Shown: piece by piece, positions 1 through 64,000 of the stretch
Position numbering within the stretch: the first letter of the stretch is position 1
How the letters are laid out: the number at the start of each line of letters is the position of its first letter
Assembly: GCA_964035545.1 (NCBI GenBank)
Contig: OZ037766.1
Location: 9,557,722-9,621,721, forward strand
DNA: 64,000 bases
From: Bugula neritina
Taxonomy: Eukaryota > Bryozoa > Gymnolaemata > Cheilostomatida > Bugulidae
Direction of reading: 5' to 3'
The notes under the pieces: generated by a model
Database searches by the model: none
What the model saw: only the letters and a program-made list of their open reading frames with translations
Told to the model about the DNA's origin: nothing
Program-made: the position numbers and the translations under genes

Positions 1-221
1 ATAATTGATATGCTTGTATTATGTGCGTATTTTACTTATTTTTGTTTTATACTACTTGTCACTAATATAACCTGTTCATATAAATGTTTATAATTCAGGA
101 TTTAGACATGAAACATTTCTAATACAATCTTAACCTGGCTAATGGTTGAAGGATTCCTAGTAGGATATTCAAATTGCACTTTTTATTTTGTTATTTAATT
201 CTTGATTGTTATTTTATGTAG

Positions 222-396
222 ATATGGTGCTGAAATATACCAGCATGCCTTGCACTGGTCTCAAACAGGCAAACCTTCTAGTTGGGATTTCTATGGAGCT
301 AAAAAGTTTCCTCCGTGCAAGACACCTGGCCACTCGGGGTGTTTAGATCAATACATTCCTGATGGAAATATCATGTTTAAAGTTCCAAGACCTTAA
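222..396 (+). CDS. Terminal exon of an unrecognised gene (5' part outside the window)
   Basis: A polypyrimidine stretch and an AG at 220-221 precede an open frame from 222 to a TAA at 394-396. The first base completes a codon begun upstream (intron phase 2). It encodes about 57 residues, starting YGAEIYQHALHWSQ and ending NIMFKVPRP. The segment has many aromatic residues and Cys in the pattern CKTPGHSGC, which suggests a folded, perhaps secreted or lumenal domain. I do not recognise the family and assign no function. The coding bias, the good acceptor and a downstream AATAAA support a real last exon. No other exon of this gene is visible in the 221 bases upstream. Confidence 0.55.
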
Positions 397-740
397 CATG
401 TTCTACTTAAAGTTTAATTAACTTTTTTCTTCTAAGGCTCCGCTCATTAACTTTTTGTCAGTTTATACTTTTTGCTATTTTGCTTATTACAAGAATATGT
501 AATGTTTTTAAATAATTTTTTCAAACTTTATTTAAAATTGTGTTTTTTATTAATGCTTTGAGTTTTTCAATAATGCTACATCATTTTTGTTGATTTGTAA
601 TTGCCTTAGCAGTATGATTATTTGAATTGTGTATACACTGTTGATAATCAAATTTTGCTAGCTTTTATCTAGTCTTTAAATTTAACATATGAAACTATTG
701 TATAGGTTGTGAGTGAATAAAATAGTTTTAATGCAGCTGT
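397..740 (+). other. 3' UTR and poly(A) signal of the first gene
   Basis: T-rich non-coding sequence follows the stop at 396. A canonical AATAAA lies at 716-721, a reasonable position for cleavage shortly after. The UTR end is inferred from this signal only. Confidence 0.4.
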
Positions 741-2062
741 TGGTGAACCACCAAATCTCTACATTCATATATCTCACCATCATACTGATTGTGTATTATA
801 TTGGGGGACACAATTCTGTAAGCTACTGAAAGCTTTACTTTTAATATGGATTTTTGTAATGCTTGAGCATAACTTCTTGTTGAAATGTTAAATTGTGAAG
901 GTTACTTAATAGTACTCAACATCATGTACTACACATTAAAGGTAAAGTACAAATTTATCCCTATATAAACTATGCAATTGTAATTTATGCATGTATATCA
1001 TATTACCTGATATATAAAATTTAGTGTTTCAGAGGTTTTCTATGTTCAATGTATATTTTGTAATAAATTGTGTTTATATGAGGGGGCAAATCCTAAAATA
1101 GCTAGTGTTTGCATATATTGATTTTTATGGTATATTATTTTGCATACAATAATCAGGTAAATTAAATCTAAAGGGCATGTAAGATTCTATAGAAATAGAG
1201 ATAATAAGCATTAAATCCTTGTGGTGAAAGTATAGAGTGACGGAATTCAAGCATTAATTTTAATAAACTTAGGAAGTGATAGCGTTTCGGCTGTGTACAA
1301 TATTCTTATCTATGTGAGTCTGCATTTTCCAGGATAAACCTCCTCAAATCTAAGCAAGGGTCTGTCCTTACACAAGACCACTTTCATGTAAAATAATAAT
1401 GTAGATAAAAAAGCGAAAAACTTCTACCCCACCTAGCAGCTTGATTTATGCAATTAAGCCAGCTTGTAAAAAAGTTTGGGATATTATGTTGGATGCAGAT
1501 ATAGTTTGGGGTCAATGAATGCTGTAATTAGGGAGGATCTCGTGCGAAGGGTTTAGGACATTGAACTATAACATTAAACTATAGTTTCAGTTCAGTGGTT
1601 TAGAATTTAAACTTAGTGCTGCATTTAGCGGTTCATAAACAGTTTGGCTACAGGTCATGAACTGCGATTATATCCCGTCCTATTGTCATAGGTATTATTC
1701 TCCGCCTCTTTTTAAACAGCTGGCCTTGACATTTTTTTTCATATGCAAAGCAATGAAATTTGTCGCTTCATTACAAAATGAAAATAATCAAGATTTATAG
1801 TTCAGATATCAAGGGCATTTGTTACTAAACATCATCGCTGTATAAATTAAAATTGTTGCAACTAACAAAATTGTCAAGTCAAATTGAAGTTCAAATTTAA
1901 AATAAAAATACGTATTGTAATTGTTATGATGAAAGTTTAGTTATACTACTAGTACTACTACTACTCCAGTTACCTCCAGTTACCTCCAGATTACGATCAT
2001 GCTAGACCACTAGGTAGCAGAAGCGGCATGCCTCATATGTTTATGGTTGGTCAGAAAGTAAA
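741..2062. other. Intergenic region, no gene seen
   Basis: AT-rich sequence without supported exons between the first gene and the SLC35B3 locus. It may contain the SLC35B3 promoter near 1900-2060. A short directly repeated motif (ccagttacctccagttacctccag) occurs near 1964-1988. Nothing else stands out. Confidence 0.4.
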
Positions 2063-2123
2063 ATGCATACAATAGTCCATAAATTGGTTGCAGTGTGTGT
2101 TGCAATATTGTTCATTAGTACAG
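2063..2123 (+). CDS. Possible first coding exon of the SLC35B3 gene
   Basis: An ATG at 2063 opens 20 codons and ends with a strong donor (G|GTAAGT, donor at 2124-2125) in phase 1. The exon at 3330 begins with two bases that restore phase, giving an uninterrupted frame into the SLC35B3 exons. The encoded start MHTIVHKLVAVCVAILFIST is strongly hydrophobic, like a signal anchor or an additional membrane helix. The known family N-terminus is a longer, mostly hydrophilic cytosolic tail, so this would be unusual. Phase agreement alone has a one-in-three chance. The alternative start is the ATG at 3359. Confidence 0.4.
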
Positions 2124-2148
2124 GTAAGTTAACCTGTCAATGTTTAGA

Positions 2149-2550
2149 TTATTCTGTGTGTAAATTAGTCTTGCAAGGATTGTTCCCTTTAAGGTCACGG
2201 ATTGTTCGTGGCAAGAAGCTGTTATAATAGCAATTATTATTGGTGCTGACTGATCTTGGCTGTCCTAGTGTTTGGGCCCTAGTTTGGATAAAACTTTCCG
2301 GGGTATTTATTAGTTCGTCATACGCTGCAGAGAGTGCTGGGTGATATTCTTCCTTTTGGAGTATCCTCATAAGGAGTCTTAGCCGTTGAGCTCTTCTTCT
2401 TTCATCGAGGGGGGCCAGCTCCAGTCTTTCTTTTGCTTCTCGCACTCCTCTTCTACCCTTGATGTTAGCTATGGCTCTTACTGCCCGTGTTTGTACCTCT
2501 TCGATGGAATTTATTTCTTTTGTAGTATAGGGGTCCCAAACAGCAGAAGC
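2149..2550 (-). mobile_element. 3' end of a non-LTR (CR1/Jockey-like LINE) ORF, 5'-truncated
   Basis: One frame stays open on the minus strand from about 2550 to a stop at 2149, about 133 residues. It reads as the post-RT tail of an ORF2-type polyprotein: WDPYTTKEINSIEEVQ, then RAVRAIANIKGRRGV, then a region ending in NSFLPRTIRDLK. That order is typical of the extreme C-terminus of CR1/Jockey-like retrotransposons. Only this tail is present, as expected of a 5'-truncated insertion. The truncation point coincides with a tract of alternating AGT/ACT trinucleotides. It lies inside the putative first intron of SLC35B3, opposite in orientation. The related LINE at 22840-24840 has the same SFLPRTIxDLK ending. 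Confidence 0.75.
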
Positions 2551-2885
2551 ATAGTACTACTAGTAGTACTAGTACTAGTACTAGCGTAAAACTAAATAGT
2601 AAATAAATATAACTAATATTGTAATATATTTTCACATTGATATTGAATTTCACTCATATAGTGATATTGCAAATAACTGAATTGGAATATCAATATGAAT
2701 ATGAAATTCAAATTGAATATCATTATGAGTAAAAATAAAATAGTAATACAAATAGGCCCAGTTAATCATTACAGCATCCATGCTGTTACAGTTTTGTCAT
2801 TTCTAGACTAGTGCTACGCCTAAAGGTCTGAAATATGAATATACTATTAGTATTACTATTAGTAATACTAATTATATACACATAA
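2551..2885. repeat. Palindromic trinucleotide-like / GAATAT-type simple repeat
   Basis: The tract opens with runs of tagtactactagtag and ctagtactagtactag (2552-2585), self-complementary at many registers. It continues as degenerate ATATGAAT/GAATATCA-like sequence to about 2720, and closes with tattactattagtaatact at 2845-2865. The 13-mer tagtgctacgcct at 2809-2821 recurs at 25209-25221, again close to a LINE copy. Confidence 0.5.
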
Positions 2886-3329
2886 ATGATTGACGTGCTC
2901 TTAACATTTTTTCTCAAATTTCGAACTCAATGGCTCTGAAGGTCAATCCAACTGCGGCTATAAGTATAAGCAGTACTGTCTTGCTTTTGGCAAAGCCGAA
3001 AGTGCAACAACTTGAAACAGTTTTTCTTCTATTTTTCGCTATAACTTTTCAAATGCTATCTTGAGTTTACGTGTGACCGTTTATGTATAGGACTTAAAGT
3101 AATCATCTTCAACAGTTGTGGTGACTAATTCTTAGGAAATTTTCTAGGAATGCAATTTGAATGCAGAATCGTGCAATCATAGAGTTGCTAATGCTAACAA
3201 GTCATGATATTTTTAGAGCCGCATAGGTGAAAGTATTTCATTCTTATTATGATTATCTTAGACCTGCTAATTGAAATAAGACAAAAGTTCAAATCTGTTA
3301 TATATTTAAGAAGTTTGTTGTATTTTTAG

Positions 3330-6300
3330 AAGTGACAGCTATAACAGATTCGGTGATAATGACTGAACCAGAAAAAACAGAGTTTCACTGCATCAATTTT
3401 TCAAAAATTGGTAGAGTTGAGCAATTCTTTATAACCACTCTTCTTGTGTTTATATTCTTTGTCATCAATGGTTTCTTTCTGGTAAGTTTTATATTAAGAC
3501 TTTACAATTCATATACCTAAAAGTATTTAAATTTAGTATTTATATTAACAAATGCATTATATGGCTGGTATTTTTATACCTTTGAATTGAACCCAGTTAT
3601 AACAAGTGGAAAGAATAGCAACCCTTTTGTTGAATTTGTGACTAAATTGATTAAAAGTTCATTAAATATTAATTGCAAAGAATTACTTTGTAGTATTTAT
3701 AGTTATTGCCGGTTAGTATTATAACAGAACTTTTACATAATTTTAGGTATATAATGCTCACTCTAAGCATTCAAAACTAGGCAATACTTTTCATTGCTTT
3801 GGCAAAGTAGCTTACCACTTATTTTAATCTTGTGGTGTAATTTTGTTAACTTTTTCACAAAACAAATTGAAATTTTGCAAAATAATTATTGTTCTGTTTA
3901 AACACATATAGTGAATTAATTAATTTAAACTGAATACTACAAATAAAACTTGGGTGGGTTTGTAGCTGCCATACCTGTGATAATCCTTGATAAAAAGGGT
4001 TTTTTTTAAGCCGGCTAAGGATTTGTTTTCTATTGTGGCAAAGAAGGAATTATGATTCAATGCCTTTCCTAGCATCACAAATGGTCCTTACTGGGAACCA
4101 CTGACCTTGTGTTTTCTATGCTACTAGATTACAGCTGCTTCATACTATACTTGCAACTACCTATTTGATAGCTATTCGATGTACTGTAGACTGTAGTTGA
4201 ACAATGAAAACAGTGAACTTGTGATTTTGTGTACAATTTTTAAAGACATTAAGAATCAATACTATGAAAGCATGTATTTACTTTAGACAATTAAAAAGAG
4301 GGAAGGCAGGATTCCTATTTGTTGCAGACTCCATCATACTTGCACATATATTAATATTTTAGGAGTTATATGATTATGTTGTAGGAGTTGATCTATAGAC
4401 TAGATGGGATGAGAGATCATAGTTGGTATTTGACTATGATGCAATTTCTATGCTATGCTTTATTTAGTTTATTGAATCAAGTTTTCTTTGCCGGCAATGT
4501 AGCTAGAAGGTAGGTCAGTGTATTAAAAATAAAGTCAGTTATTCTACTACATTTTTCCAGTTGGTTTTTTTCTAGAAGTGCTGACGAAAGTATTTTTCTC
4601 ATTTCATTATGTGAAACATATCACTATGCTTGCACAAATTAATCCTACCATCTTAACTTTTAAATGTAATTTTAAAATGTACATTAAATGTTTGTCCAAG
4701 AACCGTAATTCATACGTGATTTTTAATCTAATGAGTTAATATTACAATACTACATTTTACTCTAATAAATAATATGCTAAAAGACTAATGTATTTTGTAG
4801 TGACAGCTTAAATACGACACTAAAGAAAATATATTTAAAAATTATTTTAAAGCATACTTAGCAGAGAAGTTTCTATGAATTGCTGGTTATAGTAGCTTTT
4901 CAAAAAGCTTCACCTGGCTACATAGATTTTTCACAGCGGCCTTTTAATCACAATATTTTCCAGTATGAAAAAATATTTATTTGACTATGTAGTAATATTA
5001 ATTAAACAATTTATTTCATCAGGAAAAACTTCCAATTTGCTGATAAGCAATGTGTTTGATTTTAGCTGTTCAGTGTATCTTGCAAAAATATTTTGAAGAA
5101 TTTGTTATTTTGTTTGTTTAGAGGTGAGATGAGAGTTTACCTGTTGTTGGCTGTGTTGACTGTTGCTACAATGGGGCTGTCAAACATGGCTGTTGGGTAT
5201 CTCAATTACCCTACTCAAGTTATATTTAAATGCTGCAAGCTTATACCGGTGTTGGTTGGTGGCATCTTAATTCAAGGTAAACATTTATCAAACTAATATT
5301 CTTGTTATGAAATTATTTTTACCAATAGGTAATACGTATTCAATTGTCAGACTGTTTTCTCTCTTGCTTAACTGATTTCAAATGTACTATAATTAGTTCA
5401 TTATTTAACAAATTTATCTTAAATTTAGTAAAGCTTTAGTAAATTTGCTCATTTCACTTTGTCATTTAATGGATGATATTCAATGAATATGATGCATTTG
5501 TAACAGTCTAGAAGGTTAAAGGAAAAAAAATCATTGTAGCTTCAACTGTAAACTCATGTGCCCGAGTTTGCTTATATAACCCTTATTTATATTTGCTAAT
5601 TTATTTGAAATAGAAATTTCTTTACTCAAGTAGTTAGGTTAGTATATACTGGTTAGTAACGATATGAATATATTGTATACCAGAAGTCCAGAACATTAAT
5701 ATTTTATGCTAGAAAATAAATATCTTTTTTAACTTTATTTGTTGTCACCTTTCAATGATAATATTTCACCACTTTTTTACCAGGAAAGAAATATGGATGG
5801 GTGGATTTCCTAGCGTGTGCCTGTATGAGTATTGGGTTAATTATGTTTACATTAGCAGATAGTAAAGTGCAACCAAACTTCAATTTATATGGTAAGTACT
5901 TATATTATACAGTAATGTGGAGTTTTTTATGAAAAAGCTATTGAAATTTTTTGCGCCACAGTTTTTAGTAATGAATTAGCAGTTTTTGATTTTAACACTT
6001 GGGTAGTATTAATATCTGCAGAATTTCTTGCATGGCTACAACTCAAATACAACTGATTTTATGGTAAATTCGCTTGCTGGATGTCTTAAATTAATTCATC
6101 CACTTGGACATGCTAATGTGATGTCAAAATCCAGCAGAGGCGAAAAATATTATAGCCAGCTAGAACTATAGAGCTTTTTTTTGTGTCACTTAACGACACT
6201 CATTCCTATTCTTTTAATTGGATCTGAGGTGATACTACAATATCTAATTTTCTAATGAACCGTCATGCTTATAATAAGAGTTATAATCGTTATTATTTAT

Positions 6301-9300
6301 TAGTTTACAGGTGTGAGTGAACAATAGCAATACAATAATACATCATAAATATTGTATATATTGAATCGCCTCTTATCACAGATAGGCTGAGTGTTTTTTT
6401 AAACAATTCAAAATGCAGCTTAATGTCTTTATTCAAGTTGAAAAATAGGCTCTTTTAATTTTCTCATGTTCAAAAGTTTAATCAATAGCAATTTTGACTA
6501 TTGGTATTTGTGATGTGCAACTTCACTTAGCAGTATACTTAGCCTGGGTTTCAAATTTTAACTCTCTGTATTGCAACACCTATGAATAAAATGCAGTAAA
6601 AGTGAGCCAAGATATATAATACTGATGACACTAAGCTAGGCCAAGCATCATCAAAACTAAGTGTTGATGCAAAATTGATTATAAAACCAACTTCTTTGGC
6701 ATTTAATCCTGAAGTTTTAGTTGACGGATTGCTAAGATATTTCTGGGTATTTTAATGCTGAATGAATGCAACTGGGAAACCCTGCTTTGTAGATCTTCGC
6801 TGCCTACACAAAGTTAGCATTATTATAAACCTTGTAAGATAACACTGGAAGATAAACTTGCATTAGTTTGATTAGCTTTCTTAAAGTATACAAACTTTCA
6901 GGTTTAATTTTTTTCAATTCAAGTATTGTATTTGGTTCTTCAGAATAATCAAACTATATGAAGATATGAAGGTTATTATACTATATGATGGTCTGTTTAA
7001 GGGCTGAAATGTTTGAAAAGAATTTCTGTTTGACAACATTTAGTAAATGTTGAAGGTGTTGTTGTGATATCTGGGGCCCTCGTTGCTGATGCAGCTATTG
7101 GAAATGTACAAGAGAAAACTATGAAGAAAAACGAAGTTCATAATAATGAAATGGTTTGTGTCTAACACAATTTACTAAATCTGTTACATCACATATCATA
7201 GATACTACACATCTGTATAATATGCACTAATTTTGAATACAAATGTAATATCTTCAGTAAGTTTACAGTAAAACCTACATGATAATATTTTCCTGGAATT
7301 GGTTTCATGTGAATTAAATATGAAAGCTGATAAAAAGGTATATAATTTGTAGATTCTATATTCCTACAGTCTTGGGTTTGTGTATATATTTCTGGGGTTA
7401 GTTGCAGCAGGACAGTTTCTACCAGCATTTAACTTCTTCTCCCAGGTATGTATGATATTACTATCAAGGTATTAGTTATGATAGCAATAGTAGTGCCAGT
7501 GTTACCAGCATCCATGACTATAGCATCACTAGTAACTCTAGTGTTTGTACTTATAGTAGTTGATAGCAATACTAATAGTGGCAGCAGTAGTAGTGTCAGC
7601 AGGGGTAGCAGCTATAACTTACAGTTAATAAAAATGAATTTATTGATAGAGTCGCTAATATAGCACCTTATAGTAATTGTTAACACTTTTGCTGATAAGT
7701 TATATCATACCAACAGCCCAGTGAATTATGTTGGAAGTATTTAATTTTTTTTTTATATTTTCAACATAGGAAACTTTTTTGATAATTAACTCAGCTTGTA
7801 ACATTATATATCAACCATTGTAAGCTAATTACATTTATGCTTTCTTTATATACATTACTCTATTTTATTCTTGCAAATTAAATATTTTACAAATTATAAT
7901 ATCATTTTCAACAATGCTTCTAGTCATTTTAATATAAAGCTTTAATAATATATAAAAGATAAATTTGCATAAGTTTTTATGTTTTATTCAACAATGTTTT
8001 ACTATTCATCATAAGAAGGACTAAATACAGCATATAATTTGATGTGATATTGTTTACCAAAAAATAGGCTATCATGCAGGTTTTCTTACTCTTATTCATA
8101 AAAGGATTATCTCGAGGAGCAAAGTTGGCTCTCTAAAATATAGAATGCAAGTTTTTAACCTGTGATAGTTGTTTAGTTCCTCCTATACTCTATCACTCAG
8201 CTCAATAGTACCATGACATCTTGTATACCATCATACATACACTACCTCAAACACCTTACTCTTCATAGATTTTCCAATTCCCTCCAATAGTAACTTATCT
8301 CAGATCTATTATAACCTCCAACAGAAATACAATTCTTCCAAACCTTTAACAATTGTTGAGGTTTGTTGATCAAAAATTTATCAGAGTGAATCAAGTTTAA
8401 ACCACCCTTTTGGCGACACACTCCGGTCACATACACATCATCTCTACTCAGATAATCTGTCTGATAAACTGCAGTCACCAGCTTATTCACTGCTTGTTTT
8501 GAGATCACATAAGCATTTCCAGTAGCATATGCGGGATAGTTAGATTGATCGTATAACTCTACTGGCACAAACTGTTCTGATGATGGATTTCTGTTTGGTT
8601 GACTCTCTTCCTGATGTCCTATTATGATTTCACCTGTTTCAGCTGCTATAGATGTATTTCGTATCATTCTATGCATGTTTTCTAAATTTAGAAGTGTGTC
8701 GCTGTGACATTTAATCAGAAAAGATGCATTTGTATACTGTGCAAACCATTTCATCATACTTACTGTCTTTAGTGTGAAATTCCTCTCCGATTCTAAGAAA
8801 TTAAATATTAATAAGTCATTTCTTGATAGGATTTCTTTAGTCAGCTCATCTGTAAAACTACTTCTTAAAGGAGGACTCCTTTGACCTAGTACAAACGTCA
8901 AGGATATGTTATAATCACTGAGTATCTTTCTGTTTGCCCAGGTTTGTCTAATGACTCGTCTAGTCAGCATTGCGTCTCTAGTATTTGAGCTGGGTATATA
9001 CAAGATTGTTTCAGCATGTGGCTTTATTATTGGACTATATAAAGCTCTATAGTTGAGTCTGTGATAACCTTTCATTTGATGTTCGTGTAACTCACTTATG
9101 AGCTCATCTGTTGCCTTCTTTCTTGTTTTTGGATTATATGTCGCATGGTTGAACTCCTCACTTTGTGTTTTGGTAGTTGGAACTCGTAAATTATACTCCA
9201 TACCTTTCATTGAAGCTACTGCTTTAAGTTCAGTGTTCTTTTTAAGTTTATTAATCAGCATTCCTGTTACTAGAATATATGCCAATAGACTTACCAACAG

Positions 9301-11008
9301 CAGCCCTACTAGCTTTTTCCGGTTCCTGGTAACAGCAAGCTGAATTGTTAATACAGTCCTACTTTTCATCCAACACAACCACATTGTATTCTATCAACTT
9401 CTACACTTGTTGTGTGGTAACTATGCATGTGCTGGTATGTCTAGTACAGTACAGTATAGAAACAGTGGTGAGCTGCACGACCATTTTATCATAGTGCTTA
9501 CTGCTGCTGTTAGTACGTTATCATCGTTGGATGTCAATATTTGCTTTGTGTATCTCTAACCAGCATACATTTGCATCTGTATGCTTATGTTATGGTGTGC
9601 TGGATGTTTAGGTTCCCTAGCTTTTTTGGTATCAACTTTTTCCAACAAAGTTCTAGTTTTGCTAGAAATAAACATGTATGTGATCGGGTCAAAAAACAAC
9701 AGTTTTCCATAAGCAATGGCTGAATAGTCTTAAGTAATAAGCATGTCTTAACTCTAAGTATAAAAATATTTTCTTCTCTTGCAGCATCCTGTACAGACAT
9801 ATGGATATGGAGTTGTGTTCTCAATCTCTGGATATTTAGGTGTCAATGCAGTCCTTTACCAAGTTAAAGCATTTGGCGCCTTAACAGCCGTCACAGGTAT
9901 ATTTTGTGATTTTCCTACTTTATAATGGTTACAATAGGAGATTGTTTGTGTCAGCACATTCCAACTGCATAGTTTGCATAGATTATTAAATGGTTTTTAA
10001 ATTATTTGTAAAAGTTTTATGAGGAACAAAAACAGCCATGATTTGGTGCTCTGCGGCTCCATTATTATACTATCTCTCTGCATACAATATCATGATAAAT
10101 TATTTTATAATAGCAGCCTATTTATGATTTTCTTAATGGTTGCTGCAGTTTTGTTCGTAAAAAGTGTAAATAAAGTTGGAAGAGGGAATTCAAAATGCAA
10201 TTTATGAACACTAAATACTAATTTACCAGAAATGTGGAGTAAATCATACAGCTTTCTTCTAAGCTGTAATGATGTTCTTGTTCTGGTTTATTTTGTAGTC
10301 ACTACATTCCGAAAGATGGTGTCTGTAATAGTCTCGTTTATTATGTTTTCAAAGCCATTTACAATCGGGTGAGTTACTTTTTAGTGGAGCTCTTGCATAC
10401 CATATTGGTGTTGACCATTATCAATTTTTGTTATTTGAAAATAGGAAAAACCCTTAATTAGATTTTAAAGTTTCCAATCATGCAATAATATCTGCTGCCT
10501 AATTTGTTGAATGTCAGTCAACTCTGAAGTAGAATTTTTCTATGACCATTTAAATCTGTTGAGGTGTACGTTAGGTTTTGTAAAAAAAGTGTATATGGTT
10601 TTTTACCTTTATAGAGTAAGATATGCTTCTTTTACGAAACTAGTTTACCATTATTAGCAACAATGTTCATTTTATGATCAAATATTTTATTAATGACAAC
10701 TAAATTTTCGTTTTGTTTGTCAGTGACTACCTTCAATGCTCAACAAAATACCCTTTCAGGATAAAACATTGACATGTGTGTGTCATAAGAATTAGAATCT
10801 ATTTTTTCAGTATTTGAAGTTGTGTCAGCTTCTCTGATGATTGTATATTTTCAGTTATATTTGGGGTGGATTAGTGGTTACATTTGGTATATACCTCAAT
10901 CTGTACAGCAATAATAAAGACTACATGCATTCACTACTCTATAGAATACTACAACATAGGATTAATAAGCAGAAGCAAGTCAAATTGGAGCATGGTGATA
11001 TAGTGTAG
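3330..11008 (+). CDS. SLC35B3: SLC35B3-type adenosine 3'-phospho 5'-phosphosulfate (PAPS) transporter
   Basis: Nucleotide-sugar-transporter-family protein that imports PAPS, the sulfate donor, into the Golgi lumen. Exons: 3330-3481, 4385-4509, 5122-5276, 5784-5891, 7056-7153, 7353-7445, 9785-9896, 10299-10368, 10855-11008. All junctions keep phase. From the ATG at 3359 the CDS is 1038 nt (345 aa); with the tentative exon 2063-2123 it would be about 375 aa. Diagnostic family segments are LNYPTQVIFKCCKLIPV in exon 3, FTLADSKVQPNFN in exon 4, ADAAIGNVQEKTMK in exon 5, and GALTAVTVTTFRKMVS across exons 7-8. Multiple hydrophobic helices fit a 10-TM carrier. One donor is GTTTGT (7154). The exact start is the least certain part. 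Confidence 0.9.
7446..7660. repeat. Imperfect AGY trinucleotide-like low-complexity tract
   Basis: Intronic sequence of SLC35B3 rich in agtagt/agcagt/actagt-type triplets, densest at 7485-7610. It yields a spurious Ser-rich open frame. Its composition resembles the longer patterned tract at 28070-28500. Confidence 0.35.
8263..9384 (-). CDS. Intronless GT31-family beta-1,3-glycosyltransferase nested in an SLC35B3 intron
   Basis: A complete 373-codon frame on the strand opposite SLC35B3, inside its intron 7446-9784. Residues about 22-45 form one hydrophobic helix (GLLLVSLLAYILVTGMLI) after a basic N-terminus: a Golgi type II membrane topology. The lumenal part follows the GT31 pattern: RRVIRQTWANRKILSDYNIS with the family RxxxRxTW motif, LTFVLGQ, NDLLIFNFLESERNFTLKT, then YPAYATGNAYVISKQAV and LSRDDVYVTGVC, equivalent to the (E/D)DVY(V/T)G motif. 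The metal-binding stretch usually written K(T/V)DDDxFVN reads KCHSDTLLN, so two of the three acidic positions are lost. Several N-glycosylation sequons are present. Lack of introns suggests a retrocopy or a family that is naturally single-exon. Activity is uncertain, and no acceptor specificity can be assigned. Confidence 0.85.
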   Translation of the reverse strand: MWLCWMKSRTVLTIQLAVTRNRKKLVGLLLVSLLAYILVTGMLINKLKKNTELKAVASMKGMEYNLRVPTTKTQSEEFNHATYNPKTRKKATDELISELHEHQMKGYHRLNYRALYSPIIKPHAETILYIPSSNTRDAMLTRRVIRQTWANRKILSDYNISLTFVLGQRSPPLRSSFTDELTKEILSRNDLLIFNFLESERNFTLKTVSMMKWFAQYTNASFLIKCHSDTLLNLENMHRMIRNTSIAAETGEIIIGHQEESQPNRNPSSEQFVPVELYDQSNYPAYATGNAYVISKQAVNKLVTAVYQTDYLSRDDVYVTGVCRQKGGLNLIHSDKFLINKPQQLLKVWKNCISVGGYNRSEISYYWRELENL

Positions 11009-12324
11009 TGTTAGCTTGGTATGGCAACTCTTTTATTGAACTATATGCGGTTATTTATTTATTTATATATATTTAGTTGTTTGTATTTCAACTATAATGT
11101 CCACTTATTTAAAAATCTCACAGTTAGAAGTAGGTCTGATAATTATTTTTAGAATTACTGTCCTGGATAGAATGCTAACCGTTTTTTATTGCCATTGTTA
11201 CACCGTAACAAGTATTGCTACATAATCATTCCATTCAGTGATTTCAGTTTCATCACATATATAATTTTAATTTCAGAATATCTGTCCTGTGATACATATA
11301 CTAAACAATAATTTAATATTTTGGGGGACTACATTTGCTTTTGGTTTTGTAAATACACTCACAAGTATAACAATGCTCATTGTTTTTGCTCCATATCTGA
11401 GTTTTTTTGTCCTGCTATGCTTGCCAAAAAATACTCACAAATAACCTCTGATATAGATATTTATCCCAATAGTTCATTTGTCTATTTCATCGGTAATAAC
11501 TCTATAAGTAGCGCTATTGTTCTATCTATTCATCAAATGCATAATACTTACGTATATAATTTATGCATAGTATGATCACAGTTTTAAGGTTAAGGCTGTA
11601 TATTATTTTTCTTTATACTAATTTATTTGTTGTCTATAGAACTGATTTTCTAGCCAATTGCTCAACCAACACCCAAAAATATATATAATTGATTTTAATT
11701 TGTAGTAGGAAATGTTTATTAACAGCATTATGCCATTTCAAGATATTAAAAAGTTGTGATGATTTTCTCCAAGATTATTAAATGGTATACAAAAATCTAC
11801 TAATTTAAGAATGTAAATCCCAAATTTTAGCTCTATTCTATATAATAATCTCATAAAGCAAAATAAATAAACTATACTAACATGCAATAAATGTTTCGAG
11901 TTTCCTGTATTGTGTGTTTATGGGCTTCTCATTTAGTAGCTATCTTCTTTTTGAAAAACTGGCATTTTCTTCATTAATACTGCAAAATATAATAAATGGT
12001 ACTAATAAAAATATATGTCTAATCCATGTTGCAAGCCTATGATGAAGTTGGTAAAATAAATAAATTTAGCTATAGTTAGTAGTTAAACCACATGTTAGAA
12101 GATAGAGATAAACTGTTATAGCTTCAGGCAAAGTTATTTTACCAACGAATAGTTTTCACATCTAATCAGGAAAATTTTAATTCTGATTAATTTATATAAA
12201 GAAAATAAAAAACTAAAACTTTATCAACAGCCCAACAAAAGTCTGAACATGGCGATGGCATGCAAGAGTGCAAGACATGTCCATGAGATATAATTGATTT
12301 ATAATTTTCTAACCCAATACTTAC
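11009..12324. other. Convergent intergenic region with 3' UTRs
   Basis: Region between the 3' ends of SLC35B3 (+) and the next gene (-). It is AT-rich. AATAAA-type motifs near 11861-11875 could serve the plus-strand gene. A small minus-strand terminal exon is possible near 11975-11980: a TTTGCAG acceptor followed by TAT TAA would add one residue and a stop to the 12325-18244 gene. No other exon is supported. Confidence 0.35.
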
Positions 12325-15300
12325 AACACTCTGCGCTCTTAGAGCTCGCTGTGATTTTATTCGTCGTAATTCAGCATCTGCTTCCATATTGTCTTTATCA
12401 ACGTAATATCTATCTATCATGGCACTCTGTTTTGCTAATGAATTTTGAGCCTCTTTTACTCTCATCTTTAAAGCAAGAGTAGCAGATGGGCTGGTGAGGT
12501 CTACTAATTCTTTAGCACACATTCTCTCCTGACATAGAAAACACCCAAAGCAGATGTTAGTGCTGCATGCTTGACGATATTTCACTATTAAAATTATTTT
12601 ATAAAGGAATTTAGAAGTGTTTACTTTGTGACTGCATCATTTCTGACAAGAAATCTGCAGTTAGCAAATTAGAAATTACTCAGTTATTAAAAAGTTAGCT
12701 GCAAAGGCCAGTTACATTGGATATTTTTCAAGTAAATTAACCCCCAATAAACTTTAAAGTTGAGTAAACTTCAGTGTCTAAAGTTGCCTATAATCCTTTT
12801 TTACTGTCCCTAAAACTAATATTTCGTTTTAATAGTACCTTCACGAATAATGGTCTAATCCGGACAAGAGTATAACATTGCAAGATAGAGAACTGATAAA
12901 TTGCATCAAAAATTCAATTCTATCATTATAATTTCGTGATTGAGTCTGCAGAAACGGTAGTAAAATATAAATCAGGTTAGCAAGAAGCTTAGCAGTAGCT
13001 CTTTTCTGATGTTACATCAGAAATACAAATTAGTTATGCATGCTTCTAGCGGATGATTAACTGACAGCAGAAAAAAATTTATTCAAAATTTCTAAAGCAC
13101 CATCATGCTACTAAAAATGGTACATTTGTGTGAAAGACGTTGCAAACTAGAAGTAATAATTGCACTATAATCAGATAAAGAGCTGTTTAACAAGAAATAC
13201 AACAAACATACAATTTTCAATAGCCTAATAATATTTTGACGACAAGGAAATATTGTGAAAACATGAATTGTTGCCTAGTGACAAGATTATGCAGCTGACT
13301 CACCTTCACCGATAGGATATCAGGCTTCTTGATAGTTATGTCCAGCGTATAATGACTTCTATCTGATGGTAGTCTGTAACGTCTAGTTGTGACATGTTTA
13401 GGAACAGGTCTAGATTTTACTGAGGTCTTGCTCACCTGATCATAAAACGATTGATGCTTAGAATACAACAGGTCGCACCAAGCACGTGTAAAATAAAAAT
13501 GAGTCTTGTTTTGTCAATAAGTGCACTACATGAGTTTTCAAACCTTGCAGTCACATTCCTTCAACTATTAAAGATCAAATTGACCAAGCTTACAGTAAAA
13601 GACAAATATACAGCAGTTACTTATCTATGAAGTCACAAACTATGCACAGCTTTAATTACTCATTTGAACTTTACTTCCTAAAAACTTGTGTTTTTAAATA
13701 AAACAATTTCCGTTATATAACTCAAATACTGTTAATGAGCTTATATCAGTTATTGGTTTGATGTTTCAACAGGCATTGTTTGACACTAGAGGTTTGGATC
13801 AGTTCTTGGTACAAAAATATTCAAAAAAATTGGGAGCAAAAACTGCAGCAAGGGTTTATGAGCTTTTAACAAAAACTAAAATGATGCCATCCTAAGTCAT
13901 CACCTCATTCAAATTAGCTATTTTATCAATGTAAAATAACTTACCTTAGAAATCTTAGCAGCAGGTAAACCTTTGTGATAGGTTTCAGAAGATGTTTTCA
14001 CAACAGTCGCTGGTCTAATCAAAGGAGGCAAATTTGAAACCTCAGCCTGCAGCCAAGAGAACAAAGGTACTTACGGTACAGGATATAGCGTACTAGAAGC
14101 AACAGGAGTTGTGCTCTCAATACAATAAACTTCAGTAGTTTATACCAATTACAGTAGAATAAAAGTAGTCCTTAATTAGATTTTAATAAAAGCACTTGAA
14201 ATGGTTGCTTTGTATTGTATATGTTTCATAACAACTCAGTTTATTACAAGATTGTGGCTTAAAATAATTACATACAATAAAGTCAGTGGAAAAATACATG
14301 GGAGCTGCATGTTACTTAATTTGATTTTTATTAGTGTTATTATTACTATTATAAAACCTACTCATTAAAAGAACTCCTTAAGCCCTCACTAGTAAATCTG
14401 ATAGTCCATTCATATGGCAAAAAATATATTCAACTGCTGTGAGCTTACAAAATATTACGGTTAAAATACAAAAAAAGAGAACTGTGAATGAGCTAATTAA
14501 ACTGAAGTTTACATAATTAAGTTGTTGCCTTGGCCAAATTGATGTGGCCCTAAATCTATGCAAGAGTCTATGTGAATGGTCTCCCATCTCTTACCAAGAC
14601 ACAAATCTTCATACAACACTGGTTAGTTAGTTAGTTTTAGCTTAGTTGGCAAACTGATATAAGAAAAACCAATGCAATGCTCTGCACAAGATACTGTGAA
14701 GTAATAAACAATGCAGCTTTTGCGTTACCTTTGCTTTAGCTTTAGCATGCAAAATACAAGCAGCAGCAGAAGGCAATATATCATGAAGTATTCTGGAAAC
14801 AGGCCAGTCAACTTCTTCTATTACAACAGAACTTGAAGATGGAGGAACAGAAGAGGCCCGAGCTCTATGTTGAGATTTTATAGATGAAGAGTGGCGTCTA
14901 TCAGGAACAATCTTCGCACATTTTGCTCTTCGCTAAATTATGCACAACAAGTACAACCACAAGATGCTACAACCAAATCAACTGTCATTCTTGTTTCTTT
15001 GTGACACAAATGTTAGCAGTTGAAGGTATCTTCACTTCTGCTAAAGATAATTTGAGTTGGAGCTAGTCAGGACTAAGGCAGTAATGATATCCAAACTTAT
15101 TTTTTGAGCACAAGCCCAATCAGAATAGTGTTAACACATTCTTATATTTCTATGAGCCAATAACCAAGTATATAAGTACATATGATTGTAAAATAAGATG
15201 CATCGAGTGTTTGCTATTACAGTTTAGGTAGCAACTAATTAATACCACCTGTCATTACCATCAATATAGGAGTTTAGATCTTTCAACAGATAATATTACT

Positions 15301-18244
15301 AATAACAGTGATAGCAGCTATGTAAGAGAAGGGCAAAGCATGACGGCGTGTAGGATGTGTAATGCAAGGAAGAACACTGTGGTGTGCATGTACATGTAAG
15401 GAGCTAGCACATACAGGAAGAATATAAAAAGAGACATGACTGTGTGGCTTCGATTCATTGAGACTTGTTTAGAGTCCACAGAGTTCAGAAGAGCAAGAAC
15501 TAGTTTAGCCACAGAGTCAGATACGCCATGTGATGCTTTTCAATAGATCTATTAATTTTCTATATTAACTAAGCAACAAAAATTGCCATGTTTGAAACAC
15601 GGTGACCCCATATTTCTTTTATTTTATTATTGTTATATAAATGAAATTCACAAATCCCATCACAGCAGCCAGTTCGATCAACATAAAACTAGCAGGCAGC
15701 ATTCTAAAACTATACATAGCCCAGGTTTAAAAGATATTTCAATACAGAACTACATGCATTAGTTTCAGCCTTTGCACACATAATAATTTATGGTTAACCA
15801 TTATTTATATCTAATTCTACAAAATTGGGATATGAAAGTGTGTAGACCAGAATCTCTCTTTAGTATATCTGGTTCTACTAACTTTTACCACTCTTTGCCC
15901 CTTCATTATTAGAAATAACCATAAAAGTAAACAAAGCCAAGGTCATGCTATAGGACTAGGTCTACTGCATGCACACAACTCCATCAGCTCACCATAGTCC
16001 TCTCAACATCTTGCATCACAGCAGTATCCCTCTTCAGTGATGCCGAGACTATATCATCAGCATCGTCAAAAGTGGCATCAGCAATTTTATAAGCGCTATA
16101 GCTGTCTCTCCCAAATCCAGGGAGAAATGACTCCCCATACGCTTGTTCTAGATTGAGAAATATTAAAAATCTGAAATGGCTATTTCTAGTTCATTTATTA
16201 TTAAGTAAAACAATATATAGTGAAACTAGTAATCAAAATGTTAGAGTACAAAGAAGTAACAAGTTGTAGGCAACATGTTAGATGAAGAATTATTAATCAA
16301 ATAAAATTGTAGCCTTAGAGTACATGATTCCAAAAAACATAAATTGATTTTATTATAATTGTTTTTAAAAAAAAAAACAGTTTACTTGTATTAAATTCCT
16401 GTAAAACTTTTATAATAGAGTTAGCTGTATTAGTCTAAATGACCTATATTGGACTAGTTGTTATATAATAAGTATATGATAAAGACAGATTGTTCTGAAT
16501 TTAATTGAGAATAGAGGAAATTATACTATTTTCAGCTCTACTTGAATCATTCTTTTTTGAGCTGCAAGATTAATTAATTTTAGTAACTAATGTAAATGCA
16601 AGAGGGCTTGTGCCAGCTGACAAGTAGAGTACAGAAAACAGTTTCAGGTACTGCATTTTTTTTCATAACTGGTTTATACTAACTATTCTTCAAATATAGC
16701 ATGATCTGTTTGTTTAATTGCTCATTTCTATTGAATTTAAATTATTATTTAGCTCATTTCATAATACGAGTGTGAAAGGTACAGATTTCATTAAATTCTC
16801 ACCATACAGTTCAGGTCGAAAGTTCACGCTGGAAGAATATCCTTTGCTGAGTCTAGTACCGAACTGGCGAGAAGGATAGAGCGGGTCAAAATACTTGGTG
16901 GAAGACGAGGCTAGAGATGGTTTACAAGACACTCTGACTGCTGTGGTGGTGTTCGGCTTCTTTGGCTGAGTTGTGGAAATCCCGTAGTACTTTCCATGAG
17001 GTGGACAGTACGACGGCATCCGTTTGACTTTGGTAGCACTCTGGTATACACCAGGAGGCTAACATGTAATCATACAAATTAATTTAGAATTAAATATTTT
17101 TTTGAGCAAAATGAAAATTTATCAGCTTGAAGAGGTAAGTGCAGTAATTGAGAAATTGAAAAAAAGCATATGTTCTAAACTAGAAATATAGCAAAAAAGT
17201 TATTTTCTCTCCAAAATTTTAGCCTGCACCCTATAAACCAAAATTTATTAATAAAATTGAAAAACTTGGGTTATCAAATTTTTCTACTACTGCACCTAAA
17301 TGAGCCTGCATATCCGCATCAGCAACTATTTGGTAAAGAAATAAGTAACAACGAATGGTTAACTAGACAACACTAAGTTCCTCTAGTAAAATCAACTATC
17401 GCTAAAACTCTCAACAAAGAGCTATATTCCAACAACGTCTTTAAAAAATTATTCATTTATGCAAACTTTATGTTTAGATTTTAGTTCATGATATATCGGC
17501 TACACATTACACATGACTAGTTACAGTCCTTATTTTAAACACCTCTTATAACAGAAAAACAGAACGAGTAAATGTCAGGTAATCAGGCTAGAGTCCTTTC
17601 TACAATTTTATATATTTAAGTCAGTATAAGATGAAAACAAAACATTATGTTATATAATGTATAATTATATAATATATGAATTTCTTATCAACAGTCTGTA
17701 CTACAAATTTAAAACCGTGAAATATACTATTAACTAAGCAAGGCTTAATATAAGTTATCCAAATTTACGCCAAAAAAGATTAATGTTGACAAAATAAAAT
17801 AAATGGTTCTTTTCTTCCATTTTATCAATTGTAACTAAGTATTGGCTTTATCCAAATACCAAAAAAAATTGTTTGTATTTTATGGTCTATTCATTACATC
17901 ACATGATCTACATGTACTAAATTATGTTTGATCAAGTTTAAGGTAAAGAACCCAGATTAATTAGAAGAATAAACTGATTAGTCTAAACTCTAGAATCTAT
18001 AATAACTGCAAGCTTGAAGGCAAGAAACAATTTAATGGAGTAGCCTCATCAAAAAGTACAGCAAACATTTTTTTGGCAATAATGCTTTGCTCAAAATGTT
18101 TACTGCCATATATATATAGATATATCTTCTAATTTTGTAAAATTTTGTTACAAATTTCTGCTATACACCCGAGTATATGGGTGCGCATATATAAGTTTAT
18201 ATAAGAGTACAAACCACAGAGCTAGCCCTATATCCTTTGTACAT
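12325..18244 (-). CDS. Unrecognised multi-exon gene, basic Ser/Arg-rich protein with a C-terminal helical region
   Basis: Minus-strand exons that chain with phase intact: 18244-18215 (tentative start MYKGYRASSV, donor GTTTGT), 17058-16803, 16147-15993, 14932-14729, 14046-13945, 13435-13304, 12528-12325. Together they encode about 361 residues plus an undetermined end. The N-terminal third is Tyr/Pro/Ser-rich (MPSYCPPHGKYYGISTTQP, GTRLSKGYSSSVNFRPELY), followed by an acidic stretch ATFDDADDIVSASLKRDTAV. The middle is basic and disordered (SSIKSQHRARASSVPPSSSS). The last exon is probably alpha-helical (ALKMRVKEAQNSLAKQSAM, MEADAELRRIKSQRALRAQ). There is no signal peptide or membrane segment. 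I do not recognise the family. The Tyr/Pro-rich N-terminus recalls axonemal or microtubule-associated proteins, but that is only a resemblance. Confidence 0.7.
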
Positions 18245-19357
18245 GATGAATGTAATCCGAGCTACTACTCAGTACAGCAACTCATTCTCTCACTCAGCTC
18301 TACAGCACTAAAGCTGTAATAGGATAATTAATAATTAGTATATTTTTTCAAGTACCTTAAACTACAATTAGCACATAACTGCAGCATAGTTTTCCAATAC
18401 AGATATGCTACACTAAGAAATAACCTGATACTAAATAAAGGTCAACTGGATACCAAGTCTAGTTAGCGGGAATAGGGGGCTATTGTAGACCCTCCCTAGC
18501 ACTGGCTTTGCACTGGTGATAAAGCTGTCTAGTAAACAACGCCTTTAATGCAATACTTGTTTTATTATTATAGTTTAGGTTGCGTTGGCTTAAGTTGTTT
18601 AAATTGAAGCTACCACGCATTTTCATCTTAGACAGACTCATGCTAATCATCATCTGGCTTAAGCAAATAAATTCAAGTAAAAATACCAGCTTAGAATATT
18701 ATAATTTGTCATATAAATAAGTGTAGAGTTACAAAATAAAAATTAAATAGCAATTAGTTATGAAACTTGTATGTTATACAATTTTTAGAATACGTCAACT
18801 AAATCAGATAAATATAATTTGGTAGATAGAAGGATCATACCAAACCAGAACAAATGTCTACCAGTTATTGAATCATTAGAGTTGTATCAACATATTACAT
18901 AAAATTAAATAATTCTGATAATTCTATCATGCATACTTGTTACTTGTTACGTAGAGTAGCCCATATTAAAAGAGCTAGTATGTGAGCAGCAGCAACAAAA
19001 TATTCCGAGAAATAAATTACTGCATTCCATCCTTAATTGCAGGCAGAATTACTCTGCAATTATGACCTCTCCATAAAAGGTAAGACATATAAAACAATAA
19101 CAAAGATAAGAGCAGAGATATGGCTTATAATTATATTATAACTGTACAGCCTTAAATTCATAACACGTGTAATAAGTGAGTAGGCACTGTAGTGATATCA
19201 TGTTGAAATGTCTATATATCATACTGAGTCTGCCCTTCGCATATAAGACATGTATAGCAGTACAATAAACAGTGTGTCTTGAAAGACTAAACAGTTAGAA
19301 TATATATAATAAGTACGAGAGAGAACTATCCAATAGAATGTGTACCAAATTTTCCAA
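18245..19357. other. Intergenic region between two minus-strand genes
   Basis: About 1.1 kb of AT-rich sequence lying downstream of ZSWIM7 and upstream of the unrecognised gene, where the latter's promoter should be. I see no supported exon. Confidence 0.3.
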
Positions 19358-21127
19358 CTAAGTATACTCAGTGTCTACCATAAAAGATATTACAATTTGT
19401 AAGAAATTATTTTCTGATATTGTCTTAGTTGTTACTCTATCTAATCTTTCAGCAATGGCAGCGGCTAACAGGTGCTGACAGTAAGAGGAGGGTATAGACG
19501 TAGGGTTACTCTTAGTCATGTTGTTCTTGAATACAGCACAGCTGCAGCATGGTACGTCAACATTGAAAATATAGAAGAGCTGCCCACCATTTCCAACAAC
19601 CTGCCAATATAACAGCAGAGTAGCAGAAAGAAATAAAGTACTGGCAGTTATATTGCTAACTAAATTATATCAAACAGAACAAAACTGTTAAAAGCAGAAA
19701 TATACTACCAACAATAAATAAAAATGATACTTGAATGCAAAAACATACATTAATTGATAACTTTAAAACACAAGAATATAAATACATGTATTTTATTGTA
19801 CTGTATATAGATATTCATATTTGTGCGTATAATTGCAATGTAGTTTTTACATAAATGCGCCTTATGTAATTTATTATAAGTATACAACAGGTATATATTC
19901 ATAATCTTATAGCATTTAAATTTTAAATGCTAAATACTAAATACACAGACCTGGTGAATATGGCGTCCCAAATTAGTTTGTAACTTAAATACGTGTCCTT
20001 TATCCAAAATATCCAGTGCTCCAACTGAGATGCCAGGAAACAAAATGTTTAGACTAGAAATTCATAAAGAGATGTTAGTTTAGAAGGATTGCAAGAGTAA
20101 ACTTTGTTTCGCAACACTTTATATGTAGTGTATGGAGTGCACAGAAAAACTTATTTAAGCTTTTTCCCTGCAATTGTAACATAATATACTTGAAGATTAT
20201 ACTAACGAGACCATAAGCATAGGTTTATCAACAAAATATTGGAGAGCTACATCTTGCCCTTCGAACCGGGAAAAAGAAAAATTGAATCAATTCTACCAAA
20301 GTCATTGATGACGTTAAGAAGGGTATGGAGGAAAGTTGCTACTGTGCTATTTGTACACCATGATATATGCTGCTGAGGACAAAAAGAGGTTGACAGGATT
20401 TGTTAGAGACTAGTGTTATGATTGTTGTTCAGCAGTGGACAATTGGAGATGTTCTCTCTTGATTTATAGTATCCCATGTTATCAATATGACTTAATTTAA
20501 CGTATATAATACTTTTTATATCATAACAAGGTGTGCATCTCTTAACATAAGGATGTGTGCATCAGAAAAACTTGTGTGATATAGGGAAGGAAAAAATGTT
20601 ACATAAATGCATTACGTAAAGTTAAATAATACCTAAAAGATAACTATTCATAGATGAAAACAAATGACTTGGCAGTATTTTTCATTCCATGTTTTTACTA
20701 CCATCGTTTCAACCATTTCAATATTCTCACCTTGATAGTGCATTGATGTATTCTAAAAAATTAGGTAAATACACAACATGTAGATAATGCAACACAATAA
20801 AATGCAATATAAACTCAAGAAAATGAAATGATCTTGGACACCAAATTAATCAACTGCAGATAAAAGGTTATTCTAGCATCTAATGCGGTTCATCCACACA
20901 AGATAATTCAACATCAATATAAATCAGCCGTGCACTAAAAACAAATTGTTGCAAAATATGGCCGAAAACACACACTATGGAGCAGAAAAAAATTTCCAAA
21001 TTCTATTTTATACAATATGCTTACCTTCAGTCATCATTTTATTAGGAAATGATTTCTTCAAGACTTCACACAACTCATCGAGTAAAACTTTTTTGGGATT
21101 ATATGGCTTAGCAACTTTACTGGCCAT
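19358..21127 (-). CDS. ZSWIM7: ZSWIM7/SWS1-type SWIM zinc-finger protein (Shu complex, homologous recombination)
   Basis: Four exons chain in phase: 21127-21025, 20752-20731 (22 nt), 20053-19951 and 19600-19358, giving 471 nt and 156 aa; human ZSWIM7 is about 140 aa. Exon 1 encodes MASKVAKPYNPKKVLLDELC and exon 3 LFPGISVGALDILDKGHVFK, which follow the family N-terminal core. Exon 4 carries the SWIM zinc motif CxCx(n)CxH as CSC ... YCQHLLAAAI with 20 residues between the CxC and CxH pairs, slightly longer than usual. In animals the protein pairs with SWSAP1 to promote RAD51 filament function, important in meiosis; that role is inferred from family membership. The N-terminus starts at the first in-frame ATG. 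All four Zn ligands are present. Confidence 0.88.
20731..20752 (-). CDS. ZSWIM7: 22-nt microexon of ZSWIM7
   Basis: Exon 1 ends in phase 1 (..ACT GAA G|GTAAGC) and exon 3 begins with one base before a codon boundary. These cannot join directly in frame. The 22-nt block between a TTTTTTAG acceptor and a GTGAGA donor restores the frame and adds YINALS, which corresponds to the EYLLSL segment that all ZSWIM7 proteins have here. Phase and residue match both support it. Confidence 0.75.
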
Positions 21128-21850
21128 CAAGTGAAGTATATGTCTGTTCAATATACAATACTGTATTACTTTTACTATTTCACTATATAGTATATATAAT
21201 ATGTGTGCGTTCGTGTGTGTTACATATTCAACATCTTGCAACATTAGTTAAATTGCAGCCAGCACAGCTGAGTGAGTATGATAAATTTAATTATTGTCTA
21301 CGAGCCATGCTCCTAATAATACAAATTTTGTATTTGTCACCAAACCTAAGAAGCAGATTCTAAATTTAAAACTGCATTAAACTTGCATTAAAAGTTATCA
21401 CCCAGATTAGACTTAGTTTCCCATATTTTTCCACTCCTACAACTCTTAATTGCCCCAAAATAAACACGAAGCTTGACTTTTTTGTTCAATAGTAATGAAA
21501 TCAAACTGTCATTACATTTAAAAAGATATGTAATAATTATTGCAATAGTAATAATGTCGATGATGGATTGCTTTATGATAAATATATGTGTTTAATAGTT
21601 ATAGTGCTATATATATATTCAACTGATGAATGAATGTTTTTGAATACCAGGATATAACAATGATAAAATATATTTCTCTCGATGCTTAATTGGTTATGAT
21701 TTTGTGGGTAAGGCCTTGTTTTTTGCATTAATGTTCACATCACTTAGAACTATAGCTGATGCTCAAAGCCTTTGACAAATTGAGTCTACTTTCACCACGA
21801 GCAATTAATTAATAAAGTAAGTATTTTGAATATTGCATGAAATTCAATAA
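21128..21850. other. Upstream region of ZSWIM7, no gene seen
   Basis: Expected to contain the ZSWIM7 promoter and 5' UTR. It is AT-rich and I saw no further exon. It ends at the MITE-like element. Confidence 0.3.
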
Positions 21851-22274
21851 GCGTAGGGCCACATGAAGCGTTTTACATGCGCTTGACGTGCAAGAAAACC
21901 CATTTAGACCTGTCACACACATTGCGTGAATTGCAAGTGTGGAAATTTATTAGCTCATCATCTTGGAGTTTAACTTTACTGCTCGCCTACGTTTGTTTTT
22001 AAACTACGTCGTCGGTAAGATATTATTATAAAAGCGGAAATGCAAACTATATGAAATTGTTTTAATTCAGGTCGCTAAAAGCTAAAACGTGAATTAAAAT
22101 AAGTGTGCTCGCCAAATAATAATAAGCCAATTAGATCAAACACGCATGAGCTCTCTGCCCTTCTCGCTCAGCATGTTAGACGCATGAAAATCTCGCACAC
22201 AACGTCCCATTTTTGGGCTACACGGGTTTTCTGGCATGTCACGTGCGTGTAAAACGCTTCGTGTGGCCCTACGC
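21851..22274. mobile_element. MITE-like DNA transposon remnant with long imperfect terminal inverted repeats
   Basis: The left end gcgtagggccacatgaagcg (21851-21870) is matched in reverse complement at the right end (22255-22274) with one mismatch. The similarity continues imperfectly inward for about 60 bases per arm, including GCGTTTTACA and GAAAACCC blocks. The 424-bp interior has no coding capacity. It is more GC-rich than the flanks. I see no convincing target-site duplication: the flanks are ttcaataa on the left and atagtagt on the right. The superfamily is therefore undetermined. Confidence 0.7.
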
Positions 22275-22839
22275 ATAGTAGTTTACAGAAACTAATAATT
22301 CATATTCTACTTTGATCTCAAAAACTAAGTATGTAATAGGGCCTAGTATGAAAATTATTATCATTTACTATATTATTGCCTATAGCTTCAGTTTTACCTA
22401 GGTGCATGAAAAAACTATGAACGCTAAACTAAACAATGATCATCATTTGACCAATAGCAAACTCATGATTGGCTTCGTCATAGCTTTGTTTATTATAATA
22501 ATACGTTGATAGTATGGCCATGACACTCACTGTTAATATAACTATTGATGATACCCCTAGTCCTAGACATAGAACATCAGTATCATTATCAAGAATCAGG
22601 GATTAGTAATGAATAAAGAGTATAACCATAAAATATAGTCATAGTGACGATCACTGTAAGTCTGACTATGATTATCGTAGTGATACTGATAGTGATACTG
22701 ATAGTTCATGGGTGCAGCCATTACAATATTAATTATTGTTGAGCCTAAATTTAAATACTACTTAGTAGTTACTATACTTGAAATAATTATAAAGTTATTT
22801 AAAATAATAATTACTTACTCAAACTTACTCGAAGTGATC
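22275..22839. repeat. Degenerate GAT/ACT-type patterned sequence
   Basis: From about 22500 the sequence becomes a mosaic of gatactgatagtgatact-like units (clearest at 22675-22705), with interspersed tgattatcgtag and catagtgacgatca words. It abuts the 3' end of the LINE at 22840. No coding potential is supported. Confidence 0.4.
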
Positions 22840-24840
22840 ATCACACTGGACCGCCCTAGAGGGAGGAAGGGGTGTGCCGCATATGGGTAATGTGTTGGAC
22901 AGTCATTGGTCAATAGTCATACAGTTAGTACTGTTTGGGCTGTATTTACTGAACAGGAACTTAATCCTGTCTATGTAGAGATCTCTGAATTATTGCTTTG
23001 GTTGTGACCAATTTTCAGGTCCCAGATAGTCCTTGGGAGAAAACTGTTCAGGTACTTGGTAGTGTTAGCATCCACTGACTGGTGCTGTCCCCCTGCTTAG
23101 GAGTGAGTCTGTATGGTGCTGTATGTTGATTTGTTCAGCAGCTCACCATAGGCAAAGCTGAGAGCCTGAGAGCCACGCGCTAAGAGAATCTAGATTTCGT
23201 TGAAACCTGCTGCAGTCATTAAATGAAGCTATCTCCTGGTAGACTAGGGTGTCATCAGCAAACAAGGCACATGAGCAGTCAAAACAGTCAGGTAGGTCAT
23301 TAATAAAAATGAGAAAAAATACTGGCCCTAAAACCGATCCTTCTGGCACACCTGAGGTAACTGGTAACAGATCCAAGGTATGACTTTGTAGAACCACTCT
23401 TTGTGTACAATTGGTTAGGAAGTTACTTATCCAGTGTAGAATTTATTCATCCAAATCTGCCATCTCTGAAAGCTTTTTCATTAGAAGGGCATGAGGAACT
23501 CCATCAAATGCTTTAGTGAAGTCTAAAACAGCTGTATGAACAGTTTGGTGGGTATCTGTAGAATGGAGTATATCGTGCATAGTTGCACAGATTTGTGTTT
23601 CACAAGAGAGGCTTTTTCTAAACACGCGCTGCCTATTGTTTAGTTTAGTGTCAGTTTTTTTCCAGCAAGTTTCTCAATACTAAATGCTCTAACATCTTAA
23701 AAGAAATACTTGTTTGTGAAATGGGCCGATAGTTATTGACATTGTTTGTGGACCCCGACTTGTGAAGAGGTGAGATGTTGGCTGTCCTCTATTCTGATGG
23801 AAGCTTTCCAGTGGTAAGAGAAACCTGAAAGATGTAACTAAGACAAACAGCAGTTTGTTCTATGTCTATACTGAGGTCAGCTTTTCGGAGGCCATCCCGT
23901 CCTGGAGCCTTTTCGTATTTTCAGTTGTGAATCCTTGTCGTTACCCCAGAGGCTGATACATTAGGAACTCCTGTGTGGGTACTAGAGCTATGTATGAATA
24001 GTTGATGATCTGTGGCAAACTGTCTGTGAAAATGATGGTTGATCATGTCTGCACATTCCTTAGGGTGAAAGGTGAGTTGGCCATTTTCCTTGACAAGCCT
24101 TACTTGACTCCTTGAGCTTGTACCTTTCAGATGCCTGTAGAAGGGCCTGCTTTTGCCTTCTTGCAGTGGTCTGCACACCCGAGTTTCAACATATTGCTTT
24201 TTAATTTGTTTGAAGATTTTCTGTGAAGATCTGCGATGTGAAGCAGCAAGTTGTTTATCATTTGTATCTTTGCTCTTTTTATATTTATTGTAGAGCTTTC
24301 TTTGCTTGCAGGCCAGTTTCCTTGCTTCCTTGCTAAACCAAACAGGTTCATTTACATTCAGCCTGTTTTGTCGTACAACAATTGGAACAAAGTCACTGAT
24401 TGCTTGTCGTAAACCCCTAGAAAAAACATCCACATTGCTTCCACATCGTCCATGGTTTTTAGCTTAAACTTTATTTCTTGTAGTACTTTCTGGAAGTTGT
24501 TCATATTTACCTTGTGGTATTGCTTAAATAGTGTCTTGAGCACAGAGTTATGGATGTCAGCTAAAACAAATATGTCAACTGAGATGATGGCATGATCACT
24601 CAGTCCTGGAAACACAACATTATGGCTGGCTATTTCTGGGATGTGGTGCAAATTAAATCTAGAGTATTTCCATGAATATGAGTTAGTTCAGCAATCAGCT
24701 GTTGCATGTTCACCTCTGCAAGAATATCAAGGGGATCTAGTTGCAGGGATCGGTCGAGTGTGTAGTGTCCTGGTAACATTAGGTTCCAATCTATTCCCGG
24801 CATGTTCATGTCACCCGATACTCAATTTCTCAATTACTTC
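22840..24840 (-). mobile_element. Degenerate non-LTR retrotransposon (CR1/Jockey-like LINE), broken by frameshifts and deletion
   Basis: Minus-strand pieces in element order: an endonuclease C-terminus with PGLSDHAIISVDI (24651-24358 frame); a linker with WFSKEARKLACKQRKLYNKY (24433-23921); a reverse-transcriptase palm with VLDFTKAFDGVPHALLMKKL (23625-23443); then SGVPEGSVLGPVFFLIFIND and CALFADDTLVYQ, the FADD catalytic box (23397-23143). A C-terminal tail NSFLPRTIWDLK follows near 23050-23015. Frames change between pieces and stops intervene, and the RT thumb to tail portion is shorter than expected, so the copy cannot encode an enzyme. The tail motif shows it is related to the fragment at 2149-2550. 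Confidence 0.85.
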
Positions 24841-25230
24841 AATTTACTAATGTGATAATGATAATCGTAACGTCATGATTAATTTCATTAATATTCACAT
24901 TCATATTGTAAGAAGTAAATAGTGAATTGCCATTGACCATTAGTGATTTAGATGGGGCATGACTCATGAGTGTGGTGACTTGCACTATCACTAGAATTAA
25001 ATAAAAATTGAATGCAAACCCCAATTATTATTAACACAAGTGCCAGTGATGTTATCAACTGTAACCAAAAACAATCACAATCACAATGACTATGAATATG
25101 ATTATGACATTTTTTTTATTTTTTAACGATAATCATAATCATAATGATATTCATATTGATAAAAATTCAATTTTGTACTTGCAGTTGCACCTGTTAGGCT
25201 GTTAGTGTTAGTGCTACGCCTACTGTGCTA
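24841..25230. repeat. Patterned ATAATGATAATC/CATATTCAT-like repeat at the LINE 5' side
   Basis: Degenerate words such as gataatgataatcgtaac and tcatattgataaaaattcaa alternate with their near reverse complements. The block ends near the 13-mer tagtgctacgcct (25209-25221) that also ends a similar block at 2809-2821. Confidence 0.45.
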
Positions 25231-28069
25231 GGTTACAAAATAGGTGACGAGAGGAAGCTGGTAAGACGATATACTTTACTGAAAGACATTGCAATAAAAT
25301 TTATCACATTTCTCATTATGTGCCATATATTAATATTATTATTGCAGTATGAGTATTGGTGTAATTACAGTTAGTGAGTTACTGAAAAAAAATGTAATCA
25401 GTAATGTGAATGATCTACTTCATTGAGCGGAAGTTCTGAAATATAGCTCAATTGGGATCACTAAAATCGTATTCGCAAATTTAACCCAATGGAGTTCAGG
25501 CCCGGCCACACACTCGTGAGAATCACACAAAATCGTCTATTTCAAACGTATATTTCACATTATCGTAATAATTATTATTTTGAAAGCTTGTAGACGAGCC
25601 ATCCAAATCTACTTTAACTTACTTTTTTTAAAGTGAAAGAAAAATATACTGTATACCACAATCCAGATATGTTCTCATTTGCAGACCTTGCAATTCACGA
25701 TTGGACTTCATTTGTTTGTTATTGGCCAGTTGAGAGGATGTTGTCTTGCAGCAGAACATTATCATATTCTATGTGTTCTAAGACAATTCTTTTTGTCATT
25801 TATTAATTTTAAATTTTATTAGCAGAATTATATTGATATTCATGCTCATATTGTAAAATTACAGTCTTTTACTGGTATAAAAGTTATAGGTATAATGTGG
25901 AATGGTCTATCTTGGCTACAGATTTCATAATTTTGATCCTATTAGCTTTGCACCATAAATTAGAGGATGAATAAAAATACATTAAACAAGCAGTAATCAT
26001 TGGATCTAATGCATGATAATAGAATAGGTATATATTAATTTTGCAAAATTTAAGCGATTATAACAGCAACCATACAAAACGGGCTACATTCAGTTATTTG
26101 CATGAACTAAGCTAATTTTATTCAGTTTCAACAGACTTCTTCAATTTAATTTTGAGAGTTGCCAGGAAAATCAAAGAAAATGTTGCAGAAATTTTATGTA
26201 ATTAGCATACAGTTGGAACAATTGATGTCACGGTTATTTCACTGATAATGCAGGTAAAATTGTTTTAATAGTACCAAAAGATGCACTAGATGTATATAAA
26301 TTATTTTCTCTGTAGGCTCTAAACTAAACCAACACTATAAAAATAATTATTGTTTCATTCATTAGTTGCTAACTTAAAATAGAATATTTATGTATTAAAA
26401 GCATATTATTTCCTTTTGCTACTGGTCAATAAAACAATTTCCAGGTAATGCAAAGTATTTTACCACCAATACTATAAACTTTAAATAATATTATTGCCAT
26501 TTTTATTAATTCATAGACTTATATAATTAACTGCAAGTGTTCTATATGAAAAGCAGTTAATAAAAATATGGAATATAATACTTTGTAATTTTATGTAGTA
26601 GCAGCAATGGTAGTGGTAACTGTACATATACAAGCTTGTGAAAACTATTGTAATAAATATTCAAATATTTCATTTCTGAAAAAGTACTTTATTAATTTTA
26701 GATATATTTCATACATGTAATTTGTGCTGAAAACATTGATAAATAGAATCAAGTTAGTGATGTAACTTAATTTTCATCATATTTCTCTACGGTGATCATA
26801 TATAGTTCAATTTTTACTGAACTTCAACCTGGTTTAGATACTAAATATTATGCTTTATATGGCATTAAACACACCATCAAGTAGCAATTCTTCAGAGATC
26901 ATGGAAATGTTAGCATAGTATGCTATGAGCGCATGAATCTCTCTCATCGGTGATTATATTAACACTTCTATAGTTTTTTACTACTGCAAGTTTTTAAATC
27001 CGTGATTATAATATAATGTTACAAGTCAACTAACGTATACATGGAGTTATCCCCTCTAAGCATAATTCGCTTTTAGGAAGGCCTACTGAACCAGAGTGAT
27101 ATATACCTTTAACTCTTTGGTTTGAACTGATAGTAATTATAGGGATAACATTTAATGGTCAATAATTGGTGTCATTACATTGGTTATGAGTTGTGGGTAA
27201 CAGAATTTAAAAACTGCTGCAGTGCTTTCAATGGAGGGATAACCAGGCCTATTAATTGTAAAATTGTTGGTTATATAACTGGGTGAAGTTTTATAGCCTT
27301 GCAACTAAAAAAGGAAGTAGCCCACGGTATCTACTCAAATAGTTTGTTTCAGTGTAGTTTAGTATTGAAGTGAAATAAAGAAGTCTGATTTTTGTGCTCT
27401 TGCACTTTTTGAAACTCATGTGGTGTATGGGCGTGGTAGAATAGTCACGTGTTACACCAATCAACCACACACAAAGCACCTGCTTTGTATATAGGCATCG
27501 GACGCTTGTATTTGACAACCCCGCTATACAATTATTGCACATTAATCGTTATAATACTATTTATTAGATTGTGCAGTTATACGAAGTTTACACGTTAGTA
27601 ATTCTAGTTCTACAGTTGCACTGTAACGTCAACGTGATCTTGTACGCTTGCATCATCAATGGTAAAGTATAGCTAGTAAAATGTGTGAACTATGTTGTCG
27701 AGATTATTTAGTGGCGACAAAAACAGTCTGCAATCATTACATGACATTGTCATTCACATTTTGATTGCAAGCTCAGATAATCGCTAAGCCTAAGAGCACG
27801 ACTGCCTACTCCTAGCTCGGGACTTATGCAGATGCCGATGGTAATGATACATGTTTGAGTTTGTAGTTTTGCCCATAACAATAAATGTAATATTATGTTC
27901 TAGTCACCACCTTGACTACCTGAGGGTGAATAGTAAAAGTAATATTATTAGTAATAGCTGTGCTTATTTGATGTATATTAATGTTTTAATTTATTATAAT
28001 TGTTGCATGTATACTATAGGTATAAGTATAAATCAATGTCACTTTTAGTTTACAGTGTGAGTTTAGTAA
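25231..28069. other. Intergenic region, no supported gene
   Basis: AT-rich. The open frames seen on either strand are short and lack splice-consistent neighbours or family motifs. It may hold distal regulatory DNA of the CYLD homologue, but nothing specific is visible. Confidence 0.3.
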
Positions 28070-28500
28070 ATGTAATAGTACTAGACCTAAGGCTAGTACT
28101 TGTACTAGTACTACTACTAGTAGTAGTAGTAATACTAATAGTAATACTAAACTAATGCTAAGAGTAATAGTAATACTAATAGCAATAGTATTACTATAAC
28201 TATTAGTATTACCAATAGTACTACTAGTACTATTAGTATTACTATTAGTGATACTGATGGTGATAGTCTTGGTGATAGTAAAAGTACAATGTAATTGTAA
28301 TACTAATGCTAATAGTAATAGTAATAATTAGAACGTAATAGTGATAGTCATACTGATAGTAATAATGATTATGGTGTTCATACTGATACTGATAGTGATA
28401 GTAATACTCATAGTCATACTACTACTATTAGTACGAAGTACTAGTAGTAGTAATACTGATAATCATAATGATAATGATGCTCTAACTCTGATTATGATAA
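28070..28500. repeat. Long palindrome-rich ACT/AGT/GAT trinucleotide-like repeat
   Basis: About 430 bases made almost entirely of interspersed tagtaatact, tactattagt, gatactgata and agtagtagt words, so that each strand resembles the other. Examples are 28103-28130 and 28200-28245. The triplets are mostly RNY-like combinations of (A/G)(G/A)T and (A)(C/T)T, without a strict period. Confidence 0.6.
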
Positions 28501-28573
28501 GCAATATCAAATAATATTAATTCTGTAAACTTTAATAGTATTTAATTGTAAATAATTTAATATTAGAAGCTTC

Positions 28574-28607
28574 TACTACAAGTTGAAGCTAACTTCAACT
28601 TGTAGTA
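28574..28607. repeat. Perfect 15-bp inverted repeat (hairpin) with 4-nt loop
   Basis: tactacaagttgaag at 28574-28588 and its exact reverse complement at 28593-28607 flank the loop ctaa. It sits about 70 bases after the patterned tract. No T-run or gene end adjoins it, so a transcriptional role is not evident. Confidence 0.8.
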
Positions 28608-30793
28608 AACTCTTAGCTCAATCACTATCAGACCCAAGATCAATGATCAATACATGAGTATGAGTATGAGTGAGAATGTGAATCTTTACTAACTTTTACT
28701 TAGTTATAGTCCACTCAGTGATGATTTTAGGCGGTTCAAGTTTTAATTTTATAGTGATTTCTATAAAAATTAGCTTAGCTTTAGCCTTCAACTCTCAAGT
28801 TCAATTGATAATCGTAATGCTGGTCTTTTATGCCATTCTGATCATTAATGTTGATGGTCATAATCATATTGAATCTTAATCATAATGTAATAGGTTTTTT
28901 TCTGCTTTGTTGATTTATAATGGAAATAGGGTAATAAATAATTACTATAAAACGATTTGGATGCTCTAATAATTAATTTAATGCTTTATTTTAGACTTGA
29001 AGTAATTCTGCTTAACTAACTAAACATTGTCCAAAAACATTGACCAGCTCACCAAAGTGCTTTTTAGATGTATCAGCTAACTAGATAATTTGATAAGTAA
29101 CCATATGCAAGTCCATAAGTCTAGTCAGTTGTAGATCTGGGTCCTTCAACTCTTAGTTTAATGTAGTTTTGTTACCAAATTTTGTTTACTTGAATTTTTC
29201 ATTTATACTCCTGACATTTGAGATTCATAACTTTTGTTATATATGTTCTTTTTTATTGCTACTGGGCTTGTAAATTGCAAACACTACTCCGGTGACTATT
29301 TTAGTTTAAAAGTTGTTGGTGCATTAAAGCATTTTGAGGTAATTTAGATTCTCATATATCTTTTAATGGCTAGCATACTTTGACTGAAACAAATCTGGAA
29401 ATTTGAGATACTGGAAATTTGAAAACATCTTTTCTATTAAGCAATATGATGTGGAATTTGAAATTGTAAAAGCAAATTACCAAGTGCTTAAAATCTTTCA
29501 GATCACATTTGATAGTTTACGGACGTAGGCAAGGTAATTTTCATGGTTACAACTTGTTAATTAGCTAAATACCTATTTAAATCCATAAGATAGCTAGTGA
29601 TAAATGGTCTTTTAGATCATATACTAAATTTTTAATTTTTGAAATTTGAAATTTGTATTTGAATCGAAATTTGTTTAGTTAGTAATTGAGTGAGAAGCAA
29701 ATTTTGTGTAGCCATATTAGTCTACTAATAGTAATAAATATTGTAGCTATAATATTGTAGCTATAATATTGTAGCTATAATATTGTAGCTATAAAAGAAC
29801 AAATGATATTAAATGGGATGTGTTAGCCAGCTACTTTGTTGTACAGTTAACATGCATTTGCAAATTTAAATCTCATCCTCTGAGGCAGCAGCAAAAAAAT
29901 CTTGTATTTTTTAAAATGCATAAAATTTTTTATCAAAATCTTACTACGTACAACTTACACTGCTTCCAAAGCTGCTATTATATGCATACGAGAATGTCAC
30001 TCAAGACGGCTCTTTTTGACACTAGGATAAACTATTAACAGTTGAGTGAAAACTAATTAGGAAGGTTAAAGGGTTCCACTTAGTTCAATCTTTGTTTTAG
30101 TTTAATTCAATTGTACATACTGAATTCAAGTGCTCACTCCTATAAATGTTGGGTATTGAATAATCTACATAAATTATTGTCAATATTTATGTTTCCTTCA
30201 ACAGCCATTTGTTAAAATATATCCAGGTATTCATGCAACTTTGCTAATACGTTGGTCAAAAAAACAAGGAAAAATGTATCATAGTCATACAAGTTGAGGA
30301 AGTTTTTTTACCAGTATTATGAGCTTTTCTATTCAGCAGCTTCATTCCATTTGTTCAAAATAAAACTTGCTGATGAATCTTCAATCTTCATAGCCTAAAA
30401 TTTGGCTAATGGACCTGGCATTTGTGTTATACTTGCTATATCAGATAGGTATGACATTTAAATTATTTTTTAAAGCTTTGTAGATGATGGTTTTGTAAAC
30501 GATAGCTTTTATAATGACATTTCTCATCGTCTTGCAGTACTAGCAAATGTCCTGAAGGAGATTGAAGTCTCTAAAAATAAGTTACTGTTGAAGTTGAACT
30601 TTTACTACTATATAGTCGTCTGATAGAAGTATTGACATATTAAACTCACCAACTACATCACCCCTGTGCCTGTAACTTAATTTGTTCTACTAATTGAAGC
30701 CGTATGAATTGATGGCTGATGTAGGCCTTGCCTAGGCCGCTGCTGGCTAACTTTCCAGTTTACACACGTGCAGTATTTTGTTTATTTTTGCAG
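28608..30793. other. Intergenic / 5'-proximal region of the CYLD homologue
   Basis: AT-rich with no supported coding exon. It contains the 14-bp tandem repeat at 29738-29793. The CYLD promoter is likely in or before this interval. Confidence 0.3.
29738..29793. repeat. 14-bp tandem repeat, four exact copies
   Basis: The unit atattgtagctata occurs four times head to tail. Each unit contains the palindrome tagcta. Confidence 0.85.
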
Positions 30794-30862
30794 GGTCTGG
30801 ACTGCCCAAGCCTTCAGTTAATGTAATACTCAAATCAGCCAAAAGTCTTAGTTCATACGAAG
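30794..30862 (+). other. Possible non-coding 5' exon of the CYLD homologue
   Basis: A TTTTTGCAG acceptor and a G|GTAAGA donor bound 69 bases that are open in one frame (residues LPKPSVNVILKSAKSLSSY). Joined to the exon at 31142 that frame meets a stop (phase 1 against a required phase 2). If it is an exon of this gene it is best read as 5' UTR. Confidence 0.3.
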
Positions 30863-31148
30863 GTAAGACTGATGAGCTAGATTGGTAGTCGGCTGTTAAC
30901 AGAACAATTTATTCTACAGTCACTGGAAATGCTATCATTTTTAAGTATTCATAAATTTGAACTAAAATTGGAAATATATAACATTTCATGGATTTTTTAT
31001 TTCCACCTCTCAAAAGCTATATTTAAAATGTAACACTTATTTTTGGTTATTCTTTATTAAAAAGGCGGTGAAAGGTGACCATTTATTAAAAATCTAAAAT
31101 CGTTCAAGATCTGATTGACAAAAAGAATTGTTGAATTGTAGACACACC

Positions 31149-34100
31149 ATGACGACGTCTGCTAACAGTATGAGCCTATCTAGCCATGACAGCTTGCAGG
31201 GATCAGATGTTCAAGAGACTAGGAAGTATATATTACTCCGTGACACTGTAGCTAAGGCCAGGTGGTCACATGGTGGCACCAGACTACTCTCCAAGCGAAG
31301 TGAGCAACGTGTGCTAAAAGGAAGTTTATGGCAAGAAGCCGACATGTTAGGAGCTGCCTGTCCTCCATCCAACAGATCTTACAGCAGATCCAGCTCTGTT
31401 TCGTCTCCTCACGCTAACCTCCAGTATAAGCAGACTGTTGAGAGTCTGGAGATCGAGGATTTATCTTTGCAATGTGCTTCCGCCTTTCTGGATGAAATAT
31501 CTAACGAAACGTGTCGACTGTTGCTGGCTATTCCAACTAGTGAAGAGAGGTTTTACATTCACTCTGACACCTTGCGTATGCAACATGCTCAGTTTATTAA
31601 CGTTGGAGCAGACGTCATTGTAACCAAACGGAATATTCCGCCGTGCAGGGCTACTGTCAAGTGGAAAGGCCGGCTTGTTGGGAAACAGGGAGTTTGGTTT
31701 GGTGTGCAAATAATTGTAAGCAGCATAAATAAGACTTTACACATCAGTATAATGAGTTGTATTTGTTATGTTAGAAGTTTATTTGAATTTACCAAATGAT
31801 GCCACCTTGTTGTAATTGATGAGTTAATGTTTTGAGCTATGTCACACTAATTTTCTAAACGTTGGGGGAAATGAGTGAAATTCGAATTCAAAATATGTAT
31901 TATTACATTGGGGCACAAGTATTTATGCCCAATTAAATTAAATCTGATGAAATCTATCCTACATTATTTATAATTGTGCAAGAACTGTCTACCAAATAGG
32001 CCTGGCTCTGCAGGTAACTAAGGTGAAAATAGGGCCAGAATGGGTAAGGCAAGGTTGGGCTGGGGCAACTGCACAATTATGTTATAGGTGGAGAGTTGCT
32101 AGCATATTGGCAGCTGCTGTAATCATATAAAGGGTCATCGCATTTACTTATTGGATAAGTTATGGGATCTTCCTAGTGCTGTATTGATTAGCTAGCATAC
32201 AATGTATCAGAGTGTAGGTTATTCTCCCATACTTGTAGTTCTCCTTATGCTGGTTTCCATATTACTAGCTGTGTGTACAATAATTTAGAAGTACTCTAAG
32301 AATATGGATTATTCTCTGTATTTCAACGTATAAATTACTTACTTTTCCTCTCAGCTGCTTGCATAAGTGCTACAAGATGTAAACATTTTACTTTCCTCTC
32401 TATGTCTAATCTAAACCATTGGTGTAAGGGAAGGCAATTGTAACCTGGAAAGTTGCTGTTTTATTTAATCATTTAACCATTAGTAAGTGAAAACTTGCAC
32501 ATGTTTTATTATTTAGTATTGACTATTTACAAAATATTCTTAGGACGAAGAAAGCAAAGGCACAGGAGATAGTGATGGTTCAGTGAACAATATTCGATTG
32601 TTTACATGTGAAAAAAACAATGGTATGTTTGTAAATATTGCTCAGTTGATGCTAGTTCCACCAAAGAAGCCCCTAAGAAGGCCAAAGAAGAAAGCTCCGT
32701 CTACCCCGAGTCAGAGAAGTTACAACATGACCAACGGTAGTCAGACTAGCGGAGATCAGTATCTGAATGACTTAGTGAGTCAAACTGAATCAGAGCTCTC
32801 CTTTATGGATGACGTAGCCAGCGCAGAAACTGTGCCGTTGATTGATCTGCAAGTTAACGATAGAGTGGCATGGCCTTCCGATAAAGGATATGAAAAGGCA
32901 CTTGTCAGATGGATAGGCACTCTGCCTGAAGATGATTCACTTCATGGAGAGATTCTAGTTGGGGTAGAATTTGTAAGTTGAACCTAAATGTCACTGCTTA
33001 TACTTTTAAATATTATATACAATAAATGCATGCTGTAGGCTAAGTTTCACCTAAGTAAAGTTTCATCCACTGCTTTTGTTTCTACTATAATGGGTTACGC
33101 TTCTTTAATTGAGCTTAGAAAGTGTCAGTCAGAAGTGATTACATAAATTAAGGTATAATCTTAGTTAGGAATGACCTCATAGTCGCCTAATCATAGGTTA
33201 AATTATCTGGTAGATGTACGTTTTTTGAGAAAACAAGATTGCTGTCAATAACTGGGCTTTACTCTAAAGGAGTGGAGCCCTGCATGCCAAGCTTGTAGAT
33301 AGCCTCTCACAGTATGCGAGCAACATATATTATTTTTAAATTACAAGCATGGGGAATCATGCAAAAATGCTGATATGGATATTCCATTTAAGCACACACC
33401 CTGTGAAACTGCAGCAGCAAGCTGCTATACTGCCGTTGTTACTACCAAAAGTTCTGGCTAGGCAGAAAGCATCTATATTTGTGTGCAGATGGTGGGAATT
33501 AGTGATAGAACTCTACCCTACATATTTCATTAGAATAACTTGTAGAATTTGATCAACTGTCCAGCTAATTCAATAAATTGAGGAGGAACTTCAACATCCC
33601 ACATTCTCTGATTTTCTGTAAAAGTTTTCGTTGGCAGAATTGGCCGTTCAAGCTTTTCTGAAGATGGCCCGTCAACCAATTTTTTTAACTTGTAATCTAT
33701 GAGGCTACCGATGCTGATTATTTTTATCATCTGTTTCTCATTAGTTTAATGGCTTTTGTAATACTATTTTACTAAATAAAATCCATTTCTTTCAGATGCT
33801 AAAACTTCAAAATGTAACTATGATTTTGTTCTCAATAATTGGTTTACTCATAAAAAACCATAATTGACGTAACGCAAGGCTGCCGGCAGCTTAAAGAAGC
33901 ACAGCTTAGCTCATGCTGTGTAGTTGCGTTTTAAGTCAGCACTTTCGCCAGATCTTTCTATTCATTAAACATCTGGGCTATTTATGATTTCCCCCCAACT
34001 CCTAAAACCATTTAGTAGCCATAATCATAATGGAAATAAATATATTTTATGCTTCTAAGCAGGAAAGGTATTGATTCAAAAGCTAAGAAAGAAATTGCAA

Positions 34101-37100
34101 CTAATTATGCAACTAATTTCATGCGATGCATATGTGCTGAAGCTGATGATATATTTGCATAGAGTACTGTGCTCTCCGTGTTTGGTATTTTCAAACTGTG
34201 CTGTAGTAGCACGCCTAGTATTCAGTTGATAATCAGATTTACTGCTGGTAACATAAGTTGCCTTCAAATGTAGAAAGAAAACACTAAAAAAGCTTGTAAT
34301 TTAGTGCAGTACTATTGGTATTATTTGATGCATAATGGTGGTGGTCGATATATGCAGTAGCGTGCTGCCTTTATTTTAGCTTTGGTTTGCTGACTATTGA
34401 ATCTTTAGTGTCACTTTATGGTTATAAACTTACATGTTTTAAATATGAAATTACGTAACTTGAGAAAGTTCCTAATTGGCAACTAATTTCTCTTGAACTG
34501 GAGGTTTCAGCAAAGAGCTGATTGCTACTTAACTAGCTCAACTGTGCTAATGATTATTATTGTGATGGGAATAATACTTGAAAGTGGTAATTTCAGCTTG
34601 CCTTACAGTATCCAGCTTATTGAATAGCCAGTAAATACAGTATTTGGCTAATTTGTGCTTTCTGCCCTGGTGTAGAACATCCTACGGTTAGTTGAACACC
34701 AACAGAACAGCAGCTAGAACAAAGCAATTTCACTTAAAGTCATTTTATGAAATAATTTTTTGTAGGCTTTTGCAGTTTTGAATAAAATACTTGTGTATGA
34801 TTGGTTTTTTGCACTACTGCAATAAATCTTATATAACACTGTAGTGCACTACTTATCCTAAACTTAGCCATTACGCCATTTGACCATTTCAAGTAAATTA
34901 TAATAGTTGCATGTGGAAGCCACTACTCTAGTGTTGTATTGAATACTAGTAATAGTGGACAGCAGAGACAAAAGGGTGTGAAACAAATTAATCAATATAC
35001 TATAATACTGGGAGTAATAACGCACATATTAATGTGTTTATTTAGCGTTGACCTGAACGCTGTGTTTATATATAGAGTTCTCTAGCCACTCAAATAAATA
35101 TGATGTAAATTAATTGATCAGCAGGTGATAAAGAAGGCTCCCAATTGAATGTTTCAACATTTTAATATTTTGATAAAGTTAATTGTTTATTTCTAAATGA
35201 TAAACTTTTACGTAATAGCTGGTGGTAAATAAATATTATTTTATGTATATCATGGTGTTTTGTTGTAACTATTCAAGCTAGTGAAAGTAAACTGTTGTTA
35301 TACAAATGCCCAGCTGCCTGCGATGGCTGCCTGAAGGGTTAACAACATGCAGTTTATGTTCTTAATATTTTTGTTCCTATAGTTGTGTCACTCTGCATAA
35401 TGACACCCTATTAGCCACAAACAATGGAATAATGGAGGTCTTTGGGAATAATATTTGCTGTTTTGTCTCTGTTCATTTGTATTTGTCTGTAGCTCATGAG
35501 GCATTCACTGCTCAGTTACCCCAGTCTTTCATATATCGGGGTTCTGTTATTATATACACAAGGCATAAAGAAAACTTTATTTTAATTACAGGCTGTGTGT
35601 ATTTTACAACCTGGATGCTAATTAAATGCAATTTGATTCAATAAGCATACCCACTCAACCAACGCCATATTTATTTTAAATCAGTGGCAGTAATACTGGA
35701 AGTCAGCAGGATTTGCTGGCAGATCTCCTTTCATATTTAGTATATTTACCTTTCATCATACCAAATAGCAAATCTACTTCACTTTCAAGTGTTGATCAAT
35801 TCTATTTTATTTTGACTGTCACGAGCCATCAAGAGGGTTGGCTATGGCTTCACAACTCATACTCTAGACTTATCCTAATCAGGCATTAACGCTCTATTGA
35901 AATATCAGTATAATGTATGGAAGTTAGACAAGTTCTAAAGTGTCCACTAGTGTTTCACTGCTACCTAAGGGTCAGTATGTTGGTCGGGCAGCAGGCTCTA
36001 GTATTGCTGGAAAACATGCAAAATAACATCATTTTACAAAGTTGATTTCATCTCTTTGCATATTAATATCTGTATCCTAAATATCAGTTTGAGGGTTGTC
36101 TGTTACCCAAGATTATATCTGAGCTGGGCCAAAGTTTGGGCGAAATAATACTAATCCAAGTTCAATTCAAGTAAAGCAAAAACAATGACTTGGTGTAAAT
36201 GTGAAACACTTTGACCCGAATCAACAAGGCATGTAGGGGTAAAATTAAGTAATTTAGAACTTTTGGCTTGTTTTAAATTCTTAAGTTTTGCGCTGAGTGT
36301 ATATGAAATTTCAAGTCGAAAGAATCGAGAGGAGGATTTATGGCCATATAGGGGGAGGGGAGGATTCGTCTACATAATAAGGGTAGGGGTAAGCTATGAG
36401 TCACTTGGCGAACTGTGACATCACTGGATTCAACATAGTTATGTCACAGTTGGGTTTCTTCAATACTTACACTTACTTGCTGGATCAATCAATCTAAGCT
36501 ACTTATGATATGTGGAAATATATGGAACTACTTTGTGTTTGAGTTACTGCCCCTACAGCTGGCTGTGTCTACAGCCATGCAGCTGTACATATAGAACTGT
36601 TCTTTCCCCAATTATTACATTCAGCTAAATAGACTTTCCTTCACCCCTCCTGTAGGGTGCAAGAGAGTGCAAGTAAATAACCTGCGCTGCCTGCCAGTGG
36701 TTGAGTTTTTTATTAGCTATCAATTGTTGCCTCTAGACTTTTATTAGGAGTCAGGGAACTAGTGGTTTTCGCAGACAGAAAGGGCGGGTTGGGAGGTTTT
36801 GTCTTACCGCCCCACCCTGTATTTCTTGCTGCTCGGCTGGTTAGCCAAGCAGCTCTTCTACATAGTGTTGCCAGTTTAATATTATATTGATGGCTGTACT
36901 TGCTTGGTGTAATCTGGTACTGGTTTAACCTTTGCCGTAGTCTGCTATGTACTCTGTGCTATGTACTCTATACCACAACCTATACAATAGCATGTATGTA
37001 TATATATTCTACTCAGTCTACAGTGCTAGGCTACTGTTTTTGGTTTAGCCGCTTTGAAAATTAATTAGTTTCAGTATAATATTAATTTTTACCACTCAAA

Positions 37101-40100
37101 TACTATATACAAACCTCATGTTATTTATCAATAATATATTTCAATAATAATAATACGACATAGGTGAATAAAATTTGTATTAAGCCTACATGATTGAGCA
37201 GAATAATCAAATTTTTATACTATTCAGCGATTAAAGCTGTTGATAAAGTGCTCTCACCTTCTTGTTATAATTACTTATTTATCTTAAGGCTTAGAAGCAA
37301 TAATTTTATGAGAAGTGTTTTATGCACGCCAGCCTTCTTTTATAAGTTAGAACGGCTTAAACTCTCTTCTCCAGATTAAACTTAATAATACCGTCTGCCT
37401 GCTCAGCTCTATAGACTGTATTCTGTACTTTATGTAACCATACTCCTTCCAAATATTTACAAGTATTTACACTGCGGAATATCATTGCAGCTGCCAATAT
37501 TATGAGCATCTGGTGCATGCCATAACAATGATAATGTATTTAGTGCATTGCAATATACCACAACCAGATCCAGCTTAACAGTCTTAAAAATAGCACTCAG
37601 TAGCTCAAAAGGTTTCACTCCAATTATATAAAATTAATTTGATAGAAATAAGTAGGATGCCATGTTATTTGATTAAGGTTTCTTTTCATCGCGGTGTCAA
37701 TCATTTTCAACACTGCATTTCAAATATATACAAGTCTAGCTTGCTGTATTCAACATTGACCCGCGGTCTTGGTTCAAGTAGAACCTGCTGCGCTTGGAAT
37801 TTCTCTCTTGGGACTCGTTCTAAATCGTATCAGTATCAACGTAGACCTAAACCTGTTGAACACTATAACTACTGGCCGTTACTGGACCATCCAGTCCCAA
37901 AACACACTCATAGTTTGTGTTCGGTAAACTAAACGTGTTGGCAGTTGTTTACTCATTTCTAATTATAGCCTAATAAAAAATTTGAGACAAAATATAGCAT
38001 ATAAGCATTTTCAGATGTATGTGATCTATACATATCTAACCATTTTCAGTACAACAGCTCTACCTATAGTTATTGTCACTTAAGCCCCTGTTTGACAAAG
38101 CCTTTGTAACTATATTCCTTATTTTAATGTAGGCAATGTTTTCCCTGATAATTTTTAATTCTCTGAATGTTTTTTTACATTTTACTAAACAAAAGCAATT
38201 TATTTTTACTAAACAAAATATAATTAAAGCAATTAAAGTACTTCATCTTTTGAGTAAAGGGCAGTATTTTCAGAGTTGAACTTTTTGTGTGCTGTTATCA
38301 CTTCTGAATGTTGAAGTGCTTGTTGTAATTTAACAAGTAGCTGATATATTATCTTGGGCCAGCTATTCGTTGCATTTTATATAACACATCTTCTTATCAT
38401 TACAGGATAACCCCATAGGTAAAGGTACTGGTGTTTATAAAAACAAAAGATTGTTTGAGGCCAAGAAAGGTCACGCGTCTTTAGTGCCTGTTGATGGGCT
38501 ACTCAAGATATCCTCATCAACATCCTCTCTGCGGAACCCATCTGATTCCAGTAGCCAACTCTCCCTATCAAATCCAGCTCGAACTGAAGGTAATGGCTTA
38601 CAGCATCAGTAGATACTATACATTACGTTATGTCACATTTAATAGCTAATGTGGGAAATTTTCATCTGTCCCTGGCTTGTAGTTCATATTTCATACCTGT
38701 GTTATGTAATATTTTTTTTAGTCAAGTGATGATGAAATAAGACATGAATTTTATATTTTTAGTAAGATAGTTACTATATGATATACATGGCGATATCGTG
38801 TTGCAGTGACTGCTATGCTGTTACAGGTACTAGTAGGTCACTACACAGACAGAGAACTGCTGCCGATGTGCTAGAGTCTATAGGTATTGGCGACCTTGAA
38901 CCCTCAGACCTAAATAACAACAGCGGAGGAATGAGTCCAGAAATTAATGATCAAGCTTTTCCTTCCCCCAATGAGGATATGCTGTCTTCCCAGAAACCAA
39001 ACCTTGCCAGTGCTGATAAATCTGCAGACCAAGGTATATCTGTGGCCATTTCTTACCTGCAGTCAGTCTATTATATCATAAAAACGTATTCAATGCTCCC
39101 ATTAATACATCTGCACATCACTGAAGTAGCAATCGGCGTGTTGGAAGATCCCATGTGGTCAGAAACATTCTATCAAAGAGGTTCCAAAATTAAGTAAATT
39201 TGAAACTTTACAGTTGAGTAAACTGGTGCTGTTTGTCCTGCACTGAAAGTTTAATACTCAAATACTTCTGTTTCCATTGATATGTTAGACTTTATTTGAA
39301 GATAGATTTAAATCAACACATTACTCATACATCTTGTTAGTCTTGCTGTAGCTCTGTTGTATGCTTAAACTTGGTCCCCAGTGAGTTATCTCCCCTGCTA
39401 ATAGTTTGTCTTGGATCTAATAGTTTGGTATTTGGTACATACTCTGATTAGTAAAGTTAATTTAAACAGCTTAAACCCTAAGTGATAAGTAGACTAGTGG
39501 AAATATAATTTTTCTAGTCGACACTTTATGAAACTGTAAAGTCACTTGTACAGTTTTTTCAAGAACACTTGACTAGAATGAAGTGAATATTGAGTTAACA
39601 TTTCATTGGCTGAAAAGTTGACTTTTTGTTTGGCATATCTTTATAATGAGTTGATCAGAGAAGAATCCTTGAGTATATAAGTATGACCTTGACATTGTGT
39701 TCTTTCAGCAGGTTGACTAAGAAGTAATTGGCCATAAGTCCAATAAAAGTGCTTTTATATTTCTCGACAAATAATAAATGTTTATGTCCGTATGAAAAAA
39801 CAAATTTTACACTTTTTACATTTATTTTAGATGTTCTAAATTCAGCTGCAAAACCAAGTATTCCTGTAAATACTTTGGTTAATGGAAGTCTGGCCCACAG
39901 TGCCTGTTCACTCAGTTCGACTAGTTCCCCTCACAATCACAGTCTCTACGATTCCCCAGCCGCCAGACTTCCTGTTAATGGAGATAGTGTAGTCCCACCC
40001 CTACACACAGCTGACTGCAACGGTCCCTCAACTGACACTATGAACTCTGCGTTACACTCATCTGGTGCTACCAATAGCCATGCCAATTCTCGACTGGATG

Positions 40101-43100
40101 ACAATAGTTGGAGTGACAGTACGAGCAGTTTGCCCGAGTATGCTACTCCCTCTGTAGTTCCTCAATCAGTCAAGTATTTACCCGACAAGGTCGCTGTTCT
40201 GTCTCGTCAAATGCCAAAGCTGCACAAGTTTGCTAAACAAAATTCTTTCACTCGGAAAAAAATAGCAAGAGCTAAAAATGGACTAGTGAAGATACACCAC
40301 ACACCATCTTTGGATGTTAGAGAAATGCATGATATTGTTGATGAACTTTCATTAAATTCTTCTATGAATGTTTCTTCGATTGACTCTTTTTCTCAGAATA
40401 AACTTCTAGAAGATTCTGTAAGATTGCAGCCATCTCCAGAGCCTCAATTGGCTCATTCACGCAGCTCTGAGCTACTTGCAGAGGAGAATAAATATGCACA
40501 TGAAATAGCTCACGGTCTGTCTGTGAAAACTTCTCAAAGCTCCGAGACAGATCGCATGACGTCACCCTCTTCTTCGGAAGGAAGTTATTCACCGCAGTTA
40601 GAGTACCTGTCAGCGTTTTCTCACAGGATGCCATCTTCGTGTTTAGAAACAGACGTTGATGCAGGTATACTCAGCACGCCTGTCTGTGCGGTGCCTGCTC
40701 CATTCACAACGTCACATTCACAAGACAGCGCTGACAATGCTGACAGCGCATACTGCATCATACCAGACCCACCTCTCGAGTTTATGAACGACACGACTGA
40801 CGTTAGCTTGCATGTAGGGTTGTGGAAAGGCATTGCGGGTACTGTCTCTCCTGGAGCTAATGCTAACTTTGTGGAAGCTGTTCTATTTCTTCTTAGTGTA
40901 TCTACTGATATACTATGTGACACTGATCAGGAATCGTCTTACCCTACTCTCAAATCTTATCTCATGGAACACATTACTCTTCCACTGAGAAGGTATTGTA
41001 GCTTGTTATTAGAATTATTTTCTACTTTTAGTTTAAAATCACTATTACAAAGTCTACACCTTTACATATTATATACATACACACAGACGTCAGCAAACAC
41101 ACACACGCACACATGTCTGTATGTATATATATTTGCAGTGGAAGATTTATCGATGTGGATGTTATGAAGAAATGGCGGCAAGAACTGAACGAGATTTCGA
41201 CTGGACAACTGCTGCCGGTAAGCAGTGGCCGGGAGATGCAGAAGTTCCTCACGCTGCTGCTGCAACACATTTGCAATTTACACCCACTGCACGAGTTCAA
41301 GTGAGATATTCTATCAGCTAGTATTTAACTTGAAGCTGTTTTGATCTCCAGGAGATTCGAAAACTTTTTTCATAGAAGCTTTTTGAGATTTATTGAGTCT
41401 ACTTAGAATAAAGATGATATATGTTAATCAGAAAAAGTCAGTCACCTAATATAAAAGGGTAGCTGTTAAATAATTGTATTCTGTAGGGTTAAATGATCCT
41501 TTTTCTAGAATAGTGTGTGCCCCATGTTTGTTGGTATCAGTGCGTGTCATGAGTCTTAACGTTACACAGAGACTGCTATGCGGATTGGTCTCTGTGCGAC
41601 AAACTGTAATATTTACCTGATTGTTTACCTGTAAAGGCAGCAATTGTTGCAGCAACCTGAAAGCTGACTATACGATGACTCTGTTTGCTCACAAAGATGC
41701 CAGAGTAGGATTCCCTACTGTTCAAAAGTTGTTAGAGAAAACTTGTATACAGGAGAAAGTTAAATTCAACAAGGTATGTCGATGTATCACACTGAGGACT
41801 GGGTGTTAGTGCAGTGTGTGCCTTGCTTGTGTATAGCGTACTAAAATATTTTTACAAATAATACATGAATGACAAAATGAATGAAATTGATTATCCCAAG
41901 TGTGAGAAGTATGCACTCTGTGTTGGAGTTGTTCACACCTTTATTTTTCTCTCTATTGAGCTACAACTGGTAACTAAGGGTCCTAAATGCACTTGTTTGC
42001 ATTAGGTATTATGAAAATAGCACTGCTAATGTACTTTTTCAATAATATTCAATTGGCAGTGTTGTTTTGTTCCTTGATTTTAGAAAGGTCAGACTAATAA
42101 ACCTGTTGGTTGGAGCTGAAATCTCTTTTAATGCTTAATATATAGAATTAATTGTTTCATGTTTTTAAGAACGTTTGTTCTAAATTTCTCCTATGAACAA
42201 TTAATTTATTATAATGTAAGCAGAGACTGACAAGGTATAGCAACAGGAACAATCATAATATTATTTCTAATAACATTTTATTATCTAGTAAACAATATTG
42301 TAGATAATATCTCTGAACAGTGTAGTTAGACAGATTATTCTTTGAAGTTGTTGATTCAAACTATTTGAGAAAAGTTTTAAACTAAACAGCTATTGACCTC
42401 TTGACCTATGACTTTGACTTGCAGGTGCCAGATAATTTAATACTTATTTTGCCAAGATGGAGTCTGGGTGAAGAAAAAATATTTCCAAACCTTCACATTG
42501 ACTTGACAGATGTGTTAGAATATGGTTAGTGTGAGATGCAGTTTTTTATCTGACCATGTTATAAGCTCTAAAATAATCAACTTTTACGATGTGAATAATT
42601 TTATATGCAGTGAAATGTTAACATAGAAATTATAAACTAAAACTTTTAAGCCAACTAATTGATAAAGTTTATTTCATGCAGTGTTATTGAGGATACAAAA
42701 AAGTATTGGGTTGCTTCCAATAATCATCCAATGATATTCCGTAAGACAAAATAGTTGCTGTGAGTCTTAGGCTCACTACAGAACTATTTAATAATTGGGA
42801 ATTGTGTTTTGTGAATGTTAAATAAACAATATTAGTTGGTAATTGTGTTGATTAGTTGGGAAAAACTCTTGCTTGCAAATTGTAAGCAATTTTGTGAATT
42901 TTTTAAATAATTTTCTAAAACTTGTGTAGATATGCAATACTGCATAACACAACTTTTCCATTTTAATTTAGTTTATTCCAACTGTTTGTTTTATTAGGTT
43001 AAATAAATTGTGTATGTCACTGCAAAAAGTTTTTTCCTAAAGAATAGCACCTTTATAGGTTTTGGTTACATTGAAGATGAATGTTCTCTCTAGCTATTTT

Positions 43101-44635
43101 AAAAGTTGCCTATAATAAGACAACCCAATCGGATAAATTTCTAATTTTCCTTAGCTTTTTTGTGTAAATTCATCTTTACAAAGTATAGAGAATATTGGTT
43201 ACCCTCCCCCTAACATGTGGTATAACTTTGAGACTGACTGTGTTGTAGCTAAGAGAGTGTGCCACATGTGTGGAGACCAGGCAGTGTTTGAGTGTCCAGA
43301 GTGTTATGAACAAGAACACACAGATCTATCTTCAGCAGCTTTCTGTCAGCCATGTTCACAAACCGTAAGTTTTAATTAATTGTCTTTTTATAACTTCTTC
43401 CTCTAATTAAGTTCATATAAATGTATGTGTGAATTGCCAGTGTAATTCGAAATGCAGCAAAGCAAAGTGTTCGTATCTGGTTAAAGTTAGTTATTACCGA
43501 ACTATTTTAATCAGGACTTTTAATATTCAGTTACCTGTGTTTCCGGTTTTCTGTTTTGCGTTGATTTTCCTTTAATCCCAGAGAAATTCGCACATCTTTT
43601 AATATCAAGGTCGGTGGTAACTTTACTTCGGTTTTGTAGATTCACAAACACTCAAAAAGACTGAAGCATATGCCCGTAGAGTTGAAGATGGTAACACAGC
43701 TGGGAGATGAAGAGAGTTCTATACTAATACTGAAGGGTATACTGTCTGTACACGGCAGCAACTACACTACTCTGTCTCAGCCACCCAGGACATCTAGGAA
43801 TTCACTTCACAACTCCACTCTTCCGAACTGGCTCTCTTTCAACCCAAGAGCTGCTACTAATGGTACAATATATACTCTTTATATCTATACTCTGTAGGAG
43901 CGAATAGTCTTATATCTTGTTTGAACTACAAGAACTTTAGTAATTATGTTGTTGAATTGTTTTGGAGTTATCTTTTCAAGAGCCAAAGTTTCAGTTTTCT
44001 TTGAGTGTTGAATTACTGCTACAACTAAATGTATGTCGGCTACGTTCAACTTTTTCAGTGTTTTGGTTTTATGTGGATTTTTAATTGTTTTAAAACTTGA
44101 ATTTTGGGTTGGAGCATTTAAGCTGTCTATGATTACTTTTCCCAGGCCTCAGAATTATAAAGTTGTGCTGAAAAAGAGATTATATTTTAGCTCAAAATAA
44201 ATTTTCTACTTTTTGTGTATTGTCTACTAATAACTCTTAAATCAACAGCCATTTCTCAAACTTTTTTCTAGTAATCTTGTAATCGTCCAAATATTTTAAG
44301 TTTATAATTGAAAAAGTTCCTACCTTTTTATCAACCTTATAAATTCCTAAATCCAATCTCAAGTATGTTTAACCTGTATATATTTTGCAATTGTAATAAA
44401 TTAGATAGATGTCAATTTTCTCCCTTAACATTAAATGCTATGTTCTGAATATTTTATAGATTTCACTGGAACAGAGTCTGTATCTCACATACCAGAAGTC
44501 ATGCTAGTGGAGTCGGTGCCCAACTGGTTGTCTATGGATGCATATGATTGCATGGCTAAAGACATCAACACTATACCAGACAATATTAGACAGTTACTTC
44601 ATAGCTGCTGCATGTGTGTATATAGCAAGTCATGA
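31149..44635 (+). CDS. CYLD: CYLD homologue: CAP-Gly and USP-fold protein lacking the catalytic triad
   Basis: CYLD is a Lys63/Met1-ubiquitin deubiquitinase that restrains NF-kB signalling and binds microtubules. Exons: 31149-31715, 32544-32972, 38406-38589, 38827-39033, 39831-40992, 41139-41300, 41641-41773, 42425-42524, 43249-43364, 43640-43862, 44460-44635. All phases agree: 3459 nt, about 1152 aa (human 956). CAP-Gly 1 spans exons 1-2 (VKWKGRLVGKQGVWFGVQI). CAP-Gly 2 spans exons 2-3 (ALVRWIGTLPEDDSLHGE, DNPIGKGTGVYKNKRLFEAK). A Ser-rich linker fills most of the 1162-nt exon. The USP fold follows (LPRWSLGEEKIFPNLHIDLT; B-box Cys in CHMCGDQAVFECPECYE, then HKHSKRLKH). The positions of the catalytic Cys, His and Asp all read Asn (codons 40865, 43760, 43841). 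No third CAP-Gly domain was found. The start is the first ATG after the acceptor at 31140-31141. Confidence 0.88.
32973..38405 (+). other. Large intron of the CYLD homologue
   Basis: 5.4-kb intron between phase-0 boundaries that split CAP-Gly 2. Its open frames (for example at 33349, 35432 and 37639) lack recognisable motifs or phase-matched splice sites. Short purine-rich and CTCTGTGCTATGTA-type local repeats occur near 36300-36370 and 36945-36970. Confidence 0.5.
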
Positions 44636-47029
44636 GTTGAGCATGCAACTTTATTCAGAGCCTATCCATGAGATTTGATTGAGGCATAATAGAAGCAATT
44701 TTCTAGTTTTTGTTGGGGTGAAACAGATTTTGTCACTGAAAGTTCAGTATTATTTACTTGATTGTTTACACATAATTAAAAAGATTATTTCGTTGAAATT
44801 GTCATGATTTATACACTGTATGCTATAATAGCAACTTAGAAGTAATGAAGAATCTCAGAAAATTCATTTTTCAATTATCAGTCATATTATGACTGATACT
44901 TTCAAAGTTTCTGCATGACAGATTGCATACACAACTGCTATATTGAAGTTAGTACACTCTATGCAGCTTGTGGATAGACTTTTTATATACTTATGTATAT
45001 TACATGTAATCTCAAATTGATATTAAAATGCATTCAAATCATGCACCTCAAATATATCAATATTTATAAATGATACAGTACACAGTATTTCTATTATGTA
45101 ATCTAGCTGCAAGAATTAATTGGCTGTAAAAATGTATGTGTCAAAGCATTTACTTACAGTAACCTTAGCATTGTACATACAAATAGCTCTCTGATCATAT
45201 TCTTGTAGAGATAACAAACCGATCTAGATATTCGCTTTAAGTTCTATATTTTAATTAGTTGTTTTACTAAATTACAGCATACATTATATATTTATAGTAA
45301 TATTACACCCACCCTCACTGATATTTTTCCACTTCTTGTCATTTTGATTTATTTTTTGTTTTGTTGACTGGTTTACTTGCAGGCAAAGCTTTTTCTGTGA
45401 TATTACCAAATACAATCATTTGCCAAAGCTCTAATGCTCTGTCTTTTGGCTGTATATAACAATACATCCTGATTAGATTGTTTAACTGATGAGATAACAT
45501 TTTCAACCATACCGGGCCCTATTCCACCTTTTTATTGCTCTGTTGTGAAAAAGGTTTCTATACTAATTTCTACTCTCTCATGTATTTGATATGTACACTA
45601 ACAAAATAGCCCAACACCCTTACAAGTCCGACCAGATTTTTGTGCAGAACTATGTGTTTTATGATGAAGCTTTTTTGAAAGTGATAATTTAGCTTTTTGT
45701 TTCTTCTAGTAAGTTATGCTTTTAATTACTTCATGACTGTAGTTCACATTTGTCAAGTTAAGTCATAGAACTGGTGCAACATATAAAAACAGTTGTCTTG
45801 GCTCAATTCTATGAAATGTTAATGAAAAACATTTTAAAAACTGCAATATTTGCAATTTGTGAAACAACTTGACCATTTGTTTTGGAGTTGGCCCAATTTT
45901 AATGATTTATGCATTAATTTTGCTAATGAGTATAACATGAAAGACCAAAGTATCAAAATTTCTGATAGAAAATTACACCTAAGTGAATATCCCACAAATA
46001 CAGTCGACGAAATTTGCAGCAGTTTGAGATGAGCTGACTAGCTAAATTTTGGTAAATCAAATTTAAAATAATTCACGAATATTATTTTTAAGAGATGAAG
46101 GCAAACCCTGACTTTACCGTCACGCCTCAAACATGCCATATATGCTTTTATGCAGATACTATAGCAGACTTGCTAGCTGTGGGTGGTACTATCGTTGTAC
46201 ATATGAATGGATTCGAGGTGGAAAAAACTTTACTGCTGGCTGGTGTTTATGTTGCTTTTCTAGTGATATCATTGAATTATTTGAAACAGTCTAAAAGAAT
46301 TGAATTCTAAAAAGCACATAACATAACAAACCTACATGGGAAGAAATATTCACATGACAAAAACTTGTTTATGTAATGATGGCCTTACATGAAAGCAGTA
46401 ATAAAGTTGTATTCGAAGCTATTGATTGACAGGGGTAGCAACCATATCTATGTATGAGTCAAAGCATGCAGTGTTAGTATTGATATGTTATCACAGTTCA
46501 CAAGTTATAAAGGCTATAAAATATAAACTATCACTAACTATTTTTGAGAGGCGGGTTTTCATGGAAGAGCAGTTTAGATTACAATATCAATGTTTGCTGT
46601 TGTATAGAAAGCAATGGGTACAGCCGATAGACAGTATACAACTAAAGTGTTAGATCACATGAAGTGATAATCCTAAGCCTGCAGCCTACCTTCATTGAGT
46701 AGATAACTTCTTGAACGGTTTGAGTTTTAAATCCTGTCTAGCTTTTAGCGTTTTAATAAAAATAATGATAATACAGATAAAACATAGTAGTGAGATGTAG
46801 AAAACTGCTACTGCTAGCAATTTAATAAATCATCATCAAAGTACAAAATTTAGACCTAGATATCAAACAACCTACATGACAACTGATACAACAAATACAC
46901 ACCTATAAATAATGTAAATAAACTGGCACAGTTTGTAAAGAAATAGTTTTTAAGTTATCTAAAATTGCGAAGTACCTTTTACTTCATATTACCTAGCAAA
47001 AAGTTATTGAATAATATAACCAGTTACAG

Positions 47030-47116
<87 letters not shown>

Positions 47117-47716
47117 GCAAAAAAAACAGGTTTTGTTTTAGTTTATGGTCTTATCAAGTTATATCATGTTTATCAGCAACTCCATGCAATAAAATTGCAA
47201 TTAGATATATAGTTAATGACAACTTTGCATCTCACTATATTACTATGACCTAGACTATTTATAAAACAAACAACTCAGCCCTATATAGTGTATAGGTCTG
47301 CTTCAACCTAGCTGTTCCATAGTATACAGTTAAGTAGAATGCACTCATATAGCAATTCTTATGATACTTAGCATAAATTCATTGAAGTTGTGAAACGAGA
47401 TTAATTTGAAGGTTTCAGTTGTTAAATAAATATGTCAATTTTCTCAGGTTATATTAGTCACAGAGATCTAGATGTTTTGTGGAAATCTCATGAGTTGTTT
47501 GCAGACAAGTTAGTACTGTGATAGCGGTTGCCAAAAATTTGATGGCATATTATAGCACAAGTAATGTAAAACTATACTATATAGAGTGTATGTTTCAACA
47601 CTGCAACCTATCTACAAGGAGTAGCTTATATATTACAGCATACATAGTGCAAACATTTGAATGTTCTCTATGTTATAAAAATGAGTCATGCTAGAAGCTC
47701 TGCCAGTTGAAAGCAT
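44636..47716. other. Intergenic region between the CYLD homologue and the membrane-protein gene
   Basis: AT-rich sequence. The CYLD 3' UTR presumably occupies its first few hundred bases. Open frames at 45850-46653 are short and have no family signal or splice support. The TA microsatellite at 47032-47114 is the only clear element. Confidence 0.35.
47032..47114. repeat. (TA)n microsatellite
   Basis: About 41 uninterrupted TA dinucleotides, followed directly by atgcaaaaaaaac. Long enough to be length-polymorphic and prone to assembly error. Confidence 0.95.
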
Positions 47717-47968
47717 TTTATTCAAACAATAAAGTAAAACACATTATTCATAACAAGTGCATTATTGTGATGTTACGGCAACAAAATAACATACATGCCA
47801 TTAAAGGATTGGTCTAAAATAGCACACAAACACACACGCAGACACACAGACAGACACAGAAATCTGTAAAAAATAAAAGTTGATAAATTTCAACTTAAAA
47901 TAATGCTTAATACTCAATATTTGATTTAACTTGGCTGTTTGTAAACTAAAAACATTGGTTTGTTTTGT

Positions 47969-48739
47969 TTAGTAGATTAGTTTAGGAGTCAGCTTTGTGT
48001 TTTCTGCGGACATGGGGTAGACAACTGGAGATTTGCTACGTAAAGGAGAGCAAAACAATAAGCCATGTTTGTAGTCTCGTTTAACTCCACAAAATTCATG
48101 CCGGCAAGAATATAGAAATAAAAATATCATGACTGCTTCAAGTACTACTGAAACAGCCAGTGTTGTGATGGAGTATTCAATTTTAAATAAGTTCTTGCAC
48201 TGACGTAAATCAATGTCACCATCTTTGTATTGGTCAAGATAGCAGTCCACGCCAAGGTGGATGGGATACACCATCACTATGGCTATCACCATAGACACTA
48301 GGCCAGTAATTAAACGCAGCCACTCTCTACACGGGTCATACCCAGCCTCTGGGTCATAGTTCAGGGACTGGAAGTAAACCGACTGATCTTCGCCAAAAGT
48401 AATTGATTGAGCTGACGCAGAGTTTTCGTGCCTTAGTTGTGATTCTTCATCCCGTGATGCAGTTTGTGGGCTCATCACTTCCTGTGGTATCAGTTGCTCT
48501 TCCACTGACTCTATGGGCTGTGACGTCTCATTTTGGTGAGTCACAGGCTCGGAATGTATCACTTCTGGTGAATTCGGTTGCTCCGTAATTATCTCTTGCA
48601 GAGGCTCAGGAGGTTCAACATCTGGTGACTGTTCCGGTAGAAGTTTTTGTTGTGATCTTACAGAGCTTGTAGATGCTGTCGGAGGGCGGTCTTCAGATGC
48701 TATGATTGCTTGTTGTGCTTCTAACTCAACAACTTCCAT
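47969..48739 (-). CDS. Unrecognised 256-aa two-pass membrane protein with a long acidic N-terminal tail
   Basis: A complete frame in one exon from the ATG at 48739 to the stop at 47969. Residues 1 to about 135 are Glu/Gln/Pro/Ser-rich and probably disordered (SPDVEPPEPLQEIITEQP). Two hydrophobic helices follow, about 141-161 (LITGLVSMVIAIVMVYPIHL) and about 185-210 (SITTLAVSVVLEAVMIFLFL). A short loop with two Cys (DCYLDQYKDGDIDLRQC) joins them, and a basic Cys-containing tail follows. With no signal peptide, both ends are likely cytosolic and the Cys pair could form a lumenal disulfide. An acceptor TATAG at about 48769 and a donor GTGAGT at about 48889 suggest an intron in the 5' UTR. A minus-strand AATAAA lies at 47722-47717. 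The family is unknown to me. Confidence 0.75.
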   Translation of the reverse strand: MEVVELEAQQAIIASEDRPPTASTSSVRSQQKLLPEQSPDVEPPEPLQEIITEQPNSPEVIHSEPVTHQNETSQPIESVEEQLIPQEVMSPQTASRDEESQLRHENSASAQSITFGEDQSVYFQSLNYDPEAGYDPCREWLRLITGLVSMVIAIVMVYPIHLGVDCYLDQYKDGDIDLRQCKNLFKIEYSITTLAVSVVLEAVMIFLFLYSCRHEFCGVKRDYKHGLLFCSPLRSKSPVVYPMSAENTKLTPKLIY

Positions 48740-48765
48740 GATGTCGATTTATGTTTTACTGATTC

Positions 48766-48960
48766 CTATAAAATACATGAATATGTGAAATATTATGCTT
48801 TTTAACTACTGAAAAACACCAAGTATATAAACTGCTATATATGTACGATAGTTTAGCAATAGAATGATTTGAACTGTAAAGGAACTCACCAAGAATCTTC
48901 AGCTGTGTAGCTTTTCATTAGTCTTCTAATTTTCCTTCCCTATACAATCTCATCAAGCAA
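48766..48960 (-). other. 5' UTR intron and leader exon of the membrane-protein gene
   Basis: On the minus strand a leader ending ..GATTCTTG is followed by GTGAGT (about 48889), and the intron ends with TTTTATAG just before GAATCAG, about 27 bases upstream of the ATG. This fits a spliced leader exon, but its 5' end is not defined. Confidence 0.4.
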
Positions 48961-50953
48961 ACTGTAAATATAAGACTGTCACTGTAATAAGATAAGCTGT
49001 TGTAAGCAAGGACACTTAGACAACAACTAGTCCACTAACTATAGTGTGCTAATAGTTCACTTTTGCTATCTTACATCCACCAATTAGCGATAAATGTATG
49101 CTAAATAATATACCTACGGTTAGAAGCCTACATTAATCAATATCTTGAGTTTATAAACAAACAAAGTGGCAACAAATGTAAAACATTATTGATTGCTATT
49201 AATTTTATTTAATTTAGCAAATAGTTTGGATTATAATTTGTTATGTGCTACTATTTAGCTCTATAGTTAGAGTAGTTAAAACAATACTTTTAGCAATGCA
49301 ATGCTATGCTACACAAAGCCGTCTATATTATATTTGCAAATTCATAAAACCTAGCAATATAATGAAATTACAGCACATATAACATGTGTGTAGCTCTTTA
49401 AAGCAGTTCATGATGAAATTTAATTAGAAGAAACCATTTTATTATAAGCTAAAAACAAGTATTCAATTTCAATCACAAGATTCTAGTCTACATACAAACT
49501 TACTATCACCATGTAGATGTCACCTTGTTGAATACAAGCATTATGTTACATTGTAAAACAAATTACTTGAATTAACAATATTAAATCAATAAGCAGACTG
49601 TCCAAGCTGTATAGGGTCTTCACTAGAATACTTGCAGTGTATCTTAAAATCAATATATTAGCAGTGTGTACCTAGGCAATGTCAAAACAGATTAATGTTG
49701 TCAATATCCTGTGTGCTTCCCAATATAGTGCCATGTACATCTGGCCTATAATTGCTTTTTACTCATTGTTTTTGGAGAATCACCTTTAGTGCAAAAATTT
49801 CAGTGCAAAATGCTGGCCTCCATGTAAAAGTACAAACTTGTTTGATGTTTCTGAAACCGATTTATACCAGTTTAGACACATTCTGTCCTGAATTAATGTT
49901 TATAACTAAAATTATGTCACAAAAACCTTAACTCTGCTCCAAAAATAACATTTTTGCTAGTAATGTAGATCGATGATAATAATTATAAATGGGCCAATAG
50001 CATAAAGCAATTATTTAGCATTCAACCAATAGTATTAGAACAGATATAAATACCAAAAAACTTGACTCATAGCAAAAGGCTAAAAAATAGCATAATTCTT
50101 GTTTCAAATTCTTCATATTCTACTCTGCAGCCAACTTGTTTTCAGTAGCAAGAGCTTTAGTTATTACTAAGCAGCATTTATTTTAGCTTTTATTTGAGTT
50201 TCTGTTAGTTTCCCAGCACATTTGCTGTATTATTATGTTCTGATATACCATTGCTACCAGCCCACCTGCACCAAACCTAAACTGCGATTACTAAACATGA
50301 CTGTTAGCATACATACTGTAGTTGGTGTCTACATGAATGTACATCATCATAATTATTTAATTATTTATGGTTTTAAAAGGTCAGCTAAAATTTTATGTCT
50401 ACTTCATGTTCTATAATAAATTTTATAACATCTGTAATAACAATATGTAGAACTGCAAATGTCTATTAGGCGAGCATCTTTTAAAAGCAGGAAATTACTG
50501 GCACTACTTTCTTTGTAATCAAACTGTGATAAATTGTAGACAAATTATTGCACATATTTCATGTATTAATTAATGAAGATCAATTCAAGGCAAAATAAGT
50601 TATGGACTCAAATAAAAATATAACTCGTGTATTGTTGAATATATTGCTTGGCTGATTTATACATGAAGATAGAAATTAACATTTAATTAACAATTATGTT
50701 TTGAATAAAAAGAGTTGAACATATCAATATAAATACAATGAGCACCAATCAATTGAGCTCAATCCTGGCTAAACATGGGCCGAAGAAACCTATGTTTGAG
50801 TTCAACTCCAATCATTATATCAACTTGAAAAATTACTCTACAAGAATGCACATGTATTCGAATCTCTAAAAAGTCCATTTTTTACAGTCGTGTAGTAATT
50901 TTGTGACATCTTACACTTTAATACAATTTCAGTGACGGCAGTTGATTTGTCCC
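48961..50953. other. Region between the membrane-protein gene and TRAPPC11
   Basis: AT-rich; expected to contain the promoter of the membrane-protein gene on one side and the TRAPPC11 3' UTR on the other. No supported exon. Confidence 0.3.
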
Positions 50954-53900
50954 TCAGTCTGCTGCTGCGTAATCCACAGGCTAAAATAAATATATTAGTA
51001 GATGATAAAAATTAGCCCCAGTTACTGTGATATTACTAGATTAGTAATCAGTGTAACAGCTTAAATTGAATGCATATTGGAGTTACCTAATCATCGAACA
51101 GTGAGGCAGTCTGAGAAATGTGTTGAGGTTTGCATATAAAAAAATTAAAGACGTTTGATGAGTGGAAACTCATTTACTAGTAAACAATACTTTGGAAAAT
51201 AGGTTTGCACTTACCATTACATATACATTTTGAGGAATAACTTACCAGTACACATACACTTCGAGGAATAACTCACCATTACATATACACTTTGAGGAAT
51301 AACTCACCATTACATATACACTTTGAGGAATGAGTTTGTTGATTGTGTCACTCATATTAGAATTTTTCATCATTTGCAGCTTGAATGGTGGAAGTGACAG
51401 ATTGCCTGAGCTCAAAGGGTAGATTGTATAGCTGATGGAATGAGATGCGTGGGGTAATGTTCGAAAGTGGAGCTGAAAGAAAAAGAAAAAGTAGCTGCGT
51501 CCCAGGGGTGCTTCACTTTGTTACTTTAACAGCAAGCAGATGCACTGGCAACATAATGTTTTACTATTTGTTAATGACTTGAATAACCTTCCCAGAAAGA
51601 TTCCAAATGCCAGTTACACAGCAGCTGTTATGTTTACTAGTGACGGCACCATTTATCTACACTGCAATTGATTATAAGTATTCTACTGATGAGATAGATC
51701 ATTTTTCAGCTGATCTTAGCCTGGAAGTTATATGCAGAAACTAGTATAGAGAGAGGAGCTACTGCTACAATATGTTAGTTAGAAATTAATTCATCAACTG
51801 TGGAATGAGATTCCATAACTTAGCAACAAAAGTATGCACCTTTCCATAACCCTAGTATTAGTTGAAAGAATAGAAATGAAGTAACCCAACAGTTACAAAA
51901 TGTGTCTGATAACTGGGGACCACAGTTAGATTATCTGCACATGACTGGGGTGGGAAATAAAATATTAAATGCCGTAACCACAATAATATTTCGGTGCACG
52001 TGAGTGAGTCAGCTCTCACTGATTCTAAAATGGATAACTTTGCAACTTTTCTTTGATAGGTTCAACAATGTTTTAGAAATTGTCCTCCACAGATTGATAT
52101 ATTGGAATAACGGCCCACAGTACAAGAATGTGGTAAGGAGTAATTACCTGCTTATGTCCGCTGAAAGCAAATGAGTCACAGCTGTCCATGCTAGCCTCAA
52201 ACTCCTGCACATAGCTTGTCTTATTGTACAGAGTGTAGACTATTTGTAGAGGTTTATAAACCACACCATAGGCTGGTAAATCGCACTCAATATACAAAGG
52301 TTGGTGCTCAACTGTGAGAGCAGGTAAACTAACTGTTGTTTCTACTAGGCCAGCTTTATCATCGCTCTCTTGTCTGAATAATACAACATAATTCTTACAA
52401 TTCGTACCATTACTATTATATAGCAAAGTAATGATATTCAAATTAAGATGGCTATACAGTACTACCAGAAAATAGGCGACATAACTCTTTAATTTTTAAT
52501 TTCGGTAAACACCACTACAAGAACAAAACGGAACAAATCCAGCACATGTTGAAATCACACACCTTCTCCATGCTATCTTATATTCGCCGGGTATGATGTC
52601 TTTATTGGAAGGTTCTGGAATGACAAGACACTGAAACTCAGTAGCTTCTTCCTCACTACCCAGAACTAGGTCAGCTATCTGAGCAATGGTCTGATTGGAG
52701 TCAGCTGGAACGTGACTGGACTGTGAGAAAACCATATAGTGTTTCAGTGACTTGGTGACTAATGTTAAACATGTGCTACATATAAGAATATGAGAATATA
52801 AGCTTTAAAACACACATTGGGCTTAAAGGTTCCATCACAACAGCAACTCCACGTGGCAGCAGTTGATTACACCAGACGGAACATATTAAACTTAGTTTGC
52901 AAGCCTTGATTATTGACATCTATTCAGATGACTTAATTTGAACATGACTTGTAATTGATTTCCTCTACAAACCAAATGAAACATGATTTGACATGACTTT
53001 TAGCCATTGACTTGATTTTACTTGACCTTAGACTGAAATAACAGTATTTTCTAACTTTTTCCACAGCTAAAATGGTGAAAGGCAAAACTAAACATATATT
53101 TCGTCTGCTATTCTGTCAATTAACAACAAAGGCCGGCAGCCCAAATATATTTTGTCATAAATAACATTGAACTAGAGGTTAGTTAATAACTACAGATGTG
53201 TGCCTAGTTACAGGTTATGCGAGGACAAGAAAAGCATAGCATTTATGATAAACTGCATAAATATACCCACCAGCAGCAGTTGTGCATTTTGTATAAATAG
53301 TGGATACTCAGATATATTGCAAATGTTGAACTGTAGCAGAAATGGTTCGTCGGAATTCACTGTGAGTCTGTCTTCTAACTATAAAATAACATAATATTAT
53401 AACTCGAATTTTTCCATCTGATATAAGATGATCTGATTTATTGGACCGAGTGAAATGGGAGTTGTGGCACCAGGTTAACTGCCAGATAGGGTTTACTTTT
53501 ATCAGTGTGAGATTATAGAACTATTTCCTGGCACCGAAGCAGAGAAACGGTCTCATTTGGTTGCCAATAAGTGATTCGCAACTTTAGCAGTTTCAGCAAA
53601 AGCCACAAAACTTAAAGGTCAACAGGTTCAAGGTGCAAAAAACTACACAAACCCATCAGAACAAATAAATTGTCAAAAAAAGGAGGTCTTAACAACCAGT
53701 GAGTGATGATACATATATTTTTTTCAAGATAGGATATGCTTTTATAAGCGGTGAAAAGTTGATATGTGTAGTGCAACAACTTGGGAAAAATTAGTATATA
53801 TTATTTTATGCACAATATATTAGTTCAAGTAGGTTTGTATCGCGGCTCTGGTTATCAGAAACTGTACCAAACACCAATCTGTACTATAAAATTATATAAA

Positions 53901-56900
53901 AAAATTATCATTACCAAAATGTCCGACTAAAGTCATCTAGTCAAAGGAGCATAATATAAGCCTACTTTAGTGGACAGAAAACGAGAGGTGGTCCTGAATG
54001 GCTCCACCACCTCCAGATGCACATCTGCACTCTTATAGAACTCCTCAGTTCCTATGTTATACACAACACTAGCGGTGACGTCTACTTTGCCCACCTCTCT
54101 GCATTGCAGGTATACCTTGGTCTCCACCTAACATCAAACAACTGATGCTACAATGTTTACCGGATATTTATGTATGCACATCACATGTGTTACATATTGA
54201 GTTTTTACTCAAATGTTGGAAATATAAGTAATATGTCAGCGCACTGAATTAGAAATGATACTTTCAGAGTAAAAGATTATTGAGCTGAGTTGTATTTTAT
54301 CCAATACACAGCTCATCTGCCAACCCAAGAGAAAAAACTTCATATATTTGTCCTGCAACTTACCTGTTCCCCTTGTTTGAGTTGTTCTAGACAGAAGACA
54401 TGTGAGCCGTTGTGGGACTGCTGGGCATCATCTTGAGCTATGCTCAGTACCGTATTGACACTGGTGTCCTTTATAGTATAGGAGCATCTACAGTTGCACA
54501 ATAGACTTACTGTAGAACAAGCTAACATATGCTTGCATGGTTGGTGAAAATAAAAAAAATATATATATAATTCAGATTTTGACTCCAGAGTTCATTTAGC
54601 TTAAAACACAATACTAGAGTGGGCTAGGCTATACACTTTTTAAAACAAGTACAGTTTTAGTTTCCTTCAATGATCAGGTCATCTGTACTTTGTTTTACTG
54701 ATGTGGGAGATCCTTTTCTAATCTCCAACATGACTAGCTTAATCTTAACTTGGTGTTGCATAAAAAGTTATTAGATATTGCCCATTAGTGACAAGTAGAC
54801 TACGGAATATTCAAATCTGGGAATTGATGAAGCAACCCAACATTCTTTGATTAACTTAATATTTCAAGTAATTAAATGCCAATAGTTGAAATAATGACTG
54901 TTCTTACTGATTGTAAGGTAATAACTTGCTTTTAAGACAATAATCTTACTGAGTTATTTTTATAACAAGTGAAGATTCACCAAATTGCAGAATTGCCAAT
55001 CTTGAAGGTATAAATGCACATTAAAAGTGTTACGTTCTACCGCTAATACAGCTCAACAGTACTAACCTAACATTAGTTATGTCGCTGGTCTCATTGTTGA
55101 CGAGGAGCCAAGTGATTGGGAAATGTTCGTTGAGAAGACATCTAGAGTGGCACTCAGGGGTTACCTTCAGCTCAGAGGTGCGACATTGAAGACTAAAACA
55201 AATAAATATTATAGATGAATAGGACAGCCACTGGTTATTATTATGCACCACTTTGCAACCAATAAAATATTCACGCTACAAAATCATTTTTATAACTGAC
55301 CTAAAATACAAACTCCTTGCCTATTCAATACTGTCAGAGCTGGGTCCAAGCTTCATTGACTCAAATACTTGACATTTATTGATTGGATTTGGCTTAATTA
55401 ACTTGAATGCTTAATAATTTTGATTAAATTTGTGTAATCTTTTAATAGGCATTATACCAGAGTATATATGGTATGCCTAATGAAATTACCAACTTAGGTA
55501 TACGCTATTTGATTACTGTAATTTAGAAACTAGTTGTAGATGTAATTGTATGTTATTTAACACCACACCAGAGCCTTTATATTCTGCTGTGTCTTGCATA
55601 AATTACAATGTTTACAATGTGGTATTGAATAGGGTATTGATGCAACAGTGTCTGTAATCACAACATAGCAGCTTAATGAATAGCTGTCAGAAAATGTTAG
55701 CATAGGTGTTCATCTCTTAGTCAATAATTATAGGTTAGTGAAACCAGCAGATTCACCTGACGTGGTTGTTGACAGGAAGTACGTCCCATGAAGGCATGGT
55801 GTCAGCATCACGCAATGACAGAAGATCGGCAGCTCCACAATTGGCTACTGAAGAAGCTCCAACTTTAAAGTTCAACGTTACGGTTATTGCAGAGACAAAC
55901 TTTAAATGGATGTTTGTTACCTGAAACAATTATCAAATGAATTTGAATGATAGAACAAAAGCACAATAATTTCTGTTGTTGGAAACATGAAGATTCTAAA
56001 AGACAACAACCAGTTTTCTTAGTAGAGAATACTGCAGCTACTGTAACTGTAAGCCTTCGTGACAAAGTAAAGTCAAGAAATATAAGTTTGAGCAATTACT
56101 TGTGAAACAGTTTTTATGCATTGATTTTCATTTGAGACTTCTAGTCTAATTTCAACAAAAATATAACATATGCCACTAGATATGGTGATACTCAAACATT
56201 TCTTATAAGCAGTCTACTCACCTGCAAAGATTTGTTCATGTCTTTCATGTTTGGTTGTAAAGTGAAAATAAAAGATTTGGTTTCATTGGGCAGGAAGAAC
56301 AAATCTCTAGAGCTAAGCTCTTCCTGCTCCATTGCAGTTCTTAAGTCCCCTTCGTCCTTCACCACACACTGGGCATCATATCTCTGAATAGACATACCAT
56401 TATAATTATGTTACTTGCTTCACAATGTGTAATACTTCATGATATAATAGTAATCGTGTAGGCATCTAGTATGTAAGAAACATAGGCTTAGAATCTGCTC
56501 CTGCTTGCAACTAGATTATTAATATGGATATCACAAAATATTTTATCAAACTATTTACATAACATCTCACTTTATTGCACTCTAACAAGTTACCAAATGA
56601 GTCATTTTACTTTATTTAGTACACATCAGCAAGTTAGGACCAAACATTAAAGTTGGCTCAAAATTCATGAGACTTAACTATATGGGGCACTTTCATGTGC
56701 TAATTCCAAATTTGTATAGCAAAAATACTGGGAAGGGGTCCTGTAACATTAAAGCGCAACGTCATTGTCATGTATACTCTATTTTAAACCATAGCTCTCC
56801 TACCCAAAATTGTATGATATAAATATAGTAACAAAAACAGGCTACAATGTGTAAAGAAGACAACTTACGGCATCATTGAACATAATTCTGAGCTCTGAAA

Positions 56901-59900
56901 ATCTCAAAGGAAAATGAGACTTGCATTTGATGTAAACTCTTAACTCTACATCCTCATCTACCTTGTAGGAAGGCTGCATGAAGCATACCTTGTACTCGAC
57001 TATAACAAACGAAAACATAAATTATGTGCCCACACATTAGTATCTAACGAGCAATAGCAATAGCGTGCAGGAAAAATAGGTATAATGTCAAGAAAAGAAA
57101 TTACTACGAAAATTGGATAAATGTTTCATTTGTTGTGCAACAGCAAACAAACAAGTTTGCAAAACAGTAAACATATGGCAACCTGGTCAAAAATCCAACT
57201 TTTTAGGTAATTAAGATTTCAAAATATGCATTAAATAACACATATTAAATCATAAATATGATTTGTGAACCAGTGAGGAGCTGCTCAATATGATAAACAA
57301 ACGTTTTAAACTCTGAGCTTCAAAAACGCCATCAAAAATATAAAATCAACTCACTTGATAAGAAAAAAACCCAAAAATTAACTGTTAAGTTTAAAGTGCC
57401 AACTCTTATTGCATTAACACAGATGGAGCTGCAGAGAACTCTATGATGAGTACAGTTTCAACTTATAACAGATGTATCCAGCATAGTATAATCAAATCTT
57501 TTAAATTTCTGACTAATTTTAAAGCAACTTCCATTGAAAGATAGTTAAAAATAGTTCAAGCTAATATTTATACATTATAATTTAAATTCTAAAAGCCTGA
57601 TTTGCCATTTAATGCAATACATAGTTAAAAAAAACTTTTAAAGGCAAAACTGCTCATTTTAGAAATACAAGGAGATTCACACACATATATACATATAAAT
57701 ATTATAGGCAATATCACTGTCATGTAGCATGAAAACTTTTCAAAGGAAAATTTTGTTTTCTGTGAAAAAAAAGCTTCCAAGTGTAAGCAACTACACTATA
57801 GTATACTTTCTAGCACAGATGCTAAAAGCATACTCCAAGATGTGCTAGAAGCATAAGACGTGGACATTCTAATTAAAGAAAAGTGTACTCACTGAAAGAC
57901 AGGATGTTCACCATGTCTATTGCTAAAGGAGACGATACAAAATCTGTGCTGTTGACTACCAACTGCCACTCTTTATTAGCCAGTTCCACTGCATGTGAGT
58001 CACATCCAGGTTGGGGGTCTGGCACTTCTCCCTAAATTTAGTAAAGCAGCATGATAAAAATATACAGCAATTATGTGGAAGAATATTACTGATGTGTTAT
58101 AGCACACATGCCAATATTTACTTTCGATGAGTGTTATTCTATGTATAATTACCATGGCAAGGAGAGCAAAGTTTCCAATAAAAATTTGATCTACTGGCCT
58201 ACTGCATTGAAAACTCAGATTTCAGTCAAATTTTAAATGATTGATTGTTGATACAAGCTTTGCTGAACAACTATACTGGAATATAACCTGTTCTATTCTG
58301 CTGGACATAAGCATACAATATAACTAACACAAAGCTGACAGTATGACTCACACAGATCAACTGCAGCAAATCTGACTGAACTTTGCACTTAGTTTCTGCA
58401 GATCTGCATATTTTCTCTGCCATAAACTCCAGAGACAATGTGATGTAATTTTCCACATCAGCGAGTAGGTATGCACCTTTCAGAGCAGTAGCCAGCACCG
58501 AGGTGAGGAGATAATACCACTTTTCCTTTCGGTAATCCTGTGCAATGCTTGTCAATATTCTACAGAATAAGTCATAGATGCCTCAGCATATTTCTACACT
58601 GATGTGCCATGCCCGGTTAAACCAATCATTGTCTAATTGATAAACTACACATTTCAATTTCTTTTTAGCCAACATCGAATTTTCTACAAATTTCTGATGA
58701 CTTCAGAGTTAAAACTTACTGCAGTGCCTTCTTGTATGCTTTGGAATAGTAATGCTCTTCTCCAATCATCACCACTGTAACATAAATAGCAAGATGTGGG
58801 AGAAATCAGTTGTGTACAGTATCATGTATTCATTCTAATGAAGTGTGCACTTAACCTAGTTAGTGATTATATTGTTACTATTACACCAGAGTAAGTCTCA
58901 GCATGCTATAGCCATACTTTAAAAGCTGCGAAAGTAAAATAAGTACTAGTAAGCATATAAAAATACTATAATGTGCTGCGAGATAACGGTGCACAGTTCC
59001 AGGTCATGCCACCTACAGTTGTCAATACAGTATAAAGTTGATATTACATTATATACAGACAAATAGTAAACATACAGAGATGAAGCTTCATCCGGGTAGA
59101 CCGGTGCTTTTGGAAATGGTTAACAGCTAAAGTGAGCAAGTTTATTATCTCCCCCTGTAACAGCACAACGGATATGTGTCAGTATATAAAGAGGGGTGCA
59201 TAAAATTATGAAAATTAATATAATCGTGTATTCATAAAAATATAGCTATAATAAATCATGTACAATGGCTGCAGTAAAGTTTGAAACACACATGCCTGAA
59301 ACACATTTATGAGAACAAGTTTAAATATAAGATGACAATTTAACGAGCTTGTCAACAAAGTTTTAATTTTGAAATGCCTTTAACATATTATTTGAGTCTA
59401 ATTTAGGAAACATGTATGTAACTAAGACGGCCCAATGTTCTGCCTTAAACTAAGACAGCACACATAAGAAAGCACATGTGATTTCAAATAGCCTGAAGTC
59501 TCACTACTCACAGAGTGGTCAGTCTGGAGCTCTAAGGCCTGTAGGGAATGAACAGCCTGGTCAGATACAACCCAGCCACCTCCTTCCATGCTAGTGGCAC
59601 CTGAGAAATGTCACAGTATAATATAATGAGAACATCAAACAACTCTTATGCAAAACACATCACACAAAGTACTGTATAAAACACACCACACAACATACTG
59701 TAGTTGCTTATATAACATACCTTGCTGTTGAAAGACAGGAAAGGGCCTGTGGCCATAAAATTCTACATGATCAGCTGGTGCAGAAGGTGCTAGCCCATCA
59801 GTACGCTGAAAGATATAAAAATAATTGATACTATTACAACTACCAGAATAGCCTCAACACAGTGAAGTAATATAATGAGAAGACAACATAACAACTAAAT

Positions 59901-62900
59901 GCTACCGACATTAAACCAAGCCCAGAAATTCATCAAGTATATAGACCACATATAGCAAAGCCTCAAGTCATCTACACAATATAATCCACGACTCTAAGAA
60001 TGACTCACTTGGCACAAACCAATGCAGAGCTGCTTCCTAGTAATGGAGTGGTTAGCAGCTTGAAGGTAGTAAAAGCCTGGATGTTGAGTCTGCACTGCTT
60101 TCAATCCCCGCTTTATGGCATTATCAAATATTTCCCCAAACAGCTGCAGCCTACATAAATAGAAAACCCAGAAATTGTTAATTTTTTAATGTAATCACCA
60201 TACAAGAACACATCACAATTTATTTTTATACTATAGTATTGAAGACAACAACGTATCGTATAAAATACTCAAGTTGACACAATTTTAGTTCAGATTTCAG
60301 CTCAATGACTTGAAGCAGTTTGAATGCAGCCTATAAAGGTTTCACTATGCCATACAATCACAATTTATACTAGAAGCTGGGGGTTCAACAGCTGAAAGTA
60401 AACAAAGACATTTGACAACAGTAACAAACCTACAAAAATTACATCATTTAAAATTCATAGTAATGCATCTCAAATAATATTTGAGTAAATTATAGCTCTT
60501 TAGCAACACTTGGTAATTAAAATAAAATTGATGACAACATATAACAGCAATGTTGCATAAGTATTTAGTAGTGTATATATTTTTTCCAGTGGAAAAAGAA
60601 GACTCACTGTTTAGACACCCATGCGCTGTGTTCAAAGGCCAAGTTTGGAGGACCAATACGCGGCTTGAAATAGTCAACGTGTTTCCTCAGCTGTTCAATG
60701 GCATCTAGTGGTGTATTGTGGTAAAATGCTAATGAGCATATCTAAAATATTAGCACACAGGAACAAAATCATAAGTTTGACATTTAATTATTTTGCAGAT
60801 TATTATTTTGCTTTCAGCATAATACAATTATGATAACACAGGATGCAGTTTGAGTAAACTTTTTATCTTCCTCATTTGACATGCTGTGCTAATTTACAGT
60901 CCTTTAAAGCTCATAGTATATAAACAAATGTTCTATAATATATCCACTTAGATAGTGTCACAGGGTGGTATCTACCTCAATATATTGCTATCTAACTTGG
61001 AGTCATCATGAAAATATTATTATGAAGTCTACACTTTTTTCGCTTATTTTGGTACTTGGTGTCCATCACGTATTATACAGTAACACTTGAAAATCCAAAT
61101 ATATTAGTGAGTGCTTCATGATTAGTCCGGCCTAAGCATTATACTTTATGGGAAATAATGAGATTTTTTTTATAGAGCTGCTTAAAAGTTATTGAAGTAA
61201 TCAACTAACAAGTAATAAATACAACACCACAATTAATTTGTTAAAAATTATAAAGCAAACAAACCCACAAAGTAAAGAGCGTAACATTGCTTTAGAGTTT
61301 AGGAAAAGTAAGTTCACATGGTGATGCTATAATATGTTGGCACCAAAAAATAATGACACACAATCTATCCAATCAAAATGCAAATACATAGATGAAATGC
61401 TGAACAGTTATTTTAAGAAATTTCTAGAGAACACAGTTAGATGCTAAAACTGCAAATTGAACACTGACTTTAACTAGTTTAACACAAATGATCTATATAA
61501 ATATGACACAATATATACATTAAAACTATTTATATATTATACCTTGTAGTTTATGAAGCCAGCTATAGCTTTAACCTCCAGATTATTTTGATCATTAACC
61601 TTTGTTTCAAGACAATAGCCATAAGCTTGCTTGTAATGTTTCAGAGCCATTTGGGTGTCTTGTTTGAGTTCATTAAAGAATGCTATCTTGAACTGATGGC
61701 GGATAAACAGTACCTTAAACATGATATGGTAAACAGTGAATATATTTACAGATGAAAATTGAGTTTCCCGTAGCCTAGATCTACTATTAGTTGAAATGTG
61801 ACTTAAAACATGAGCTTCGTTATAAATTGTGTGTGTGTGCTTATGTGTGTCAGATACTACTTCAATTTCTCTTGCAACTGTTTAAAACTTAGTTTATATG
61901 ATTATTTCAATTCTGATACACATTAAAAACTAGTAGTGAATAAAATAAAATAAAAAACAATTAGAAACTTACAGCTAAAAATTTAAGGTTTTCGGGAGAT
62001 TTACCATTTTTGGAAGTATAAAAATATATAGCCTCAACATGATACAAGTTTGCTTCCTAACAAACTTATGAGAACATTGGAAAATTTAATAGAAATTTAA
62101 AAAAAACTCTATAATACAATATTGATAACATGGACTGAAGACAGGGTGCTTACCTGGTGGGTAGTTCTATTCAGATAGTCACGATGCGCCTTCACTCGTC
62201 GTATATTTGTTGTGTAGTAGTTTTGGCATAGCTCTAAGAAAGCATTCTCCAACCTAGGCAATTCATTGCGCACGATGAAATTAAATATGAAATGGATGCT
62301 ACTTCACTATCATTACCAAACATCTCTATTGTTTCTCAGCTTGTACTATTAGGTTAATGGCAAAGAACTATGAGAGTAATCGGTAATAACTATCAACAAA
62401 TCACAAGGGAAGATCTTTTTAATAACATGTAGTACAACTTTTCCAGCATTTACCTGATGATGTAACCAAAGAGGTGATCGGTTTGTGGCAGCACAAAAAG
62501 TGATTTAGGTGAAAGTTCACATTCTGTACAAAAAGCAGCAGCTCTGTCCGCTGCCAAGCTATCCTCGCCTGCAGCAAAACCATAAGCAATACAATGTCAA
62601 GTTTATGCAAATGACTTTCAGTTATTAAAATATTTTTATATTAGTTGTTCGCCTTACATTTACCAGATGTTTTATCAATATATAATAAATTTAGAATAAA
62701 TTTAGATATTTTAGTGACATGTTTTACATTAAGGGGAGCAAATAGTAAGGTTTCAGCATTAATTCAAGTAGACGAGCCCGTATTTACCTCTAGCCAACGC
62801 TGTATAGCAGTGTTCATATTTGGACTGACTACAAGTATATCTACTGCCATTTTATAATGGCACTCTTGTCATTATTCCCAGGCTTTTAGTTGAATAGTGT

Positions 62901-63919
62901 TATTGCTATAAATCATCACTCTTGTGTATTGTAAGTTGAAAACAGGTTATTTCAATTTTTGCATGTTCAACAATTTGAAGGACAGTATTTTTTAATTCTT
63001 GGTATCTGTAACTGGGTAGGTTAAGTGTTACTCTTTTAACAATATGTAAAGCCTGCGCTTCAACTTTTTTAGAACTCTAATGATTAATCTGCGTATTGCA
63101 GCAGATAAAAATAACAAATAACAGGAGTTAGCAGTAATCAGCATCAGTTTTCTAATGCTACCAACCCTGAATTGGATTAAAATGCAAGCAGCAGGTGAGT
63201 CAAACTGTCAATTAATTACCGACATGTGCACAAAATGTACTATAAAGCCAAATCACTTAGACATTAAACCCCGAGATTTTATTTAGCTAAGATTACTTTT
63301 GATATTTTGATACCACATAAATACAGATAGACAGCCCTGCTCTTTTTCAACTGCTAGCATTGCTACGCTTTGAAAAGAAGCATTTCTACAATTTAACAAA
63401 TTTGTTTTTTAAGAGTCACTAAAGGCACTAGTGAGAAGCACTCAAACGTCGTGTAAATATTTTCGTGAGTTATCTTCTCAGTAATGACCAGCCACACATT
63501 CGTCGGACAAAACACATAACAAATAGTTCAAGTGAATGAGTCTTGCACAAGATAAAAAATGCCCTGCCACATACACAACTATTTTTGCAAACGGCCCTAG
63601 TTTATGTTAATTGCTAAAATTCTATTGACCAATCAAGTGGTGCTTATCGCCGATTGCACTCTTTCATCCATTGTCTTTAGTGGGTGCACTCACATGACAT
63701 AAGTTCAGTTAGAACCCTTCGATAACTTGATAATGTGAAACAAAACCTACAGAGTTGGTCTAGTGGCAAAATGGAAAAGGTTCTGCTCTACACTGCTAAG
63801 CAAGTGAGGGCTGAGACTCATTGTAAACTCAAGTGTATAGATACAAACCTGGCGGCAAAGGAGGAGATCTTTGAATGAGGACAGCAGCTAACTTAGTTGA
63901 TCTTTTCTCAATACTATTT
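50954..63919 (-). CDS. TRAPPC11: TRAPPC11 (Foie gras family), 3' 23 exons; 5' end outside the window
   Basis: Subunit of the TRAPPIII complex in ER-to-Golgi traffic and autophagy. Exons, 5' to 3': 63919-63849, 62568-62454, 62253-62154, 61713-61543, 60741-60608, 60150-60009, 59805-59721, 59600-59512, 59154-59076, 58774-58720, 58559-58352, 58031-57893, 56999-56869, 56383-56222, 55920-55757, 55192-55067, 54487-54364, 54127-53966, 53378-53271, 52720-52563, 52373-52148, 51472-51308, 50980-50954. Every junction keeps phase and the chain codes 979 residues, nearly equal to human TRAPPC11 from about residue 155 to its end. The Foie-gras domain is clear: [57 protein letters not shown]. Beta-sandwich segments of the C-terminal half follow, down to [10 protein letters not shown] and FAFSGHKQ. 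The protein ends [10 protein letters not shown]. Confidence 0.93.
51210..51333 (-). repeat. 31-bp tandem repeat carrying the exon end and splice donor of TRAPPC11, four copies
   Basis: On the minus strand each unit reads CCTCAAAGTGTATATGTAATG followed by a donor. The copies at 51303-51333 and 51272-51302 have GTGAGT; those at 51241-51271 and 51210-51240 have GTAAGT and a few substitutions. The first copy ends the penultimate exon at 51308 in the phase that suits the last exon. Confidence 0.9.
51558..51671 (+). mobile_element. Short reverse-transcriptase relic in a TRAPPC11 intron
   Basis: A plus-strand frame reads [20 protein letters not shown] followed by [10 protein letters not shown] and a stop. 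This has the spacing of the non-LTR RT segment LLFxxFINDLPxxIPxx...MFADDTxIY, with the catalytic DD box decayed to SD. Upstream the match fades through frameshifts. Confidence 0.5.
63745..63830 (+). repeat. Possible tRNA-derived SINE fragment
   Basis: TGGTCTAGTGG at 63756-63766 matches a Pol III A box. A weak B-box-like GGCTGAGACTC lies at 63809-63819, about 50 bases downstream, as in tRNA genes. The sequence does not fold into a clean cloverleaf, so a decayed SINE is likelier than a tRNA gene. Confidence 0.3.
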
Positions 63920-64000
63920 CTGGAATATAAAAATAAATGAGTTGATGAAAAATTTGAAGAATTTAAATTCATAAAATTAGGTTTCAATAACTGCACTCAA

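Follow-up and report, generated by a model that had tools for sequence, protein, structure and literature searches.

A CYLD family gene of Bugula neritina with asparagine at all three catalytic-triad positions

In human CYLD, a tumour suppressor, a single protein performs both catalytic and adaptor roles, which makes the two difficult to tell apart. Human CYLD has three CAP-Gly domains, two of which bind ubiquitin, and GKNDG is the tubulin motif of CAP-Gly domains. Enzyme families also hold dead members with regulatory roles, such as the pseudo-caspase FLIP(L), which controls its active partner. In the excerpted text of PMC10919355, pseudo-deubiquitinases of the USP family act as allosteric activators or scaffolds. 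USP39 and USP52 are described there as USP relatives without the needed catalytic residues, a status reconsidered in that paper, and no CYLD paralogue is among the pseudo-deubiquitinases named in that excerpt. No title or abstract reports a CYLD paralogue without a triad among the literature matches listed for CYLD pseudoenzymes and for CYLD in lophotrochozoans, and we found no literature on CYLD together with bryozoa. FLIP(L) resembles the situation described below in being a dead paralogue kept beside active enzymes (PMC7586951, in excerpt), although it belongs to another enzyme family, and control of a partner is a proposal for the bryozoan gene.

We analysed a 64,000-nucleotide stretch of Bugula neritina DNA (the window). 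Its + strand carries 11 coding exons (31149-44635) of a CYLD relative of ~1,150 amino acids, with two CAP-Gly domains ahead of a USP domain into which a zinc B-box (CxxC, CxxC, CxxC, HxH and H) is inserted. A sequence-only reading had described an open frame over 11 exons with consistent phases; in our splice model the spliced gene indeed reads as a single open frame, its phases are compatible and 10/10 introns have GT-AG borders. That reading gave the triad codon positions correctly, but the gene is wider than its span of 40841..43843. Exon 1 (31149..31715) encodes the N-terminus (residues 1-189) and the first half of CAP-Gly 1. Exon 2 (32544..32972) encodes the remainder of CAP-Gly 1, a linker and the start of CAP-Gly 2, and contains a Pfam CAP-Gly match at G000:C2:9590280-9590366 of the genome contigs. 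CAP-Gly 2 ends in exon 3 (38406..38589), placed by the splice model, Pfam and PDB matches; its first 32 residues share 78% identity with copy B, one of two further CYLD genes described below. A linker occupies exon 4 (38827..39033; GT-AG, compatible phases) and continues into exon 5 (39831..40992), where the USP domain starts and Asn808 (AAC, 40865-40867) stands at the Cys position. The USP domain runs on through exons 6 (41139..41300), 7 (41653..41773) and 8 (42425..42524), exons 6 and 8 being placed by the splice model and the HMMER alignment. Exon 9 (43249..43364) carries the zinc B-box with six Cys. Exon 10 (43640..43862) carries the B-box His residues, Asn1061 (43760-43762) at the His position and Asn1088 (43841-43843) at the Asp position, and exon 11 (44460..44635) ends in CCMCVYSKS and a TGA stop (44633-44635). 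An alternative acceptor in the splice model would start exon 7 at 41641. The start at 41653 is more likely, if not certain, because the four intervening residues are absent from copies B and C and from P0002, a B. neritina record named CYLD by NCBI on a 154,577-base contig distinct from this assembly; the vertebrate sequence does have residues there.

All three triad codons are AAC and lie where the sequence-only reading had put asparagine. We aligned the USP part (363-residue query) to CYLD structures with HMMER. Query residues 40-361 matched human CYLD 2vhf (E 3.9e-34, 121.4 bits), with SHY of 2vhf aligned to SNY and WLFFD to WLSFN; the first 39 residues were aligned via the 3wxe group, in which NSSYLD aligns to NANFVE. 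These three pairings agree with those proposed by eye. The Cys position is thus set by 3wxe, of the CYLD complex series, and not by 2vhf; we take NSSYLD in 3wxe to be a Cys-to-Ser crystal mutant, and 3wxe-3wxg to be complexes of zebrafish CYLD. Significant alignment to the CYLD structures extends across most of the USP domain. Compared with a vertebrate composite, 103 of 337 aligned positions of the USP part are identical and the local score is 348; 300 shuffles scored at most 63. An AlphaFold model of P0002, made from an alignment of P0002 and the related records P0001 and P0003 only, reached pLDDT 36, so the USP fold assignment rests on the sequence alignment. Together with the CAP-Gly domains and the inserted B-box, this alignment identifies the gene as a CYLD family member by descent. 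It shares with CYLD (2vhf; 3wxe-3wxg) the order of CAP-Gly domains and then a USP domain with an inserted B-box, and differs by its Asn triad, two CAP-Gly domains instead of three, and altered PRFGKDF and KDPEE segments. The nucleophilic Cys, catalytic His and catalytic Asp of an active cysteine deubiquitinase are all absent. We also considered takeover by another Cys or His. Within the aligned active-site segments no candidate is conserved, the nearest, H1058, three residues before N1061, being Gln in P0002.

The related records bear on the age of the change. P0002 has the same Asn/Asn/Asn triad, whereas P0001 and P0003 each cover only the Cys position and read Asn there. The codons imply at least two base substitutions at the Cys position and one each at the His and Asp positions. 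Sequencing or assembly error is very unlikely as the source, since these substitutions are needed and the changes recur in P0002. P0003 is a diverged relative (26/55 aligned USP residues differ from the window gene), and its Asn, with the full Asn triad of P0002, indicates that the change is old and not an assembly error. Leaving aside a 4-residue gap, 5/354 aligned USP positions differ from P0002, and 26/332 linker positions differ from P0001. The contrast between these is significant (Fisher p 6e-5) when the two different sequences are pooled, but not with P0001 alone (2/55 vs 26/332) or with P0002 alone. A protein search with residues 795-1152 scored 0/2813 candidates, and with P0002 as the query the matches among 1109 candidates were P0002 and P0001 alone.

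A genome search found two CYLD genes beside the window gene, both partial models on the minus strand. Copy B (C1:14,027,422-14,019,477) has a Ser/His/Arg triad, and copy C (C1:9,732,281-9,727,445) has an intact Cys/His/Asp triad; a second, active-type CYLD elsewhere in the genome had been anticipated from the window alone. Six USP introns lie at corresponding places in all three genes, which points to an old DNA-level duplication. Copy C shares these introns, in the same phases, and the B-box with the window gene but differs in its triad, in its better match to 2vhf (235.7 vs 121.4 bits) and in having repeated GY..G motifs in an upstream exon. In the USP tree the window gene clusters with copy B, which also resembles it in lacking a catalytic Cys and in its N-terminus (36% identity over window-gene residues 1-188). 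Copy B departs from the window gene in its triad residues and in still matching Pfam UCH (35.0 bits).

The CAP-Gly domains also vary. Pfam detected two CAP_GLY stretches in the window gene (E 2.5e-27) and no third. CAP-Gly 1 has CYLD 1whl as its best PDB match. CAP-Gly 2 has no CYLD entry among its 5 PDB matches, so ubiquitin binding cannot be transferred to it from human CYLD. The GKNDG motif is in neither domain of the protein sequence. Copy B has both CAP-Gly domains by alignment to the window gene, with one Pfam exon match.

We consider the window gene to be, with a probability of about 0.8, an old and conserved pseudo-deubiquitinase acting non-catalytically through its B-box and CAP-Gly domains, a function predicted from domain content. 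It would have arisen by the old duplication and been kept after losing cysteine-protease chemistry. The B-box and CAP-Gly domains may tether adaptors or ubiquitinated signalling complexes, and perhaps also copy C, without cutting chains, and intact copy C would be available to carry catalysis. It appears that the role of the protein persisted after its enzymatic activity was lost. As excerpted, PMC10919355 describes a catalytically dead CYLD whose adaptor role rescues a signalling defect. Against this reading, the C601A form of human CYLD is unable to control NOD2 signalling in cells (excerpt of PMC8511506), so some CYLD functions are lost with catalysis. Models of SPATA2, HOIP and NEMO gave no match in this genome but were equally silent in the controls, so their silence speaks neither for nor against the reading.

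An alternative that we hold to be unlikely is that CYLD is split. Copy C would then be the catalytic part, seemingly lacking CAP-Gly domains, and copy B and the window gene would be pseudo-subunits that have them. Through the B-box these two would pair with copy C and direct it to ubiquitin or the cytoskeleton. The distribution of domains fits: neither gene with CAP-Gly domains has a complete triad, and for copy C, which has one, tblastn with five CAP-Gly queries over ~37 kb upstream returned only chance-like hits (best E 0.38), the nearest Pfam CAP-Gly on its contig being 0.9 Mb distant. All three genes keep the B-box, which induces dimers in human CYLD and is its dimerisation module (PMC8511506, in excerpt). 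However, the 5' end of the copy C model is unmapped, a diverged CAP-Gly might have escaped detection, and the pairing is a proposal. The wider version, in which Bugula and perhaps bryozoans at large divide CYLD among paralogues and use dead copies as regulatory subunits of a live one through the B-box, is doubtful. If the split were real, a one-chain tumour-suppressor enzyme would here operate as an assembly of several paralogous subunits.

We think it quite improbable that the gene is a decaying pseudogene that lost its triad first, with the remainder to follow. Constraint is relaxed around N808 and N1061, where 4/5 USP differences from P0002 fall within five residues (post hoc p 2e-4), and the longest USP-tree branch (1.10) leads to the window gene and P0002, compared with 0.93 for the vertebrate sequence, 0.68 for copy C and 0.66 for copy B. 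However, the 11 exons are open over 13.5 kb, and Asn at the Cys position of diverged P0003 makes the loss look old, yet the frame is still open. We also counted, in regions that we chose ourselves, how many residues common to vertebrate CYLD and copy C are retained in the window gene: 15/15 in the B-box and 45/94 in the remainder (p 9e-5), and 8/26 within 6 columns of the triad (p 0.03 against all other columns). The sequence-only reading had called the gene unlike a decaying pseudogene with its B-box Cys/His retained, and the frame, splice sites, B-box and few USP differences from P0002 support that view. A still-active hydrolase with unconventional catalysis is highly improbable: USP53 and USP54, annotated as pseudoenzymes, proved active, but the USP54 structure has a canonical triad (excerpt of PMC12037411), whereas the window gene has none of the three residues, eroded surroundings and a non-conserved H1058.

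A natural lineage in which the domains occur in paralogues both with the chemistry and without it, and in which the B-box persists as the active site erodes, would show which part of CYLD selection keeps once catalysis is gone. This genome offers two degrees of natural triad deficiency in CYLD, Ser/His/Arg and Asn/Asn/Asn, next to an intact copy. The Ser/His/Arg gene, copy B, is an extra triad-deficient copy that the sequence-only reading had not foreseen.

The CYLD relative lies on the plus strand at positions 31149-44635 of the window (G000:C2:9557722-9621721 in the searched assembly of 215.8 Mb and 295 contigs). Its eleven exons splice into a single frame with compatible phases, and all 10 introns are GT-AG, which bears out the open frame described in the sequence-only reading. 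The gene has 1,152 codons as modelled, or 1,148 if exon 7 begins at 41653 instead of 41641; the later start is favored by P0002, another B. neritina record, and by two further CYLD genes of the same genome, copies B and C. The protein matches two CAP-Gly domains in Pfam and gave no Pfam match to the UCH family. In the PDB it matches the CYLD structures 2vhf (E 3.9e-34) and the 3wxe group (E 4e-17 to 6.4e-17). The best PDB match of the first CAP-Gly domain is CYLD 1whl, and none of the five PDB matches of the second is a CYLD. Just 5' of exon 1, the short segment 30794-30861 is flanked by a good acceptor and a good donor and is a candidate 5' untranslated exon of the gene.

The codons and the PDB alignment place Asn808, Asn1061 and Asn1088 at the catalytic Cys, His and Asp positions, and the three Asn codons fall exactly where that reading had put them. 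In human CYLD the His and Asp are H871 and D889. The human Cys is C601, as given in a part of PMC8511506. H1058, three residues ahead of N1061, is the sole nearby His and is Gln in P0002. Searching with the long exon 5 retrieved three proteins among 3444 candidates: P0002, named CYLD [Bugula neritina]; P0001, a JGI protein with 93% identity; and the more distant P0003. P0002 has Asn at all three triad positions (SNSNFVEA, GSNYTT, WLSFNPR). P0001 and P0003 span only the first position, where both have Asn (VSNFIEP in P0003). Along exon 5, P0003 agrees with the window protein at 105 of 280 positions ahead of the USP domain and at 29 of 55 inside it. These sequences suggest that P0003 is an orthologue, in which case the Cys would have been lost before the split from its lineage.

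Within the USP part, the window protein and P0002 differ at 5 of 354 aligned positions (A805S, A807S, E865D, S1056C and H1058Q), a count that excludes the gap of 4 residues where exons 6 and 7 meet. All but E865D are clustered no more than five residues from N808 or N1061 (post hoc p 2e-4). Such small differences are in keeping with the cryptic species that the B. neritina complex contains, according to a portion of PMC11480708. In the linker, 26 of 332 positions distinguish the window protein from P0001. The contrast between USP (versus P0002) and linker (versus P0001) gives p 6e-5 with two comparisons pooled; it is not significant within P0001 alone (p 0.40) and marginal against P0003 (p 0.05). 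On the whole, these alignments point to a gene that keeps its fold while the former active-site loops appear to be drifting.

A CAP-Gly family search of the genome gave 18 matches, and of the regions examined around three of these, one contained a second CYLD. With a vertebrate USP search (8 candidates scored), 7 exons were matched, and they fall at three loci: the window, C1 near 14.02 Mb and C1 near 9.73 Mb. The set of three copies is seen in one species, and a fourth, very divergent copy may also exist. Copy B (C1, minus strand; CAP-Gly exons 14027422-14025973, USP exons 14022439-14019477; modelled without middle exons) has Ser, His and Arg in the triad motifs (GSSYVD, GSHYIT, WLLFRG). Copy C (C1, minus strand; USP exons 9730897-9727445) has an intact Cys, His and Asp (NSCYMD, TSHYVT, WLFFDSM), and it is the candidate for the active CYLD suspected elsewhere in the genome. 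Matches to 2vhf decrease from copy C (235.7 bits) through copy B (198.4) to the window gene (121.4). Pfam UCH scored 38.3 for copy C and 35.0 for copy B, and had no match in P0002, as in the window protein.

Six USP introns occupy corresponding places, judged by eye, with equal phases in the three copies, which therefore arose by duplication at the DNA level. The shared introns rule out a retrocopy origin. The USP tree separates the window gene, P0002 and copy B from copy C and a vertebrate composite sequence with 100% support by both bootstraps; a set of five sequences fits more than one root, and the duplication may be bryozoan or older. Pairwise USP identity is 34.3% between the window gene and B, 32.0% between the window gene and C, and 35.8% between B and C; identity to the vertebrate sequence is 38.8% for copy C and 29.0% for the window gene.

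We counted the alignment columns identical in copy C and vertebrate CYLD, using regions set after the alignment was seen. All 15 such B-box columns are kept in the window gene, as the sequence-only reading had held for the B-box Cys/His residues, and all 15 in copy B, versus 45 and 50 of the remaining 94, respectively (p 9e-5 and 3e-4). Within six columns of the triad, the window gene keeps 8 of 26 and copy B 14 of 26. Compared with all other columns this gives p 0.03 and p 0.66, so active-site erosion is clear in the window gene alone.

CAP-Gly domains are carried by the window gene and copy B. In the ~37 kb upstream of the first modelled exon of copy C, tblastn with five CAP-Gly queries (E up to 10) found only weak, chance-like pieces (best E 0.38), and the sole piece with the right place and strand lacked a CAP-Gly continuation. 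On the same contig, the closest Pfam CAP-Gly match lies at 10.67 Mb. Because the scan of the genome recovered just a single exon from the window gene and one from copy B, a diverged CAP-Gly could have escaped detection. A phase-compatible 317-codon exon upstream of the copy C USP (C1:9732281-9731331, minus strand, in L030) has about eight GY..G-like motifs at intervals of some 19 to 26 residues, and it matches nothing in Pfam. Translated frames suggest repeat tracts near copy C similar to the one upstream of the window gene (28050-28480), which consists of degenerate short ACTAGT/AGTAAT-type repeats.

The window protein may work without catalysis, as an adaptor or a reader of ubiquitin, and perhaps as a partner of copy C. 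We infer this from human CYLD, which, according to parts of PMC8511506, has two ubiquitin-binding CAP-Gly domains and dimerizes through its B-box, and from Zhao et al., as cited in a section of PMC10919355, where catalytically dead CYLD is a TRAF2-NEMO adaptor that can rescue a signalling defect. Against this, human CYLD C601A did not restore NOD2 control (PMC8511506, in part), so a dead CYLD covers some CYLD functions and not others. Pseudo-DUBs as such are well established, ~13% of DUBs by one account (PMC10919355, in part). Among the titles and abstracts listed for CYLD pseudoenzymes and for bryozoan or lophotrochozoan CYLD, a coverage outside which most subscription journals fall, we found no report of a triad-less CYLD paralogue. 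The pseudoenzyme label calls for caution because USP53 and USP54, once so called, are active, and the USP54 structure shows a canonical triad (PMC12037411, in part).

Neighbors in the window are a UAA-family transporter exon (5066-5296, plus strand), a single-frame galactosyltransferase (8263-9390, minus strand) and a TRAPPC11-like gene (52073-58582, minus strand; Foie-gras match over and Gryzun under the Pfam cut-off). Non-LTR retroelement-like fragments occur at 2149-2556 and 23143-24687 (minus strand), with a reverse transcriptase match in one of three tested. USP matches on small contigs such as C74:3509-5101 (L002), C55 (L003), C14 (L004) and C144 (L008) are rich in in-frame TAA/TAG and lack TGA, although occasional TGA codons do occur on certain others of the small contigs. 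Judging from the codons, TAA/TAG are seemingly read as amino acids on these contigs, which look like DNA of a colony-associated ciliate rather than of the bryozoan.
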